From the NCBI RefSeq assembly GCF_004099695.1, contig NZ_SCHL01000019.1, forward strand, positions 1-64,000: a DNA stretch of 64,000 nucleotides. The letters are read 5' to 3'. This document shows positions 1-64,000 of this stretch, piece after piece. Numbering within the stretch: position 1 is the stretch's first letter; every line of letters starts with the position of its first letter. The notes below the pieces were generated by a model. It was not told the DNA's origin, did not search any database, and saw nothing but the letters and a program-made list of their open reading frames with translations. The stretch is from Methanosarcina sp. MSH10X1. GTDB taxonomy: Archaea; Halobacteriota; Methanosarcinia; Methanosarcinales; Methanosarcinaceae. The position numbers and the translations under genes are program-made.

Positions 1-365
1 CCTGGCTTGAGGATAAGGACATTGACCGGAATTCAATCATACTCAACAGGTATAGCGACAAAAAATGGTCACAGCTGCCCGCAAAACTGTTGAAAGAAGA
101 TAGCAAATACCTGTACTTCACGGCAGAAACTCCAGGCTTCACCCATTTTGCAGTAACGGGAAAATCCGTAGAAAAAACCTCTGCTGAGACAAATACAGAT
201 GACACGCAGGATCTTGAGCAGAATAATACAACAGTAGCGGATACTGAACAGAAACAGAGTACTGAGCAGGGGACAGGGAAAGGTAAAATCTCAAGCATAC
301 CCGGATTTGAAGGGCTTTACGTTGTCGTCTGCCTTATTACGGTATTCCTGTATAAGAGAAAATAA
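1..365 (+). CDS. C-terminal part of a PGF-pre-PGF domain surface protein (5' end outside window)
   Basis: The reading frame is open from base 3 and ends at a TAA at 363-365. The visible part is the end of a PGF-pre-PGF domain, followed by an acidic, Thr/Asn/Gln-rich spacer and a C-terminal sorting signal: SSIPGFEGL, a hydrophobic stretch and a KRK tail. Proteins of this kind are exported, anchored by the C-terminal helix and, in the PGF-CTERM family, processed by an archaeosortase; that processing is family knowledge. The first 90 or so bases are almost identical to bases 5689-5780 of the larger paralogue downstream, so the missing upstream part is probably also a NosD/PKD protein. Function beyond cell-surface location is unknown. 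Confidence 0.85.
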   Translation, partial: WLEDKDIDRNSIILNRYSDKKWSQLPAKLLKEDSKYLYFTAETPGFTHFAVTGKSVEKTSAETNTDDTQDLEQNNTTVADTEQKQSTEQGTGKGKISSIPGFEGLYVVVCLITVFLYKRK

Positions 366-540
366 AATACAACTACAGAGTAAAAATAAAAAGAAGAAAT
401 TGAAAAAGAGATAATATGTAAAATCAAAAAGACGAAATGAAAATAAGAAAAAAGGTAGAAAAAGAAGTAAAAGGCAAAATTTAAGTAAAACAGGTAAGGT
501 GAAGACATTAAACTTTTGCTTCACCTTTTATTCTCCTATT

Positions 541-825
541 TTCTCATTTTCTTATTTTCGTGATTTTCTATTTCTCATGTTTCCTATGTTCTTATTTTCT
601 TATTTTCTCATTTTTCTTATTTTCGTGATTTTTCATACTCTCTATTTTTCTTAATTCCGTGATTTTTCATACTCTCTATTTTCTTAATTCCCTGATTTTT
701 CATATTCTCTAATTTTTCTTATTTTCGTGATTTTTCATATTCTCTAATTTTTCTTAATTCCGTGATTTTTCATACTCTCTATTTTTCTTAATTCCGTGAT
801 TTTTCTTATTTTCCTTTATTGCCGT
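541..825. repeat. AT-rich degenerate tandem repeat
   Basis: Pyrimidine-rich units containing TTCGTGATTTTTCATA, CTCTATTTTTC and TTAATTCC recur with a period of roughly 30 bases across this stretch. It is non-coding and follows the end of the surface protein gene, where its T-rich top strand could also help termination. Confidence 0.7.
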
Positions 826-833
826 AAGTTTAC

Positions 834-1075
834 TTATTTCGCCAGCTTCTTTCTCGGCGCCCTCTGCTTATGAGTTATTCTCATTCCTTCCGATGGATAT
901 ACAGGCATCTCTACTCAAAATTTATATCGGCAGCCGCGCCGGTATGAGCTTTCTGTATATTCACCCGAGTGTGGCTTGTTGAGCCAGAGCCATCCTTATC
1001 ACGCGTAAGGGCGATTTTCTATGTCGAGGCAAGCAGCCTGTGATTTTATAACGAGAGTGAGTCCGGAACATTAGA
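834..1075. other. GC-richer intergenic island, unidentified
   Basis: About 240 bases of balanced composition sit between two very AT-rich flanks. The only clean small frame is on the minus strand (908 to 834, 24 codons, Arg/Lys-rich end RAPRKKLAK) and has no convincing support. It could be a structured RNA or a decayed mobile-element end. No tRNA or known RNA motif was recognised. Confidence 0.4.
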
Positions 1076-1242
1076 GAAAAAATACTATTCGTTTTATTTC
1101 GTTGAGCTGGCTATTGATTACATTTTACCTTAATTTTTATCTCTTTATTTTGATATTATTCTAATCCAATAAATTTATATCATTTAATGTTTAAAATCAG
1201 ATTTATTAATAGAAAATTAAATAATAATGTACATAAAAGAGT

Positions 1243-1247
1243 GGGGG
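1243..1247 (+). promoter_or_regulatory. SD GGGGG that places the start at ATA 1254
   Basis: GGGGG is followed by six bases (ATTTAA) and then ATA at 1254, which begins a classical signal peptide. An in-frame TAA at 1251-1253 closes the frame upstream, so no standard start codon is available before residue 141. Confidence 0.6.
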
Positions 1248-1253
1248 ATTTAA

Positions 1254-3383
1254 ATAAACAGATTTGCTACTTTAGCGATAGCCCTTTTAATATTTACATT
1301 TGCTTCGAGTATAGGCACTGCGGTTGAGCTCACAGTCCAGCCCGGAGAGTCAATTCAATCCGCGGTAAATAATGCAAGTTCTGGAGATGAAATAGTCATA
1401 AGTCCCGGAACCTATAACGAGAATATTGCAATAACGAAGGATAATCTCGTAATACGGTCAGGTTCGGAGAATCCTGGCGATACCGTAATTGCGGCCAATA
1501 ATAACGCTTCAAACGTATTCTCCATAGATGCGGATAACATAGTACTTAAGGGACTAACTATTACGGGAGCCGGGCTTGACAGGTCAGGAATCTATCTGTC
1601 CGGGTCCAATAATTGTACCATAGACAATAACCAACTCGTTAACAACGCTCTTGGAATATACGTACAGTATTCAATGTACAACAGTATTCTCAATAATACG
1701 GTGGAACAGGGTAAAAGAGCAATTAATGTTGAGAGATCGCACTATAATACAATAACGAATAATGATATCTCAAGCCAGAGATTTGGAATTTATGTTACTG
1801 CTTCCGAAGGGAACGAACTTTCGGAAAACACGGCAAACACGAATTCTAATCACGGTATTGTCCTGGAAAATTGTAATAATACCAGGCTGGAAAACAATAC
1901 CGCAAATGCAAACAATGGTTATGGTATCTATATAGCGTACTCAACCAGTAACAACCTGACCGGGAACACTGCAGATTCAAATATGATTCATGGCATCTCT
2001 TTTGCCGATTCCAGTAATAACAGCGTTGCAAACAATACAGCTGTCAACAACACCCGGGGTATTTTCCTGTTAAGATCCGGGGAGAACACGGTTCAGGACA
2101 ATCTGGCTCTGAACAACGAGTACGGGATCCGGCTTTCTTCAGGAATGAACACCAATATCTCAGGAAACGAGGTCTCGAACTGTAATGCCTCAGGGATTTC
2201 TCTGCTGAACTCTGTTAACTGTACCATCAGTGAGAATCTGCTCTCAAACAACAGTCTTGGCATAGACATGGAATTATCCAATAATACTGTTCTTCTTAAC
2301 AACAGTCTCCTGGAAGGCGGAAGGGGAGTTAGCCTGCGGGATTCAAGTTATAACCTTGTGTCAAATAATACGGCCTTAAACAACAGGTACGGATTTTATG
2401 TTACACGCTCGCAGTGGACTACGTTGCTTAATAACATGGTAAGTACAAGCGTTAATCACGGGATTGTGCTGGTAAATTCCACCAATAACAACTTTACAGG
2501 CAATTCCCTGGATTCAAACGGAGGGCACGGGATTTATCTGACCAATTCAAGCACCAATCTCCTGGAGAATAATACGGCTTCAGGCAATAGCCGAGGCATT
2601 TATCTGATATCTTCCAGCGGTAACAATATCCTCGACAATACAATTTTGAATAACAGGGAATACGGTGTCCTGCTATCGTACTGCACAGACAACAATATAT
2701 CCAGAAATGAAGCTTCCAGTGGCGGTCGTGGAATTCACCTGAGCACTTCCCAGAATAATATTATCTCAAGAAATATTATCACTTTGAACAGCGTTTCAGG
2801 CATTTTCATGAGTTCTACAAGCAATGGCAATATCGTATATGATAATTACCTGAATAATGTCTTTAATTCAGATGTTAAAGACGGAAGCGAAGGCAATATC
2901 TGGAATGTTACAAAAACTGCCGGCACAAGTATTGTTGGCGGACCATTCATAGCAGGAAACTTCTGGGCAAAACCTGACGGTACCGGATTTTCCCAGACAG
3001 CAACTGATGCCGACGGAGATGGGATTGCTGATACACCATACAAATTACAGGGCAATAATTATTCGGACTTCCTGCCTCTGGTAGGCGGCTCTGAACCCGA
3101 AAGGTCTGTGGCACCTCCGGTAAACTACAGTATTCCCAGACCTGAAACCGATACCAACGAAACAAAAATAACGGCAAATGAAACGGCTGTCAATAAAACG
3201 GAAGTAAACAAAACGGAAGTAAATAAAACGGTGAATAAAACTGAGATAAATGTGACAGAGACAAATAAAACCAAAGCAACTGTCAACGAAACTAAAACAT
3301 ACACCAATAAAACTGAAACAGACGATTACAGCAAGGTAGAAATGGATAGTGACGAGACGGAAGAATATATGGAACTTGATTGA
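1254..3383 (+). CDS. Secreted NosD-like parallel beta-helix protein, apparent ATA start
   Basis: The protein would be 709 residues. It opens with a signal peptide (NRFATLAIALLIFTFASSIGTA), followed by a NosD/CASH type beta-helix made of about 20 short repeats rich in NN, GI and NNT motifs, to roughly residue 560. A region ending in GGPFIAGNFWAKPDG is shared with the two paralogues downstream. The tail (about residues 620-709) is a low-complexity Asn-Lys-Thr-Glu run. Unlike its neighbours it has no PKD domain and no PGF-CTERM anchor, so it may be released or held by other means. The codon at the SD-positioned start is ATA; an ATG first occurs only at 1674, inside the beta-helix. Either ATA is used, or the gene lost its start recently. 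The rest of the frame is intact, which argues against an old pseudogene. Confidence 0.75.
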   Translation: MNRFATLAIALLIFTFASSIGTAVELTVQPGESIQSAVNNASSGDEIVISPGTYNENIAITKDNLVIRSGSENPGDTVIAANNNASNVFSIDADNIVLKGLTITGAGLDRSGIYLSGSNNCTIDNNQLVNNALGIYVQYSMYNSILNNTVEQGKRAINVERSHYNTITNNDISSQRFGIYVTASEGNELSENTANTNSNHGIVLENCNNTRLENNTANANNGYGIYIAYSTSNNLTGNTADSNMIHGISFADSSNNSVANNTAVNNTRGIFLLRSGENTVQDNLALNNEYGIRLSSGMNTNISGNEVSNCNASGISLLNSVNCTISENLLSNNSLGIDMELSNNTVLLNNSLLEGGRGVSLRDSSYNLVSNNTALNNRYGFYVTRSQWTTLLNNMVSTSVNHGIVLVNSTNNNFTGNSLDSNGGHGIYLTNSSTNLLENNTASGNSRGIYLISSSGNNILDNTILNNREYGVLLSYCTDNNISRNEASSGGRGIHLSTSQNNIISRNIITLNSVSGIFMSSTSNGNIVYDNYLNNVFNSDVKDGSEGNIWNVTKTAGTSIVGGPFIAGNFWAKPDGTGFSQTATDADGDGIADTPYKLQGNNYSDFLPLVGGSEPERSVAPPVNYSIPRPETDTNETKITANETAVNKTEVNKTEVNKTVNKTEINVTETNKTKATVNETKTYTNKTETDDYSKVEMDSDETEEYMELD

Positions 3384-3484
3384 AGCAGCCTGATATCAAA
3401 AAGATAAAGCATCAGGCTAAAGCTCCGGGTTTGAGGGCTTGATCCTTCATCCCCTTTCTCCTATTTTTACTTCTTCCAGGCGTC

Positions 3485-3640
3485 TCTGAAGCAATTTTTA
3501 GAATATTTACCTTTTTTGAGAATTATTTCAGGAAAGTCTGAAGCAATTTTTTAAAATATTTACCTTTTTTGAGAATTATTTCAGGAAAGTCTGAAGCAAT
3601 TTTTTAAATATTTACCTTTTTTGAGAATTATTTCAGGAAA
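3485..3640. repeat. Three tandem copies of a 52-53 bp unit
   Basis: Units begin at 3485, 3537 and 3590 with TCTGAAGCAATTTTT and end with GAATTATTTCAGGAAA; they are nearly identical. The array lies in the 410-base gap between two surface protein genes. No coding potential is seen. Confidence 0.85.
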
Positions 3641-3792
3641 ATTGATATTAATAGATACACTATTTTATATTTTTCACATTTTTACTCTCAGGAAAACCAA
3701 CTGGATCAATATATTTATATTGTTTTGCGCTTATTTTCTAATTTATTCAATAAGTTTCAGCCGAATTCTACTTTTTACACTGGGGAACCAAT

Positions 3793-6072
3793 ATGAAAAA
3801 ATCACTAATCCTGCTAATGGTCATGCTCGTTTTTGCATTAGCCTGTGGAATCGGGGCGGCTAAGGAGATTTCCGTCAATTCGACGGATTCAATACAGGTT
3901 GCTGTGAATAGTGCAGATCCGGGCGATGTAATAATCGTCAGACCCGGAGTATATACCGAGAATATTCGAATCAATAAACAGGATCTTGTGATAAGGTCCG
4001 AATCAGGAGATCCATCAAATACGATAATCAACACTAACTCAACAACCGGATTCTCTGTTGCAGCGAGTAACACGACAATTCGCGGGTTTAGAATTGAATC
4101 CGCTGAGACCGGAATTTATATGGTCAGATGCAATAGCTGCACGGTTGCCAATAATCATCTTTCGGACAATAAGATAGGGATAACTCTGAATGGTTCGAAT
4201 TATAACAACGTCTCGGAAAACAGAGTAAACTTAAACAGACAGCATGGAATTCAGGTCCTCTACTCTGAAGGAAACAGGCTCTTAAACAATAGCGTAAACT
4301 CGAATGAGAGAGGCATTAATCATTTATACTCAAATAAAAGCAAGATTTCAGGTAATAATGTATCGAACAACAGAGAACATGGAATGTGGATTTCGCATTC
4401 GAACGATAACACAATTTCCGGAAACACAGCCAATGAAACGAACAGGGGTATTTATCTGGATTCCTCAACTGGCAACACAGTTTCGGAAAACATTGTTGCT
4501 TTTAATAACGTATCCGGGTTTTATGAGTGCCGGGCCTGCCGCAGGAACCTCTTCTTCAATAATTACGCCAGTAACGACCTGAATGCGGATATTAACACCG
4601 CAGATACAACCTGGAACACGACAAAAACCGCTGGCACCAATATTGTAGGAGGTCCCTATCTCGGAGGTAATTTCTGGGCAAAACCCCGAGGCAATGGATT
4701 TTCACAGACTGCAACAGATGGAAATAAAGACGGGATTGCTGATAATGTGTATACTGGCGACTTAGAGAACGTTACAGATTATCTGCCTCTTGCACCTTAT
4801 TCCAGCCCGCAGAAACCAGTAATGCCTGTTTCGGACTTCAGCACAAACACAACGAGCGGATATACTCCTCTTACAGTCCGGTTTACGAACCTGTCTCAGA
4901 ATGCAGTATCTTTGAGCTGGGATTTTGAAAATGACGGAAATGCGGACTCTGCAGATAGAGATCCGGTTCACACGTATACGACCCCGGGAAACTATACCGT
5001 TAACTTAACCGCAGGCAATGAGAATGGTACGAATTCAAAACTTGCTACAATAATTGTTTTAGAGCAGCCGGTAGTAGTGCTCCCTGTAGCAGATTTCAGC
5101 GCCAATCCAATAAACGGTAATGCTCCCCTTTCGGTCCAGTTTACTGACCTTTCACAGAATGTAAGCTCAAGGAACTGGACCTTTGGGGACGGAGCTATTT
5201 CAACCGAACAGAATCCTGTGCATATCTATTCTACCGCAGGAACCTACACCGTTAGCTTAACCGCGACAGATGCAAACGGCACTTCCCAGGCAAAAGCTGC
5301 TACAATAACTGTTATAAATCCATACAATCCGGATGATGACGATAAAGGAAGGAAACACAGGAGCGGCGGCGGTGGCGGCGGCGGTTCTCCCGAGCCTGCG
5401 AGAAATGTCGAAATCAAGGAACTCTCACAGACACATGTTGCAAGCGGAAAACCTGTGAAATTTGACTTCGCAAAGAATGCCACCTGCATTGCATATGTGA
5501 GCTTTGATGCAAAGAAGACCGCAGGCAAGACCACAACAATTGCCGAGCAGCTCAAAGCAAAATCAACCCTGACTTCAAATCTGTCCTCAGGTGAAGTCTA
5601 TAAATACTTCAACCTCTGGGTAGGAAATGCAGGGTTTGTAAATGAAAAGAACATTGAGAACCCTGTGGTGTGCTTCAAGGTCGAGAAACCCTGGCTTGAG
5701 GATAAGGACATTGACCGGAATTCAATCATACTCAACAGGTATAGCGACAAAAAATGGTCACAGCTGCCCGTAAAACCTTTGAAAGAAGATAACAAATATA
5801 TGTATTTCACGGCAGAAACACCAGGCTTCACCCATTTTGCAATAACAGGGGAAGCCATAGAAAAAGATTCTGGGGATGAAATCGAACCTGAGAACGATAC
5901 GGAGGAACTTGAATATACAGGTACAACAATCGCGGATACTGAACAGAAACGTAATCCCGAACAGGAAACAGATAAGGAGGAGACGGAGGGTAAAATCACA
6001 AGCATACCCGGACCCGGCTTATTGTACACCGTAGTTTGTATTCTTACTGTATATCTCAGTAAGAAAAAATAA
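3793..6072 (+). CDS. Surface protein: NosD beta-helix, two PKD domains, PGF-pre-PGF and PGF-CTERM tail
   Basis: This 759-residue protein starts at ATG 3793, six bases after a GGGGA SD. Domains in order: signal peptide (1-23, ending GIGAA); NosD-like beta-helix (about 30-320); PKD domain 1 (about 344-425, WDFENDG and PGNYTVNLTA); PKD domain 2 (about 430-510, WTFGDG and AGTYTVSLTA); an acidic then Gly-rich hinge (512-534); a PGF-pre-PGF domain (535-700); an acidic spacer; and a C-terminal SIPGPG, hydrophobic stretch and Lys-rich end. This is a typical Methanosarcina envelope protein, exported by Sec and anchored at the C-terminus. PKD modules generally mediate protein or glycan contacts. The substrate or ligand is unknown. 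Its C-terminal domain nearly duplicates the partial gene at the left edge of the window. Confidence 0.9.
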   Translation: MKKSLILLMVMLVFALACGIGAAKEISVNSTDSIQVAVNSADPGDVIIVRPGVYTENIRINKQDLVIRSESGDPSNTIINTNSTTGFSVAASNTTIRGFRIESAETGIYMVRCNSCTVANNHLSDNKIGITLNGSNYNNVSENRVNLNRQHGIQVLYSEGNRLLNNSVNSNERGINHLYSNKSKISGNNVSNNREHGMWISHSNDNTISGNTANETNRGIYLDSSTGNTVSENIVAFNNVSGFYECRACRRNLFFNNYASNDLNADINTADTTWNTTKTAGTNIVGGPYLGGNFWAKPRGNGFSQTATDGNKDGIADNVYTGDLENVTDYLPLAPYSSPQKPVMPVSDFSTNTTSGYTPLTVRFTNLSQNAVSLSWDFENDGNADSADRDPVHTYTTPGNYTVNLTAGNENGTNSKLATIIVLEQPVVVLPVADFSANPINGNAPLSVQFTDLSQNVSSRNWTFGDGAISTEQNPVHIYSTAGTYTVSLTATDANGTSQAKAATITVINPYNPDDDDKGRKHRSGGGGGGGSPEPARNVEIKELSQTHVASGKPVKFDFAKNATCIAYVSFDAKKTAGKTTTIAEQLKAKSTLTSNLSSGEVYKYFNLWVGNAGFVNEKNIENPVVCFKVEKPWLEDKDIDRNSIILNRYSDKKWSQLPVKPLKEDNKYMYFTAETPGFTHFAITGEAIEKDSGDEIEPENDTEELEYTGTTIADTEQKRNPEQETDKEETEGKITSIPGPGLLYTVVCILTVYLSKKK

Positions 6073-6640
6073 ATGTATAATTTGAAATCATAAAGGATAG
6101 AACGACTAATTTAAATTAAAGATGGAGGTTTCAGATCTCTATCATATTTTTATTTATCAGGTCTCTAATTAAGGAGAATCAGGAAAGATTCCACCAAGCC
6201 TGGTATAAGCTGGCTGAACCGATTTGATTTCAACAGGTTTATTCCAGCGTGAACTTTTTTCATTTAAGTTTAGCTTATTTAACTATTGTCTAACGTCCTG
6301 TTCTTCTTTTTCACTTATTTTGATTTAAACCAGAATATTTATATTGTTTTGTACATTATTCCGGCTATTCTAACAATTTGTATAAAAATTTCTTAAAGAT
6401 AAAACGAATTAAATTCAAACAACCTGTAAATTCCTACATGTTCTTATGCGGGAATTGAATACAACGTCATCAATACGGCACTCTACAAAATTATCTTCAG
6501 CATATTCTATGCAGCTGGTAAACGCTTATTTATGCGATGATGAACAGCAGAATTTACACAGTATCATAATTTACGTAATACCCCGATTTATAAAATTGGT
6601 TAAAGCAGTTTGAGAGCAGAAGTTTCATTGCTTTCCCTGA
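6073..6640. other. AT-rich intergenic region
   Basis: No gene is visible in this stretch. Several short AT boxes upstream of the next surface protein gene could be its promoter, for example the AATATTTATATTG around 6332; an identical-looking box also precedes the gene at 3793. Confidence 0.4.
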
Positions 6641-6646
6641 GTGGAC

Positions 6647-6651
6647 GGAGG
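6647..6651 (+). promoter_or_regulatory. SD GGAGG that places the start at ATA 6659
   Basis: GGAGG is followed by seven bases and then ATA AGC AAA at 6659. The only standard start nearby, GTG 6641, lies upstream of and overlaps this SD, and would add six residues (DGGIG) unlike a signal peptide N-terminus. Confidence 0.55.
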
Positions 6652-6658
6652 AATTGGA

Positions 6659-8041
6659 ATAAGCAAATCAATCATTTTCTTGTTAGTTTTTCTTATCCTG
6701 GTGTTAAGCTCTGGTATCGGAACGGCGGCTGAGATCTTCGTCCAGCCAGGAGAATCCATACAGGCCGCTGTTAATAGCGCCGCCTCAGGCGATATGATAA
6801 TTGTAAAGCCCGGCACCTATATTGAGAATGTCAAAGTGACTGTACATAACCTGGTAATAAAGTCAGAATCAGGAAACCCTGCAAATACGATAATAATAGC
6901 CAGAGACCCGGCTGCAGATGTGTTCAATATAGAGTCGAGTAAAGTTACAATTAGCGGATTCAAGATAATGGATTCAAGAAATAACCATGCAGGAATCTAT
7001 ATGTACGAGTGCAAAAACTGCACTGTTGAGAATAATAGATTGCTGAATAATACTTTTGGAGTATATCTGAAGAATTCGGAAAATAACCTGATTCTCGGCA
7101 ACCTGATTGGGAAAGGCGAGAAAGGGATAGAACTTGAGCAGTCCAGCTATAATACAATCTCCGAGAACCGGGCTTCGAAAAACAGGTATGGATTCTATAT
7201 CCCGAATTCTGAAGGAAATGTCATATTAAATAATACGCTTTCGGAAAACAAAGATTACGGGATTTTGCTTTCGACTGCAACAGGCAACACTCTCTCAGGA
7301 AATGAGGCTTCAGATAACGGCAGGGGCATTCACCTGGGCAATTCGGACAGTAATAAGATCTCAGATAATACTATTGTTTCGAATCAGGTTTACGGGCTTT
7401 TTATCTGCCCCAAAAGTGACAAGAACCGTGTGCTCAATAATTACTTCAATAATACTGTTAATGCCGAGGCTAATAACGGAACCGACAATGTCTACAATAT
7501 TGAAAAAACCGCAGGTACGAATATTGTAGGCGGGCCCTACCTTGCAGGAAATTACTGGGCAAAACCCGACGGCCTGGGGCACTCGGAAATTATGCCTGAT
7601 ACGGATGAAGACGGTGTTGCGGATAAACTCTACAGGCTTGAAAATAGCGACTATGTCGATTACATGCCTCTCGTAGAAGTCGAGACTGAGGAGCCGATTC
7701 TTCCCTTTGCAAACTTCAGTACCAATGCAACCAGCGGATATGCTCCCCTTTCGGTCCAGTTTACCGACCTTTCAGAGAACGAAACCGAAAGTCACTGGGA
7801 CTTTGAAAATGATGGGAATGTCGACTCAACGGATGAAAACCCGGTTCATACCTATGCAGCGCCCGGAACTTATACAGTTAATCTTACCGCGGGCAACGGA
7901 AACGGGACTGCTTCCAAAGTCTACATAATAACCGCTGTGGAAGGAAGTGAGAAGCAGAGTGGAATTAAAGGCTTACCTGGTTTCGGACTGGGTTACGGGA
8001 TACTCGGTTTGCTTGCAGTCGCCCTGCGCAGGAAAAAGTAA
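6659..8041 (+). CDS. Surface protein: NosD beta-helix, one PKD domain, PGF-CTERM
   Basis: The preferred start is ATA 6659 (460 residues); a GTG at 6641 would give 466. The signal peptide ISKSIIFLLVFLILVLSS is followed by a beta-helix (about 30-330) with the shared GGPYLAGNYWAKPDG block, a PKD domain (about 345-430, HWDFENDG and PGTYTVNLTA), and a textbook PGF-CTERM: LPGFG, a hydrophobic helix and RRKK. That tail is the archaeosortase A recognition pattern in the family, so the mature protein is probably lipid-linked at the cell surface. It is the most compact member of the local family; the parallel start-codon oddity with the gene at 1254 suggests shared translational control or shared ancestry of the 5' end. 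Confidence 0.85.
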   Translation: MSKSIIFLLVFLILVLSSGIGTAAEIFVQPGESIQAAVNSAASGDMIIVKPGTYIENVKVTVHNLVIKSESGNPANTIIIARDPAADVFNIESSKVTISGFKIMDSRNNHAGIYMYECKNCTVENNRLLNNTFGVYLKNSENNLILGNLIGKGEKGIELEQSSYNTISENRASKNRYGFYIPNSEGNVILNNTLSENKDYGILLSTATGNTLSGNEASDNGRGIHLGNSDSNKISDNTIVSNQVYGLFICPKSDKNRVLNNYFNNTVNAEANNGTDNVYNIEKTAGTNIVGGPYLAGNYWAKPDGLGHSEIMPDTDEDGVADKLYRLENSDYVDYMPLVEVETEEPILPFANFSTNATSGYAPLSVQFTDLSENETESHWDFENDGNVDSTDENPVHTYAAPGTYTVNLTAGNGNGTASKVYIITAVEGSEKQSGIKGLPGFGLGYGILGLLAVALRRKK

Positions 8042-8085
8042 AAAAATTCGGAAAAAATAGAAGATCGGGAACTGGAGGGGGGTTA

Positions 8086-8724
8086 ATGAGGTCATGGGAA
8101 AATTTTGAAAGGTATGCAGAAGAATACGATGCCTGGTATGACAAGTATAAACCTGCATACGAATCCGAACTGCTTGCCTTGAAAACTTTCCTCCCTGAGA
8201 ATCAGGAGAGATTGAAAGCCCTTGAAATCGGGGCTGGCACAGGCAGGTTTGCCCAGGCTCCCGGGTTCGGGCTTGAACCGGTACGGGCTATGGCCAGGCT
8301 CGCAAAGCAACGGGGTCTGGAAGTGGTACTTGGAGTTGCGGAGTTTCTGCCCTTTAAAAGAGAGCAATTTGATCTGGTTTTGATAATTACCGCTCTTGCT
8401 TTTTTTGAAAATCCGAATCAGGCACTCAGGGAAGCCTTGAGGGTCCTGAAGCCTGGCGGGCAAATTATAACCGGAATCCTTGACAGGGATAGTCCCCAGG
8501 GGCGCCGGATCGAGTCTGGGAATAGGAAAGGCAGATTTTATTCGGAAGCGCATTTCCTCTCGGTAACCGAAGTGTCGGGATATCTGACCGGTCTCGGATT
8601 CGAAGGGCTTGAGACCTGCCAGACACTCTTTAAAAAGCCTGAGGAAATCAGGGAAGCCGAAATTCCGGAAAAAGGGCACGGAAAAGGATGGTTTGCAGTA
8701 CTTTCCGCCAGGAAGCCTTTCTGA
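8086..8724 (+). CDS. Class I SAM-dependent methyltransferase
   Basis: The 212-residue product has the Rossmann methyltransferase fold. The SAM-binding motif LEIGAGTGRF is at about residues 46-55, the acidic motif region follows, PFKREQFDLVLI (motif IV region) is at about 86-97, and LKPGGQIITGI marks the later core strand. A strong purine-rich SD (GGAGGGGGG) lies just before ATG 8086. It begins 44 bases after the surface protein gene on the same strand and may be co-transcribed. The substrate cannot be told; family members methylate small molecules, lipids or quinone-like compounds. Confidence 0.85.
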   Translation: MRSWENFERYAEEYDAWYDKYKPAYESELLALKTFLPENQERLKALEIGAGTGRFAQAPGFGLEPVRAMARLAKQRGLEVVLGVAEFLPFKREQFDLVLIITALAFFENPNQALREALRVLKPGGQIITGILDRDSPQGRRIESGNRKGRFYSEAHFLSVTEVSGYLTGLGFEGLETCQTLFKKPEEIREAEIPEKGHGKGWFAVLSARKPF

Positions 8725-8742
8725 AGCCCAGAACCAGGAGGC

Positions 8743-9030
8743 TTAAAAAGAGTTCCGGTTCCGGATTTCCCTGAGCCTTTCTTTTCCGGTATCGACGATG
8801 AGCATCAGTTCGGAGTAGGCGCTTTCTGAGAGTTCGCTTCCACAGGCAAGTGAAAAAAGGGTTTTCCCGTCCGAATATAGAAGAATTCCATCCCATGCCG
8901 CAAAATGAGCTCCTGAAAGGTATTCACAGGGCAATTCCCATCTGGAATCTATATTTTCAAAGTCCTCAAAGCGATAGAAAACATTTCCGTTTTTCAGGAT
9001 TCGGGTAAATTTCAGGAGTTTACTGGTCAT
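8743..9030 (-). CDS. Conserved hypothetical protein, 95 residues
   Basis: A small soluble protein of mixed charge with no signal peptide or membrane segment. Its middle, ELPCEYLSGAHFAAWDGILLYSDG, and the end VDTGKERLREIRNRNSF look like a folded alpha/beta domain. I do not recognise the family. It is convergent with the methyltransferase gene (18-base gap) and lies downstream of the fwd genes on the same strand, separated by about 110 bases. Confidence 0.6.
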   Translation of the reverse strand: MTSKLLKFTRILKNGNVFYRFEDFENIDSRWELPCEYLSGAHFAAWDGILLYSDGKTLFSLACGSELSESAYSELMLIVDTGKERLREIRNRNSF

Positions 9031-9139
9031 ACTCTCATCCGGTTTGCAGCTAACTAGACATAAAAAAGGAAAAAAATAAAAGGATTTTTACTGTTTTTAA
9101 GGATATATAAAGGGACTATTTAATTTCAACAGGAAAAAT

Positions 9140-9538
9140 TTAAGGCTTGAATTCCGTCACTTTCTCTCCTTTTGCACTGGTAACGGTTACGGAGATATCT
9201 TTAAATTTCGGAACCCCTGTACCACCTGTTTCATCCGAGACCAGCATATTGGACCAGGGGCTGTTAGGCATATATGCAAGACCCCTGTGAGGAGTATCGT
9301 ATCCTGATTCCTCGGCTTTGACCACTATCCTTCCAAAGGAATTGCTCAGGATAACGGTGTCGCCCTTTTTTACATTCAATTGCTTGAGGTCTGCAGCGTC
9401 CAGCTTAATAATGGCTGAACGGTCCCTGTATTCCTCCCCAAAGCGGTTTTCAATCATGGCTTTATCCTGAAAGATATCCCTGTAAGTTACGATTCTGATT
9501 TTTATTTCAGGAGCTGCAAGAAAAGATCCGAAATCCAT
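9140..9538 (-). CDS. fwdD: Formylmethanofuran dehydrogenase subunit D
   Basis: This 132-residue subunit carries the molybdopterin dinucleotide-binding barrel of the enzyme that reduces CO2 and methanofuran to formylmethanofuran, the first step of methanogenesis from CO2 (run in reverse during methylotrophic growth). Visible features are the IKLDAADLKQLNVKKGDTVIL strand pattern and YMPNSPWSNMLV near the end. Its ATG overlaps the fwdB stop by one base (ATGA), so translation is probably coupled. Subunits A and C, needed for a complete enzyme, are not encoded in this cluster. Confidence 0.92.
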   Translation of the reverse strand: MDFGSFLAAPEIKIRIVTYRDIFQDKAMIENRFGEEYRDRSAIIKLDAADLKQLNVKKGDTVILSNSFGRIVVKAEESGYDTPHRGLAYMPNSPWSNMLVSDETGGTGVPKFKDISVTVTSAKGEKVTEFKP

Positions 9539-10782
9539 CAGAGTGCCTCCATTATCTTCTTTAGGGTTGCTTCATCAGACAGGCGAGCTGTCTCTACAAC
9601 AGGCTTAAAGCTTACCTTGATCCCGTCCATGCGTGTGGCACTACCTCCGGATTCCACCCCGCTGATTGCGGTATTTATGTAAACCTTTGAATGCTTTGAG
9701 GTCAGGGTTTCACAGGGGTCAATTGAGATAACCGGAATTTCAAGCAGGTTCTTCGAAACCGATCTGGGAAGGCTTGAAAGTGGGTCAGAACCGATAATAA
9801 GAGCCGCATCCACCGTCTTTGCTTTCAGGGATTCGACAACCGAGTACTCAGGTCCGTGCTTTACAGTGCCGTTTTCGAACTTTACTCTGTTTACGTACCC
9901 GGTTTCAGCATAGAGGTTTTCATTAAAGCCCCGCATATTATAGTGCCCTACCATAGGCACCAGCTGGAAGTTTGCTTTTTCATTCAGGGCTTTCATTAGC
10001 CTGAAAACGGGTTCCATGTCTTTCAGCGAGTAGATCAGGCCAAGCCCTGCAAAGATTACCCCGAATTTCGCCCCTTTAAGGATATTTGCCAGTTCAAGGA
10101 TTTTCTTGGGCGGGTAGTTATAGGAGGTTTTAGGTAGCTTTCCCGAGAGTGCTGCGATCAGGGCATCGATAAATTCGGCATCTCCTTCCGGAGGGATCTG
10201 GAAGAAGTAATTCCCGCAGATTTTTGCAGTATGGGACTTACGAACATCGATCGCAATAGCGGTTCTTTCTTCCTCCCAGCCCCGCTGCTTTTCGCTTCCC
10301 CTGGGGAAATAGGAATGTTTGGAGAGATGGCGAGGATGGGAATCGGACGGGTCCGCCCCCCAGAATATAATAACATCGGCTTTATTCCTTACATCGTCAA
10401 GAGTGCAGGTCTTAATTTTATCCTGAAGAAGAGCTTCGACCAGGGGACCCAGGCAGAACGAGGATGTATCGTCAAGAGTCGCGTCGGTCTTTCTTGCAAG
10501 CTCAATTGCCAGTTTCTGGGCTTCGTCTGTAGAAGTCCCAAGTCCGAAGATCAGGGGATTTTTTGCATTTTTAAGGATCGATGCAGCCTCACGGATCGCA
10601 GTTGCCTCATCAACAGGTGCGTTATCAACCCGGAAGCCTGCTTCACCCCTGACTTCCTTCATGTGGGCTACCCCAACTCTGCAGGCTGTATAAACTTTGT
10701 TTATTATATTCTTCTCGGACTCAACCTCGATATCGTCGCAAAGGAGTCCGCAGCCTGTGCATACATAATAGTTTTTCTCCAT
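9538..10782 (-). CDS. fwdB: Formylmethanofuran dehydrogenase subunit B (catalytic pterin subunit)
   Basis: The start is placed at ATG 10782 (MEKNYYVCTGCGLLCDDIE), giving 414 residues; the frame extends further upstream into the preceding gene but that part is not protein-like. The N-terminus has the [4Fe-4S] motif CTGCGLLC. The DTSSFCLGP segment holds the cysteine expected to bind the tungsten or molybdenum; it is Cys, not selenocysteine. Family knowledge: subunit B with D binds the bis-pterin cofactor where formate and CO2 are interconverted. It lies 11 bases after fwdG and overlaps fwdD by one base, forming a G-B-D operon. Confidence 0.92.
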   Translation of the reverse strand: MEKNYYVCTGCGLLCDDIEVESEKNIINKVYTACRVGVAHMKEVRGEAGFRVDNAPVDEATAIREAASILKNAKNPLIFGLGTSTDEAQKLAIELARKTDATLDDTSSFCLGPLVEALLQDKIKTCTLDDVRNKADVIIFWGADPSDSHPRHLSKHSYFPRGSEKQRGWEEERTAIAIDVRKSHTAKICGNYFFQIPPEGDAEFIDALIAALSGKLPKTSYNYPPKKILELANILKGAKFGVIFAGLGLIYSLKDMEPVFRLMKALNEKANFQLVPMVGHYNMRGFNENLYAETGYVNRVKFENGTVKHGPEYSVVESLKAKTVDAALIIGSDPLSSLPRSVSKNLLEIPVISIDPCETLTSKHSKVYINTAISGVESGGSATRMDGIKVSFKPVVETARLSDEATLKKIMEAL

Positions 10783-10793
10783 ATCCACATTCC

Positions 10794-11258
10794 TCACACG
10801 AACTCTATGGCCTCTACAGGGCAGGTTACTATACAACCATTGCAGAGAATTTTGTTCTTTCCGAAACGGCGGCATTCCTCAAGGTTCTGGGCTTTTACAA
10901 TGCCGTCTTCTATGGTCAGGACCAGCTTATTAACATTCCTGGGGGCATTTCCCGAACCTACTCCATAAGGATCATTTGCTACATTGGGGGGACAGGCAAC
11001 CACACAATTTCCACATCCGAAACAAAGGTCCTCATGCACTATAAGGCCCGTTTCAGTTGCGCCTTCGGATGGTTTGAAGATTTCTTTCAGCTTTTCGTAG
11101 TTTTCTCTATACTTCGATTCTTCCTTAAGGGGCGGGCAATCTTCGGGTGTGAGCTCGCGGGCCATGAGGGCTACTGCAAACGCCATACACGAAGTTTTTC
11201 CGCACTTTTTGCAGTTAGTCTTCGGAAGCATCTGATAGAGTTCCATTGCATTTGTCAT
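10794..11258 (-). CDS. fwdG: Formylmethanofuran dehydrogenase iron-sulfur subunit (FwdG-like), two-part fusion
   Basis: The 154-residue protein combines an N-terminal four-cysteine [4Fe-4S] domain (CKKCGKTSCMAFAVALM ... DCPPL, similar to the domain of corrinoid iron-sulfur proteins) with a C-terminal 2[4Fe-4S] ferredoxin (CFGCGNCVVACPP at about 79-91; CNGCIVTCPVEAI near the end). It should pass electrons to or from the FwdB active site. A GGTGA SD precedes ATG 11258. As first gene of the fwdG-fwdB-fwdD set its promoter lies in the AT-rich stretch near 11310-11340. Confidence 0.85.
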   Translation of the reverse strand: MTNAMELYQMLPKTNCKKCGKTSCMAFAVALMARELTPEDCPPLKEESKYRENYEKLKEIFKPSEGATETGLIVHEDLCFGCGNCVVACPPNVANDPYGVGSGNAPRNVNKLVLTIEDGIVKAQNLEECRRFGKNKILCNGCIVTCPVEAIEFV

Positions 11259-11626
11259 TCCAGGTCACCCTTGAGTCAAGTTTTTTACGTCAGTTTTCAT
11301 TAAAGATTATGCAGGGTTAAAAATATGATTAAAAAGTAAGATTAAGCGTATCACTGAAAACATGTGTCGAACAACCTTCAGTTAAATATATCCGGGTAAT
11401 CTTCCTTAAACTCTCGCTTTTTTGTTTTCAGTGTTACTTTCAGCTTATAGGGGGATACCCTGCAAACCTTCATAAATTAGTTAAGACCTTCAGATTCTGA
11501 TGCCATTAGGTATGCAGGCTTTTACTTCGGGAATCTTTCAGGCAGGAGATCGCGTAAATTAATTTTTCCTGACCTTCAGAAGCAAACTGGTAAAACCTCT
11601 CTACAGGCAAATCGAATCCGGTTAAT

Positions 11627-11908
11627 TTAATTCGCTTTAAAGAAAAGTTCACAGTGGCAGTTTCCATCCCTTTCGACTTCTTCTTTATGATAAATACAGG
11701 GACATACGATCTTTCTATCTTCTTTTTCATCTCCGGTAACTATTCTGCAGGGGCAGTAACGCCTTCCGAATTTCTCAAGTTTGACCGTAAGTCCGTCAAG
11801 TACATAGTCAAGAGCTTCTTTATTCGGATTAAGCATGTAGCCTGCTTTTTCTGCATATTTTTGAGTCCATTCATACATTTTCTCTTTTAATTCATTATGT
11901 TCAGCCAT
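11627..11908 (-). CDS. ftrB: Ferredoxin:thioredoxin reductase catalytic subunit
   Basis: A 93-residue protein with the diagnostic motif set of the FTR catalytic chain: RYCPCR at about 50-55, CPCIYH at about 69-74 and CHC near the end. These cysteines hold a [4Fe-4S] cluster next to a redox-active disulfide that reduces thioredoxin-like proteins with electrons from ferredoxin. Length fits the family. It is transcribed from its own region on the minus strand, close to the fwd operon but separated by about 370 bases in which no gene is seen. Archaeal homologues act without the plant-type variable subunit. Confidence 0.92.
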   Translation of the reverse strand: MAEHNELKEKMYEWTQKYAEKAGYMLNPNKEALDYVLDGLTVKLEKFGRRYCPCRIVTGDEKEDRKIVCPCIYHKEEVERDGNCHCELFFKAN

Positions 11909-13334
11909 ACAAAGAACTCCTCGCTTTAAATTAAAATATCCTGAACCTTGATGAGAAGACCATGTGAATACAGGTAGTGCTATTTATAGAATGGTAGTAT
12001 CATAAAGTATACTGGAGATTCTTAATCATACGAACGCTTACAGTAATAGCTTAAGTATTTAGCATCAACTTCGGCTTATAATGCTATATATCTCCAGTTA
12101 TATTTGTCTCTAATTTACTGGCACTTCTAATTTATTCATATCTCTAATTTTATTCATATCTCTAACTTTATCCATATCTCTAACTTTATCCATATCTCTA
12201 ACTTTATCCATATCTCTAATTTATTCATATATTTAATTTTATTTAAATTATTTATAGAAATATCTTATCCTTATGGAATTCCGTAGTTCCTGCCGTATAA
12301 CCAGTTTCAACTCACTCAGTTCATAAATCGGTCTTAACTCACTCATCCCCAATAACCAATTTCTCCTGAATCCCTTTGAGCTGTCAGTGTGAGACTGGTT
12401 TCTCGATTACGAATTAAGCTCTCAAACTATAAATCAATTGGTGAAACTCCGGTGATAGGGCAGAAGTAATAATGTTAAGGTTTTCTCTATGACCTGCAGG
12501 TATACAGTCAGCTGAGCACTGGTCAGACTGGAATTGACAGTCCGGAACTCAGGTTATAATGCTAAACCGGGATAATCGGCTGGCTCAGGACAAATAAGAA
12601 AGTTAATATACCAATAATATAAATCTTATTATATAAATAAACTGTCAAATTCTGTCCTGCAGATAAACTGTTGCAGAGTATAACAAAAGTAATTGATAAA
12701 TACTGAATTATAGGAGCATCCGGAAGTTATCCGACTTCCAAGTTAATAAATCAGTTCTTAATAAATTCGGAAAAAGCCGTATGAAATAAAGGTTTTGATT
12801 TTACACAAAACACCTATCTTTTTATTCAGTTCAAAAGAGAAAGTATAGTGATATGTAAAAGTAACTATCTTCGACTAAGTTACAGATTCATGGCTGGATA
12901 ATAAAATTGATAAGTATGATTTATTAACCAGACATTAACTGGCGAAGTAAATTTGTTAATATGTTGATCTCAGTATGTAATAATTCATTGGTGCGTAATA
13001 ACTCATTGATAAGCAACAATTCATCAGTAAATAATAAACGTGAAAAAGTAATAATTTCATGTGAAAATTATCAATTCATGTAAAAACACCAAACTCAGAA
13101 CAACAAACTCAGAACAACAAACTCATGAGTTTGCAATGGCAAAATTATTCTCAACAAAAAAGTTTTTTGAGCAGTCGTATCGAATCTTTTCTGTATGGCA
13201 GAATGCTCTGTTAAATGGTTCTGAGTTATGTTCAGAATTATAACTTTGAGATTATACATCAATCTTGGAAGCAATTGCCTGACGCAATCATTAACGTTAC
13301 AAGTATAAAACACAGGTATATGGAGTCACCAACT
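11909..13334. other. 1.4 kb gene-free region upstream of hdrA2
   Basis: Apart from the tandem repeat I see no convincing gene. The region is AT-rich with many in-frame stops. Short imperfect direct repeats (AACAAACTCAGAACAACAAACTC near 13090) and runs of TAATAATTCATTGGT-like units near 12975-13030 occur just upstream of hdrA2, and a long leader or complex promoter is possible. Confidence 0.4.
12120..12250. repeat. Short tandem repeat, unit about 18 bp
   Basis: Units of the form ATCTCTAACTTTATCCAT repeat about six times with drift at both ends. They sit within the long gene-free region upstream of hdrA2. Confidence 0.8.
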
Positions 13335-15728
13335 ATGCGAATCGGAGTCTATGTTTGCCACTGCGGGTTGAATATTGCGGGAGTAATAGATGTACTGGCT
13401 CTGCAGGAAATGGCAGCTGAACTGGAAGATGTGGTGCTCGCCCGGGAAGTACAGTTTCTATGTTCCGATTCCGGACAGGAAGGCATCATCAAGGATATAA
13501 AGGAAAACAAAGTAGACAGGGTCGTAATAGCTGCCTGCTCCCCGAGGCTGCATGAAAAAACCTTCAGGCACGTAATGGAAAAAGCCGGGCTGAACCCCTA
13601 CCTCATGGAAATGGTAAATATAAGGGAGCAATGCTCCTGGGTACACGCCGATGACCCCCAGATGGCGACCCAGAAAGCTTTTGACCTTATAAGGATGGGG
13701 GTTGCAAAGGCAAAATTCCTCAAGGAGCTGAATGCAACAAGTTCCAGAGCCAGCCGAAATGTCCTTATTATAGGAGGGGGAGTTGCCGGGATTGAGGCAG
13801 CCCTGAATCTTGCAGAAGCCGGTTTTCCGGTCACAATGGTGGAAAGGGAATCCACTATCGGAGGCAAAATGGCCCTGATGAACGAGGTATTTCCCACAAA
13901 TGACTGCTCCATCTGTGTACTTGCCCCTAAAATGACAGAAGTCCAGAACCACCCCAATATTACACTTTATACTTATTCTGAAGTTACCGATATTTCCGGG
14001 TCCGTTGGCAAATTCCATGTAAAAGTCAAACGCAAGCCAAGGTTCATAGTTGAAGACAAATGCAAAGGCTGTGTCGACCTCTGCGCGGCTGTCTGTCCTG
14101 TAGAGATCGAAAATCCCATGAATTACGGGGTAGGAAAGTCAAGAGCCATATACATGCCCATTCCCCAGTCCGTTCCCCAGGTAGTGCTCATAGATCCAGA
14201 CCACTGTGTCGGCTGCGGGCTGTGTTTACAGGCCTGCCCTGCCGATGCCGTGGACTACGAGCAGAAACCTGAAGAGATTGAGTTTGAAGCCGGGGCGGTA
14301 ATCGTTTCAACGGGTTACCAGCTCTTTGATGCGTCAAGGAAAAAGGAGTACGGGTTCGGGAAATATCCTGATGTTATCACAAATATGCAGCTTGAGCGCA
14401 TGCTTAACTCGGCAGGGCCTACAGGTGGAAGAGTTATTGTACCCTCCACAGGCAAGCCCCCAAAAAGCGTAGCTTTCATCCAGTGCGTCGGGTCAAGGGA
14501 TAAAACCGTGGGCAATGAGTACTGCTCAAGGGTTTGCTGTATGGCTGCCCTCAAGAATTCCCAGATGATCATGGAACGCTACCCTGATGCTGAGATCACG
14601 ATCCATTACATTGACATCCGGGCTGCAGGGGAGATGTATGAGGAATATTATACAAGGACGCAGGCAATGGGTGTTGATTTCATCCGGGGGAAGGTTGCGG
14701 AAATTTATGCAGGCGAAGACGGAAGGCCTGTACTCAGGTATGAAAACACCCTGGAATGCCGGGTTGAAGAGGAAGCCTGTGACCTTGTCGTGCTTTCAAC
14801 AGGCTACGAGCCCACCAAAGCGGCAGAAGGTATAGGCAGGATGCTTAACCTTGCCAGGCGGCCGGACAGGTTCTTTGCAAGCGCCCATCCGAAAATGCGC
14901 CCTGTGGATGCCCCTGTCAGCGGGGTTTTTCTTGCAGGCTGCGCTTCAGGACCCAAAGAGATTCAGGTCTCGATTGCCCAGGGTAGTGCATGTGCTTCCA
15001 AGGCTATGCAGCTCCTTGGCACAGGAGAACTTGAAGCCGATCCTATGGGAGCCCATGTTGATCCTGAAAAATGCATCGGATGTCGGACCTGTCTTGAGGT
15101 CTGCAAATTCGGGAAAATAACCATTGAAGACAAGAAAGCCGTGGTAGACGAGGTTTCATGTTACGGCTGCGGAGACTGTAGTGCAGCATGCCCTGCAGGA
15201 GCGATCCAGATGCGGAACTTCGAAAACGAACAGATTTTCGCCCAGGTCCGGGCTGCAACTGCGCACAGGTCGCAGAGTCCTTTTATAGTGGCTTTCCTCT
15301 GCAACTGGTGCAGTTATGCCTGTGCAGACCTGACCGGGATGTCGCGGCTTCATTACCCTACAAATATCAGAGTCGTCCGTACTATGTGCTCGGCAAGGGT
15401 AAACCCGGAATTCGTGCTTGAAGCCTTAAAAGGCGGAGCCGACGGAGTACTCGTTGCAGGCTGCAGGATGGATGAGTGCCACTATATCCACGGGAATTTC
15501 GATGCAAAACGAAGAATGGATGTCTTAAAGGAAGTTATAAACGGAATCGGGCTTGATCCCAGGCGGCTTAGAACTCTGTGGATCTCGGCTGCGGAAGGAG
15601 AACGTTTCTCAAACACGATTACCGAATTTGTAAAGGAACTTGAAGAGATTGGTCCAATAGGCACCGAACTCAAGGTAAAGGAGACCGGAATTAAAGAAAC
15701 CGGAACCGAACTTGAGGAGGTGGCATAA
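13335..15728 (+). CDS. hdrA2: HdrA-MvhD fusion: electron-bifurcating heterodisulfide reductase subunit A2
   Basis: The start is set at ATG 13335 (MRIGVYVCHCG), which matches the HdrA N-terminus; the 797-residue product then has: an N-terminal CHCG domain; an FAD/NAD Rossmann motif (IIGGGVAGIEAALNLAEAG, about 146-164); inserted ferredoxin motifs CKGCVDLCAAVCP and CVGCGLCLQACP; a second pair CIGCRTCLEVCK and CYGCGDCSAACP (about 582-625); and a C-terminal MvhD-like [2Fe-2S] domain (FLCNWCSYACAD ... CSARVNPEF ... AGCRMDECHY, about 650-770). Such fusions in Methanosarcina acetivorans pair with HdrB2C2 and bifurcate electrons from reduced F420 to ferredoxin and CoM-S-S-CoB. hdrB/C are not in this window. 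The stop overlaps the start of the polyferredoxin gene (TAATG). Confidence 0.93.
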   Translation: MRIGVYVCHCGLNIAGVIDVLALQEMAAELEDVVLAREVQFLCSDSGQEGIIKDIKENKVDRVVIAACSPRLHEKTFRHVMEKAGLNPYLMEMVNIREQCSWVHADDPQMATQKAFDLIRMGVAKAKFLKELNATSSRASRNVLIIGGGVAGIEAALNLAEAGFPVTMVERESTIGGKMALMNEVFPTNDCSICVLAPKMTEVQNHPNITLYTYSEVTDISGSVGKFHVKVKRKPRFIVEDKCKGCVDLCAAVCPVEIENPMNYGVGKSRAIYMPIPQSVPQVVLIDPDHCVGCGLCLQACPADAVDYEQKPEEIEFEAGAVIVSTGYQLFDASRKKEYGFGKYPDVITNMQLERMLNSAGPTGGRVIVPSTGKPPKSVAFIQCVGSRDKTVGNEYCSRVCCMAALKNSQMIMERYPDAEITIHYIDIRAAGEMYEEYYTRTQAMGVDFIRGKVAEIYAGEDGRPVLRYENTLECRVEEEACDLVVLSTGYEPTKAAEGIGRMLNLARRPDRFFASAHPKMRPVDAPVSGVFLAGCASGPKEIQVSIAQGSACASKAMQLLGTGELEADPMGAHVDPEKCIGCRTCLEVCKFGKITIEDKKAVVDEVSCYGCGDCSAACPAGAIQMRNFENEQIFAQVRAATAHRSQSPFIVAFLCNWCSYACADLTGMSRLHYPTNIRVVRTMCSARVNPEFVLEALKGGADGVLVAGCRMDECHYIHGNFDAKRRMDVLKEVINGIGLDPRRLRTLWISAAEGERFSNTITEFVKELEEIGPIGTELKVKETGIKETGTELEEVA

Positions 15729-17173
15729 TGAGCGAAGAGTACACCGAACAGGAAATTCACGCATGCAAAGAGTGCTGCGGGGCCGGAGAAAGTGAAGTTA
15801 TAGAGGCAAAAGCCGAGGAATTCGAAGCCGAAGATCTTGAAGCTGAAGCACCCGAAACTGCTGAGGAGGAAGCCCAGGAAAAGATCACGGTTACAACCAG
15901 CATGGATCTTCAGGGCTCCCATTTCCTTTATACCCAGGCAACCGAAAAATCCATCAAAACTCTGGATTATGACTACAAGCGCTGCAACGGCTGCGGAATT
16001 TGTGCAGAAATCTGCCCCACGAAAGCCCTTGAGATGGGGCCAATTCATGAAATTGCAACCGGGCTTGATGCGCCTGCTGTAATGATGGACCTTGAAAAGT
16101 GCACCTTCTGCAGGATGTGTTCAAACCTCTGCCCTGTGCATGCCATCACTTTTGAGGCTGTGGGAGAAGTCCCCGATGAGAAACAGTACCCGAAGTATGA
16201 TACTTATGTTAAGATAAACGAGAAGTGCCTCCCCTGTGCACTCTGTGAAGGAGCCTGCCCTCAGGATGCAATTGAAGTGGAATTCACTTTCCCGAAAAAA
16301 GAAGAGATCGCACCTTTAAAGGAAGGGGCAGAGGGAGAGATCGAGATTGACACTGAAAAGTGTAATTTCTGCGGAATCTGTGCCCGGTTCTGTGACGCCT
16401 TCATCCTGCTGGAGCGCGAACCGACGCCTGAAAATCCCGTACCCTTCGAGCAGATACTCGTGGATGAGGACAAATGTGATTACTGCGTACTCTGCCAGGA
16501 CCTCTGCCCTGAGGAAGCAATAAAGGTTAAAGGGGAACGCCCCTGCGAGGCTCCGAGGGTTGAAGGAAAAGTCAAGGTAGATGAACTGAAGTGTACACAG
16601 TGCGCCCGTTGCAAAGCGGTTTGTCCGTATGAAGCCGTAGACCTGCAAAAGCCTATGGAAGGGCAACTGAGCCTTATCGATAAAAACCTGAAGGAATGTG
16701 ATCCTCAGGGCTGCCGCGGCTGTTTCAATGTCTGCCCCTCGGAACTCTGGTATGTACCTGCAGACCCTGAAGACCCGCGAAAAATTGCTTTTGCGGAGGA
16801 TTACTGTACTTACTGTGGAGCCTGTGTGAAAGCCTGCCACCTTGACGCCATCAAAGTGGAAAGGACTGAGATCCACCATACCGAAATTCCTGATACCCCC
16901 TGGGCCTCTCAGTGGAGGGATGCGATCGAGTCCCTGAAGACCGGAGTAAGGAAAGGAGTCGACCGGGCAGTTGCCAGGGAAACCGAGACCCTTAAAGCCC
17001 AGAAGTTTATGGGCATAGAGCCCCCGGGAATTGACGAAGAACTGCTTGCAGCTGTGCAGGCAAAGCTCGCGGCTCTGGAGCCAGCCCTCAGGAATGCCAG
17101 AATCAGGAAACTCTGGGAGACCGACTCTCCGAAAAATGCAGCCGCAGCCGTGAAAAAGAAGATTGAGGGCTGA
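15728..17173 (+). CDS. Polyferredoxin with about eight [4Fe-4S] motifs
   Basis: A 481-residue cytoplasmic electron carrier, translationally coupled to hdrA2 by a one-base overlap. After an acidic N-terminal stretch, ferredoxin motifs follow in order: CNGCGICAEICP, CTFCRMCSNLCP, CLPCALCEGACP, CNFCGICARFCD, CDYCVLCQDLCP, CTQCARCKAVCP, an atypical CDPQGCRGCFNVCP, and CTYCGACVKACH. The last 90 residues are cysteine-free and basic-helical. The coupling to hdrA2 implies it carries electrons to or from the HdrA2 flavin or MvhD site. The partner oxidoreductase is unknown. Codon use matches the core genes, so this is not a recent import. Confidence 0.9.
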   Translation: MSEEYTEQEIHACKECCGAGESEVIEAKAEEFEAEDLEAEAPETAEEEAQEKITVTTSMDLQGSHFLYTQATEKSIKTLDYDYKRCNGCGICAEICPTKALEMGPIHEIATGLDAPAVMMDLEKCTFCRMCSNLCPVHAITFEAVGEVPDEKQYPKYDTYVKINEKCLPCALCEGACPQDAIEVEFTFPKKEEIAPLKEGAEGEIEIDTEKCNFCGICARFCDAFILLEREPTPENPVPFEQILVDEDKCDYCVLCQDLCPEEAIKVKGERPCEAPRVEGKVKVDELKCTQCARCKAVCPYEAVDLQKPMEGQLSLIDKNLKECDPQGCRGCFNVCPSELWYVPADPEDPRKIAFAEDYCTYCGACVKACHLDAIKVERTEIHHTEIPDTPWASQWRDAIESLKTGVRKGVDRAVARETETLKAQKFMGIEPPGIDEELLAAVQAKLAALEPALRNARIRKLWETDSPKNAAAAVKKKIEG

Positions 17174-17395
17174 AAGTCAAAGAGAAGAAGCCGGACCGGA
17201 GATGGAAAAATTAGCTCCGGAGAAAAAACCGGTAGAAGCTCAGGGCGGGAGAAAAAACCTGTAGAAGCTGAAAGAGTAATGGAAAAAAGACACAAACCGA
17301 ACTGAGAGACAAAGCTTCGGATTAAATAAAGAATGCAGGCTTGAGAAAGCTTTAAGGTTACAAGTTATCAAAGTTACAAGCTATAACCTGTAAAC

Positions 17396-17827
17396 TTATC
17401 TCAAGAGCCGCATTTTTTCCTTTATGACCATTACAGGAATTTTTGAGTGCCGTATTACCTTTTCTGCAACGCTACCAAGGATCAGCCTTTCCAGGCCTGT
17501 CCTTCCAATAGTGCCCATAATAATGATATCCATTTCTTCTTTTTCGGCGTACCTTATCAACTCATCGGCAGGATGGCCTTCAAGCAGGATGGACTCGACG
17601 TTGACACTCTCAAGTTCTCCTATACCTTCTACATAATTTAGAGCTTTGTAACCTTCTTTTTTCAGCGCTTCGTGCATCCTCTCCCAGTCAAAGTCCACAG
17701 CCATTGAAGAAAAGTATTCTGTGGATACTACATAAACTGCGTAAACCGTCCCCCCGCTTAACTTTGCCAGTTCTATTCCTTTATTGGCAGCAATTCTTGA
17801 GCAAACTGAGCCGTCAGTTGCAACCAT
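17396..17827 (-). CDS. Universal stress protein (UspA) family
   Basis: A 143-residue single-domain Usp: VATDGS at the first strand, and the ATP-binding signature GTIGRTGLERLILGSVAEKVIRHS (GxxGx9GS-type) with IPVMVIK at the end. The usual N-terminal pattern is a residue pair before KKIMVATDGS; the in-frame codons TTT AAG AAA ATA just upstream of the ATG encode exactly FKKI, and a GGGGAC SD lies nearer to those codons than to ATG 17827. The true start may therefore be up to five codons upstream, at a non-standard codon. It is convergent with the polyferredoxin gene. Role: nucleotide-binding stress protein, target unknown. Confidence 0.85.
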   Translation of the reverse strand: MVATDGSVCSRIAANKGIELAKLSGGTVYAVYVVSTEYFSSMAVDFDWERMHEALKKEGYKALNYVEGIGELESVNVESILLEGHPADELIRYAEKEEMDIIIMGTIGRTGLERLILGSVAEKVIRHSKIPVMVIKEKMRLLR

Positions 17828-17996
17828 TATTTTCTTAAAAGTAACGTCCCCTATGAAAAATCACCATTTACCTATTCACCTGCACGAAATATAACAGCAT
17901 CGGAAAATGGAAAATCCGGTTAAAATGAGAAAGTTAACCTGAGAAGCCGATTTATACTGCAAAACTATTTTTTCCTGAAAATTATAATGTAAAAGT

Positions 17997-18650
17997 ATGA
18001 TAAGTAAGGAAAATTACGAGAAGCTGGAAGAGAGGGCAAAAGAACTGGGAGCAAAGAGTGTAAGGCTGTTTCCTGCCGAAGATATCGTGGTCGAAGACCG
18101 AACTGTGTTAAAATGTATTTTCGGATGCAACGGCTACGGAAGCCGGGTCTGTCCTCCTCATATCCCCACAGTGAGCGAATTTAAAAAAATGCTTGCAGAC
18201 TATCAATGTGCCCTGCTTGTTGAGTGGAAGTCGGAGAACGTTTTTTCCAGGGAGGTCAGCGAGAATTTCGTAAAATTCAGCATCGAACCTCCTGAAGATG
18301 AAACCGTAAAACAGCAATTTGAGAATAGCCTGAAAACAATATTGAAAGACCGCAAAGAAACAATCCAGCCCGGAGTCCTTGAGCTTGAAAAACTCGCCTG
18401 GACCCTTGGTTATAATACGGCTCTTGCAACCTTTCCAGGCATGTGTACCTGGTGTGCCACAAGCGACTACTCGAGCGTAAAATGCGCCGGAGATAAAGGT
18501 CCCTGCCACCACCCAACTCTCCGCAGGCCGTGCCTTATGGGACTCGGCATCCGAATGGATAAAACCCTTGAGAAAATCGGTACTCCCATGCAGAGATTCC
18601 CTATGGATGATACAGCTCCCTCACCTTTTACACTGATCTTGGTTGATTGA
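17997..18650 (+). CDS. DUF2284 predicted metal-binding protein
   Basis: A 217-residue soluble protein with the conserved cysteines of the DUF2284 family: CIFGCNGYGSRVCPPHIPT at about 39-57 and CTWCATSDYSSVKCAGDKGPCHHP towards the end, likely ligating an iron-sulfur cluster or other metal. The family is common in methanogens and anaerobic bacteria. Its biochemical role is not established. It is divergent from the UspA gene with a 170-base AT-rich promoter region between them. Confidence 0.85.
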   Translation: MISKENYEKLEERAKELGAKSVRLFPAEDIVVEDRTVLKCIFGCNGYGSRVCPPHIPTVSEFKKMLADYQCALLVEWKSENVFSREVSENFVKFSIEPPEDETVKQQFENSLKTILKDRKETIQPGVLELEKLAWTLGYNTALATFPGMCTWCATSDYSSVKCAGDKGPCHHPTLRRPCLMGLGIRMDKTLEKIGTPMQRFPMDDTAPSPFTLILVD

Positions 18651-18765
18651 GGCAAAAAGGCAGTGTTGTTAAATTAAACCGGATTACTTCCTTAGAGGTT
18701 GCACTGGTTCAAAACTATGATTCAAAACTATAATTCTATATATGGGAAAAAATTATTGTATAATC

Positions 18766-18930
18766 ATGGCAGACTCCATTGGAAATTTTCTCTCCACTCT
18801 AAAACAAAACACCCCATATTTAAAAGACCGTGACGTGAATCATGAAGTAGCTCTTGGAATAATGCTCCATCTATTTCTTTTCCTCAGCTTTATCGGTATA
18901 TTTTACCTCCTGGTAAGAACGTTCATTTAA
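18766..18930 (+). CDS. Small membrane protein, 54 residues
   Basis: Starting at ATG 18766 (MADSIGNFLSTLKQ) the product has a polar N-terminal half and one C-terminal transmembrane helix (LGIMLHLFLFLSFIGIFYLLV). An upstream in-frame ATG at 18742 would add eight residues. No clear SD is present, but a TATA-like ATTCTATATATGGG lies 25-40 bases upstream, so the message may have a very short leader. Not recognised as a named family. Confidence 0.55.
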   Translation: MADSIGNFLSTLKQNTPYLKDRDVNHEVALGIMLHLFLFLSFIGIFYLLVRTFI

Positions 18931-19270
18931 CCTCAACAGACTGTTAGCAATATAGCCTGATTTCAGGGCAAACGGAATCCTGGTCAACTGGCATACTGAT
19001 CGGGAAAGAAAGGCAGGTTTTATAAATTCATAAGATAACTTTCATGACTGAAAATCCCTGAGTTGGAAAAAGAATAAAAGGCATTGGATCTCAGGGATAC
19101 ACCATCTGTTATTTGAATAGATCCTGTGTGTTTCAGTAATGCATGTTATAAACACATATCTCGTGCCATTAGCATATACTGCGTGTTACAAACGCGAACC
19201 ACATGTGATAAAACATACAGTATTATGAACACACTTCATGCCACAAACACTTACGTTATCCAGTAAAACT
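18931..19270. other. Intergenic region between convergent genes
   Basis: No gene is seen. Degenerate repeats of the type GTTACAAACGCGAACCACA and ATGAACACACTTCATGCCAC fill 19120-19260. Confidence 0.4.
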
Positions 19271-20644
19271 TTACGAACTCTCTATCATATCGAAAATTCT
19301 CTCGGCTTTGCTAATTATATAATCTGCATCTTCGCTTTCTATCCTGTCTTTTGCTTCCATGATTGAAACGCATTCAATGTAAAAACCAAGCTTAACCAGG
19401 GCTGCATCAGTGTCCCCGGCTTCAAGAGACTGGATTGTATACCTGAGTTTTGCATCGAGCAGATCCTTTGCAGAGGGCTCTATGTCCAGAGAGTTTACAT
19501 GTGCTTTTAATTTCTTCAGTTCTTCTACGGAGCTCGCTTCAGATGACTCTTCATCCGCAGGTTCTTCCTTTACAGGTTCTTCTTCAGAAGCCCGGAGAAT
19601 GGACATGTAAATATCATTCTTTCCGTTGCGGTTATCAGTCCATACGACGATATCGCTATGGATGTCATCTGCCCACTGCTCAGATTCACTGGTCGTTATC
19701 TGCATTTCTTCGGAAGTGGATAGGTTGTACATATAAACATCAGGGTTATCCCATCCATTACCGTTGCGATAATCCGTCCAGATTATCCTGTCTTCATAGA
19801 GAGCAGGACGCCACTGCTCGGATTCATTGTCGGTTATCTGGACCTCGGTAGAATTTACAAGGTCATACATGTAGATATCAGAGTTCTGGTTGCGGTCATC
19901 TCCCCAGACTATTCTGTCCCCATAAATGTCAGGCTTGGTGTCAGAAGAGACATTTGAAACTAGCCGGGTTTCCTCAGATGTGGAAAGGTCATACATGAAA
20001 AGATCTCCATCCACGATCTGGTGTGAGTGTAAAGGCTCGCCGTTTCGCCCGTCTACCCAGAGGATTTTATCGCCATAGATTGCAGGGAAAGTCTTCCATG
20101 ATTCATTCGTAGTGATCCTGGTTCCCTTTGAGGTGGAAAGGTTGTACATGAAGACATCCCAGTTTCCTTCAGGCCAGTGGTCTACATCCAGACTTCCTCC
20201 TCCGTTGCGCCCGTCCAGCCAGACCAGCCTGTCTTCATAAAGGGCAGGGGCATACTGGTCGGATTCATTCAGAGTGATCCGGGTTTCCTTGGAAGTGGAA
20301 AGGTTGTACAGGTAAATATCCCAGTTTCCGTTGCGGTTATCCTCCCAGGCTATTTTGTCTCCGTAAATGACAGGTGAGTACTTCAATGAGGTATTGCTGG
20401 TTATTTTCGTTTCCTGCCCTGTAGAAAGGTTATACGCATAGATATCAGTAGACTCATAGCCGTCGGCGTTCCGATAATCTTCCCAGACTACCATGTCGCC
20501 GAACGTGGCAGAGTTGCTTTGATCGGCTTCGTCGGTAGTAATCTGCATCTCACTTTTTCCGGCTACCGTTGCAGTAGCTGTTTCTGCGAATATTAATAAC
20601 AAAGCGATAAAAAGACAAATCATCAATATATGTTTAATTTTCAT
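19271..20644 (-). CDS. Secreted WD40-like/TolB-type beta-propeller protein
   Basis: From ATG 20644 the protein has 457 residues: a signal peptide (MKIKHILMICLFIALLLIFA), then about seven repeats with the patterns YGDKIAWEDNRNGNWDIY and YNLSTSKETRIT, the blades of a TolB-like propeller, ending near residue 370. An acidic linker (EEEPVKEEPADEESSE) and a helical domain of about 85 residues (VEELKKLKAHVNSLDIEPS ...) follow. Extracytoplasmic. Ligand unknown. A second ATG with its own SD occurs 24 bases upstream (20668) in frame, giving an eight-residue longer form; either is possible. The gene is monocistronic. Confidence 0.85.
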   Translation of the reverse strand: MKIKHILMICLFIALLLIFAETATATVAGKSEMQITTDEADQSNSATFGDMVVWEDYRNADGYESTDIYAYNLSTGQETKITSNTSLKYSPVIYGDKIAWEDNRNGNWDIYLYNLSTSKETRITLNESDQYAPALYEDRLVWLDGRNGGGSLDVDHWPEGNWDVFMYNLSTSKGTRITTNESWKTFPAIYGDKILWVDGRNGEPLHSHQIVDGDLFMYDLSTSEETRLVSNVSSDTKPDIYGDRIVWGDDRNQNSDIYMYDLVNSTEVQITDNESEQWRPALYEDRIIWTDYRNGNGWDNPDVYMYNLSTSEEMQITTSESEQWADDIHSDIVVWTDNRNGKNDIYMSILRASEEEPVKEEPADEESSEASSVEELKKLKAHVNSLDIEPSAKDLLDAKLRYTIQSLEAGDTDAALVKLGFYIECVSIMEAKDRIESEDADYIISKAERIFDMIESS

Positions 20645-20668
20645 GTCATTCTCCCAAAAATTTTTCAT

Positions 20669-21753
20669 ATCATTCCCCCGAAAATAAAGCGGTCTGGAGA
20701 TTACTCTTCCAGGCACTGTAATATTTACTTTAGCTTATATCAAAGAATATGAAATTTATATAAGAATTTAAGAAATTGTATTAGTAAACGTAAACGTTTG
20801 TTCTAAATCGTATATCTATAGGAAGATTTGGCTGTTTATTTTTGTTGAGTTAGTTTGTGAGGGGCGGCGGTGCAGAACCTGCAGTCACATGGGTTAAAAT
20901 ACTGAATGGTCGGGGCATACTATGTGTCCGGCGGATATTTTTGTTTAAAGTGCTGTAAGAATTCACACTTAAGAGAAAAGGTTCGACTTTTCGTATTCAT
21001 TGCTTGCTTGTTGTTAAATTTCATAGGACGAAATATAGAAAGTGAAGTATAGATAAATATAAGCTCTAAATTAGTTGTAAACAAAAAGCTAAATGGAAAA
21101 CGAGGAAGATGCGAAGTAAAGGAAGCACCAGATAGAGATTTGCATACTTCCGGTTTTTTCAGTGGTTATCAATGTACTGGATATTTTTAAATTGCTTGAA
21201 GAAGCTAAAACCTCGCTAATTCACATAAGCACGCTCCAGAAATACCGCCATAATCCCGGAGGAGATTTTTTCTGGGCAAGTCGGAAATTAAAATAGTTTT
21301 CAATAATCACTTATCTGCCGGAGAGCGACCAGCCCGTTACCATTCTTTATTACCTGGTGAGTCAATTAAATTGTTTCACTCTTTTACTCTTATATACAGA
21401 GATACCTTTATACATTCTGTCATACCTTTTACATTCAATTTATTACTTAATGATTATTCAACATTAACATATAATTGCCAGTGCTGACCGAAAAAACTAA
21501 GAAAGGAATAGAGCGCAAAAAGGTTTAAAAGAAGAAAGGAAGTAATGAGCCGAAGGACTTAAAACCCAAGGGAGAGCAAAAAGATTTAATTTAAAAGACA
21601 GGACTTGAAAGAAAATTAGAAAGGGCTGAAGGGAGAATTAAAGATAATTTAAAGAGAAATCAGGGAAATTTAGTGAAGATTTAAGAAAATTTAATAAGAG
21701 TTAACGGGAGTTAGAGAAATTAAGGCGCTTCCTGCTTAGATTCGGGTGAAAAT
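20669..21753. other. 1.1 kb gene-free region between beta-propeller gene and gatE
   Basis: I see no intact gene. A short frame near 21195-21298 (LEEAKTSLIHIST ... WASRKLK, then TAG) reads like the end of a protein but has no beginning and is probably a remnant. The final 250 bases before gatE are purine-rich (AAGAAAGGAAG, GGGAGAATTAAAG), possibly a leader. Confidence 0.35.
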
Positions 21754-23655
21754 ATGGAAAAGTACGATTACAGTGAACTTGGGCTGAAAGCCGGGCTTGA
21801 AATTCACCAGCAGCTTGATTCGAAGGAGAAGCTGTTCTGCAGGTGTCCTACCCTTATCAGGGATGTCAGGGATTCGGATTTTGAGTTTTTCAGGTATCTC
21901 AGGGCTACGGAAAGCGAAATGGGAGAAAAGGACAGGGCTGCCGTGGAGCAGACCAAAATCAGGAGGAAGTATATTTATAAGGCATATGACACGACCTGCC
22001 TTGTAGAGAATGATGAAGAGCCTCCAAGAGAATTGAATAAGGAAGCCCTTGAAATTTCCCTCGGGATTGCAAAACTCTTCAACATGAAGCCTGTGGATCA
22101 GATGCACGTTATGAGGAAAATCGTCGTGGATGGGTCGAACACGAGCGGGTTTCAGAGAACCGCTTTTCTTGCAAGCGACGGGCATATTGAAACCTCGGAC
22201 GGGCGTTGTGGAATTGACAGCCTTTGTGTGGAGGAAGAAGCTGCCCAGAAAATAGAGGAAATCGGAGACTCGATTATCTATTCCCTGGACAGACTGGGAA
22301 TCCCGCTTGTGGAAATCGCGACTGCGCCGGATATAAAGTCCCCCCGCCAGGCAAGAGAGGTTGCCGAGCAAATAGGAATGTTCCTCAGGTCTACAGGGAA
22401 AGTAAAGCGAGGGCTTGGCACGATCAGGCAGGATGTAAATATCTCGATTGCCGAAGGCGCAAGAGTGGAAATAAAGGGCGTGCAGGCGCTTGACCTCATA
22501 GAGGATATCGTCCGCAGGGAAGTTGAAAGGCAGTTGAACCTTCTTTTTATCCGGCAGGAACTCATGGAAAGAAAAGCTTTCGTCTGCGAAGAAATTTACG
22601 ACATAACAGGGCTTTTCATAGACACAAAATCCAAGGTCCTGCAAAAAGGCGTGAGAAAAGGTGCAATTCTCGCCGCCCTTCTCAGGAAATTCGATGGGCT
22701 TGTAGGCAAAGAAGTTCAGCCGGGAAGAAGGCTCGGTACCGAGTTTTCAGACCGGGCAAAGACCGCGGGAGTAGGAGGGATTTTCCACACCGATGAGCTT
22801 CCCAATTACGGGATAACCGAAAAGGAAGTCCAGACCGTCAGGGATGCGATAGGTGCACATCCAGAGGATGCGGTAATAATGGTCGCAGATGAATCTGAAA
22901 AGGCCAGGCTTGCAATCGAAGCGGTTATTGCAAGGGCAAAAGAGGCAATCGAAGGGATTCCAGAAGAAACCCGAAGAGCCCTTCCCGATGGGAACACTGC
23001 TTATATGCGTCCTCTTCCGGGCGCGGCAAGGATGTACCCTGAAACTGATGTGCCACAGGTTGAAATTTCTCAGGAATATTTTGATTCAATCGAAACTCCC
23101 GAACTCCTGACCGAGCGGGCGAAACGTTTTGTTTCTGAAAATGGTCTTAATAAGGAGCTTGCTGAAAAAGTAGCTTACTCAAAATATCTTCCTCTCTTTG
23201 AAAACCTGATTGAGACCTACAGGAAAGACACAAATGTGAACTCTACCCTTATTGCCAGGACGCTTGTGGGAATTGTCCCGGAGATCCGGAGAAACGGGGT
23301 AGAAACCGAAAACCTTACGGATGAGCATTTCAAAGGGCTTTTTGCAGCGATCTCAAAACAGGAAATCGCAAAGGAAGCCATTCAGGACCTTCTAACCGCC
23401 CTTGCAGGAGAGCCGAACCTGAGCGCTCCGAAAGCGATTTCAAATCTCGGGCTCAGTGCCTTTGACCCCGCTGAGGTCGAAAACTTCATCAAGAAAACGG
23501 TTAGGGAAAAAGGAGACTTTATCAGGGAAAAAGGTCCGGCAGCTCTTGGCCCACTAATGGGTATCGTTATGAAGGAATACAGGGGCACAGTCGATGGAAA
23601 AATCCTCAGCCAGATGCTGAAAAAAGAACTGGACATTTTTATTAGTCAGGGGTAA
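21754..23655 (+). CDS. gatE: Glutamyl-tRNA(Gln) amidotransferase subunit E
   Basis: A 633-residue archaeal GatE. The N-terminus [23 protein letters not shown] is the GatB/GatE signature; [14 protein letters not shown] and the [19 protein letters not shown] block belong to the amidotransferase core; an AspRS-like insert follows (about 260-420); the C-terminus is the helical YqeY/GatB tail (about 480-633). With GatD it converts Glu-tRNA(Gln) to Gln-tRNA(Gln), the only archaeal route to that aminoacyl-tRNA. gatD is not adjacent. The gene follows a purine-rich leader and is followed by a long pyrimidine-rich tract. Confidence 0.95.
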
Positions 23656-23664
23656 ACTGCCCTC

Positions 23665-23900
23665 CTTATTTTTGTTCTTTTTTCTCCATCTTTATTTTTT
23701 GTTCCTTTTCTCCATCTTTATTTTTTGTTCCTTTTCTCCATCTTTATTTTTTGTTCCTTTTCTTTATCTCTATTTATTTGTCCCTTTTCTCTCTCTTATT
23801 TTTGTTCCTTTTCTCTCTCTTATTTTTGTTCCTTTTCTCTCTCTTATTTTTGTTCTTTTTTATTCTATCTCTTTATCTTTTCTTTACTCTTTATTCATAC
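23665..23900 (+). repeat. Pyrimidine tandem repeats downstream of gatE
   Basis: Units such as TTTTTGTTCCTTTTCTC(CATC/TCTC)TTA repeat about eight times in two subtypes. The long T-rich top strand directly after gatE probably also acts as its terminator. Confidence 0.8.
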
Positions 23901-24227
23901 TGTTTTTCTGTATTTTTTATTTTACTCTTCATTTCCTGAGAAATACTATATTCCCATCGTTTTTTTATACCGGATTTCCTTAAGAAAGCTTCAGGCACGC
24001 AGAAAGATAAAATAACAAATTCTTATTCCTGAAAGACAGAAATTTCACTCCCGAGACACGCAGATTCCCGTTTGCAGGGTATAGAAGTTAACTTTTTATG
24101 TTAATTAAGACATTTATACTAATAATAATAGATATGGCTGAGATTTTGCTACCTCTTACCAGGAACTGGTAAATGGTAACTGATCCACAAGAAGGTTACA
24201 GAATAATAACCTCAGGAGAAGACCCCC

Positions 24228-24611
24228 ATGAAAGTACTGCTTGTAGATGACGACCCCCTGTTCTTAGAGCTATCGAAGACTTTTCTAGAACTTTTCCATG
24301 ATATCGCCTCGGATACTGTAGACTCTGCGAGGGAAGCTCTTCAGAAGCTGGAGAAAGACACATATGATGTGGTAGTTTCAGACTATGATATGCCTTTTAT
24401 GGACGGCATTACACTCTTGAAAACCATTCGTGACAAAAGCATTAACACCCCCTTCATTCTGTTCACAGGCGTGAACAGGGATGAGATTATGCACCAGGCA
24501 ATCGAAAATGGTGCAAATTCCTTTATCCAGAAGATAGGAGATCCAAGAACACAGTATTCCGAACTATCAGAACGAATCTGGCAGGTTGTCAGCAGCGGCG
24601 CAGGCTGCTAA
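24228..24611 (+). CDS. Single-domain response regulator (receiver domain only)
   Basis: A 127-residue CheY-like receiver: acidic triad DDDP at 7-10, phosphoacceptor Asp in SDYDMPFMDG (Asp near 53), Thr in LFTGV at about 80 and Lys in FIQKIGD at about 102. No output domain is attached, so it must act through protein contacts or as a phosphorelay intermediate. No kinase is encoded nearby. A good SD (AGGAG) precedes ATG 24228. The gap to the next gene contains short direct repeats. Confidence 0.9.
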   Translation: MKVLLVDDDPLFLELSKTFLELFHDIASDTVDSAREALQKLEKDTYDVVVSDYDMPFMDGITLLKTIRDKSINTPFILFTGVNRDEIMHQAIENGANSFIQKIGDPRTQYSELSERIWQVVSSGAGC

Positions 24612-24764
24612 AAGGAGCAAAAGAAGAAACTTGATCCCTGCAGTAGTCTTCAACCAGGCTCAGGGATCGATTCAGGCCAATGATAATTGTATCTGTCAAT
24701 AGCTTTTGCTAAACCCGGTTTTCGGGCTTTTTTTCTTCACAGGTTTTTATGAGATATGATGTCC

Positions 24765-24845
24765 AATTTTACATAGCCTGCTCTTTTATATAGCCTGCTC
24801 TATGTCCGATTTTACATAGCCTGCTCTTTTACTTAGTCTACTCCT
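24765..24845. repeat. Short direct repeats, CATAGCCTGCTCTTTTA type
   Basis: Three to four imperfect copies of TTTTACATAGCCTGCTC occur in the 330-base gap between the response regulator and the aldehyde dehydrogenase gene; no gene lies in the gap. Confidence 0.65.
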
Positions 24846-24938
24846 GCCCAATAAAAAGTTGGATTAGCCCGCAGGCCCGGAAAAAAATTTCTCCAATATA
24901 TTTATCTCCTTGTATATTCAAGCTTTTAGGGGGATTTT

Positions 24939-26420
24939 ATGGTTCAGGAGTACAAGTTATTTATAGGGGGAGAGTTCAAAAACTCGTCAACAGGAGAGGT
25001 CTTTGAGGATATAAATCCGGCTACTCTGGAAAGCCTTGCCACGATACAGATAGCTGGAACCGAAGATGTGGATAAGGCAGTTGATGCAGCAGAGGCCGGT
25101 TTCAGGGTATGGAGCAGGGTTCCGGCTCCGAGAAGAGCTGAACTACTTTTCAGGGCAGCCCGGATTTTGCAGGAAAGAAAGGAAGAACTTGCTGTCCTTA
25201 TGACAGAAGAGATGGGAAAAATCCTGCCTGAAACCAGGGGAGACGTACAGGAAGCTATAGATATCACAAATTATGCCGCAGGGGAAGGAAGGCGGATGTT
25301 CGGGGAGACAACGCCCTCCGAACTCAATGAAAAGTTCTGCATGACCGTGCTGAGACCGCTAGGGGTTGTCGGCCTGATTACGCCCTGGAACTTCCCGATT
25401 GCGATTCCCGCCTGGAAGATTATGCCGGCTCTTGTAGCTGGGAATTCAATCGTTTTCAAGCCTGCGAGTGATACGCCCCTGCTTGCCCTTAAACTGATAG
25501 AGGTACTTATCGAGGCAGGCTTGCCTCCCGGAGTAATAAACCTGGTTACCGGGCCAGGAGGGACTGTCGGGAAAGCCGTAGTCCAGCACCCGCGGATAAG
25601 AGCTATTTCCTTTACTGGCAGCCTTGACACCGGGAAATGGATAATGAAAGAATGTTCAAAAACCATGAAACGGGTCTCTCTGGAACTCGGAGGAAAGAAC
25701 CCGGTAATTGTAATGGATGACGCCGACTTCGAACTTGCCCTTGAAGGTGTGCTGTGGGGAGCTTTCGGGACGACCGGACAGCGCTGTACGGCGACGAGCA
25801 GATTGATTCTGCACGAGAAAATAAAAGACGAGTTCACAAAGAGACTGCTTGCGAAAGTCAAAGCTCTCAGGATAGGAAATGGGATCCTGCCTGAAACGGA
25901 TGTCGGGCCCTTGATCAGTAAAGCTCAGCTTGAGAAAACCGAAAGGTACGTGAGCATAGGGAAAGAAGAAGGCGCGACTCTGCTTACAGGAGGAAAAAGA
26001 ACCGATCCCGGGCTTCCGGGGTATTTCTTCGAGCCCACAGTGTTTACGGATGTCATGCCGGAAATGAGAATAGCGCAGGAAGAAATCTTCGGGCCGGTAC
26101 TAGGGATTTTTACGGTTTCAAGTCTGGAAGAGGCAATTGAGGTTGCCAATAATTCCAAATACGGGCTTTCTTCGGCAATCTACACCGGAAACGTAGGAAA
26201 TGCTTTCAAGGCAATCGAGAAAATCGAAGCCGGAATCACATACATCAATGCCCCTACAATAGGAGCAGAAGTCCATCTCCCCTTCGGGGGTGTGAAAGGG
26301 ACAGGAAACGGCTTCCGGGAAGCCGGGACCGATGCCATCAGGGAGTTTTCCGAGGTAAAAGCCGTATATATAGATTATAGCGGCAGGCTGCAAAAAGCCC
26401 AGATCGATTCGGCAGAATAA
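24939..26420 (+). CDS. gabD: Succinate-semialdehyde dehydrogenase (aldehyde dehydrogenase family)
   Basis: A 493-residue NAD(P)-dependent aldehyde dehydrogenase. Cofactor site: LITPWNFPIAIPAWKIMPAL and FTGSLDTGK; catalytic Glu in LELGGKNP; catalytic Cys at residue 283 in TTGQRCTATSR; C-terminal EEIFGPVLGIF and PFGGVKGTGNGFREAG. The overall pattern is closest to succinate-semialdehyde or related dehydrogenases. It is followed after 80 bases by a class III aminotransferase of the 4-aminobutyrate type, so the pair could convert 4-aminobutyrate to succinate. Exact substrate specificity is inferred from that pairing. A GGGGG SD and TATA-like box (CTCCAATATATTTATC) precede it. Confidence 0.85.
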   Translation: MVQEYKLFIGGEFKNSSTGEVFEDINPATLESLATIQIAGTEDVDKAVDAAEAGFRVWSRVPAPRRAELLFRAARILQERKEELAVLMTEEMGKILPETRGDVQEAIDITNYAAGEGRRMFGETTPSELNEKFCMTVLRPLGVVGLITPWNFPIAIPAWKIMPALVAGNSIVFKPASDTPLLALKLIEVLIEAGLPPGVINLVTGPGGTVGKAVVQHPRIRAISFTGSLDTGKWIMKECSKTMKRVSLELGGKNPVIVMDDADFELALEGVLWGAFGTTGQRCTATSRLILHEKIKDEFTKRLLAKVKALRIGNGILPETDVGPLISKAQLEKTERYVSIGKEEGATLLTGGKRTDPGLPGYFFEPTVFTDVMPEMRIAQEEIFGPVLGIFTVSSLEEAIEVANNSKYGLSSAIYTGNVGNAFKAIEKIEAGITYINAPTIGAEVHLPFGGVKGTGNGFREAGTDAIREFSEVKAVYIDYSGRLQKAQIDSAE

Positions 26421-26499
26421 GATTCGTGAGCATGGAGAAACCGGGGAGGAATGAGTTCTGGATCAGGAGAAAACCGAGGAATTCGGAAAGGTACAGGGA

Positions 26500-27861
26500 G
26501 TGGAAAAGCCGGCAAAGAATGCATCAAAGGATATGGGGCAGGATTCTGATTTTTATGAGGGGGAAATCGAACTGCTTGATATTGTCGGCCCGAGAGCCAG
26601 GGAAATTATCGGGCAGGACTGCAATATAATGTCGGCCTGCGCAGCCCGTCCCTATCCGCTTGTTGTGGACAGTGCAAAGGGTTCTGTTATCAGGGATGTC
26701 GATGGAAAAGAATATATTGATCTCGTTGCCGGGATTGCGGTAATGAATGCAGGTTACTCCAACCCTCAGGTTGAGGCTGCAATCTCAGCCCAGCTTGAAA
26801 AAATGACTCACTGCGGATACGGGGATTTTTTTGCCGAGCCTCCGTTAAAGCTTGCGAAAAAGCTGGAAGAGCTTTCAGGCTATTCAAAGGTTTTTTACTG
26901 CAACAGCGGGACTGAAGCCGTGGAAGCTGCAATCAAGCTTGCCTTCTGGAAAACAAGGCGTCAGGGTCTTATCTCTTTTTATAATGCCTTTCACGGCCGG
27001 ACTCTGGGTTCCCTCTCCCTGACCTGCTCAAAAGTCAGGCAAAAGGAACACTTTCCTGCGTTTCGCACAGCCCATTCCCACTATGCCTACTGCTACCGAT
27101 GTCCCTTTAAATTCGAATACCCTTCCTGCGGGATCGAATGTGCAAAAGAACTCGAAAATCTCATCTTCAGACGGGAGTTGAGTCCTGAGGATACGGCTGC
27201 CGTTTTCGTAGAACCGATCCAGGGGGAAGGCGGGTACATCGTTCCTCCTCCCGAGTTCCATAAAGAAGTAAGGCAGATCTGTACGGACAATGACGTCCTT
27301 CTTGTAGCCGACGAAGTCCAGGCAGGCTGCTTCAGGACAGGCCCCTTCCTTGCCCTGGAAAATTTTGGGGTCAGGGCTGAAATTTCATGCCTTGCAAAAG
27401 CTCTTGGAGCAGGCCTTCCTATAGGCGCAATGCTTGCAGACCAGAAGCTTATGGACTGGCCGCCAGGCGTCCATTCAAATACTTTTGGAGGAAACCTCCT
27501 GGCTTCAGCTGCGTCCCTCGCTTCCCTTGAGTTTCTGGAAAAGGAAAATACGGAAAACCGGGTAAAGGAACTCGGCTCCTATATAAAGCAGCGCCTGGGA
27601 GAACTTCAGGAAAACTTCCCCTTCATTGGGGATGTACGCGGCCTCGGGCTGATGATCGGAGCCGAGATAGTGAAACCTGATAAATCCATAGATCCTTCCA
27701 GACGGGATAAAATTCTCAGGGAAGCCTTTAAAGAAGGAATCCTGCTCCTTCCCTGTGGGGATTCGGTAATTCGCTTCTCTCCGCCTCTGGTAATTACAGC
27801 CGAAGAGCTTGACCTCGGGCTTGAGAAATTTGAGAAGGCTATGAAAAGAGCAGGAGCTTGA
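26500..27861 (+). CDS. gabT: Class III aminotransferase, 4-aminobutyrate aminotransferase type
   Basis: A PLP enzyme of up to 453 residues (GTG 26500; an in-frame ATG at 26533 gives 442). Key features: CNSGTEAVEAAIKLA (phosphate-binding region), FHGRTLGSLSLT, the EPIQGEGGY and VADEVQAG (Asp contacting the pyridine ring) motifs, the Schiff-base Lys in SCLAKALGAGLPIGA, and a cysteine-rich insert YCYRCPFKFEYPSCGIEC also known from other archaeal homologues. Acetylornithine or another omega-amino acid is an alternative substrate. The start region is uncertain because no strong SD is placed for either codon. Confidence 0.82.
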   Translation: MEKPAKNASKDMGQDSDFYEGEIELLDIVGPRAREIIGQDCNIMSACAARPYPLVVDSAKGSVIRDVDGKEYIDLVAGIAVMNAGYSNPQVEAAISAQLEKMTHCGYGDFFAEPPLKLAKKLEELSGYSKVFYCNSGTEAVEAAIKLAFWKTRRQGLISFYNAFHGRTLGSLSLTCSKVRQKEHFPAFRTAHSHYAYCYRCPFKFEYPSCGIECAKELENLIFRRELSPEDTAAVFVEPIQGEGGYIVPPPEFHKEVRQICTDNDVLLVADEVQAGCFRTGPFLALENFGVRAEISCLAKALGAGLPIGAMLADQKLMDWPPGVHSNTFGGNLLASAASLASLEFLEKENTENRVKELGSYIKQRLGELQENFPFIGDVRGLGLMIGAEIVKPDKSIDPSRRDKILREAFKEGILLLPCGDSVIRFSPPLVITAEELDLGLEKFEKAMKRAGA

Positions 27862-28057
27862 ATTTCCAAAAAAATAAAAAATTAAGAACCTGAGAGGAGT
27901 TTAAGAAATCTTAGAGTTTATGTAAAAAATTTTAGGGGTTTTTAAATTACTTTTGGGGTTTTTTAAAATAGATTCGATGCTCTTGCAGAGTAATTTTATA
28001 GAATAGATCCCGTAAAACTTACAAAGGTTTTTAACCAAATATCGCATATATAATAAT

Positions 28058-28171
28058 ATGGATTATAAGAACAATGACCTATTTGAGAACGATGGTTCGG
28101 CTTTGATTGTTTTTATAACTACTATTGCGACGGCAGTCAGCCTTCTAGGAATAATGGTATCTATGCTGTGA
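28058..28171 (+). CDS. Small membrane protein, 37 residues
   Basis: A short frame (MDYKNNDLFENDGSALIVF...) with a polar 14-residue head and a C-terminal hydrophobic helix ALIVFITTIATAVSLLGIMV. A TATA-like CGCATATATAATA overlaps the bases just before ATG, and no SD is seen. Its design resembles the 54-residue protein at 18766. It is a prediction, with no recognised family. Confidence 0.4.
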   Translation: MDYKNNDLFENDGSALIVFITTIATAVSLLGIMVSML

Positions 28172-28297
28172 TCCATTTTCCGTAAAGCATAAAAACGGCT
28201 TCTTTTTTCATTAAATAGTATACTGTTTCCGGAAAGTAAGATGAGGTAAAACAATAAAAATAGGGAACGCAGTTCCCCTATTCTTTCAACGCTTTCC

Positions 28298-28780
28298 TTA
28301 TTCCCTGCCCTGCTCTGAGCCCTTCATTTTGTTCTCTACCTGCCTGAGCGTCAAAAGCCTGCTTGCAAGAGGAGCCATAGGAAGGTCTGCTTTGAGCGTA
28401 CGCATTCCTGCCTCTGTCAGCATCCTTCCAGGCAGGTCACACAGGATCTCAAGCCCTTTTCCTGCAGGCATCTTCGGGCTTTCGAAAACGGTCTCCGGAA
28501 GAGCAGCAGATTTAATCCCTGTACAGGAGCTGGAAACAAGCCTCGGAAGAGTTTCAGGACTCAGGCGGAGATAACCGGAAGACGAAAGTCCCAGGTTCCT
28601 GTCAGGCGAGAGCCTTTTATTGAAATCGGGCATAATGCCCCTGAACTGGTCAAGCACAGGGCTTGAGAAAATAGCGGACTCGTAAATAGGAGTAATCTTT
28701 CCGGCAAGCTCCTTTTCACGGGCTGCACGGTCAGTTAAATGAGAAGGTAAAGCTGAATTTTCGGATTTGCTGCTATTCAT
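28298..28780 (-). CDS. Hypothetical protein, 160 residues
   Basis: A soluble, Ser/Leu/Pro-rich protein (MNSSKSENSALPSHLTD ... RLLTLRQVENKMKGSEQGRE) without signal peptide or cysteine motif. I do not recognise it. A GTG at 28798 would extend it by six residues. A TATA-like TATAATT about 30 bases upstream of ATG suggests a short or absent leader. Convergent with the small membrane protein gene. Confidence 0.5.
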   Translation of the reverse strand: MNSSKSENSALPSHLTDRAAREKELAGKITPIYESAIFSSPVLDQFRGIMPDFNKRLSPDRNLGLSSSGYLRLSPETLPRLVSSSCTGIKSAALPETVFESPKMPAGKGLEILCDLPGRMLTEAGMRTLKADLPMAPLASRLLTLRQVENKMKGSEQGRE

Positions 28781-28914
28781 AGCAGTAAGGATTGTCACGA
28801 TGGTATATCAATTATACGAGGGCTTTTTCTGCTTTTTTCATTATATTGAAAACATAGAAAAAAGGGCTTTCGAACCCAATCCTTTAAACAATGTTATGGA
28901 AATATTCCGGAAAA

Positions 28915-29832
28915 TCAGGACCCTGAACCTGCGCCGGCTCTGGTGAGCAGATTAACAATCTCGTCAAATCCTATTTCTTCCGCAATCTCAAGAGCAGTAT
29001 TTCCATTATGGTCCTGTATAGTAAGGTCGGCACCAGCTTTAATGAGCAGTTCGGTTATATCCTTATATCCTGCCTGTGCCGAAAACATCAAAGCGCTTAG
29101 CCCATTTTCATCCCGAATGTTGAGATCGGCGCCGGCTTTGACAAGTAACGCTGCAATATCCTTATATCCTCTCTCTGCTGCATAAATCAAAGCCGTTTTA
29201 CCGCTTTTGTCCTGAACATCACAATCGGCGCCGGCATTAATGAGTAACTCAACAATACTCTTATGCCCGGTTTTTGCTGCAGCATTCAGGGCTGTATTGT
29301 GATTATTGTCCTGAATATTAAGGTCCGCACCAGCTTTAATGAGCAATTCGGCAAGATCCTTATGCCCCCTATATGCGGCAGAAATCAAAGCGGTTTCGCC
29401 GTTCCTGTCCTGGGTATCAGGATTTGCTCCGCTTTCAATAAGCAGTCCGGCAATTTGCCTGAATCCTACTTTTACCGCAAACTTCAGAGCAGTATCGCCG
29501 TTTTCGTCCTGAATGTTGAGGTCCGCACCGGCTTTGATGAGTAAATCCAGAATATCGCCACGTTCTATCTTTGCCGCAGAAATCAGAGCAGTATCGCCGT
29601 TCTCATCCTGAACGTTGAGATCGGCACCATTTTCAATAAATAGTTCTACAAGGTCCCTGTGTCCGTTATTTGCCGCGCAGATCAAACCGGTTTTACCGTA
29701 TGCATCCTGCAGGTTAACCTCAATTTTATCGCTGTTCAAAAGTTTCTCTACATTTTCTGTCTGCCCGTGTTTGCAAGCGTCTAAAAAATTTTGTGTTTTA
29801 TCTTTGCCGAATAAATTAGATATAAAGCCCAT
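28915..29832 (-). CDS. Ankyrin-repeat protein, eight repeats
   Basis: A 305-residue soluble protein almost entirely of 33-residue ankyrin repeats. After a capping helix ([24 protein letters not shown]) eight repeats of the form [19 protein letters not shown] ... LLIKAGAD run to residue 300. AGGAG lies eight bases before ATG 29832. The repeats are highly alike at DNA level, which suggests expansion by internal duplication. Ankyrin arrays bind other proteins; the partner is unknown. Confidence 0.9.
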
Positions 29833-29934
29833 TAACGTTTCTCCTGAATATCTAAAACTTTCTCATCTAACACACTGGAGCGATCTTTGCATTTTCGATT
29901 GAAGCACAAAATCAAGAATATAACTTATATGACT

Positions 29935-30085
29935 CGATAACCTATATGACTCGATAACTTATATGACTCAGCCTCACGAAATGTGTACAATTGTACATTT
30001 ATCTAGTTATCACTTTTCAATTGTACATTTATTTAGTTATCAGTTCTCAATTGCAGATTTATTCAGGTTATCAATTCTTCCCGGA
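29935..30085. repeat. Short tandem repeats, unit about 30 bp
   Basis: Three copies of TCAATTGTACATTTATTTAG followed by TTATCA, and before them copies of TATATGACTCGATAAC, fill the 500-base gap between the ankyrin and TPR genes. No gene is seen in the gap. Confidence 0.75.
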
Positions 30086-30338
30086 ATCAAGAGACGAATG
30101 CTCCACTGAAAGATATGCAAATACCCGATGCTATCCGGATATAAGTGTTCCGGACCTGTGAGATTCCAAAAAGACAACATTACTATAAGAATTGGTAAAT
30201 ATAAATGGCTTGGAAGGTTACAGGTTTTATAACCAACATATAAAGATTCGGAGCTTTAAGCAGGCTCGCGAACAATTCCCTGCTAATATCCGTTTGTTAA
30301 ATACTCTTTTACTAATACTCTTTTATAATACTCGTTTG

Positions 30339-31184
30339 TTAATAAGCGTTAATCTTCGCCTCACAGTACTCTTTTCCATTGCTGGCAGCCTCATTTCCCG
30401 GGCTGAGTTTCAGGGCCCGTACATAGCACCTGAATGCCTCGACATATTCGGTAAATTCGCAAAGCAAATCCCCTCCTGTGAGAAGCGCGTCGAGGTGGTC
30501 GGGATCGCTTTCAAGAGCCGTCCTGAAGGCATTAAGGGCTTTTTCTTTTTCACCGAGTTCGAGCAATACACTGCCTTTCCAGTACCAGGTCCCTGCATTA
30601 TCAGGCTTCATAATTGGAGCTTTGTTCCTGGAAAAGAAACTGAACCTGGGAATTTTGCAGGCCCAGTCCGACGCTTTTCTGGGTTCGGCTGCCAGAGCAT
30701 AATCGAAAATTTCTAGAGCCTTTTCCAGTAGCCCCATCCTGAAATACACTATACCCATGCTGGTCAGGATTTTAGGGGATTCTGGGTCAAATACGAGCGC
30801 GTTTTCGAAGGCTTTCAGAGCTTCTTCGTTCCTGTTCAGGGCTGAGAGTACAAAACCCCGGTTGGACCACTCAACAGGGCTCTCAGGCTTAAGCTCAAGG
30901 GCGGCATCAACAATTCCCAGGGCTTCTTCGTACCTTTCAAGCTTGAAAAGTGCCATCCCGTAACACGATCTGGCGTCCCCGGCTTTTTCAAGAAACTCTT
31001 TTCCGCTGGCTTCTTTCCCTTTTTCAAAAAACACGCCTGCCACTTTGTCCCAGGCATCAGCCGCCTCGCCATAAGCGGTAAGCGCTTCTTCGAACCTGCC
31101 CGTCTGAAAAGAAATCCTGCCCTTTCTGTAAGCTTCTTCAGCTAACCTGTCTAGTTCTTTAAGTGTATTTGCCATTTTTGCCAT
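30339..31184 (-). CDS. Tetratricopeptide-repeat (TPR) protein
   Basis: A 281-residue helical repeat protein with about seven TPR units, e.g. ARSCYGMALFKLERYEEAL, VEWSNRGFVLSALNRNEEAL, PKILTSMGIVYFRMGLLEKAL and AGTWYWKGSVLLELGEKEKAL. GAGGCGG lies a few bases before ATG 31184. No enzyme domain or membrane segment is present; it should be a scaffold for protein assembly. The neighbouring ankyrin protein has the same orientation but a 500-base gap, so they are separate transcripts. Confidence 0.9.
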   Translation of the reverse strand: MAKMANTLKELDRLAEEAYRKGRISFQTGRFEEALTAYGEAADAWDKVAGVFFEKGKEASGKEFLEKAGDARSCYGMALFKLERYEEALGIVDAALELKPESPVEWSNRGFVLSALNRNEEALKAFENALVFDPESPKILTSMGIVYFRMGLLEKALEIFDYALAAEPRKASDWACKIPRFSFFSRNKAPIMKPDNAGTWYWKGSVLLELGEKEKALNAFRTALESDPDHLDALLTGGDLLCEFTEYVEAFRCYVRALKLSPGNEAASNGKEYCEAKINAY

Positions 31185-31451
31185 TTTTCCGCCTCAGAAA
31201 TTGGAAAGAATAATTAAAACCTTATTCCCAAAATTTGAACTGCCACAATTCGCATTCCGAGATGGTTTACATAGGTAGTCTGCTCTTAATCTGAAAAATT
31301 ATTCTGATAAAAGATTGGCATTCTATGATATATAATATTAAACCTCTGAGGGCGTGCCTTCAGAGTAATAATCCGATAAAAGAAAAAGGTAAAAAAGTAA
31401 AGGTAAAGCGGAGGAAATAAAGCTGTATGAAAAGATGATGGGAAAAGAGAC

Positions 31452-32393
31452 TTACTCTTCTCCGATCCATTCATTCACTTTTTCCGGGTTATTTTCAACC
31501 CATTTTGCTGCAGCTGCTTCAGGCGTCATCCCGTTCTCAATATCCATCATGACAGCCTGGATGTCATCGTTAGTCCACTGGAAACGAGTCAGGATGCCGT
31601 AGAGCCTGGGCTTTTCCTCTTCAAGGCCAAGCCTTGCAACGGTTTCAACGTGGTCGGCATCGCCATACGAGCCTTTAGGGTCATCAAGGTACTTGAGGTC
31701 CCAGCGGTCGAAAGCCCAGTGAGGAGACCAGAGAGTCACAACTGCCCATTCTTCGGAATCCACAGCTTTTTTCAGGGAGGCGGTCATTGCTGCGCTATTG
31801 CCTGAGACGAGCTCCATTTCCAGGCCATAATCGGAAATCGCAGTTTCTGAAGCCTGCATAATACCTGCTCCTGGCTCGATTCCGATTATTCTGCCGTTAA
31901 ATTTTTCCTTTTCGGCATTGAGTTCCTCAATGGAATTTATGGTTACATAGGAGGGCACAGCAAGTCCGATTTTGCAGCCCTCAAGGTTTGTCTGTACCGG
32001 ATCGAGCCGGTCACTGTAAGTTTCCCAGTAGTTCTGGTGGGTATAAGGAAGCCAGGCTGAGGTGGTGAAATCAAACTGCCCGTCAGCAACTCCCTGATAG
32101 AGTGGACCTGCATCAACCGCAGTTATTTTCACTTTTTCATACCCTGCCTGTTCGAGCACCTGCTGTATCACATTGGTACTTGCAATTTCGCCGTCCCATA
32201 AGACGTATCCTATCTCTACAGGTTCGTTGAACTCCGATGTTCCTGATGCAGGGGAAGTAGCTTCTGCTCCTTCTGCGGTTTCGTCTCCTTTTTCTGCACA
32301 GCCTGCTGCAAAAAGTGTAAGTCCTATAACCAGGCAGATTGCAAGAATAGGCCCGAGCTTCTTTACACTTGAAATAAACCTTTCATTAGTCAA
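31452..32393 (-). CDS. proX: Betaine ABC transporter, substrate-binding lipoprotein
   Basis: A 313-residue OpuAC/ProX-type binding protein. The N-terminal signal peptide ends in a lipobox-like LFAAGCAEKG (Cys at about 32), so the mature protein is probably lipid-anchored outside the membrane. Aromatic residues for a quaternary ammonium cage are visible in TSAWLPYTHQNYW and LWSPHWAFDRWD. It is the last gene of the ATPase-permease-binding protein operon; in Methanosarcina mazei the equivalent system is called Ota and takes up glycine betaine under salt stress. A stem-loop separates it from the permease gene. Confidence 0.9.
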   Translation of the reverse strand: MTNERFISSVKKLGPILAICLVIGLTLFAAGCAEKGDETAEGAEATSPASGTSEFNEPVEIGYVLWDGEIASTNVIQQVLEQAGYEKVKITAVDAGPLYQGVADGQFDFTTSAWLPYTHQNYWETYSDRLDPVQTNLEGCKIGLAVPSYVTINSIEELNAEKEKFNGRIIGIEPGAGIMQASETAISDYGLEMELVSGNSAAMTASLKKAVDSEEWAVVTLWSPHWAFDRWDLKYLDDPKGSYGDADHVETVARLGLEEEKPRLYGILTRFQWTNDDIQAVMMDIENGMTPEAAAAKWVENNPEKVNEWIGEE

Positions 32394-32519
32394 AATATCT
32401 ACATCCTTTTTTAATTTTTTTCAATTTATATGATCTTTTTTTGAGATTTCAGGGTTTGAAATAATGCGTTTTCTTCAGTTTTGGAAGAAAGCGGCTTTGT
32501 TTGAGTGGAAAAACCTTAT

Positions 32520-32548
32520 CCTGAACTCTCTTTAAAGAGAGGGTCAGG
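32520..32548 (-). promoter_or_regulatory. Stem-loop between permease and binding-protein genes
   Basis: CCTGA plus the perfect 16-base palindrome CTCTCTTTAAAGAGAG plus TCAGG forms a long interrupted hairpin just after the permease stop. It lacks a T-run on the transcribed strand, so it is more likely an mRNA-stability or differential-expression element than a terminator. Confidence 0.55.
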
Positions 32549-32555
32549 ACAGGGC

Positions 32556-33389
32556 TTATTTATCCGGGCTGAGGTTCTGGGTAATTCGGTCAAGGACCAC
32601 TGCAATGATAACTATCCCGAGCCCTGCCTCAAACCCCATGCCGATGTCCACACGCTGAATTCCGAAGAGCACCTGGTAACCGAGTCCTCTTGCACCTATC
32701 ATGGCGGAAATAACCACCATTGAAAGGGAAAGCATTATGCACTGATTTACCCCTGCCATAATTGTCGGCAGGGCTACAGGCAGCTCAACCTTGACAAGTT
32801 TCTGTAAGGGCGTAGACCCGAAAGCATCTGCAACTTCCTTCAGTTCAAGTGGCACCTGTCGAATTCCCAGGTTAGTCAGACGAATTGCAGGAGGCATTGC
32901 AAACACCAGAGTTGCAATCATACCTGGCACGTTACCCAGCCCGAAAAAAATCAGGGCAGGAATTAGATAAACAAAGGAAGGCATTGTCTGCATAAGATCC
33001 AGGAGTGGTTTCAAAATGTGGAGGAGGAAATCACTTTTCGCAGTGAGAATTCCCAGTGGAATCCCAATGATCAGTGCTAGAAATGCCGAGGATATGACAA
33101 GCGAAAGGGTTTCCATTGAAAGTTCCCAGATTTCCAGGTTCTCTATCAAGAGGAACCCGGCAAAAGTTCCCACCGCAAGTTTCAAATTTTTACTACCTGT
33201 AGAATAAGCCAGGAATGCAAAAATTAGTGCAATCACAAATGGCGGGAAAAACATCAGAATATCGCTGAATCCAGAGATTATTAAATCAAGGAAATCGCTT
33301 ATGAGGTCCAGGAACCAGCCTAGATGGAGCTCAACCCAGAATACAGAGGTCTCAACGAAATCTCCTACAGGAATTTTGGGGAGGATCAT
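32556..33389 (-). CDS. proW: Betaine ABC transporter, permease
   Basis: A 277-residue ProW/OpuAB-type membrane protein. Six or seven hydrophobic helices are visible, starting with MFFPPFVIALIFAFLAYSTG. The cytoplasmic coupling loop that contacts the ATPase is EVADAFGSTPLQKLVKVELPVALPTIMAG (EAA motif). It overlaps the ATPase gene by four bases, so the two are translated together. A polar N-terminal segment of about 40 residues precedes the first core helix. Confidence 0.9.
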   Translation of the reverse strand: MILPKIPVGDFVETSVFWVELHLGWFLDLISDFLDLIISGFSDILMFFPPFVIALIFAFLAYSTGSKNLKLAVGTFAGFLLIENLEIWELSMETLSLVISSAFLALIIGIPLGILTAKSDFLLHILKPLLDLMQTMPSFVYLIPALIFFGLGNVPGMIATLVFAMPPAIRLTNLGIRQVPLELKEVADAFGSTPLQKLVKVELPVALPTIMAGVNQCIMLSLSMVVISAMIGARGLGYQVLFGIQRVDIGMGFEAGLGIVIIAVVLDRITQNLSPDK

Positions 33390-34741
33390 ATTTTCACCTC
33401 CATGGCTTCAGAGGTTTTCCCTGGTTTTTCCACCTCGGAAGAGAGGTTTTTCTCAGGAATTAAGTTTCCCTGCTGACATTTTTTACAGGAAATCTCCTCA
33501 TTTTTATCTTCCATAACAGGCTCATCATCCCCCGCTGAAGCTTCCTCAGTAGTATCCTCAGACATTGCCAGAGCCCCAAGCACGGTTCCACGGATAATAA
33601 TTCCTTTAAGCTTTCTTTTCTCATCGACTACGGGAAGAGGATAATCGCTGTCTGCAATTAAAGGAATAATCTCGTACAGGGGCATTTCAGGGGGTATGGA
33701 AGGAACCTCCCTGACAATGGACTCAAGGCTCCTTTTTGATTTCAGAGCCTCCACAACATCACTAATCATAAGGACGCCTTTCAAAAGCCTGCTTTTCCCT
33801 TCAACCACAAAGATTGATGAAATTCCATATTCTTTCATCAATTGTAAGGCTACCCTGGGCCCGGAATTGATGGATACGAGCGGTTCAGGGCGTTTCATAA
33901 CCGATTCGGCAGTGAAAATCTTAGACCTGTCAACCCCTGCAACAAACCTTGAGACGTAGGAATCTGCAGGGTCGGTCAGGATCTCTTCAGGAGTCCCTAT
34001 CTGGACTACTTCTCCGTCTTTCATGAGGGCGATGCGGTCTCCGAGTTTCAGGGCTTCATCCAGGTCATGGGAGACAAAAATAATTGTTTTTTGCATCCGA
34101 TCCTCAAGGGCAAGCAGCTCATCCTGCATATCACTCCTGATAAGGGGGTCAAGGGCACTGAAAGCCTCATCCATAAGCAGGATATCAGGGTCATTGGCAA
34201 GTGCCCTTGCAAGCCCTACCCTCTGCTTCATGCCTCCGCTCAACTGGATTATCATGCTATTTTCATAACCCTTGAGCCCCACGGTTTCTATGGCTTCAAG
34301 AGCTTTAGAATTACGTTCTTTTTTAGGAATCCCCTGGATCTCAAGCCCATAAGCCACATTATCAAGCACTGACCTGTGGGGGAGCAGGGCAAAGTTCTGA
34401 AATACCATGCCAAGCCTGGTTCTGCGAGTGTTCCGCAACTCTTCCACACTCATCCGGGTAATGTCTTTTCCATCTATCAGAATTTCTCCAGAGGTTGGCT
34501 CGATAAGGCGATTCAAACAGCGTAAAAGAGTGGATTTCCCTGAGCCCGAAAGCCCCATTATGACGAAGATCTCTCCTTCATTAACTTTGAAATTAACGTT
34601 GTTAAGCCCAATAGTCTGCTTTGTTTTTTCAAAAATTTCATTTTTAGATAAGCCTTTGTTTAAGAGGGAAATCACTCTCTGAGGATTCTTTCCGAAAATT
34701 TTATTAATGTTTCGCACTTCGAGTTTTGTGTTTTTTTCCAT
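33386..34741 (-). CDS. proV: Betaine ABC transporter, ATPase with CBS domains
   Basis: From ATG 34741 the protein has 451 residues (a TTG at 34753 would add four). ABC motifs: Walker A GLSGSGKS at about 65-72, Q-loop in VFQNFALLPHR, signature LSGGMKQRVGLARAL, Walker B ILLMDEAFSALDP and His in FVSHDLDEAL. Two CBS domains follow (about 270-390), which in OpuA-type transporters sense ionic strength. A C-terminal extension has an acidic run and two CxxC-like cysteines (SCKKCQQGN) of unknown role. It is the first gene of the operon; promoter region lies in the AT-rich gap shared with carA. Confidence 0.92.
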   Translation of the reverse strand: MEKNTKLEVRNINKIFGKNPQRVISLLNKGLSKNEIFEKTKQTIGLNNVNFKVNEGEIFVIMGLSGSGKSTLLRCLNRLIEPTSGEILIDGKDITRMSVEELRNTRRTRLGMVFQNFALLPHRSVLDNVAYGLEIQGIPKKERNSKALEAIETVGLKGYENSMIIQLSGGMKQRVGLARALANDPDILLMDEAFSALDPLIRSDMQDELLALEDRMQKTIIFVSHDLDEALKLGDRIALMKDGEVVQIGTPEEILTDPADSYVSRFVAGVDRSKIFTAESVMKRPEPLVSINSGPRVALQLMKEYGISSIFVVEGKSRLLKGVLMISDVVEALKSKRSLESIVREVPSIPPEMPLYEIIPLIADSDYPLPVVDEKRKLKGIIIRGTVLGALAMSEDTTEEASAGDDEPVMEDKNEEISCKKCQQGNLIPEKNLSSEVEKPGKTSEAMEVKI

Positions 34742-34916
34742 TATGATACCCAAGTTCCACCGAAGTGATTGTTAAAATATCTAATTTTTACAGGAGGTAG
34801 AAGTTGTTACAAAATTGCTGCAAAAAGTCATTTTGTAAAATCTGAATTTGTTCGAGTTAATTAGCCCTCTTTGCAGATATTCAGATAATCAGATAACTGA
34901 AAAACCCTGGATAATT

Positions 34917-35006
34917 GATAAGATTCAGGTAACTGATAAGATTCAGGTAACTGATAAGATTCAGGTAACTGATAAGATTCAGGTAACTGATAAGATTCAG
35001 GTAACT
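34917..35006. repeat. Five perfect copies of an 18-bp unit
   Basis: The unit GATAAGATTCAGGTAACT occurs five times head to tail without a mismatch. It lies in the gap between the divergent transporter operon and carA. No spacers are present, so it is not a CRISPR array. Confidence 0.95.
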
Positions 35007-35552
35007 GAAAATATAAGTTTAAGAGAGCTCTCGATTTTTGCAGCTTAAACAACTTATTTTCCTGACCTGTACTTCGTGTCCAATGATATATAATATTTTT
35101 GCGAAAATTTAATATATGATAATAATTCCGAGCCATAAATCTGGCATAAAATACCTATGGTTTCATGATCAAAAAGTATGAAATTTAGCTTCAATTTAGC
35201 ATATCTAAGTCATAGAATATAGTTTTAATTTACTAAGAAGTATTTCCATTGATAATCCACGAGTAAACCAGTATCTTTCACCAGGTATTCGAAATTTTTA
35301 CGTTAAAAATTTTATTTTCTCATTGCATTAAAAAGTGTAATTCCCACCAGGTGAAAAAAAAATCTTATATCTGTGCCCGGATTTTTTGAGATAAGCCTTA
35401 TTTTACAATATGAAGGACGATTTTCCGGGTGGGAATATTTAATTGAAAGATTTATATATTAAAAGACTGAAAAAATAGAGAAAATCCGGGAATCAAGGGA
35501 TTCATCGCAAAACTTATACATGTCTTATGATATTTACTCGCAGGTTCAGATG
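35007..35552. other. AT-rich region upstream of carA
   Basis: No gene is seen. TATA-like boxes occur near 35080 (TGATATATAATATTTT) and 35450 (GATTTATATATTAAAAG); the latter is the more likely carA promoter, about 95 bases before the start. Confidence 0.45.
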
Positions 35553-36659
35553 ATGAAAGCAGTACTAGGCTTAGAAGATGGAACAGTTATTAAAGGCACT
35601 GGTCTTGGTGCCGAAGGCACAGCGTGCGGCGAACTTGTTTTTACCACTCAATTCACAGGATATGAGGAGGCTCTGACAGATCCTTCCTACAAGGGTCAGA
35701 TCTTAATGTTCACTTACCCCCTTATCGGAAACTATGGAGTCAGCGGGGAGCGTTTCCAGTCCGATAATATCCATGCAGAAGGACTTGTTGTCAGGGAAGC
35801 CTGCAAAAAGCCCTACCACTACAAATCAACCCGTTCTATCCACAGATTTTTAGAGGATGAGGGAAAGCCAGGAATTGAAGGGGTGGACACCCGAATGCTC
35901 ACTATAGGAGCAAGGGAGCACGGAACCATGCGGGCAGCCCTTATAACTGGCAGTGACGATGGGGAAGAGGCGGTCAATATAGCAAGGAATTCTCCACAGA
36001 CCACGGACGAGGAACTTATCTCCCTTGTGACCTGCAAAGAGCCGCGCTTCATTCCCGGAGCCGAAGGCGCCTGGAAGGGCATAAGCAAACGCAAACATGC
36101 GGTTGTAGTAGATCTCGGGATAAAGCGCAATATCATAAATAACCTGCACAGTCGGGGAATTGACCTCACTCTGGTTCCTGCAACTGCAAAACCCTCGGAA
36201 ATCGCAAGCTACGACCCGGATCTCCTTTTCATCTCAAACGGTCCGGGAGACCCTGAGAAAGCAAAGGACGCAATAAATGCCGTAAAGGCTTTCGCAGGTA
36301 CGATTCCTGTCTGCGGAATCTGCTTCGGGCACCAGATTATTTCCCTTGCCATGGGAGCAAGGACTTACAAGTTGAAATTCGGGCACAGGGGAGGAAACCA
36401 GCCTGTAAAGGATCTGGTTGAAAACAGAATTTTCATAACCTCCCAGAATCACGGGTATGCCGTTGATGCGGACTCTCTTGACGGGACAGGGCTCTATGTA
36501 AAGTGCCTGAACGCAAACGACAGGACCGTAGAAGGGGTTTCACATAAAGACCTGGATATTTTCAGTGTGCAGTTCCATCCTGAAGCCCAAGCAGGACCGC
36601 TGGATACCGAGGAAACGTTTTTTGGCAGGGTAGTAAAGGTTCTCGGAGGTGAGATTTAA
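35553..36659 (+). CDS. carA: Carbamoyl-phosphate synthase small subunit (glutaminase)
   Basis: The start is placed at ATG 35553 (MKAVLGLEDG), with AGGT seven bases upstream, giving 368 residues; an in-frame ATG at 35520 is possible but the extra residues are not family-like. The N-terminal CarA domain is followed by a class I glutamine amidotransferase: nucleophile Cys in PVCGICFGHQ, and His-Glu in FHPEAQAGP. It hydrolyses glutamine and channels ammonia to CarB. Its stop overlaps the carB start (TAATG). Confidence 0.95.
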   Translation: MKAVLGLEDGTVIKGTGLGAEGTACGELVFTTQFTGYEEALTDPSYKGQILMFTYPLIGNYGVSGERFQSDNIHAEGLVVREACKKPYHYKSTRSIHRFLEDEGKPGIEGVDTRMLTIGAREHGTMRAALITGSDDGEEAVNIARNSPQTTDEELISLVTCKEPRFIPGAEGAWKGISKRKHAVVVDLGIKRNIINNLHSRGIDLTLVPATAKPSEIASYDPDLLFISNGPGDPEKAKDAINAVKAFAGTIPVCGICFGHQIISLAMGARTYKLKFGHRGGNQPVKDLVENRIFITSQNHGYAVDADSLDGTGLYVKCLNANDRTVEGVSHKDLDIFSVQFHPEAQAGPLDTEETFFGRVVKVLGGEI

Positions 36660-39600
36660 TGCCCAGGCGTGAGGACATAAAGAAGGTTCTGCTTATAGGC
36701 TCAGGCCCAATCACTATAGGACAGGCTGCTGAATTCGATTTTTCAGGCAGTCAGGCCTGCAGGTCCTTAAAGGAAGAAGGGGTAAAGGTTGTACTTGTAA
36801 ACTCAAACCCTGCAACCATAATGACCGATCCTGAAATGGCGGATTCGGTTTATATCGAGCCCCTTGATGCCAGAATAATAGAAAAGATTATTGAAAAAGA
36901 ACGCCCTGACGGGATTATCGCAGGCATTGGAGGGCAAACCGGCCTTAATATTACCAGTGAACTTGCAGAGATGGGCGTTTTTGAGAAATACGGGGTTCAA
37001 ATTCTGGGGACTCCTGTTGAAGCCATAAAAAATACCGAAGACAGGGAGCTCTTTAAAGAGACCATGCTCAGGATAGGGGAAAAAGTACCCTTAAGCCGTG
37101 CAGTCCATTCTCTAAAAGAGGCCGAAGAAGTTGTCGGGGAGCTCGGCCTTCCCCTTATCGTCCGTCCGGCTTACACCCTTGGCGGGGCTGGCGGTGGAAT
37201 TGCCCGTACAAAAGAAGAACTGCTTGAGATCACGGAACGCGGGCTCAGGCGCAGCCGGATTTCCCAGGTGCTCATAGAAGAGAGCGTGCTCGGCTGGGCA
37301 GAGGTCGAGTATGAGGTCATGCGGGATGCAAACGATACCTGCATCGTGATCTGTAATATGGAAAATATTGACCCCATGGGCGTCCACACCGGAGAATCGG
37401 CAGTTGTTGCCCCTTCCCAGACCTTAAGCGATGCCGAGCACCAGATGCTCAGGAGCGCTTCGATTAAGATTATCCGCGCCCTCAAGATCGAAGGTGGGTG
37501 CAATATCCAGTATGCCTTAAAAGAAGGCGACTACCGCATTGTCGAGGTAAATCCCAGGGTTTCAAGATCGTCAGCCCTGGCATCAAAAGCTACAGGCTAC
37601 CCGATTGCCCGCGTAACCGCAAAGATCGCAATCGGAATGACGCTTGATGAGATCATAAATAACGTTACCAAAAATACTCCTGCTTCTTTTGAGCCGGCTC
37701 TGGACTACGTAATTACAAAGATTCCCAGGTGGCCTTTCGACAAGTTCACAACGGCAGACAAGACCCTGACCACAGCCATGAAAAGTACGGGAGAGGTCAT
37801 GGCAATCGGCAGGACAATTGAAGAATCCTTACTAAAGGCATTCAAGTCCCTCGATATTGATTCCCAGTTAGGGATAAAGCGCTGGGAAGAACCTGAAATA
37901 AAAACTCTCCTCAAGACACCTACAAGCGAACGCCTTTTTGTATTATTCCATGCGCTTGAGCGGGGCATGCCGATAAAGGAAATTGCCGAGCTCTCAGGCA
38001 TCAATCCCTTCTTCATCTCGAAGATGAAAAGGATCGTGGAGATGGAAAAGCGCATCAGGGCAGAGGAACTTACACCTGAACTCCTGCGCGAAGCAAAAAG
38101 GATGGGTTTCCCGGATACCCGCCTTGCCGAGCTTACCGGCAGGACAAGACCGGAAATAAGCGACCTCAGGCATGACGCCGGAATTCTGGCAACTTTCAAG
38201 ATGGTGGATACCTGCGCAGCCGAGTTCGAAGCAGCTACTCCTTATTACTATTCAACTTACGAAGACACCTGCGAGACGAATCCCACGGACAGGAAGAAGA
38301 TTCTTATCCTCGGGGCAGGCCCGATCAGGATAGGACAGGGAATCGAATTCGATTACTGTACCGTGCATGCAGTCACTGCGCTTCGGGAAGAAGGCATTGA
38401 GACTCATATCATCAATAACAATCCCGAAACCGTATCAACAGACTTCGATACCTCGGACAAGCTCTTTTTTGAGCCTCTAACCCTGGAATCCGTGATGAAC
38501 GTAATCGAGCGCGAAAGACCTTACGGAGTGTTTGTACAGTTCGGAGGGCAAACCTCCGTGAACCTTGCACTGCCCCTCAAGCAGGAATTGAAGCGCAGGA
38601 CCGACCTTGATACCGTAATAATGGGCACTGATCCCGCAGACATGGACCTTGCCGAAGACAGGGAAAAGTTCTATCTTCTTATGCAAGAACTCGGTATTCC
38701 GCAGCCTGAAGGCGGATATGCGACTTCCCAGCAGGAGGCAATCGAGGTTGCAAAACGGATCGGTTTCCCTGTGCTTGTGCGCCCCTCCTATGTGCTCGGC
38801 GGGCGGGCAATGGAAATCGTGTATGATGAAATCGACCTTGAGCGTTATATGAGAGAGGCAGTCAGGGTCTCACCCGAACACCCGATCCTTATTGACGATT
38901 TTCTTGAGGCAGCCTCTGAAATCGACGTCGATGCGGTCTGCGACCAGGAAAATGTGCTTATAGGCGCAATTATGGAGCATATCGAGGAAGCAGGCGTACA
39001 CTCCGGGGATTCGGCATGTGTAATTCCGCCACAGACCCTCTCGCCTGAAGTGCTTTCACAGGTCAGGGACTATACCCGAAAAGTTGCCCTTGGTCTCAAG
39101 GTCAAAGGCCTGATCAACCTTCAGATGGCAGAAAAAGGTGGAAAGGTCTTTGTGCTTGAAGCAAATCCCCGTTCAAGCAGAACAATTCCCTTTGTCTCAA
39201 AAGCGGTTGGAATTCCACTTGCAAAAATCGCAGCCAAAGTTATTGCAGGGCACAGCTTAAAGAGCCTGGGTTATACGGACGAACCGAAACCCAAACATGT
39301 CTCGATTAAGGAGGTTCTCCTGCCTTTTGATAAATTGCCAGGCGCAGACCCTGTACTCGGTCCGGAGATGAAAAGCACGGGCGAGGTCATGGGTATTGAC
39401 TACGACTTCGGAAGGGCATATTATAAAGCCGAACTTGCAGCCGATAACGTCCTGCCCCTTACGGGAAAGGTTTTCCTCTCCATAAGGAATGCCGACAAAA
39501 CCGACCTTGTAGATGTTGCAAAGAAACTGCAGGCTGCAGGGCTTGAACTTATGGGCACGCAGGGTACTGTAAACTATCTTGCAAAGCATGGGGTTTTCAT

Positions 39601-39871
39601 GGACGTGGTAAAGAAAGTCCACGACGGAAGCCCTAATGTCATAGATATGATGCGCAGGGACGAGGTTGACCTTATTATCAACACCCCGACAAGCAAACAG
39701 TCCCGCAGGGACGGTTCGAGGATAAGGCGGGCAGCCGTGGATTTCAAGGTTCCGTACATCACCACAATGCAGGCAGCAATTGCCGCAGCCGATGCTATAG
39801 AGACCATGAAGAAAGGGCAGGACCTTACAATCAAATCCATTAACGAGTACCACAGGGAGATGGAGCAGTAA
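36659..39871 (+). CDS. carB: Carbamoyl-phosphate synthase large subunit
   Basis: A full-length 1070-residue CarB. Two homologous ATP-grasp halves are visible: GSGPITIGQAAEFDFSG at the start and GAGPIRIGQGIEFDYC at about 550, each followed by PLIVRPAYTLGG or PVLVRPSYVLGG. A helical oligomerisation domain lies between, and a methylglyoxal synthase-like allosteric domain (about 930-1070) ends the protein. It makes carbamoyl phosphate from bicarbonate, ammonia and two ATP for arginine and pyrimidine synthesis. Coupled to carA by a one-base overlap and followed by argG, so the cluster feeds the arginine branch. Confidence 0.96.
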   Translation: MPRREDIKKVLLIGSGPITIGQAAEFDFSGSQACRSLKEEGVKVVLVNSNPATIMTDPEMADSVYIEPLDARIIEKIIEKERPDGIIAGIGGQTGLNITSELAEMGVFEKYGVQILGTPVEAIKNTEDRELFKETMLRIGEKVPLSRAVHSLKEAEEVVGELGLPLIVRPAYTLGGAGGGIARTKEELLEITERGLRRSRISQVLIEESVLGWAEVEYEVMRDANDTCIVICNMENIDPMGVHTGESAVVAPSQTLSDAEHQMLRSASIKIIRALKIEGGCNIQYALKEGDYRIVEVNPRVSRSSALASKATGYPIARVTAKIAIGMTLDEIINNVTKNTPASFEPALDYVITKIPRWPFDKFTTADKTLTTAMKSTGEVMAIGRTIEESLLKAFKSLDIDSQLGIKRWEEPEIKTLLKTPTSERLFVLFHALERGMPIKEIAELSGINPFFISKMKRIVEMEKRIRAEELTPELLREAKRMGFPDTRLAELTGRTRPEISDLRHDAGILATFKMVDTCAAEFEAATPYYYSTYEDTCETNPTDRKKILILGAGPIRIGQGIEFDYCTVHAVTALREEGIETHIINNNPETVSTDFDTSDKLFFEPLTLESVMNVIERERPYGVFVQFGGQTSVNLALPLKQELKRRTDLDTVIMGTDPADMDLAEDREKFYLLMQELGIPQPEGGYATSQQEAIEVAKRIGFPVLVRPSYVLGGRAMEIVYDEIDLERYMREAVRVSPEHPILIDDFLEAASEIDVDAVCDQENVLIGAIMEHIEEAGVHSGDSACVIPPQTLSPEVLSQVRDYTRKVALGLKVKGLINLQMAEKGGKVFVLEANPRSSRTIPFVSKAVGIPLAKIAAKVIAGHSLKSLGYTDEPKPKHVSIKEVLLPFDKLPGADPVLGPEMKSTGEVMGIDYDFGRAYYKAELAADNVLPLTGKVFLSIRNADKTDLVDVAKKLQAAGLELMGTQGTVNYLAKHGVFMDVVKKVHDGSPNVIDMMRRDEVDLIINTPTSKQSRRDGSRIRRAAVDFKVPYITTMQAAIAAADAIETMKKGQDLTIKSINEYHREMEQ

Positions 39872-40098
39872 ATCAAAGCCCTGGAAGGCAGAACCCGGAT
39901 AAAAGCCGGGAAGTTCCGAACCAGCGTTCTGCTCAAACGATCTGAACCGAAAAAGATGGCCTGTCTGCCATCTTTAAATATTTTGCTTTGACTAACAGGT
40001 TTATTCAACCTTATTTATCTGTCTCAAGTCACCATATCACTCAGGTCACTTATCACTCTTATTTGTCTTAATTAATAAATTAAAGGGGTAGTAAAAGC

Positions 40099-41283
40099 AT
40101 GGCAAAGAAAGTTGCACTTGCATATTCAGGAGGGCTTGACACCTCGGTGTGCATTCCCATCCTCAAGGAAAAGTACGGATACGATGAAGTAATTACAATC
40201 TCGGTCGATGTCGGCCAGCCTGAAGAGGAAATCAAAAGGGCGGACGTAAAAGCCGAGAAGATCAGCGACAAGCATTATACAATCGATGCAAAGGAAGAGT
40301 TCATAAGAGACTACATCTTCCCCCTCATCAAAGCCAACGGAAGCTACGAAGGCTACGTAATGGGAACTTCGGTTGCCCGCCCCCTGATCGCCAAAAAAGT
40401 GGTAGAGGCTGCCAGAAAAGAAGGCGCAGTCGCCCTTGCGCACGGCTGCACAGGGAAAGGCAATGACCAGCTCCGTTTCGAAGCCGTTTTCCGCCAGACC
40501 GACATGGATGTTATCGCCCCGATGCGGGAAATGAACCTGACCCGCGAGTGGGAAATCGAGTACGCAAAAGAGCACGGAATCCCTGTGGAAGCCACAAAAT
40601 CCAAGCCCTGGAGCGTTGACGAAAACATCTGGAGCCGCAGCATCGAAGGCGGCAGGCTTGAAGACCCCTCTTTTGTCCCGCCCGAGGAAATCTATGAGTG
40701 GACAACCTCTCCTGAAAAAGCCCCTGACCAGCCCAGGATTATTGACATCGGTTTCGAAGCAGGTGTCCCAATCTCCCTTGACGGCGAAACCCTCAGCGGC
40801 TACGACCTCGTTAAGAAGATGAACGTCATTGCAGGCGAAAACGGCGTCGGCAGAACCGACATGATTGAAGACCGTGTGCTGGGCTTAAAAGCCCGCGAGA
40901 ACTACGAGCACCCCGCTGCAACCGTCCTCCTCGCAGCCCACGCCGACCTCGAAAAACTCGTCCTCACCCGCGGGGAACTGAAGTTCAAGAAAATCGTCGA
41001 CGACCAGTGGTCCGAAATGGCATACGCCGGCCTGGTGGACGACCCCCTCTTTGCCGACCTCAACGCCTTTATCGACAAGTCCCAGGAAAGGGTCACAGGC
41101 ACAGTAAAAGTGAAGCTCTACAAAGGCGCCCTCACAATCCTTGCCCGCAGTTCGCCGAATGCCCTCTATTCCGAGGATCTGGTTTCATTTGATAGTAAGA
41201 CGATTGACCAGAAGGATGCAGAAGGGTTTGCGAAGTATCACGGGTTCCAGGCGAGGATGTACAGGAAGGTAATGGAAAAATAA
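40099..41283 (+). CDS. argG: Argininosuccinate synthase
   Basis: A 394-residue enzyme that joins citrulline and aspartate using ATP. The P-loop-like [10 protein letters not shown] is at residues 8-17, with [13 protein letters not shown] and [14 protein letters not shown] further on. GGGG SD precedes ATG 40099. A 228-base gap separates it from carB, so it probably has its own promoter. A diverged copy of codons around residues 337-364 lies 1.5 kb downstream (42722-42806), beyond a horizontally acquired-looking gene. Confidence 0.96.
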
Positions 41284-41458
41284 AGTTGTGAGTTTTGTCT
41301 GTTCCTTTTAAGGGAGCAGATTTCTACTTTTTAATTGAACTTCGCTTATTCTCTAGCTGTTTTTTCTGTTTTGATTATTGTTTGCGTGGAATCAAATCTC
41401 TTTATTTTCTAATAAACATGTAACATTTTTAAGATCACATGTTATACCCCGGGCTCTC

Positions 41459-41486
41459 ACCGGTCGACGAAGGAGACCGGCTTTTT
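41459..41486 (+). terminator. Hairpin plus T-run downstream of argG
   Basis: CCGGTC, a nine-base loop, GACCGG and CTTTTT form an intrinsic-terminator-like element about 180 bases after argG. The 350-base gap to the next gene contains nothing else recognisable. Confidence 0.55.
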
Positions 41487-41635
41487 CCTAATGAATAATG
41501 AAAATTGATTGGTATAGAAAATAAGGTTATGAGACTAATTTATCAAGCTTTAAAAGTCTTTATAAGTACTTTATTCTAACTTAAAATATACTCCCAAGCA
41601 TTTTGACCAAATTAATATTCGAATTTCCGAATATG

Positions 41636-42628
41636 TTATAAGCACTTTGTTGTAAGGATCTGTATTTGTTCCTCAGTAAGAGAAATATCATCACGAGAAA
41701 AAATGTGCCTTACTGAGTTATTCACTTGAAACTTATTTTTGTCAATAACACTTTGAAGATTATCATCTCTTATTTTGGGTGGATATTCATATGAAGAGGA
41801 ATCGTACATGAGCAAACAAATTTTTGGGCTTAGGGGGAAGTAGATTTTACATCCTTTTCGGACTTGGCACTCTTTGTATGGATCAAAATCAGTTATGTTA
41901 TCTACTGCAACTGGGTTGTCTGAGGTCCAATAAGACGAATTAGTTTGGTTTATATATAGTGTCCAACCCATGCTTAAAAAGACATTTCTATTTTTTTCCA
42001 TGGTACTAAACATAGCTGTTATATGAAGATACGGTAGTAACTCTTCCATATAAAGCAAACACACTAAAGTTTCGATTTCGTTAGCAGATTTTGCTTTTTC
42101 TATCCGTTCTTTTATAAAGCGGCAAGTAGTGTTTTTAATATTATCTCTTTGTGCTTTAGTTCTTCTATACTGAAAAAAGACTGATAAAGCAAACAACACT
42201 TTTTCATATTCACTCAATTGAGCTAAATCTTCTGAGTCTATTATTTTTTTGTGTACTTTACTAAACTCAGTTTCAAGAACACTAAGAAACTGCTCAAGAG
42301 AAATAACAAATAGGGGTTCTTCACCGGCATTCAATTCAGCTAAATCTTTTAAATTTTTAATTTCTTTGTACACTTTATTCAACTTAGATTTATCAGCTTT
42401 ATGAATATTTAAAAATCGTTTATAAAAATAATCCGGTTCGCCTTTAATGATATCGTAAAAATAATCTTCACAGGCAACATTCTTTATGTTAGTTTTAAAA
42501 TATTTCTTTGTATATTTGTCAAGTGTATATATATGATATTCTTTCTTTTTCATTGTTGAAAATTGTCTAAGGTAAAACTTTGGTACATAATGGTGACTTA
42601 TAGGTTGTTGATCATTTGATTCGCTCAT
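41636..42628 (-). CDS. DUF4238 domain protein
   Basis: A 330-residue soluble protein with the DUF4238 N-terminal signature HHYVPKFYLRQF. It is Lys/Tyr/Ile-rich, with AT-rich codons unlike argG beside it, which fits horizontal acquisition. Another conserved-looking patch is YWTSDNPVAV at about 235. The family is scattered among bacteria and archaea, and its activity is unknown; members are sometimes seen in genomic islands. It is in the same direction as the large helicase protein but separated by about 200 bases containing an argG remnant. Confidence 0.8.
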   Translation of the reverse strand: MSESNDQQPISHHYVPKFYLRQFSTMKKKEYHIYTLDKYTKKYFKTNIKNVACEDYFYDIIKGEPDYFYKRFLNIHKADKSKLNKVYKEIKNLKDLAELNAGEEPLFVISLEQFLSVLETEFSKVHKKIIDSEDLAQLSEYEKVLFALSVFFQYRRTKAQRDNIKNTTCRFIKERIEKAKSANEIETLVCLLYMEELLPYLHITAMFSTMEKNRNVFLSMGWTLYINQTNSSYWTSDNPVAVDNITDFDPYKECQVRKGCKIYFPLSPKICLLMYDSSSYEYPPKIRDDNLQSVIDKNKFQVNNSVRHIFSRDDISLTEEQIQILTTKCL

Positions 42629-42721
42629 ACTTCTTCATAATATGTAATTTGCTTAAAACTTACGTTTTTTTCTTTTTTAGAGTTGTTAAATAGTTATTCC
42701 TTTACTTTATCTTATAAACAT

Positions 42722-42806
42722 ATAGTGAAGGTCAAACTCTACAAAGGCGCACTTACTATCCTTGCTCGCAGCTCTCTAAATGCCCTTTATTCCGAAGACC
42801 TGGTTT
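42722..42806 (+). pseudogene. Remnant of argG (internal fragment)
   Basis: The bases encode [17 protein letters not shown] then NALYSEDLV, matching argG codons near 41105-41190. Most differences are at third codon positions, so this comes from a diverged argG allele and not from a fresh copy. It lacks both the start and the last 30 codons of the gene. Confidence 0.8.
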
Positions 42807-42829
42807 GTTCGTTTTTTCTAGAGATACGT

Positions 42830-45800
42830 TTAATGCTGAATAATTTGCTTAGCAGTAACGGTCTCTTTGAAGTATAACATATTATTCGGTAGTTTTGTCA
42901 GGTGGTTATCTTGTATTAGAGACTCAATTATATTGTTAATTTTATCTTTAGCGTTCTTTCGTACCACTTTAATTCCAAGAACTCGTGCCGCCTGAGATGT
43001 TAGATCTTCCTGAGCAGTAGAGTACTGGTTATTAAGAACAAAAAATACAGCTTGAGCTATTTCCTCATCGCAAATCCATTCAATTTTCACTGATGTGTCC
43101 CCGCAACGTTTTCTCAATAAACAATCAGGCTCAGAATCTGGCCAAAGAAAATGATCTTTAATCAATATCTTTTTTGATTTCTCCGCAGATTTAATTGCAC
43201 TCTGAATCGTGCTTTTTATTACGTTTCCAGCACGTGCAATTCCAAAGTGCATTTTAACGCGTTGAATTAGCTCATCTGAATGGATAGGTCCCTCAATCTT
43301 AACAATCTTTGTAATTATTTCTTCTAATTGAAATTCATATAATTCAGAGAAATCTTTTGTAGAAATATCAGTCAGTGGACAAATTTTATATTTTGGAATT
43401 TCATTTTGAGGCTTTTCCAATGTTTCATTCTGCGATGTAAAACAATTGATCACATTGGTTTTCTCATCATTCCTGATCTTATCCTGATAAGTCTCCGAAT
43501 TATTTTTCGGACTAATTCCTTCAGTCATCTTGCTTAATTTTGTGCTTTCTATAGCTTCCAATAACTTTTTCCCACTTTCTACAGGGTGACGATACCAATC
43601 TGTTGACCATACTCTGTAAATTTTCCATCCAAGCTCCTCCAATCTTTGTTGACGTAACCTATCACGATCGCGTGCAACAGGCGAAGAATGGTACTGTGCA
43701 CCATCACATTCAATTCCAATGAGATAACGTCCACGATTACGCTGATCTACAATTGCAAGGTCAATTCTATAGGCAGCACATCCAACCTGTTTATGAACTT
43801 CGTATCCATTGTCTCTCAGGAATTCGTACACGGAATCCTCAAATGGTGAGTCGCTATCTTCGCCAGGACCAGATATTGGATTAAAATTTTTAGTTTCTGC
43901 ATATTCAAGAAAAGTTTTTAGGGCTTTCAAACCAACTGAAGCACTCCCGTCAATGCTTAGATCTTTTGCTGTGAAATTCGAGAAAACAATACACTTCTCA
44001 CGCGCTCTGCTGATCAAAACATTAAGTCTTCTTTCCCCACCTTCCTGATTAAGAGCACCGAAACTGCGGGACAACTTATGATAAGAATCAAATCCGAAGC
44101 CTACACTTATGAAAATAATATCTCTTTCATCTCCCTGAATGGTCTCGATATTTTTAACAAAAAATTTCTCACTTTTTTCATTTTTAAAGTATATTGCAGG
44201 ATCTTGATGTATGAGTAAATCTATTTCATTTAATATTGCTTGCTGCTGTTTGGTATTGAAAGTACCTACTCCAATACTTTTAGAGGGATAAAGGTTATAT
44301 TGTTCTAGAACAGCTTTTGCAACTGCATGCGCTTCTCCAAGATTTACACTGCTTTTACCTCTATCGTATATAGTATCCGGAAGATGCACAAATTTTAATC
44401 CGAGATTTTCACTATCATGCATGGGAGAGGGGTATACGTAAAGGCGATTATTATAGAATTCACGGTTAGAAACTGCGATCAAAGAGTCATGTCTGCTCCG
44501 ATAGTGCCAGAGAAGTGATTTTGAAGGAAAACTTCTCTTGCACATATTCAAAATACTTTCCATATCTTTATAATCTGAATCATCATCAGGATCAAAGTCT
44601 AAAGCATCAGCAACATGATCAAAGAAGCTTGTTGGAGGAAGTTGGCGAGAATCTCCCATCACAACGGCTTGATTTCCACGCAACAGAGCTCCAATTGCGT
44701 CTTCGGGCTTAACTTGACTGGCTTCATCAAAAACAATTACATCAAATTTTGTTGTGCTTGGGTCAAGGTACTGAGCAACTGAGAGAGGACTCATCATAAA
44801 ACAGGGTTTTATTTTCTGTATTAAGCCTCCAGCTTTAGTCATGAGTTTTCTAATTGGTAGGTGGCCACGCTTTCGAGTAAACTCTTTTAAGAGGATGCCA
44901 GCTTCAGAATCTTTTGAAGCTCCAGAAGATAAATTAGGTCTATGACAGTATGCTTCGTATGCGATACGTTGACGATTTAAGAAAATAACTCTTTTATCGA
45001 GTTCTTTAAATTTGCTGATCTTATTATCCTGAAGTTCTTTAACAAATTCTGGAAGGAACTTTTTTTCTCTAAAAATAATTCTCAATAAACTATCTACGTA
45101 GTTACCTTTAAACGCATACACAAGGTCTTCTGCAATAATTTTATCATTATCAATTAAATGGATTAAAGGTGCTGCAACGGTATGTAAACACTTGTTTCTG
45201 TGATTGATGAAATGACTCCATGTGATAAGCGATGACTGTTCGTACTTCCACAAGTTTAATTTATTTTTTGTCTCTTCAAATGTAACGTCATCAAAACTTC
45301 TTCCAAATATAGTTTCAAAGTCTGGCTTGATTAGTCTGAACAATGAATTTTGCTGGTCTACCAATTTAGTGTTAATTTGCTGTATATTTTTAATATCCAA
45401 ACTCAAATCTTCCTTGTTAGAACCTTTGCTTATTAGCTTACAAGCATTTTCTGAGAGTTTGCCTTCTAATACACACCTTTTAAAAGAAACAATCATTTTA
45501 CTGAGATCTTCCAATGATTTGGGGTCTGTTTTTTCATTATTCCAATAAATTCCAAAAAACTTTTTTCCTCTAGATTGTAAGCTCTCAAAATTCTCTAGTG
45601 TTAACTTCAAGTCAGATACATAACGTAAGTCTTCTAAGATTTTAATATCATCAGAAGGAGGCTTTGAGTTATAATAACTTTGAATTTCACGTTTAGTCTT
45701 TTTATATTTTGAACTTAAAAATTTTAGGAACTTTGAAGACAATGATTTAAAAGAAGAAACATCAATCTCTAATATAGAAATTTTAAATTTATCTTTGACA

Positions 45801-47596
45801 ATTGAGTCCAGTTCTTGATATTTTCTTAATTCTAATATGAGCTCCTCTGCATCTTTATTTGGAGAGTTCCACTCTGGATTTTTTAGAACCTCTTCATCTA
45901 TCTGAGGCATTGAGACAATAATTTTAGCAGCATCAATTAAAGGGATGAGTTGAGATTCTGATAAAGGAGTATCAGTTCCAGTAAGATTCACCACTTTTTT
46001 AACTAGGGATTCTAGATCTGAGACCGATTGCAAAGTCTCATCAATTAATTTATTAAGCTCCTCAATGTCAGGAGGCAAAAGGTCATCGGGTTCACAACCT
46101 CTCCAAGGGTTAGATGATACTGTGTTTATAGAAGGTAACAATTCTGTCAACTTCTCAAGTGTTGAAATTGCTTTATCCCATTGATTATTGTCCCATTTAT
46201 CGGGATCGGAAAACTCAACTCTTAGCATTGATCTATTTACTTTTGTAAAATAAAGTCGGACTTCTTCTCTTAAACCATATAGATTATATAAAGAAATGCC
46301 ACGTTTTCCAATGGGTTCATGAAGAGCCCTTGCATACTCATTTAATTCTGACTTTAACTGCTCTAGTTTATTAATCTCTTGATCAATATTTACCTGTTTT
46401 ATTGGAGGCTTGTTTAAAGTGCGTTCAAGTTCAGACAGTACCTCTTTTTTCTTTGCTTTATTACTGTGAATCTCGAGACATAAATCGCCCAGACCTGTAT
46501 TATCAATACGAGTTTTCACGACTTGTAAAGCTGCCATTTTTTCACTAACAAAAAGTACGCTTTTTCCCTGTACTAGTAATTCAGCAATGGTATTAGCAAT
46601 TGTCTGAGATTTTCCAGTTCCTGGAGGTCCTTCTACAACGAGATTCTTTCCAGCTTTTACATCTTCAATAACTGCAATTTGAGAAGAATCAGCATCCATA
46701 ATATGATATGTATTTTTTGCAGAAAGTTTTATATCAACATCGTTTTCTGAAAAGCTCTGTAAATTCCTTGGATCTGACTTTGGGTTAAAAATTTGTTCCA
46801 TAAGAGGATGATTTGCAGGAGATAAATTTCCAGGCCACGCCACAGGATCCAAGTCTTTGTACATAACGAATTTTTTAAAGTTAAAAAAATCAAGTGAAAT
46901 TTCACTAAGTACTTTCCAATCCTTCTTTTCTGAAATAGCATTTACAACAGATTGGAAATAAGTGTCGATACCAGTTTTTTCATCAGGCATTTCAAATTCT
47001 GGGAGTTCAACACCTTGTTCAGCAAGCTTTGCCTGCAAGGTGATCGATGTAAAGATATCATCTCCAGTCCATTGTAGCGTAAATTTACGTCCCACTCCCG
47101 GACGTTTAAGTTCGACTGGAACAAGAATTAGGGGAGCTTTATGTACGATATTTGAATCTTTGCTCTCTGTCCAATTTAGAAAACCAAGGGCAAGATATAG
47201 TACTGGATATCCTTGTTCTTCAAATACTGAATTAGCTTTATTAGCTATGTAGAATAGACGTTTTTCAAGCTCTTCAGGTTCATAAGGAGTATTAAGGTAA
47301 TTGTCAAAATAATTCTCTGGCTCTTCGTCCTCATTAATTATTGGAGCCCATTTAATATCTGCATTATCAACTGCCTCAAAATCAGTTTTTAATGTGTTAG
47401 AATCCTGATTTATAGCTGGTAAAAACTTCATCGACTTTTCTTGAAGGACAAATATATTGTAAATCTCACGAGGATGTTCATCTATTATCGATAAAGTTTG
47501 ACTTTTTGATACCCTATAGTTAACTAAGTTATTTCTTAGAGAAAGATCTAAAAGATTTTGACGCAAGAGATCTAATTCTTTTTCTATATTCGCCAT
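42830..47596 (-). CDS. Giant DUF4011 / SF1 helicase / nuclease / DUF3320 protein
   Basis: A 1588-residue putative defence protein. Order: DUF4011 N-terminal domain ([14 protein letters not shown] at 14-27); SF1 helicase with Walker [13 protein letters not shown] at about 325; a long coiled-coil-rich insert (about 390-860); Walker [20 protein letters not shown] and [13 protein letters not shown]; later motifs [25 protein letters not shown] and [17 protein letters not shown]; a PD-(D/E)XK Vsr-like nuclease (IDLAIVDQ ... [12 protein letters not shown] ... [12 protein letters not shown], about 1255-1350); and a DUF3320 winged-helix-like region (about 1440-1500). Proteins of this layout have been listed among antiviral candidates. 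Codon use is AT-rich. It may work alone, or with the DUF4238 protein. Confidence 0.88.
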
Positions 47597-47710
47597 ATTA
47601 ACACTGCCAGTATCTAAATTTGAAAATCTATAATGAGAAAGAAGGAACTATTAACGAATCTGCCTTTTTCATACAATTTCTTACAATAAAAATCTTCTTA
47701 ATTTCAATAA

Positions 47711-47885
47711 AATCAGAAAATCTCCCAAGAGGAAGAAGAAACACTTAATTTAAAGAAGCCCTGCAAAGAACTCCTTATAAATCTGCAAATATCACGGTTT
47801 TAGATTCCTCAGATTTTTACAAACATGTTCGAGAAAGATTCCAACAGACCACCGGCGGAAGAAATGTGTTAAAGCTGAATTGAAC
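47711..47885 (+). repeat. Accessory-zone repeat, copy A
   Basis: First of a dispersed family. Shared landmarks are a left edge AATCAGAAA, a hairpin core AAGCCCTGCAAAGAACTCCTT, a GCAAATATCACGG block, ACAAACATGTTCGAGAAAG, and a right edge CAGACCACCGGCGG. It separates the helicase gene from the Fic gene. Confidence 0.75.
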
Positions 47886-47900
47886 TAAATAGGAACTATT

Positions 47901-47958
47901 TATATCGGATTGTTCAAAAATTTGCCGATACCGATATATATCAGAGGGCATATATCGG
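47901..47958 (+). promoter_or_regulatory. Putative operator/promoter of the Fic gene
   Basis: CCGATATAT (47931-47939) and ATATATCGG (47950-47958) form a perfect nine-base inverted repeat, and a further half-site TATATCGGA lies at 47901. The sites overlap the TATA-like region 15-70 bases before ATG 47971. Confidence 0.6.
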
Positions 47959-47970
47959 ATACATAAAGTT

Positions 47971-48903
47971 ATGACACATACCGATACATCCCTGATTAAA
48001 GAAGAACTTCTTGCAAGAATAAACGAAAAAATGGAGCAGTTAACCTCCATGAGACCCATTCCGGCAGATGCTTTAGGCAGGCTCCATGAAGAGATGAGGT
48101 TAGTGCACACTTACCACTCGAACGCAATAGAAGGGAACACGCTAACACTCCAGGAAACAAAACTTGTCCTGGAAGAAGGGCTGACTATTGGCGGGAAATC
48201 TCTCAGGGAACATATTGAAGCGACCAACAATGCAAAAGCTTTTGACCGGATGGAAGAGCTGGCAAAGAAAAAATGTTCAATAGACCATATAATAATTCAG
48301 GAAATCCATGAAATTGTAACCAGAGGCATACTTGAAGATGCAGGTAGGTACCGCACAAGAAATGTCAGGATAGCCGGCGCAGTGAAATCTCCGCCCGATT
48401 GGTCGAAGATAGTGAAACTGATGGATGAACTTATCGAAAAGATATCTGAAAACAGTGAGCATCCAGTTGAAATGGCGTCCTTCCTGCATCACAGGTTTGT
48501 AGAAATTCATCCATTCAGTGACGGAAACGGACGGGTAGCCCGACTTCTCACAAACCTGTATTTGATCTCAAGGGATTACCCTCCTGTCGTGCTCAAAAAA
48601 GAGGACAGGGTAAAATATTACAAGTCCCTTAGAGCCGCGGATGCAGGAAACCTGGGACCATTTGCCAATTTTATAGCAAAATCCGTGGATGAAAACTTAA
48701 CCCTATATCTCTCGATCTCAGGCGGAGCCGATGAATTGATACCCCTTAAAAAACTTTCCTTGGAAACACCTTATTCTCAGGAATATCTCAGTCTACGAGC
48801 AAGACAGGGGCTTCTGGATGCAGTAAAAATAGGAAAGACGTGGCATAGTTCAAGACGTGCGGTTGATCAGTATCTATCCGAGCACGGAAAAAAGGATGTT
48901 TGA
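47971..48903 (+). CDS. Fic domain protein (AMPylator-type) with C-terminal HTH
   Basis: A 310-residue class II Fic protein. The inhibitory helix motif is TYHSNAIEGNTLTL (about 50-63); the catalytic loop HPFSDGNGRVAR is at about 178-189. Fic enzymes transfer AMP or related groups to target hydroxyls, and the inhibitory Glu blocks ATP until released. The last 60 residues (LETPYSQEYLSLRARQGLLDAVKIGKTWHSS...) look like a helix-turn-helix excisionase-type domain, so the protein may bind its own upstream inverted repeat. It is bounded on both sides by accessory-zone repeats. Confidence 0.88.
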   Translation: MTHTDTSLIKEELLARINEKMEQLTSMRPIPADALGRLHEEMRLVHTYHSNAIEGNTLTLQETKLVLEEGLTIGGKSLREHIEATNNAKAFDRMEELAKKKCSIDHIIIQEIHEIVTRGILEDAGRYRTRNVRIAGAVKSPPDWSKIVKLMDELIEKISENSEHPVEMASFLHHRFVEIHPFSDGNGRVARLLTNLYLISRDYPPVVLKKEDRVKYYKSLRAADAGNLGPFANFIAKSVDENLTLYLSISGGADELIPLKKLSLETPYSQEYLSLRARQGLLDAVKIGKTWHSSRRAVDQYLSEHGKKDV

Positions 48904-48995
48904 TTTCTGTGTTCTTAACAAATATACCAGGACAATATTCAGGCAAACAACAGGCAGATAAAGCCTATTTTAAGTAAATTAAAGTGGGAAAGATC

Positions 48996-49153
48996 TTCAT
49001 TTCGTATTTGGCGGCCAGTTTCAGACAATCTTTCTTTATCCATAATTCACTTGAAAAATGTCACTTGAATCAGAAATTCCTCCCCCAAAGTAAAATATCA
49101 CTTCGAGCAAAAAAGGCCCTCAAAGGGCTCCTTATAAATCTGCAAAAATCACT
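48996..49153 (+). repeat. Accessory-zone repeat, copy B with extended left arm
   Basis: The right half is missing after ATCACTAATCC. The left arm (ATTTGGCGGCCAGTTTCAGAC, CATAATTCACTTGAAAAATG) is shared with copy D, which shows that the full unit extends about 60-80 bases left of the AATCAGAAA landmark. The core hairpin reads GGCCCTCAAAGGGCTCC. Confidence 0.75.
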
Positions 49154-49375
49154 AATCCTATTATTGCAAATCCTGTAGCTATATTTACAACCTAAAAAAT
49201 GTATGACCAAGTAGTAATGAATGATTGAAAGGATTTCATCTCCTATTTGGGGGGTCAAGTTTCAGATATCTCATATGAAAACAGGATTTGGTTAACAGAT
49301 TTCAACTTAACCAGAAAACAGCCTAAAGAAGAATGAAATCAATTTTAAAAAATAGATGAAAGACAAAAAGGTAAA

Positions 49376-50035
49376 TTACCCGCCCAATGTAATATCCTGG
49401 TCCTGATAGAACTCCAGTGCATTGAATAAGTGTTCTGGCTTAAAATCTGGCCACATTTCATCGATTACATATATGTCCGAATATACCGTTTGAACTGGAA
49501 GCATTCCGCTAAGTCTACATCTTCCTCCCCAGCGAATAAGTAGGTCTATTCTTGGAATATCTGCTGATGCAATATTTTCTATCGTTCTCTTACTATCCGT
49601 GGAGTTATCAAATGCATACATTAAATCCCAATACCAGCCGTAATTTATCAAAAAATTTATCTTTATTTTACCTTTCCCGACTTTGACTCTATTTGTATAG
49701 ACAAGCAGTTCTTCTGGAAACACATCCGAATTAGTGTTACCTATTACAAGTATTTCTGCATCGCGTTTAGAAATTTCCTGAACTGATTTTATACAGGCGT
49801 CAACAAATGCTTTTCTTTGAATTTGAGGCCTTTTTGTGTTGTCTTGAGTAAACCCAAAGAAAGTAATTTCACTTATTCCGATTTTTTCGCATATATCATA
49901 TACTTCCAGGCCTGGAGTTATTCCATTTTTGTATCCCTCATGCTTTTCCAGACCTCGATTTAGAGCCCATCGCCTGTTGCCGTCCGGTATTATGGCTATG
50001 TGCCTTGGTAGTCTTTTAAATTTAGGTATATCCAG
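49376..50035 (-). CDS. cis-prenyltransferase (UppS family) homologue, apparent CTG start
   Basis: Translation from CTG 50035 gives 219 residues. HIAIIPDGNRRWA with KHEGYKNG is the family's isopentenyl/allyl diphosphate signature, and the C-terminal block RIDLLIRWGGRCRLSG ... SDIYVIDEMWPDF matches the second conserved region. Such enzymes elongate polyprenyl diphosphates used as glycan carriers; this one is distinct from typical housekeeping forms in having Trp-Gly-Gly in place of Thr-Gly-Gly, so its product is uncertain. No ATG, GTG or TTG lies in frame before the DGNRRWA motif; the CTG sits seven bases after GGGGG. A GTG at 49723 is internal and would delete the active site. Confidence 0.75.
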   Translation of the reverse strand: MDIPKFKRLPRHIAIIPDGNRRWALNRGLEKHEGYKNGITPGLEVYDICEKIGISEITFFGFTQDNTKRPQIQRKAFVDACIKSVQEISKRDAEILVIGNTNSDVFPEELLVYTNRVKVGKGKIKINFLINYGWYWDLMYAFDNSTDSKRTIENIASADIPRIDLLIRWGGRCRLSGMLPVQTVYSDIYVIDEMWPDFKPEHLFNALEFYQDQDITLGG

Positions 50036-50042
50036 AAAATAA

Positions 50043-50047
50043 CCCCC
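50043..50047 (-). promoter_or_regulatory. SD GGGGG that places the start at CTG 50035
   Basis: On the minus strand GGGGG is followed by TTATTTT and then CTG GAT ATA CCT, the beginning of the conserved cis-prenyltransferase N-terminus. Confidence 0.6.
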
Positions 50048-50135
50048 TATTTCTTTACTTAAAAATGCTATAAATAATCTTTATTGAACTTAGCTAACAA
50101 ATTTATACGCAAAGTCTAGCTGGAAGTTTTATTTT

Positions 50136-50310
50136 AATCAGAAACCCCTCCCCAAAAGTAAAAGATCACCTCGATCGAAAAAGGCCCTGCAAAGGGCTCC
50201 TTCTAAACCTGCAAAATCACAGCTTTTCAATCTCACTATTTTCTTAACAAACGTATTCGGGGAAGATTCCAGCAGACCGCCGGCAGGAAAAATATATTTA
50301 AACTGAACTG
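50136..50310 (+). repeat. Accessory-zone repeat, copy C
   Basis: A near-complete copy: AATCAGAAACCCCTCCCC, the hairpin GGCCCTGCAAAGGGCTCC, ACAAACGTATTCGGGGAAG, and CAGACCGCCGGCAGG followed by AAAATATATTTAAACTGAAC. Copy D follows after 262 bases, so C and D are effectively tandem. Confidence 0.85.
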
Positions 50311-50397
50311 GAAACAGGGAAGATTTTCTTTTCGATTTTGGCGGTCCGGTTTCGACAGCTTATCTTGATCCATAATTCACTTGAAAAATGTCACTTG

Positions 50398-50565
50398 AAT
50401 CTGAAAAATCCCTCCCCAAAGGAAGAGATCACTTCGAGGAAAAAAGGCCCTGCAAAGGGCTCCTTCTAAACCTGCGAAAATCACGGGTTTTTCAATTTCA
50501 CTTTGAATTTACAAAAGAATTCGGGGAAGATATCAGCAGACCGCCGACAGGAAAAATATATTTTG
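50398..50565 (+). repeat. Accessory-zone repeat, copy D
   Basis: Shares all landmarks with copy C. It ends 38 bases past the stop of the hicB gene at 50603, which is read toward it. Confidence 0.85.
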
Positions 50566-50602
50566 AGCTACTTAAAAAAGATTTAACAATGAGAAATATA
50601 AC

Positions 50603-50845
50603 TTACACAACTTCGGAACCGGTAGAGGGTTTTTCAGCAATAGCCACATACTCGGCAAAAGATTCTGATTTCGGAATGGGTAAATTATCCTCCAGCAACC
50701 CCTGCACATGCATCTCAATAGCTTCGTGGATATTCCTCTCTGCCTCTTCTCGGGTGGAACCGGTAGCCACACAGCCCGGCAGGTCAGGAGAGTACGCTGA
50801 ATAGTTATTGTTTGCTTTTTCGATTACAACAAGGAAACGGTACAT
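50603..50845 (-). CDS. hicB: HicB-family antitoxin
   Basis: An 80-residue HicB: YRFLVVIEKANNNYSAYSPDLPGCVATGSTREEAERNIHEAIE is the degenerate RNase H-like fold with its PGC signature. HicB neutralises HicA. The gene begins two bases after the hicA stop, in toxin-antitoxin order. No separate DNA-binding domain is visible. Flanked by accessory-zone repeats D and E. Confidence 0.9.
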   Translation of the reverse strand: MYRFLVVIEKANNNYSAYSPDLPGCVATGSTREEAERNIHEAIEMHVQGLLEDNLPIPKSESFAEYVAIAEKPSTGSEVV

Positions 50846-50847
50846 GG

Positions 50848-51042
50848 TTAGCTCTCCATTTTCAATTGAGCTTGTTTTAATATGCTGTTCAAAGTGCCGG
50901 GTGCAAGGTCATCTCCACCATGACCTGCAATTGTTACCCTGCCTGGTTTGGTTGGGTGCTTATACTGCCTGTGACTGCCTTTTGTAGCAACCAGATACCA
51001 ACCATCGGCTTCAAGAAGTTTAATAACCTCACGCACTTTCAT
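50848..51042 (-). CDS. hicA: HicA-family toxin
   Basis: A 64-residue dsRBD-like mRNA interferase. The catalytic His is in KGSHRQYKHP, and VTIAGHGGDDLAPGTLNSILKQA is the conserved C-terminal half. It is the first gene of a hicA-hicB operon. The decayed HicB gene at 51065 lies immediately upstream on the same strand. Confidence 0.9.
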   Translation of the reverse strand: MKVREVIKLLEADGWYLVATKGSHRQYKHPTKPGRVTIAGHGGDDLAPGTLNSILKQAQLKMES

Positions 51043-51064
51043 ATTAATCTGTATTCAGGGGTAT

Positions 51065-51295
51065 TTAAATATAATTCGAAAACTTGCAGAATCCAGGCAG
51101 AAGCAGTCCGTTTCTTAATCTGATGACAATCCATTCATCAATAACTTCTTTCAGGTTTCTGCGGCATTCTTCCAAGATCTTGCCAGTAGCCCATACACCC
51201 TCAAGTTCGGGAACTTCTCCATAATATGGTTATTCGTCATCGATTATTTCGTATTTTGCCCTCTCAAGAGCTGCCTGGGTGTATTGTATAAGCAT
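51065..51295 (-). pseudogene. Decayed HicB-family gene with in-frame TAA
   Basis: From ATG 51295 the frame reads MLIQYTQAALERAKYEIIDDE, then TAA, and continues in the same frame as PYYGEVPELEGVWATGK and LEECRRNLKEVIDEWIVIR, a HicB-like core. The interruption is a single nonsense codon (likely GAA to TAA). TAA is not the pyrrolysine codon, so readthrough of that kind does not apply. Confidence 0.8.
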
Positions 51296-51417
51296 GATAA
51301 GACTCCTGTCCGAACTTTTTTGTATTTACTTTTATGCTGTCTAGATCTTATATAGATTCTACGGATCGGTTGATTAAGTTTTGGATTCTTGGCACTTAAT
51401 AGAGGAAGAAATAAATT

Positions 51418-51566
51418 AAACTTATCAGCCCTGCAAAGTGCCCCTTCTTAAGCTGCAAAAATCACGGGTTTTTCAATTTCGCTTTTCTTTACTTTATCTT
51501 CACAAACGTATTCGGGGTAGGTTTAAGCAGTCCGGTGGCAGCAAAAATATATTAAAACTGAACTGG
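51418..51566 (+). repeat. Accessory-zone repeat, copy E (left end missing)
   Basis: Begins near AGCCCTGCAAAGTGCCCCTT and runs to the right edge AAAAATATATTAAAACTGAAC. It separates the hic locus from the TumE-like pair. Confidence 0.8.
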
Positions 51567-51670
51567 TAAAATGAGTGAAATTGCTCACAAAGAAGATCAA
51601 AAGAAGATAACTCAGACCTGGACTTTTCTAAAATGTATTTCTAGTGTACAGTAATGAAAAATTATGAGAA

Positions 51671-52030
51671 TCATGGATTTAAACTCAGTAGTTTCTTCAC
51701 CTTACGGAGAACATCTTCTATAAATACTTCGGGAGATTCTCTGGGTTCTGCTTCATTTCCTTTATGGACATGATAGGGGAACGTTTTTAGATTTTTCCAG
51801 TGTGGAGAATTATCCCAACGCTTTATCATTGCATCCTCTTTTTGCAGGTGATAAGAATATCGTCTGAAATCGGGGCCCACACTCTCACTAATCTCCAATA
51901 GGTAGCCATCTTTGAGAGTTGCTCTTGCTTTTAAAGCCTGGACAGGAGGTTCAACTATTGCTTTGAGAACTTTTAATTCAAGTACAATCTCACTGGATGA
52001 AAGAGCAGAAACGATTTTGCTTATAGTCAT
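51671..52030 (-). CDS. DUF6516 / TumE-like toxin candidate
   Basis: A 119-residue protein starting at ATG 52030 (MTISKIVSALSSSEIVLELKVLKAIVEPP); its ATGA overlaps the stop of the upstream gene by four bases, a strong sign of a two-gene unit. The RATLKDGYLLEISESVG and YSYHLQKEDAMIKRWDNSPH segments match the DUF6516 pattern, a family of small toxin-like proteins with a conserved RWDN(S/A)PH motif. The expected activity (nucleic-acid targeting) is family inference only. Confidence 0.75.
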   Translation of the reverse strand: MTISKIVSALSSSEIVLELKVLKAIVEPPVQALKARATLKDGYLLEISESVGPDFRRYSYHLQKEDAMIKRWDNSPHWKNLKTFPYHVHKGNEAEPRESPEVFIEDVLRKVKKLLSLNP

Positions 52031-52338
52031 AAGAACTTTTCCCAATATCGTGATGCTGTGACATAGCTTTCCCAGATTATGAAATCATCCCACTCTTCAA
52101 AGTCTTCTTCCTCTACTCTCGATTGGATTCTTTTTTCAAAAGCAGAAAAATCCATACCGTACTTTTTCTCCATTTCAGCTACCTTTTTACCATAGTAATC
52201 AATCTTTTGTTCAGCCTGGTCATGCACAAGTTGCTTTAATGCCTCCTGTTCGTCTTTATAAAGGCCTACTTTCACCATGTCACTTATAGGCTCAAAGATT
52301 TTACGAGGAATTTTTACGTACTCGATAGCTTCTCCCAA
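52027..52338 (-). CDS. Partner (candidate antitoxin) of the TumE-like protein
   Basis: Translated from TTG 52338, five bases after GGTGA, the protein has 103 residues; a GTG at 52347 would add three. The N-terminus IEYVKIPRKIFEPISDMVKVGLYKDEQEAL resembles ribbon-helix-helix-like antitoxin starts, followed by a charged helical region (FEKRIQSRVEEEDFEEWDDF). Proteins of this kind often precede DUF6516 genes in archaea. Specific family not firmly recognised. Confidence 0.65.
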   Translation of the reverse strand: MGEAIEYVKIPRKIFEPISDMVKVGLYKDEQEALKQLVHDQAEQKIDYYGKKVAEMEKKYGMDFSAFEKRIQSRVEEEDFEEWDDFIIWESYVTASRYWEKFL

Positions 52339-52506
52339 TAGTATCACCTAACTAGCATTTTGTCTCTCCAATCTTAAATGTATTTGTATACTCATAGAAT
52401 TTGTCTTTTCCACCACATTTGCAAAAATAGTTTTAAGAAATTAAAGCAACAGTCAGTCGGAGAAATATATTTCAATTGAAATGAACGTGAAGAAGAGTTC
52501 ACTTCC

Positions 52507-52690
52507 AATCAGAAAATTCCCTCCCCAAAGGAAAAAATTCACTTCGATCAAAAAAGGACCTGCAAAGGGCTACTTCTAAACTCTTTTAGATTTAGAAACT
52601 CTCGGTTTTTTAGTTTTTCAATATCTACAAACGTATTCGGGGAAGATTTAGCAGACCGCCAGCAGGAAAAAATATATTAAAACTGAATTT
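52507..52690 (+). repeat. Accessory-zone repeat, copy F
   Basis: A full copy from AATCAGAAAATTCCCTCCCC to AATATATTAAAACTGAA, between the TumE-like pair and the next hic locus. The hairpin core reads GGACCTGCAAAGGGCTAC. Confidence 0.85.
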
Positions 52691-52722
52691 TGTTAGGTAA
52701 AACAACTAAACTCACAAAGATT

Positions 52723-52947
52723 TTACTTTAAAAGAGCTTCAAATTCTTCCACCGTCAGTCCTGAGGCTTTTATCAAGTTTCTTAAAAGGCCCGGTTTCAG
52801 TTCTTTGTGCTTCGGGACTGTCAACGTAACCTTTGATCCCTCTTTTCTCAGGACAACATGACTTCCTACCTGCCGGTGAGGAAACCAGCCAGCTTTAGAA
52901 AAGGCTTTAATTGCCTGCATCCCGGAAATCACAGGAAGTCCAGACAT
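52723..52947 (-). CDS. hicA: HicA-family toxin, second locus
   Basis: A 74-residue HicA with catalytic His in VGSHVVLRKEG and VPKHKELKPGLLRNLIKASGLTVEEF at the C-terminus. Its start directly abuts the hicB stop, so here the order is antitoxin then toxin, opposite to the first locus; the two loci are therefore not recent copies of each other. Confidence 0.9.
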   Translation of the reverse strand: MSGLPVISGMQAIKAFSKAGWFPHRQVGSHVVLRKEGSKVTLTVPKHKELKPGLLRNLIKASGLTVEEFEALLK

Positions 52948-53166
52948 TCAAGCAACCACATCAACCACTCTGCAGGAGGACTTTCCAATGCATTCCTGCA
53001 GTTCATCTTCTGCCAAGGATTCCAAACAGGCTTGAATTGCTTCTTTTATATTTTCAATAGCTTCTTCTGTCGTGTCTCCCTGCGAAAAACAGCCCGGTAA
53101 ACCTGGGCAGCTAGCAATAAATCCCCCTGCTTCTTCATCTTCCTCAAGGATAATTTTGAACCGCAT
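52948..53166 (-). CDS. hicB: HicB-family antitoxin, second locus
   Basis: A 72-residue HicB: MRFKIILEEDEEAGGFIASCPGLPGCFSQGDTTEEAIENIKEAI. The C-terminus ends with a Val-rich tail (SCRVVDVVA). First gene of the hicB-hicA pair; sits between accessory-zone repeats F and G. Confidence 0.9.
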   Translation of the reverse strand: MRFKIILEEDEEAGGFIASCPGLPGCFSQGDTTEEAIENIKEAIQACLESLAEDELQECIGKSSCRVVDVVA

Positions 53167-53268
53167 AAATATCGCTTATAAGGCTTTTTGTTTAAATTTG
53201 TATGGGTAAAAGGGGTTAACTTCAGACAGCTTTACGAAAACAGAATATAGTTGACAAGTTTTCACTTT

Positions 53269-53450
53269 AATCAGAAATCCCTCCCCCAAAGGAAAATATC
53301 ACTTCGAGCAAAAAAGACCCTGCACAGGGCTCCTTAAAACTTACAAAGATTAAGGGTTTTTAGTTCTCTTTTCTTAACATCATCTTTACAAACGTGTTGG
53401 GGGTAGATTTAAGCAGACCGTCAGCAGGAAAAATATATCTTAATTTAATT
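53269..53450 (+). repeat. Accessory-zone repeat, copy G
   Basis: A full copy from AATCAGAAATCCCTCCCCC to AAAAATATATCTTAATTTAA, with hairpin ACCCTGCACAGGGCTCC. Separates hicB-hicA from mntA-hepT. Confidence 0.85.
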
Positions 53451-53549
53451 GAACGTTAAAAAGTTTTCACCCTCCTTCTTTAGTAGTTATAAATACTACA
53501 ACCGCAAATACTACAGCATATCAAGAGGAACCAGACAGAGCCTGAAAAA

Positions 53550-53855
53550 ATGCCGGAAAGCCGAAAGGAAGCTGAAATCTATATTAGGAAACTCCATGAG
53601 ATGCTCCCTGAGCTTAAAGAAAAGTATCATGTCAGTTATCTGGGTATTTTTGGATCTTACATAAGGGGAGAACAGAAACCCGGAAGCGACCTGGACATAC
53701 TCGTTGAGTTTTCCAGAACCCCTACTATTTTTAAATTTGTCAACCTTGAAAACTACCTTTCGGATGCCCTAGGTATCAAAGTGGATCTGGTTATGAAAGA
53801 CGCTTTAAAGCCGAACATAGGCAAACACATCCTGAGTGAAGTTGAAGCTGTTTGA
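53550..53855 (+). CDS. mntA: MntA-family nucleotidyltransferase (antitoxin of HepT)
   Basis: A 101-residue minimal nucleotidyltransferase with the hallmark GSYIRGEQKPGSDLDIL (GSx10DxD) at about 35-51 and a later Asp in IKVDLVMKD. In MntA-HepT systems this protein AMPylates HepT on a tyrosine and thereby silences it. It lies 12 bases upstream of HepT in the same frame. The SD for ATG 53550 is weak. Confidence 0.88.
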   Translation: MPESRKEAEIYIRKLHEMLPELKEKYHVSYLGIFGSYIRGEQKPGSDLDILVEFSRTPTIFKFVNLENYLSDALGIKVDLVMKDALKPNIGKHILSEVEAV

Positions 53856-53856
53856 A

Positions 53857-53861
53857 GAGGG
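53857..53861 (+). promoter_or_regulatory. SD GAGGG that places the HepT start at ATT 53868
   Basis: GAGGG follows the mntA stop directly and stands six bases before ATT CGC GAA GCA, the start of the conserved HepT N-terminal helix. Confidence 0.5.
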
Positions 53862-53867
53862 ATCGAT

Positions 53868-54203
53868 ATTCGCGAAGCAAAAGACTGTATTCAGGATATC
53901 TATGATGCAATGGAAGCAGCAGAAGAATTTGTCAGCGGCTGGACATTTGAAGAGTTTACCGAAGACCGCAAAACCCAGTTTGCAGTAATCAGAGCTCTGG
54001 AAATCATTGGCGAAGCAACAAAGAATATCCCTTCCGAAGTACGCGAAAAATATCCTTTTGTTCCGTGGAAAGATCTGGCAGGGATACGGGACAAGTTGAT
54101 TCATGCTTATTTTGGAGTAAATCTGAAGGTAGTCTGGTTATCCGTTATAGAAGGTATTCCAGAAGCAAAACCTGATATCAAACGCATACTGGATGAGATG
54201 TGA
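53868..54203 (+). CDS. hepT: HepT-family HEPN RNase toxin (DUF86), apparent ATT start
   Basis: From ATT 53868 the protein has 111 residues, the usual HepT length: [24 protein letters not shown], then [13 protein letters not shown] and the catalytic [10 protein letters not shown] (Rx4HxY), the site also modified by MntA. The first standard start is ATG 53910, which would remove the first helix. Between the mntA stop and that ATG no ATG, GTG or TTG occurs in frame. A weak ATT start downstream of the antitoxin would keep toxin output below antitoxin output. The stop codon coincides with the left edge of accessory-zone repeat H. Confidence 0.82.
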
Positions 54204-54381
54204 ATCAGAAAAACCTCCCTTGGAGGAAAAGATCACTTTGAGCAAAAAGGCCCTGCAAAGTGCCCCTTATAAACCTGCGAAAATCACGAGTTTTTCAATT
54301 TCTCTTTTCTTAAGTTTATCTTAACAAACGTATTAGGGGTAAATTTAAGCAGACCGCCGGCAGGAAAATACATTAAAAACT
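54203..54381 (+). repeat. Accessory-zone repeat, copy H
   Basis: Begins right at the hepT stop (TGAATCAGAAA) and ends near AAAATACATTAAAAACTC. The hairpin core is GGCCCTGCAAAGTGCCCC. Confidence 0.85.
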
Positions 54382-54724
54382 CATCCCAAAATCAAGTTCT
54401 AGTCTTAATTATCAGAATTATTCAGGATTGCTTTCGTAATCCGAGACATGATTGGTTATTTAAAATAAAAGATCCAGGAAAGTAGGTTTTGAGCTTTGGG
54501 ATCGGCTCTAAAATAGAAAATAAGATGCAATGAAAGAAATTTCAGCATTTTTCTATAGTAATTATAAATGCTAAAGTATGATTCAATAGGTCATCTATAG
54601 AATCTTGCCATCAGTAAAATAGACGCGAACCTGCAGAAAAGTAAAACATGTATTTCAGGAATCTTTTTCAGACACCTTTATTTAAGATACCTTTATCAGG
54701 CATCTTTACTCTGATACTTCTAGA

Positions 54725-55078
54725 TCAGTACTTAATGTAGCCTTTCCGTTCAAGCCATTCGACCTGAGGCCTTGTATATTTCCAGGCTACTTCCGCTTTG
54801 GAGTCTTGCACTTCCCAGGGATTGGCTATTACAACGTCTCCTTCGCGAATCCACATCCTCTTCTTTTTAGAGCCTGGAATCCGGCCCATGCGGACAACTC
54901 CATCCATACATTGAAGCGTTACCCTTTTCGAGCCGAGTAAACTCGCAACCGTTGCCAGGACTTCATTTCTGTCCTTGCGAGGAATCCGTACCCTTGATAC
55001 TTCAGGGGTATCTCCTGAGTTTACTGGTTTTGTAGATCCTGATCTTCTTTTTCTAATAGTGCTTCTATAATTAGCCAG
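54725..55078 (-). CDS. eif1A: Translation initiation factor aIF1A, copy 1, apparent CTG start
   Basis: From CTG 55078 the product has 117 residues: [13 protein letters not shown] at the basic N-terminal tail, then the OB-fold [46 protein letters not shown] and the C-terminal helix [11 protein letters not shown]. aIF1A binds the A site of the small ribosomal subunit and assists start-codon selection. The in-frame sequence upstream reads TAA GGA GGA ATT AAC CTG GCT: a stop, the SD, then CTG at seven bases spacing, and the first in-frame ATG (54907) lies inside the OB fold. So a non-AUG start is required. Neighbour: a zinc-ribbon protein gene upstream on the same strand, in the same arrangement as copy 2. 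Confidence 0.88.
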
Positions 55079-55085
55079 GTTAATT

Positions 55086-55090
55086 CCTCC
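55086..55090 (-). promoter_or_regulatory. SD GGAGG that places the aIF1A copy 1 start at CTG
   Basis: GGAGG, seven bases, CTG. An in-frame TAA stands directly before this SD, so no upstream standard start can exist. Confidence 0.8.
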
Positions 55091-55248
55091 TTAATATACT
55101 TTATGATTTTTTATTATAGGTTTTGGGTTGAACAGTTTGTGTCAATCCTCACTTTCGATGCCTGTTTGTTTCTATTCTTCCTTTCCTCAGATGTGGAAAT
55201 AAGTGAAGAAACAAAGAGAATAAACAAAAAAACAAAAAGAAAAGATGA

Positions 55249-55290
55249 ATCAGGCGTTAATGTAACCTTAATTACGAAATAATGCCTGAT
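55249..55290 (-). terminator. Hairpin downstream of zinc-ribbon gene, copy 1
   Basis: ATCAGGC and GCCTGAT form an inverted repeat around an AT-rich loop; on the minus strand it is followed by a T-rich tract (TCATCTTTTCTTTTTG). The same element follows the zinc-ribbon gene of copy 2. Confidence 0.6.
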
Positions 55291-55312
55291 GCAGATTATT
55301 CTTAAAATTTTT

Positions 55313-55493
55313 TGTGGTTAGGAAAACGTTCCCTGTAAAGTGCTCTTTTCAAACTGCAAAAGGTCACAGGTAAATAAGTATATTCAGGTCTAAAATAGAC
55401 CTGAAATATGGAACGAATAAGTGTTGATGTAAACTCAGTTACACAAACAATATTTAGTATCTGCGGTTTTCTCTGGGTGTCCTGTGGTTAGGA
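55313..55493. repeat. 170-bp segment flanked by TGTGGTTAGGA direct repeats, containing repeat copy I
   Basis: TGTGGTTAGGA occurs at 55313-55323 and 55483-55493. The 170-base period is absent from the paralogous site near 57275, where only one TGTGGTTAGGA is present. The segment holds the core of the accessory-zone repeat (CCCTGTAAAGTGCTC, GCAAAAGGTCAC; 55324-55375). Confidence 0.75.
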
Positions 55494-55642
55494 AGACATT
55501 CTCTGCAGTAAACCGGTCTTTCCGGGTCAGGTTTGAAAGGCACTTCTGTCTCAGCTTTACAGTCTGAACAGGTTGTCTTGTGCATTTCTCTGGGAGCGCC
55601 GAAGTTAGAATTTCCTCTGAAGTTTCTGTCATTAAAAGCCAT
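55454..55642 (-). CDS. CxxC-x17-CxxC zinc-ribbon protein, copy 1
   Basis: A 62-residue protein: basic Asn/Arg/Gly-rich head (AFNDRNFRGNSNFG), then CSDC and CREC separated by exactly 17 residues, the pattern of a small zinc-binding family often tied to RNA or nucleic-acid binding. GGTGA precedes ATG 55642. The tail NHRTPRENRRY differs from the copy 2 ending NHRKF because the 170-base segment begins inside the coding sequence. Likely role: nucleic-acid binding, next to aIF1A; not demonstrated. Confidence 0.82.
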   Translation of the reverse strand: MAFNDRNFRGNSNFGAPREMHKTTCSDCKAETEVPFKPDPERPVYCRECLPNHRTPRENRRY

Positions 55643-55707
55643 TTTTGTTTCACCTTGTTTTAGTTTTTGTTATTTGTTTGAAAATAAGATTGTATAGAAC
55701 TCTTTGA

Positions 55708-55731
55708 TTAAAAACAAAAATTGGTTTTTAA
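55708..55731 (-). promoter_or_regulatory. Inverted repeat upstream of zinc-ribbon gene, copy 1
   Basis: TTAAAAAC and GGTTTTTAA arms around AAAAATT form a 24-base near-palindrome about 65 bases before the gene, adjoining a TATA-like CTATACAATC. The same element occurs at copy 2. Confidence 0.6.
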
Positions 55732-55742
55732 TAACAGATGAT

Positions 55743-56330
55743 TATACGGATCTTTATTTGTCAACACACATACATAGCAGTTAAAATATATAAATGTATC
55801 GATGGAAAACACAAAACCAGACTATTCTTTCTTTTCGAGAACCCTTTAATCCTTCCGGATTCATGAATTTCCTGGCTGACATCTGGCTATACTGACGTCT
55901 GGCTATAACTTGACCTGATTTGTGTCTCGCTGTTTAGATATCAGGTTCGTTCAAGAGAGTCGACATAACCCTGTCTTTTTTTTCTCCATCTGAGTATCCT
56001 TTTCGCAATCCAATAAAACACAACCATCTTAAGGACATAAAGTAATATAAGAAACAATATCATGTAACACTCTTGATCTTATTGAGAACAGAATCGCCTG
56101 CTTCATCCAGCTCTTTTTAGATATCAAACATGGTCAACTTGCTCATATAAGCATAATCATTGCGAAACTTCTATGCGGAAGTTGTCTCTGATAATTTTAT
56201 AAATTTCTGTGCTGATCTATTTGTCTATACTTGCATCTTGCACAGCACATATTAAGCTTCCGATTCACAACTCCAAATTGGCTGCTTCTCCTCAATCTGA
56301 ATTGTCAAAAATTTATTCTGTTGATCAACT
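55743..56330. other. Gene-free region between the two aIF1A modules
   Basis: No intact gene is seen. On the minus strand near 56130-56070 a fragment reads MFDI, stop, KELDEAGDSVLNKIKSV, which looks like a decayed small helical protein. Confidence 0.35.
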
Positions 56331-56429
56331 TCAGCCCGTAAAATACTCCTTCTAAATCTACAAAACCCTGGGTTTTAGTTTTTTTAGATTGGGGCATGCA
56401 GCTCGCAGGAAAAATATATTAACATTGAG
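56331..56429 (+). repeat. Accessory-zone repeat, copy J (partial)
   Basis: Retains AGCCCGTAAAATACTCCTTC, CTACAAAACCCTGGGTTTTAG and the right edge GCAGGAAAAATATATTAAC; the left end and the middle are shortened. Confidence 0.65.
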
Positions 56430-56641
56430 TTAAAATAGAATGGAAAAAGTCAGCATTCTTCTATAGCAATCATAAGTGCTAAAGTACATGATACGCCAAT
56501 AAGTTATTGTCTATATAACCTGGCTCGCATCAAAGCAGGCGCGTTCCTGCAGAAAAGTGAAAATATGGATTTCAGGTATCTTTTTCAGACACCTTTATTT
56601 AAGATACCTTTATCAGGCATCTTCAGTCTGATACTTCTAGA

Positions 56642-56995
56642 TCAGTACTTAATGTAGCCTTTTCGCTCAAGCCATTCGACCTGAGGCCTTGTGTATTTCC
56701 AGGTTACTTCGGCTTTGGAGTCCTGCACTTCCCAGGGATTGGCTATTACAACATCGCCTTCGCGAATCCACATCCTCTTCTTTTTAGAGCCTGGAATCCG
56801 GCCCATGCGGACAACTCCGTCCATGCATTGAAGCGTTACCCTTTTCGAACCGAGTAAACACGCAACTGTTGCCAGGACTTCATTTCTGTCCTTGCGGGGG
56901 ATTCTTACCCTGGATACTTCAGGGGTATCTCCTGAGTTTACTGGTTTTGTAGATCCTGATCTTCTTTTTCTAATAGTGCTTCTATAGTTAGCCAG
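56642..56995 (-). CDS. eif1A: Translation initiation factor aIF1A, copy 2, apparent CTG start
   Basis: A 117-residue paralogue nearly identical to copy 1 (for example [10 protein letters not shown] in place of [10 protein letters not shown], and TWKYT in place of AWKYT). From CTG 56995 the N-terminus is [26 protein letters not shown] stands seven bases upstream of the CTG, as in copy 1. Here the frame happens to stay open further upstream, to an ATG at 57187, but those residues are AT-rich non-protein-like sequence upstream of the SD. The two copies arose by duplication of an aIF1A plus zinc-ribbon module; both frames are intact, so both are probably expressed. Confidence 0.88.
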
Positions 56996-57002
56996 GTTAA
57001 TT

Positions 57003-57007
57003 CCTCC
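57003..57007 (-). promoter_or_regulatory. SD GGAGG that places the aIF1A copy 2 start at CTG
   Basis: Same SD-spacer-CTG arrangement as copy 1 (GGAGGAATTAACCTGGC), conserved although the bases further upstream have diverged. Confidence 0.75.
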
Positions 57008-57201
57008 TTGATAATCTATGATTGATTTTTTATAAGTGGAAATTAATGAGTTGAGTTGAAAAATTAATAAGTCGAAAATTGAATGATTCTTACCAATTAT
57101 TATTCTCAATGCCTTTTTGTCCTTACTTTTTCCTGCTGCACGAGTTGAAAATAAGCAAGAAACAAGAGAGAATAAACCAAAAAACAAAAAGAAAAAGATG
57201 A

Positions 57202-57250
57202 ATCAGGCGTTAATGTAAAATTTAATTTTACAAAACTAGTAACACCTGAT
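57202..57250 (-). terminator. Hairpin downstream of zinc-ribbon gene, copy 2
   Basis: ATCAGG and CCTGAT arms plus an inner GTTA/TAAC pairing around an AT-rich loop that is itself partly palindromic (AAAATTTAATTTT), followed on the minus strand by a T-rich tract. Confidence 0.6.
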
Positions 57251-57261
57251 GCAGATTATCT

Positions 57262-57444
57262 TTAGAATTTCCTGTGGTTAGGAAGACATTCTCTGCAGTA
57301 TACTGGCCTGCCTTCGGTAGGTTTGAAAGGTACTTCCGTTTCAACACCGCAGTCAGAACAGGTTACTTTTGTCATTTCCCTTGGTCCGCTGTTACCACGG
57401 AAACCTCCGGAATTTCCCCTGAAATTTCTGTCATTAAAAGCCAT
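57262..57444 (-). CDS. CxxC-x17-CxxC zinc-ribbon protein, copy 2
   Basis: A 60-residue protein: AFNDRNFRGNSGGFRGNSG head with two FRGNSG repeats (RGG-like, suggestive of RNA contact), then CSDC, 17 residues, CREC and NHRKF. A strong GGAGGTGA SD lies nine bases before ATG 57444. Upstream of aIF1A copy 2 on the same strand, separated by a conserved terminator-like hairpin, so each gene has its own signals. Function is inferred only. Confidence 0.85.
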   Translation of the reverse strand: MAFNDRNFRGNSGGFRGNSGPREMTKVTCSDCGVETEVPFKPTEGRPVYCRECLPNHRKF

Positions 57445-57509
57445 TTTCGTTTCACCTCCGCTTTAGCAAATAATCAATAGTTAAAAACAAGATTGTATAG
57501 CCCCTTACA

Positions 57510-57533
57510 TTAAAAAACAAAATTGGTTTTTAA
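57510..57533 (-). promoter_or_regulatory. Inverted repeat upstream of zinc-ribbon gene, copy 2
   Basis: TTAAAAAAC and GGTTTTTAA arms, matching the element at 55708-55731 in sequence and in distance to the gene and to the TATA-like CTATACAATC. Confidence 0.6.
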
Positions 57534-57737
57534 TGACAGATTATACGTCTCTTTATTTTCGATGCATGATACACTATATAGTCAAATTATATAAAAGCAT
57601 CTATAGTAAAGGAAGTACACTCTCTCAAATGAGAAAAATTTTTAAATTAATTCCCAGAGAAGGTAGCCAGACCATTTATAGATGGCTTCTAAAAGTAGGA
57701 TTACTTAAAAAATTTCACTATAATTCGAAAACAGCCC

Positions 57738-57904
57738 TTCCAGCAGGAAAGATCATTCCAATTAAAAAAGTCCTGCAAAGAGCTCCTTTTAAACCCTTTT
57801 AATCCGGAAAACTCCCGGGTTTTTAATTTCTCTTTGATCATAACAAACACATTCGAGGAAGATTTCAGCAGACCGCCGGCAGAAAAATATATTAAAACTG
57901 AGAT
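57738..57904 (+). repeat. Accessory-zone repeat, copy K
   Basis: Contains AGTCCTGCAAAGAGCTCCTT, ACAAACACATTCGAGGAAG and CAGACCGCCGGCAG plus AAAATATATTAAAACTGAG. It lies upstream of the methyltransferase gene and could supply a TATA-like element. Confidence 0.8.
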
Positions 57905-58072
57905 TATAGTGGAAAACTTTCGTTAGTATTCTTCAGTCCAGTTTTAACACTTCACAATAATTCGAATAAATATTTCAACAGATGTCGCCCAGAAGAGTTA
58001 TTAAGATTAAGGTTTATCGTTAACCACATATCAAATTTTAACTTAATATTTTTAGCTTAGAGGAGGATAAAT

Positions 58073-58660
58073 TTGTTCTGGGACGACGTATACAAGGGCA
58101 CGCCGCCGTGGGACCTTAATCACCCACAACCTGTTTTTCAGGCTCTTATACAAAATGGAGAAATAAAGCCTGGCCGCGCTCTGGATATAGGGTGTGGTCG
58201 GGGTGAGAATGCTATAATGCTGGCTATAAATGGCTGTGATGTCACGGGTATAGACCTTGCAGAAGAAGCCGTCTCCGACGCAAAGGTAAAAGCCATAGAG
58301 CGTCATGCCGAAGTAAGTTTTGCCATAGGAAATGTACTGCAGATGGACCGGCTCTTAGAGGAAAACAAGTTCGATATCGTCATTGATTCCGGCCTGTTTC
58401 ACGTGATAAGGGATGAAGATAGACCAATTTTTACACAGCAGATACACAGGGTGCTTAAGGATGGAGGCAAATACTTCATGCTATGTTTCTCTGATAAGGA
58501 GCCGGGAGAGTATGAGTTGCCTAGAAGAGCCTCAAAGGCTGAAATAGAGAGTATCTTTTCGCCTCTTTTTGATATTATTTATATAAAAGACGCGGTTTTC
58601 GATACGCTGCTCAATCCGCGCAGCAGAAAAGGCTACCTTTTATCGGCTGTAAAAAGCTAA
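58073..58660 (+). CDS. Class I SAM-dependent methyltransferase (thiopurine/thiol-type fold)
   Basis: A 195-residue protein with TTG start at 58073, placed by the SD GAGGAGG. FWDDVYKGTPPWDLNHPQPVF at the N-terminus and the SAM motif ALDIGCGRGENAI, then GIDLAEEAV and DSGLFHVI are typical of TPMT-like/tellurite-resistance-type methyltransferases; LKDGGKYFMLCF follows. The substrate is unknown; detoxification of thiols or metalloids is a reasonable guess. A decayed paralogue lies at 61610. Confidence 0.88.
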   Translation: MFWDDVYKGTPPWDLNHPQPVFQALIQNGEIKPGRALDIGCGRGENAIMLAINGCDVTGIDLAEEAVSDAKVKAIERHAEVSFAIGNVLQMDRLLEENKFDIVIDSGLFHVIRDEDRPIFTQQIHRVLKDGGKYFMLCFSDKEPGEYELPRRASKAEIESIFSPLFDIIYIKDAVFDTLLNPRSRKGYLLSAVKS

Positions 58661-58710
58661 CAGAGAATAATGCATTCTCTAAAAATATTTTTAAATTTTG
58701 AAGTTAATCG

Positions 58711-58750
58711 GTTCCTCAAAGTGTTCTCCTTAATTTGCAAAAGGTCACAT
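58711..58750 (+). repeat. Accessory-zone repeat, copy L (core only)
   Basis: Only CCTCAAAGTGTTCTCCTTAA and TTTGCAAAAGGTCACAT remain. Weaker traces of the same core also occur near 60983-61010 and of the right edge near 63184-63236. Confidence 0.5.
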
Positions 58751-58879
58751 ATCTCTATTTAACAAGTATTGTTACTAATTCAACAATCTTTGTTACTGGA
58801 CCCAACAACCGGACAAAAATCTTACTGTACTCAACAATGTAACAAAAAATATATTATCCAGTAATAATAAAAGAATATT

Positions 58880-59029
58880 ATGAAACAAGAATTTCATCCA
58901 GCTGGTTTTCTCGGTTTTCTTGGGTTCCTGGGATTTTTGGGAGAGATTAATCCAAAATTACACTATCTTAGTTTGTTATTTTTCCTCTTATTCCTGGGCC
59001 TTCTTCCTGGGAAATCAGAAAATAAATGA
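58880..59029 (+). CDS. Small DUF3796-like membrane protein, 49 residues
   Basis: A short frame beginning MKQEFHPAGFLGFLGFLGFLG and continuing with a hydrophobic helix (YLSLLFFLLFLGLLPG). The GFLGFLGFLG start is a recognisable pattern of DUF3796-type small membrane proteins, but this one is about half the usual length. No SD is visible; a TATA-like AAAAAATATATTATCC lies about 30 bases upstream, which fits a leaderless message. The following 380 bases to the next gene contain no clear gene. Confidence 0.5.
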   Translation: MKQEFHPAGFLGFLGFLGFLGEINPKLHYLSLLFFLLFLGLLPGKSENK

Positions 59030-59411
59030 TAAGGTCAGGAGGTTCTTCGTGATTTTCCGTAGCGAAAAATCATCTTGCAGACTATTATTTGAGGAAGACT
59101 CCGGACGACACGAGAAATTTTTACTCTTTTATAAAACCTTCCTAAACCCTTCTGTTTTAAAAGAAAAATTGAAAAACTTTGTTTATTATCTATGCACACA
59201 CTCAATAAATATAATTGAAAAATAGATCTGAATTTTATTTTAATTATAAAATTCTCACACAGGGAATGGATCTTGAATGCAAAAAATAAATTTTACTGGA
59301 TAAAACCAGCTCGTTTTTAAAAGGCTGTAGCGACCTGTCGTAATCGCAAGGAGAATTCACTATCTTATGCTCATTTTCATACAGCCCGCTGTCCAGAACC
59401 GTCAGCCATTC

Positions 59412-59915
59412 TCATCTCGATTCTTTAACCAGTTTCTCTAAAAGCTCGTCAAGGCGATCATAAGAATCGTTAACGCCTTCCTCCATCCCAGACTGGAGTT
59501 CACCGTCACGGTCTGCTACCGACTGGAAGACAGCCTGGGACATCAGCCTTGTCCTGTTACCCGGCAACTCTTCAAATCTTGCAGTTTCGAGAACAACATG
59601 CCCCATTTCCGGAAGCCCTTCAAATTCAAACGTGCTGATAATTCTCTCAGGAGTTGTGACTTCATGATACACTCCGTGAAATGTATACTCGTTGCCGTCC
59701 TGGTCCTTGTGAATATATCGCCACCTGCCGCCATTCTCAGGTTCAAAGAGCTCAAGTTGCATTGTGAAGCCGCGCGGCCCAAGCCACTGAACATAAAGCT
59801 CTGGATCCGTAAATGCTTTGAACACGAGCTCACGCGGCGAGTCAAACTCACGAGTAATAACGATCTCCTGTTTGCCGGATTCGGCTGAAATCTTTGTCTT
59901 ATTATTGTGCGCCAT
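59412..59915 (-). CDS. SRPBCC / AHSA1-family protein
   Basis: A 167-residue START-like fold protein: [32 protein letters not shown] at the N-terminus, [25 protein letters not shown] and [12 protein letters not shown] in the middle, and a C-terminal helix [16 protein letters not shown]. These features define the AHSA1-like (activator of Hsp90 ATPase homologue) group, which binds hydrophobic ligands; the ligand here is unknown. Often found with DUF1428 proteins in bacteria, and such a gene lies 370 bases upstream on the same strand, which suggests they arrived together. Confidence 0.88.
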
Positions 59916-60039
59916 ATGTCAACCTGCCTGTTTGAAAAAAAATGATAACTAACTGAAAGTATGTTTGAGATAACTGAAAGTATGTTATCGTACTCTGGTT
60001 ATGAGCAGCCCGGGCAATATAATGTACGGGACTTCAAAA

Positions 60040-60287
60040 GTTAATGTCTGATCTGCATACTCTCTGCTTCCTAACGTTTCCATTCGCCGCATGCAGTAGT
60101 CCCGTTGGCAGAAAGCGACCGTACCGTCAAGAACCCAGAGGCGTCGTTTTCCTCCAGACTACAGGTATCAAGTCCTGTAGTATCGAGCCGCCGCCAGAAC
60201 GTGAGGGCTGCCTTCATTTCATATACTCTCCATTCGTCCAGCCCCTCCTTAGCCTCTGGCTAAGGCTGGCTACAGCAAGATGCCAGG
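60040..60287. other. GC-richer non-coding segment with a strong hairpin
   Basis: Between the two stress-type genes lies a stretch of higher GC. CCTTAGCC TCT GGCTAAGG at 60247-60265 is a perfect eight-base stem with a three-base loop. An open frame exists (60044-60298) but its composition and lack of any recognisable motif argue against a gene. A remnant end of a mobile element, or a terminator for the flanking genes, is possible. Confidence 0.4.
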
Positions 60288-60662
60288 TTAAGATCTGACT
60301 AAGGTCTTGAAGCCACCATAAGCCATGCGCCTGTAATCAAATGGTGGTTCAGCGCCTGATTCCATCATTTCCTTAATCCTTGGGTCGCTCATAACTGCCG
60401 CATTCACCCGGTCTCTGTGCTCCTTAGATTCAAAAACAATCCATGAAAAAATTACGGTTTCATCTTCGGAGGTATCTGCTGCCTTCTTGAAAGAAACCAT
60501 GTCTTCAACATCCAGATCATCGCCAATACATTCATAATACTCCAGGGCACCTATCTCTTTCCAGATCTCGCTGCCTTTTTGAGCCATTACTCTGTACTCG
60601 TTTACCCTGTCTTTAGCGATAGGAATTAAAAATCCATCTACATACCTTTCCATACCTTCCAT
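60288..60662 (-). CDS. DUF1428 family protein
   Basis: A 124-residue ferredoxin-like-fold protein (dimeric alpha+beta barrel): MERYVDGFLIPIAKDRVNEYRVMAQKGSEIWKEIGALEYYECIGDDL, then IFSWIVFESKEHRDRVNAAVMSDPRIKEMM and PFDYRRMAYGGFKTLV, the hallmark DUF1428 end. GGGGA precedes ATG 60662. Function unknown; bacterial homologues are often in stress or detoxification settings, next to SRPBCC proteins as here. Confidence 0.88.
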   Translation of the reverse strand: MEGMERYVDGFLIPIAKDRVNEYRVMAQKGSEIWKEIGALEYYECIGDDLDVEDMVSFKKAADTSEDETVIFSWIVFESKEHRDRVNAAVMSDPRIKEMMESGAEPPFDYRRMAYGGFKTLVRS

Positions 60663-61076
60663 GCTCTTTCCCCTTTTCTTTTCTAATTTTCTTATCTAAC
60701 TTTCTTTCTATAATCATACCCGATGATGAGTCTTAATTACATTCTCGCGTTACGGCAAGAAATAAAGTATAGCTGCTTGCTGGATTTACTCTTCATCTCC
60801 TCGATGACTATGATTTTTTATTGCTATAATTTTATTTAAACCCTCAAGTAACTATTCAGCGTACCTAAAATCAGTGTACCGATGTGGATTTGAAATTGGT
60901 AAAAACATATATCATAATCGATTAACAGATTCTCAATTTGATCAGAGAGCCACTACAGTAAAAAAGAAGATTTGTCTAAGTAAGCCCTTCAAAGTGCTCC
61001 CTCTCAAATAGGGCTTGAAAATGGATAATCAATTATTCAACCTGCTCCAGTAAAGCGGAAACGAGAGTTTGCTGGC
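60663..61076. other. Intergenic region
   Basis: No gene is seen. A trace of the accessory-zone repeat core (AGCCCTTCAAAGTGCTCCCT) lies near 60983-61004. Confidence 0.4.
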
Positions 61077-61529
61077 TTATGAAATCTCTTTTAAATCTAA
61101 AAATATCCCGGCATTGTCATCCGAGGGTAATCGTTCACTCATCTCGATCCATTTCCTGACTGTTTCGGACTTCTCATCAAAAACAGCCAGTTTCTCAGGT
61201 GAAAATTTCTCAATCAGGTTTCTGGCAGAAGAAGCCCACGTTATGTATTTTTTAAATAGTTCATCCTGCTCAAGAAACTGGTCATTTGTCAACCTGAACC
61301 ATCGGTAGTGAAGAGGAACTGGCTCTCCTGCATAGGAGTTTGTATCAATTCCAGTATCGTAATCCCAAATTTTTGGCAGGTCTGATAAATTGAAGGGTCC
61401 AATCTCCAGAAAAGGGTCATACTGAATGGGCACTGAATAGAAGAGCTTACGAAAAGCCTCAAGAAGGTTATTGGATTCAGAAATAAGGTATTCAATTTGC
61501 TTTTTAATTTCTCCAGACACTTTCTGCAT
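61077..61529 (-). CDS. Hypothetical protein, 150 residues
   Basis: A soluble, mainly helical protein (MQKVSGEIKKQIEYLISESNNLLEAFRKLFYSV) with an aromatic-rich centre (DLPKIWDYDTGIDTNSYAGE, PLHYRWFRLTNDQFLEQDELFKKYITWASSAR). No signal peptide or cysteine motif. I do not recognise the family. It has no strong SD. Its 5' end faces the decayed methyltransferase copy. Confidence 0.55.
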   Translation of the reverse strand: MQKVSGEIKKQIEYLISESNNLLEAFRKLFYSVPIQYDPFLEIGPFNLSDLPKIWDYDTGIDTNSYAGEPVPLHYRWFRLTNDQFLEQDELFKKYITWASSARNLIEKFSPEKLAVFDEKSETVRKWIEMSERLPSDDNAGIFLDLKEIS

Positions 61530-61609
61530 CTCTAAAAAGCAGTATTTCCGCTTTTATACAGTTATGACGATATCTCTATAGAATATTAAATAAGCTTTGA
61601 GGGATTGAC

Positions 61610-62186
61610 CTGTACTGGGGTGAAGCATATAAGGGAAAGCCGTCATGGGATATCGGCTATCTCCAGCCTGCGTTTCAGACCCTTATGAAATGAGGAGAAA
61701 TTAAGCCCGGCAGGGTCCTTGATGCCGGATGTGGCAAAGGCGAGAACGTTATAATGCTGGCTATGAATGGCTGTGATGTCACAGGTATAGATCTCGTTGA
61801 AAATACAATCACTTATGCAAATGCAAAACTATAGAACGTCATGTTAAGGTAGGCTTTATTATAGAAGGTGTACTGCGGATGGACCGGCTTTTCATAGAGA
61901 GAATTCGATACTGTTATTGATTCCCGCCTGTTTCATGTGATGACGGATGAGGAGAAGCAGGTTTTTGCGCGGCAGATAAAAAGGGTGCTCAGGACAGGCG
62001 GCAAATATTTCATGCTCTGTTCCTCAGATAAGTAGCCAACCGGATACGAGCTCAGGAGAGTCTCAAAAATTGAAATCGAGTATCTTTTCGTCTCTTTTTA
62101 GTATAGTCTGTAAGGACACAACTTTTGATTCTCGCTGCGGCCCGGACAGCAGGAAAACTTATTTTTTATCGGTTGTCAGGAAGTGA
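61610..62186 (+). pseudogene. Decayed paralogue of the methyltransferase at 58073
   Basis: From CTG 61610 (behind GAGGG) the frame reads YWGEAYKGKPSWDIGYLQPAFQTLMK, then TGA, then GEIKPGRVLDAGCGKGENVIMLAMNGCDVTGIDL, matching the intact gene. Further on there are single-base deletions that shift the frame (around 61830 and 61905), and a TAG in SSDK-stop before the end block RKTYFLSVVRK. At least one nonsense change and two frameshifts make it non-functional. The intact copy lies 3.5 kb upstream. Confidence 0.88.
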
Positions 62187-62220
62187 TTAAAATTGGTTAC
62201 TGAAAATTAACTGACCGGTT

Positions 62221-62715
62221 TTAAATCTTCAATCCATCATCAGTTATCGTAATATTACAGGTCCCGACGAAAATGGTATCATGCATGTCCACCCCGTTTA
62301 CTGATTTCTTAGGCACATCATTTATTTCCACGGTACGGTCAGTTACACGGATTTTCCTGTCTCCGACATAAAAAGTCCCGGTCACTTCTACGTACTGGTC
62401 TTCGGTAATCTTAGCATTGAGAATAACAGTACCGTCATCTTTCTTTGTCAACACGAGCCCGTTTTCTTTCTCGATTTCTCCCTGAACATCGAAATTCTCG
62501 TTAATCCGGATAAACTCATTTTTATCAATCTTAGCTATAATTTCAGAATTTTCATCCCGGATTTCGGTTGTCAGAAGCAAGCTGCCGTCACAGTTTTCCA
62601 GAGTGAACAAAGGTATACGGTCTCCGGAATTCCCATCAGGCTGGTATGACAGATTGTACACCGGATCTGCGTACACGTTTGATCCCAGAATTAACATGTA
62701 ATCATCGCGAACCAT
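62221..62715 (-). CDS. Hypothetical beta-rich protein, 164 residues
   Basis: A soluble protein with alternating strands (GSLLLTTEIRDENSEIIAKIDKNEFIRIN, then VILNAKITEDQYVEVTGTFYVGDRKIRVTDRTVEIN) suggesting a single-stranded beta-helix or beta-sandwich. GGGGA lies seven bases before ATG 62715. Not recognised. It is convergent with the methyltransferase remnant. Confidence 0.6.
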   Translation of the reverse strand: MVRDDYMLILGSNVYADPVYNLSYQPDGNSGDRIPLFTLENCDGSLLLTTEIRDENSEIIAKIDKNEFIRINENFDVQGEIEKENGLVLTKKDDGTVILNAKITEDQYVEVTGTFYVGDRKIRVTDRTVEINDVPKKSVNGVDMHDTIFVGTCNITITDDGLKI

Positions 62716-62864
62716 GAGGTATTCCCCTGTAAATTTTAAACAATATATATGACATAATCATATAAAATAGTCTTTCACTATTATACAAACGGTTATTAAT
62801 AATTATTTAAAATTTTTCTTTTAATTATTCGGAGTTTTCCTATAAGAACAAAAATTGCTTCTAC

Positions 62865-62995
62865 ATTAATGAGACTAAACTGCTCTATATTAATGAGATT
62901 AAGCTGCTCCACATTAATGAGAATAAACTGCTCTACATTATGAGATTAAGCTGCTTCTCCATTAATGAGATTAAGCTGCTCTACATTAATTAGAC
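62865..62995. repeat. Tandem repeat, unit about 24 bp, five to six copies
   Basis: Units of the form ATTAATGAGATTAAGCTGCT plus CTAC or CCAC repeat with small changes in the gene-free region upstream of the 62221 gene. It could contribute to promoter-region curvature; no coding potential. Confidence 0.85.
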
Positions 62996-63222
62996 CTTTC
63001 AAAACAATAAGGAATATATATTTATATTTAGATAATGCGGTTTTTATGGATTCCCGATACTAAGGAACTAAGGTATTCAAGAAAAAAATATTTCTAAATT
63101 ACCGGGCTGGCTTTCTCTGTAAATTGCCTGTCACCAATCACCCTGGACTGAATTTTCAATTACTCAGATCTGCAAGAAATCAGGCAAGAAATTAGATATT
63201 ACCGCAAGCCGTCAGCACGAAA

Positions 63223-63348
63223 AATAAACTTCAACTGAATTTGAAAAAGAAGCGGAGTTAAAGAGAGAAACTAGAAAGTCAGTTCAATAAACTTCAACTG
63301 AATTTGAAAAAGAAGCGGAGTTAAAGAGAGAAACTAGAAAGTCAGTTC
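63223..63348. repeat. Perfect 63-bp tandem duplication
   Basis: Two identical 63-base copies (AATAAACTTCAACTGAATTT ... GAAAGTCAGTTC) lie head to tail. The lack of any mismatch points to a very recent duplication. The left copy begins in a trace of the accessory-zone repeat right edge. Confidence 0.9.
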
Positions 63349-63399
63349 CGGTTAGTGAATAGTCTCTTAATCTTATATTTTTCATGAATTCTGTTCCAA

Positions 63400-63576
63400 T
63401 CAGATTTTGCCTGTTCCATCACAGTTGATACAATTATTGACCCCATCTCCAAGGCAGAATAAACATTCTTCCCATTCCATTTTGCCTTTAACTTCTTTCC
63501 ATTCTCCACCTGTACCGTCGCAGTTCAAGCACTTTTCCCTGCCGCTTCCACTACAATTACGGCATATTTCACTCAT
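63400..63576 (-). CDS. DnaJ-type zinc-finger protein (CxxCxGxG), 58 residues
   Basis: Starting at ATG 63576, seven bases after GGGGT, the protein is almost wholly a DnaJ-like central domain: CRNCSGSGREKC, CLNCDGTGGEW, CLFCLGDGVNNC and CINCDGTGKI, four CxxCxGxG-like motifs forming two zinc sites. The J domain and client-binding parts of DnaJ are absent. It may act as a small zinc-binding or redox chaperone module. A GTG/ATG five codons upstream is possible but precedes the SD. Confidence 0.8.
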   Translation of the reverse strand: MSEICRNCSGSGREKCLNCDGTGGEWKEVKGKMEWEECLFCLGDGVNNCINCDGTGKI

Positions 63577-63591
63577 TGATTCTACCCCCAA

Positions 63592-64000
63592 ACTTCAGTC
63601 AGTATTGGTGTTTGATAAACTGCACCTGCCTCTTATAAACCGGAGATATTACACAAACATATTACACAAACACGTTACATAGAAGCACTACGCAAACATA
63701 TTATGATTTTTCCATACAATATTGAAAAACTGTAACTATTTTTATGATAGCTATTCTATATTAAAACGATTTTGAAACAATGTTTCTAAACAGGTTTCGA
63801 GCCCAGGCATTAAGATTAGTAGACAGGTTGCTATGAAAAAGCCTGTAATTTAAGGGCCTGTTATTTAAGGATACTTTGGAAGTAGAAGCAAAAATCATAT
63901 GACCTTCGGAAACCGGTAGGCATAGAGACCGGCAGGTCAGGAGGATGATCTGATAACTGCTGCTTACTTTTTTGATTACGGTAAATAAACTATATTTGGA
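63592..64000. other. AT-rich region at the right edge
   Basis: No gene is seen. Short direct repeats (ATATTACACAAACA type) at 63645-63705 lie in the promoter region of the zinc-finger gene. Confidence 0.4.

Follow-up and report, generated by a model that had tools for sequence, protein, structure and literature searches.

A DUF4238 gene and a PDC-S37-type helicase-nuclease gene as neighbours in a defence hotspot behind argG in Methanosarcina

The DUF4238 gene and the giant PDC-S37-type gene (S37 for short) that lie next to each other in Methanosarcina sp. MSH10X1 probably reached a defence hotspot behind argG one at a time, as separate defence-type genes and not as the two parts of one system. 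An earlier note had presented them as a candidate defence pair, in which constant association elsewhere would point to a new two-gene system. Here, the window is the whole stretch of DNA that was analysed, i.e. the 64,000 nucleotides at positions 1 to 64,000 of contig NZ_SCHL01000019.1 (assembly GCF_004099695.1). Genomes are referred to by our handles, with G000 being the genome of the window.

Two defence-type proteins on one strand

Both ORFs described in the earlier note were recovered on the minus strand, with the following features:

41636-42628, minus strand: DUF4238 protein, 330 aa (PF14022)
42830-47596, minus strand: PDC-S37-type giant, 1588 aa, with DUF4011, SF1 helicase, MTES_1575 (Vsr-like) nuclease and DUF3320 (Pfam, PADLOC, NCBIfam)
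47024-47557, minus strand: DUF4011 domain of the giant (Pfam)
43550-43843, minus strand: MTES_1575 Vsr-like nuclease domain of the giant, residues 1252-1349 (Pfam)

The proposed layout of the giant, joining an SF1 helicase to a Vsr-like nuclease, was borne out by Pfam matches to DUF4011 (E 2.3e-42, residues 14-191), to the helicase parts AAA_11, AAA_12 and AAA_19, to the MTES_1575 REase (E 2.9e-38) and to DUF3320 (E 1.4e-13, residues 1415-1462). The PADLOC candidate defence family PDC-S37 (PDLC05009), whose label we take to mean 'single gene', matches the giant over its full length (1773.5 bits, residues 2-1574, profile positions 2-1544 of 1550). No difference in architecture was found, and the window giant differs in having a DUF4238 neighbour. 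A text search of the literature for PDC-S37 found no paper. In an alignment of four sequences, the stretch at residues 323-330 (which we take to be Walker A; the other motif names are likewise our assumption), DEAS (957-960) and WHYRSR (1030-1035) are invariant, as are D1279, E1296, C1297, D1298, G1299 and H1303 of the nuclease domain. The orthologue in G157 is 89% identical, and residues 298-424 weakly match UPF1 helicase chains. By sequence, the giant is related to the antiphage proteins Hhe (NCBIfam NF042953) and ProA (NF058533), below the cut-offs of both: the Hhe match is long, with its best stretch at residues 663-1396, but reaches 1007.6 bits against a cut-off of 2000, while the ProA match spans residues 6-1543, but reaches 1381.6 bits against 1500 and begins at profile position 358. 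Judging from its domains and conserved motifs, the giant would probably load on foreign or aberrant DNA, move along it by its SF1 helicase and cut it by its Vsr-like nuclease.

The smaller protein belongs to DUF4238 (PF14022, E 9.7e-40, residues 12-314; 137.2 bits against a cut-off of 27, profile positions 2-280 of 281). In an alignment of 14 proteins, it keeps HHYVP with the near-invariant H13, V15 and P16, together with R156-T157, W222, N227, T235-S236-D237-P239, Q301 and R307. Its orthologue in G157 is 88% identical and the next nearest protein, from G399 in the same genus, 46%; identity to the 12 other aligned relatives is 23-29%, and relative to the aligned proteins the window protein has an extra stretch at about residues 62-108. 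PADLOC gave no match at 0.01, and a profile search of PDB sequences none at E 1. An AlphaFold2 model built from the 14 sequences (mean pLDDT 74.1, pTM 0.74) found no PDB match in Foldseek at E 0.001 or better (best 0.39) and a best VIA-align Z of 3.9, too low to interpret; with no fold match, the structure gives no mechanism for DUF4238. A search of viral contigs returned one DUF4238 pattern match, and none was confirmed.

The defence credentials that the earlier note had ascribed to the giant thus extend to both families: in the accessible part of a study of P2/P4 hotspots in E. coli, a lone DUF4238 protein gave strong resistance to T7 (Rousset et al. 2022, PMC9122126), and DUF4238 is among the systems of further surveys, as far as their accessible parts go (PMC11291487, PMC12629846, PMC10855318). 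The window protein falls in the same Pfam family as this published system, but it is archaeal. In the three plasmids viewed of 411 with DUF4238, where annotation is incomplete, no DUF4011 product is annotated within 8 kb of the DUF4238 gene. By analogy with its published relative, the window DUF4238 protein probably acts alone.

Linkage of the two families across genomes

The proposal of a new two-gene system by constant association did not hold in the genomes sampled, although many of these are drafts, in which linkage across contig ends would be missed. Among 392 genomes of the phylum, DUF4238 is present in 16 and DUF4011 in 39 (one below the cut-off). Both families occur in three of these genomes (1.6 expected, p 0.21), and a linked pair in two, i.e. 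in two of the 16 with DUF4238: G000 and G157, of the same genus and with 88% identical DUF4238 proteins. The third, G224, carries the families on different contigs. Where the surroundings of further DUF4238 genes were inspected (up to 20 kb), G157's was the only stretch with an S37-type gene. A second sample, of 345 bacterial genomes from the phylum of Mucilaginibacter, holds DUF4238 in 33 (four below the cut-off) and DUF4011 in 52, with no linked pair in any of the 345 genomes (0 of the 33 with DUF4238). Eleven of them carry both families against 5.0 expected (one-sided Fisher p 0.0046, with genome size uncontrolled and two of the 11 resting on a sub-cut-off DUF4238); in two of these the families share a contig, at distances of about 129 and 329 kb, and in the remaining ones they are on different contigs. 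By the refuting condition set out in the earlier note, that of no association above background, the proposed system fails for physical linkage; against this, genome-level co-occurrence lies above expectation in one phylum, unlinked. A further 13 DUF4238 loci found by protein similarity, at least three of which repeat loci already considered above, had no S37-like match in flanks of up to 10 kb; five of the 13 genomes have a DUF4011 match elsewhere.

The nearest relatives of the two genes also occur one without the other. In a tree of DUF4011 giants (support values not considered), the copies of the window, G157 and G336 group together, next to a core-type Methanosarcina clade. G336, whose S37 is 65% identical to the window's over 1016 aa, has no DUF4238 match. 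G399, which has the closest other DUF4238 gene, contains a single DUF4011 match, and this is of the core type (identity 72-78% with core-type copies, 51% with the window giant), although the DUF4238 contig of G399 stops just upstream of the gene, where an S37 would lie. The window's own genome has one DUF4238 match and two DUF4011 matches, the second of which (contig C52, L073 7407-12893) is a core-type gene of about 1830 residues in a neighbourhood common to other members of the genus; the shared neighbourhood suggests a long-kept role.

We also considered whether DUF4011 giants have a recurrent partner, by clustering the neighbours of 20 of the 42 listed DUF4011 places (L087-L106), of L054, L072 and L073, and of the window. 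A DUF4238 cluster was found only in the window and G157, whereas core-type giants of the genus and giants of family f18 share neighbours within their own group. The equal AT-richness of the two genes, which the earlier note had pointed out, is real (GC of 1-kb steps 0.30-0.38; carB/argG about 0.50), but since the whole stretch from 41 to 64 kb is AT-rich (GC 0.30-0.43), it does not mark out the pair.

The region behind argG: cargo, relics and repeats

The pair lies behind a conserved gene that we take to be argG, and behind which a displaced piece of its own 3′ end is found:

40099-41283, plus strand: argG (presumably argininosuccinate synthase), conserved hotspot anchor, matched in 25 of the 30 genus genomes searched
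42722-42807, plus strand (argG orientation): 86-bp relic of the argG 3′ end (argG nt 1003-1088), between DUF4238 and the giant (nhmmer, BLAST)

The comparison of regions behind argG took in 21 of the 25 genomes in which argG was matched. Which genes stand directly behind argG differs among these Methanosarcina genomes, and the region is a defence hotspot of the genus, with a fixed flank gene and variable defence cargo. Twenty proteins from 14 argG regions were typed with Pfam and PADLOC, giving the following cargo:

G380: GajB and GajA (Gabija)
G366: TmtA and a DrmD-like helicase
G378: NACHT
G400: NB-ARC with TPR; HEPN match below cut-off
G395: SIR2_2 (PDC-S65)
G231: PDC-M02B
G284 and G393: HEAT-repeat proteins
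G397: Kelch repeats
G336: weak repeat matches

For eight of the 20 (L139, L141, L145, L147, L148, L149, L152), neither Pfam nor PADLOC gave a match at the limits used, and these are candidate new defence genes. The NACHT protein is joined in its cluster by a giant of G135, and the gene directly behind argG falls in a HEAT group in six genomes (G284, G304, G221, G406, G393, G289), a grouping that may be loose given the repeats.

Past the giant, the region continues as an array of directly oriented repeats of about 180 bp (REP) with small genes between the copies, among them toxin-antitoxin genes. In the window, the array contains:

47707-47877, plus strand: first REP copy (nhmmer, BLAST)
49062-57900, plus strand: nine further REP copies, starting at 49062, 50131, 50392, 51427, 52503, 53263, 54198, 56335 (weak) and 57723 (nhmmer)
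47971-48903, plus strand: Fic/DOC protein (PDC-S04/SoFic-like), first gene past the first REP (PF02661 2.3e-23; PDC-S04 1.5e-36)
51671-52045, minus strand: TumE toxin (PF20126 7.7e-21)
52027-52347, minus strand: 106-aa gene upstream of TumE, putative antitoxin (no Pfam match at 0.001)
53550-53855, plus strand: MNT-type nucleotidyltransferase (PF01909 2.9e-13)
53910-54203, plus strand: HepT-like RNase (PF01934 6.2e-26)

A REP profile found 210 copies in 17 of the 21 argG regions, all 210 in argG's orientation, and REP matches occur in at least 24 of 30 genus genomes. By BLAST, the window's own genome has nine copies, all on the plus strand at C10:47711-57897 and thus all at argG; confinement to argG does not extend to the genus, as among the matches listed G392, G380 and G327 have copies far from it. 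One such place in G392 (C1:2061704-2087542, about 200 kb from argG) combines REP copies with an argG relic, which would fit a rearrangement that parted argG from its array. The S37 of G336 (C32, L088 1-16000) likewise has REP copies beside it, in the arrangement seen in the window (S37 on the minus and repeats on the plus strand); argG of G336 is on a different contig. Within the window's array, a 115-aa ORF (49376-49723) matches the Prenyltransf (undecaprenyl diphosphate synthase) profile in the profile's C-terminal half only and by this match is a gene fragment or relic; further on, a 63-bp unit forms a perfect tandem pair (63223-63348).

Several simple identities for the REP were tried and rejected. 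It has no Rfam match at E 0.5 between 41 and 60 kb, and 16 copies give a weak consensus fold without covariation. The repeat ends in a stretch that we take to be TATA-like, but a plain promoter is insufficient, as array ORFs lie on both strands (78 plus, 72 minus) and copies stand in tandem.

The two sides of the first REP differ in content. On the argG side, up to the first REP, ORFs have a median length of 421 aa (n=43), which exceeds that in the array (115 aa, n=150; Mann-Whitney p 3e-10), and they are less often shared between genomes (16/43 against 104/150, p 0.0003), p values that are a guide only with related genomes. This comparison covers ORFs of at least 80 aa, some of which are not genes, and leaves aside ORFs overlapping a REP by more than 60 bp and the four of 21 genomes that have no REP.

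Five of the 21 genomes carry displaced fragments of the argG 3′ end behind argG, all oriented like argG itself: G000, G157, G378 (three fragments), G327 and G393. The window relic was recovered at E 2e-21 by nhmmer with a profile of 21 argG 3′ ends, and G157 has one at the same place between DUF4238 and S37 (nt 1002-1088). G393 has its relic flanked by two HEAT-group proteins. In both G327 and G378, a REP copy stands just before a relic that begins at nt 971, the distances being 4 and 10 bp, and G403 has a similar junction of REP and argG nt 971. Two of the G378 relics have left flanks that are 98% identical over 800 bp and are probably copies of one event.

One exchange could be seen directly. 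G157 and G284 (L138, L137) are 95% identical through argG and about 200 bp beyond, and 96% identical again within the REP array (blocks of more than 400 bp), with identity resuming at the first REP of G284, which is within the second REP of G157. Between these edges, G157 carries DUF4238, the relic, S37 and two small ORFs, and G284 a HEAT-repeat gene and two further ORFs; the two genomes differ by the swap of a module between argG and the REP array. In G000 and G157, the pair is part of one shared block of 6.3 kb (89.6% identical) that ends just past the first REP, while argG itself is 93% identical between them. The argG 3′ end would thus form the outer edge of the hotspot and the REP array its inner edge, and the modules between them may be exchanged between strains.

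Probable successive arrival and its alternatives

The relic between the two genes suggests that they arrived separately, as would the occurrence of each gene's nearest relative without the other; the relic would then mark an older argG end. As no REP lies between DUF4238 and the relic, DUF4238 would have arrived without the full pattern of G327 and G378. Alternatively, both genes could come from a donor that already held them in the same order. Against separate genes, pair and relic have been kept together over about 10% DNA divergence between G000 and G157, the argG region of G284 lacks both genes, as could be expected if they worked together, and the two families co-occur above expectation in the bacterial phylum. 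The joint absence in G284, together with the 201-bp gap on one strand, the same order, strand and spacing in two species with 88-89% identical proteins, and intact frames in both, would fit a lineage-specific two-gene system, in which S37 senses and cuts DNA, DUF4238 modulates or executes, and selection holds the pair in G000 and G157. We consider this unlikely, as the genes are unlinked elsewhere in the samples, their nearest relatives lack the other partner, the relic separates them, and the published DUF4238 protein acts alone in the part of that study available to us.

That neither gene is antiviral here, with the giant maintaining the host's DNA or RNA, as its core-type paralogue would, and with DUF4238 as a passenger, is more improbable still. 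It would be in keeping with DUF4011 being present in 14 of the 15 genus genomes of the phylum sample and with the eight core-type genus copies examined having chromosomal neighbours in common, which is unusual for a defence gene. However, the window giant falls in a separate clade with the G157 and G336 copies, is a full-length PDC-S37 and stands in a hotspot with known defence genes.

In integrons, cassette arrays have novel cargo at one end and directly oriented repeats between small genes, and the argG locus shares both traits. It differs in that array genes lie on both strands and in that no tyrosine integrase was found near argG: in five genomes, all 12 PF00589 matches are on other contigs than argG or more than 200 kb away from it (for G393, one of these genomes, the 10.5 kb of argG region covered contain no REP). 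As to folding sites of the attC type, the 16 REP copies gave a weak consensus fold with no covariation. We tentatively propose an integron-like polarised array, in which units that combine a 3′ end of argG with a defence gene and, at their end, a repeat of about 180 bp would insert near argG nt 971, leave argG whole again and move earlier units further inward, with relics and repeats recording the arrivals; a distant recombinase, or homologous recombination between argG ends and repeats, might carry this out.

Core defence hotspots such as cDHS1 of Pseudomonas aeruginosa, as described in the accessible part of PMC10250203, are alike in having conserved flanks with many immune systems between them and no obvious single mobile element, and the right flank of cDHS1 is a DUF4011 gene. 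Different here are argG as the anchor, the relics of its 3′ end and the one-way array of repeats. No account of an argG-anchored hotspot was found in searches of an open-licence library or in the accessible part of an archaeal island survey (PMC4158269).

With this pair, two known defence families gain archaeal members. Of more interest than an ordinary gene pair is the one-way array anchored at argG: with eight of the 20 typed proteins free of any family match, the hotspot offers a definite locus in methanogens from which new archaeal defence genes may be gathered, and its module swap and one-way repeats make it a testable question how archaea exchange defence genes.

Follow-up and report, generated by a model that had tools for sequence, protein, structure and literature searches.

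Background

The bacterial infC gene, which encodes IF3, has an AUU start codon and is under translational autocontrol (Butler et al. 1987, as cited in PMC9845219). In eukaryotes, eIF1 (SUI1) is autoregulated through an AUG codon in a poor context (PMC5756025, PMC6237735). In Archaea, aIF1A is known at the family level to sit before the A site and to act in start selection together with aIF1 and aIF2 (PMC6412873, PMC7531240), and it is essential in H. volcanii as a gene pair (PMC3828320). The basic N-terminal tail of yeast eIF1A promotes, rather than suppresses, near-cognate initiation (PMC5756025). In bacteria, CUG starts make up 0.024% of the annotated ORFs according to a figure given in PMC9845219. 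In M. mazei, ATG is the start codon of 79% of the longer genes and CTG that of 5% of the newly found small ORFs (PMC11456600).

A sequence-only reading of a 64,000-nucleotide stretch of Methanosarcina DNA (the window, part of contig 10 of a 3.56 Mb genome) had proposed that its two aIF1A genes start with CUG and, by analogy with infC, that this start could allow autoregulation. The aIF1A genes resemble infC in that both encode an initiation factor acting in start selection, have a conserved non-AUG start and retain the Shine-Dalgarno sequence (SD), and an obligate non-AUG start of the kind found in infC-type genes was indeed observed. They differ in that the codon is CUG instead of AUU, the host is an archaeon and the autocontrol is a proposal. 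Moreover, the window product is a homologue of IF1/eIF1A (TIGR00523, PF01176) and not the counterpart of IF3/eIF1. The analogy thus fits in that a weak start is selected for in the gene of an initiation factor, but not gene for gene, because the counterpart of IF3 is aIF1, which starts with ATG. The likeness to eIF1 is that the mRNA of a start-selection factor carries a weak start site, although eIF1 keeps its AUG, whereas in aIF1A, the eIF1A homologue, the codon itself is weak. A literature search, mostly outside subscription journals, turned up no description of aIF1A starting at CUG, nor of conserved non-AUG start codons in the genes of archaeal initiation factors; the CTG starts may already be entered in database records without remark.

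Results

The two copies in the window are tandemly duplicated at a spacing of about 1.9 kb (Table 1). The curated cut-offs of TIGR00523 (102.9 bits) and PF01176 (30.2 bits) were both passed, and the two proteins are ordinary members of the archaeal aIF1A family, from which they are set apart by an extended, basic N-terminal tail (beginning LANYRS), the CUG start and the presence of five copies in the genome. A small zinc-ribbon gene (CxxC-x17-CxxC) lies upstream of each copy. A remnant of a second zinc-ribbon tail (ending in ERFPNHKKF and a stop, approximately 55302-55340, minus strand) lies between the zinc-ribbon gene and copy 1.

Table 1. Features of the two aIF1A genes in the window
Feature	Position	Strand	Remarks
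aIF1A paralogue, copy 1	54725..55078	-	117 codons plus stop, CTG start; TIGR00523 124.7 bits, PF01176 64.2 bits
CTG start codon, copy 1	55076..55078	-	Position kept among relatives
Shine-Dalgarno GGAGG, copy 1	55086..55090	-	7 nt 5' of CTG
In-frame TAA abutting SD, copy 1	55091..55093	-	Rules out an upstream start for copy 1
First in-frame ATG/GTG/TTG, copy 1	54905..54907	-	ATG, Met58, within OB fold; 60-aa ORF 54725..54907
aIF1A paralogue, copy 2	56642..56995	-	117 codons plus stop, CTG start; protein 98% identical to copy 1
CTG start codon, copy 2	56993..56995	-	Homology and SD
Shine-Dalgarno GGAGG, copy 2	57003..57007	-	Same 7-nt spacer as copy 1

The layout given in the earlier reading was confirmed on the minus strand, where both copies have GGAGG followed by AATTAAC and CTG GCT. 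In copy 1, the sequence reads TAA GGA GGA ATT AAC CTG GCT and the frame ends at 54725. The OB fold (PF01176) comprises residues 38-100, and the observation that a stop directly precedes the SD while the first standard start falls inside this fold proved correct, so that a non-standard start is required. Copy 2 has no stop just upstream, the open frame reaching back to 57202 and containing a TTG at 57187, and its CTG is consequently assigned by homology and by the SD. When codons placed behind an SD were counted across the window, the tally of 10 CTG and 11 ATG told little, most of the CTG codons being internal to other frames.

The start proposed for the two window copies held, but the count did not, since the genome has five aIF1A genes, all of which begin with CTG or TTG. 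Two further extended paralogues on contig 11 start with TTG and CTG. The canonical short aIF1A, which is located in an operon with RIO kinase and a KH protein, has the start region TGA GGT ATC AAA CTG GCA GAC and no standard start 5' of the OB fold.

A census of 287 distinct aIF1A genes was made in the non-haloarchaeal Halobacteriota, leaving aside the haloarchaea, the L257 lineage, Thermoplasmatota and Methanococci. The codon at the start position was CTG in 241 genes, TTG in 34, ATG in 7, TTA in 3, CCG in 1 and unassigned in 1; GTG did not occur. A non-AUG codon (CTG, TTG or TTA) was thus conserved in 278 of the 287 genes. The start was assigned by hand in L042, L051, L135, L084, L103, L201, L202 and L333. 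AUG at the exact position, the observation named beforehand as telling against a CUG start, was found in only 2 of the 117 Methanosarcinaceae paralogues, the rest having almost all CTG or TTG. Every canonical aIF1A examined within the genus Methanosarcina had a CTG start, in most cases preceded by a stop at a distance of three or four codons. CTG was also the start in other Methanosarcinaceae and in ANME-2, Methanoperedens, Methanothrix, Methanocella, Mnemosynella and Methanomicrobiales-like lineages, the lineage names being in part inferred from named hits, sizes and neighbors. Archaeoglobaceae had CTG or TTG and a family that is probably ANME-1 (f11) had TTG.

Other codons were found in a few lineages. 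ATG was used in Methanimicrococcus, two paralogues (L098, L107), one distant lineage (L257) and Methanocaldococcus, GTG or TTG in Methanothermococcus, and ATG or GTG in haloarchaea, where the SD is mostly missing. In Methanimicrococcus and a near relative (L200-L202, L309, L333), the ATG was coupled with a weak or absent SD. The paralogues with TTA (L016, L088, L020) or CCG (L090) have open frames, and either initiation occurs at UUA or the start was lost in redundant copies. One Methanomicrobiales-like gene (L197) has no NTG before the aIF1A core; its sole near-cognate codon is in ATT AAC CAG behind GGAG, a possible AUU start.

The position of the codon relative to the SD was read in the aligned SD register, taking into account the extended SD GAGGTGAT. 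The spacing was exactly 7 in 214 of the 240 aligned CTG genes. In 149 of the 240, the stretch from the upstream in-frame stop to the OB core contained no ATG, GTG or TTG, and in six the stop abutted the CTG. The codon following the CTG varied by lineage (GCT, CAG, TAT, GAT, AAA, AAC) while the CTG itself was constant. The ATT, ATC, GTT or GAT located two codons before the CTG was considered as a start and rejected; it is GAT in Methanothrix- and Methanocella-type leaders and is out of frame in L003 and L014.

Since the aIF1A genes are not independent of one another, changes were counted as parsimony steps on a tree of the 287 genes built from core codons. The first base of the start codon changed 18 times (C in 242 genes, T in 37, A in 7, G never), the second once and the third three times. 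By comparison, the third base of two conserved leucine codons took 61 and 81 steps, and four-fold sites took 75-98. Judged by the census and the tree test, the CTG/SD pattern is far beyond chance.

These counts bear on the reading that the CTG encodes a conserved leucine and that translation begins upstream, or reaches this frame by a frameshift from an upstream frame. CTG, TTG and TTA are all leucine codons and the upstream frame is open in some genes, copy 2 for example, but several observations make this very improbable, 1) in-frame stops lie 0-4 codons upstream in many lineages (TGA GGT ATC AAA CTG; TAA CTG), 2) CTC, CTT and CTA, which a leucine constraint would permit, were never found, and the third base was nearly frozen, unlike that of the conserved leucines, and 3) the upstream codons were not conserved as protein. 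Nor did the codon drift to ATG or GTG, as a free start codon would. A sequencing error, or a real start further downstream with the N-terminal tail not made, is harder still to credit, because more than 200 genes, drawn from many assemblies, carry the same codon, the next standard start falls within the OB fold and the changes in the tail are mostly synonymous (GCT/GCA/GCG/GCC, AAT/AAC, TAT/TAC). We are therefore highly confident that aIF1A starts at CUG, a codon that selection almost certainly maintains against AUG and GUG.

Non-AUG starts are not common to translation genes at large, since the RIO kinase gene directly downstream of the canonical aIF1A had an ATG start at the loci examined, 20 of 22 aIF1 genes began with ATG (the remaining two, Methanocellales-like copies, had TTG or GTG), and aIF2-beta and aIF2-alpha had an early ATG, usually with an SD. 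Folding of the aIF1A leaders of both window copies detected no structure (z +0.4 and +1.1) and there was no match in Rfam, so that control by a leader hairpin is not indicated.

Discussion

CUG, a codon hardly used as a prokaryotic start, is fixed in a single type of gene throughout much of an archaeal phylum, and archaeal initiation must tolerate it in vivo. Gene-finding software that does not consider CTG as a start will shorten aIF1A or overlook it. That the codon was held against AUG and GUG while the SD was kept makes it look like a regulatory setting, and the fixation of a weak CUG across more than 200 genes suggests that the cells sense or limit the amount of this start-codon-selecting factor.

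In the proposed mechanism, aIF1A would be translated from a CUG at the optimal distance behind the SD, presumably by Met-tRNAi with a first-position mismatch. A good SD combined with a poor codon would make the output depend on how strictly the initiation complex rejects mismatches, and aIF1A, with aIF1 and aIF2, would then feed back on its own synthesis if, as we infer, the permissiveness toward near-cognate codons depends on these factors. The loop would be negative if aIF1A strengthened rejection together with aIF1. It could also be positive, since the basic tail of yeast eIF1A promotes near-cognate initiation and the basic aIF1A tail might likewise stabilize mismatched complexes. The negative sign appears somewhat likelier.

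The simpler reading is that the CUG acts as a constant brake, capping the output of several copies with a good SD at a low and fixed level without any feedback. A fixed low output of this kind accounts for much of what is seen, which is a point against feedback; nearly all of the variants seen (CTG, TTG, TTA) are weak starts and, as noted above, the ATG of Methanimicrococcus comes with a weak or absent SD, as if output were balanced. However, a weaker SD or a GTG could lower the output as well, yet GTG was never seen and the SD was kept at a spacing of 7. Moreover, the setting is specific to the gene of a start-selection factor and is absent from its operon neighbor, RIO kinase. A fixed brake is a tenable but somewhat doubtful account of the whole.

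Autoregulation like that of infC or eIF1 would appear to be the best explanation of the aIF1A CUG. We incline slightly toward the explanation as a whole, regulation included, in which the CUG is a stringency-dependent setting that feeds back on aIF1A synthesis and in which, with the same slight preference, the CUG start is ancestral in the non-haloarchaeal Halobacteriota. The broader proposition, that throughout the Halobacteriota, apart from the haloarchaea and a few reverted lineages, the ancestral CUG senses start-codon stringency as an archaeal parallel, evolved independently, to the autoregulation of infC and eIF1, has about an even chance of being correct. The ATG starts of Methanimicrococcus and the two other paralogues indicate that the CUG is dispensable on an evolutionary scale. 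If the regulatory interpretation is true, the control of initiation factors by way of weak start sites on their own mRNAs extends to the third domain. The aIF1A CUG is also a natural reporter for start-codon stringency in the genetically tractable Methanosarcina.

A separate observation concerns the zinc-ribbon genes (zf_Tbcl_2, CxxC). In their leaders (55600-55745 and 57400-57545, minus strand), a stretch at about -97 is complementary to the gene's own start region (AAAATGGCTTTTAATGACAGA). The complementarity was present in all 64 genes checked, with 21-27 of 30 positions pairing. No match was found in Rfam. Among 73 leaders, the core stem was formed in 98.9% of cells, and both arms were nearly invariant with little covariation. 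The predicted hairpin (fold z -4.1 and -3.8) would bury the AUG and is a candidate regulatory element.
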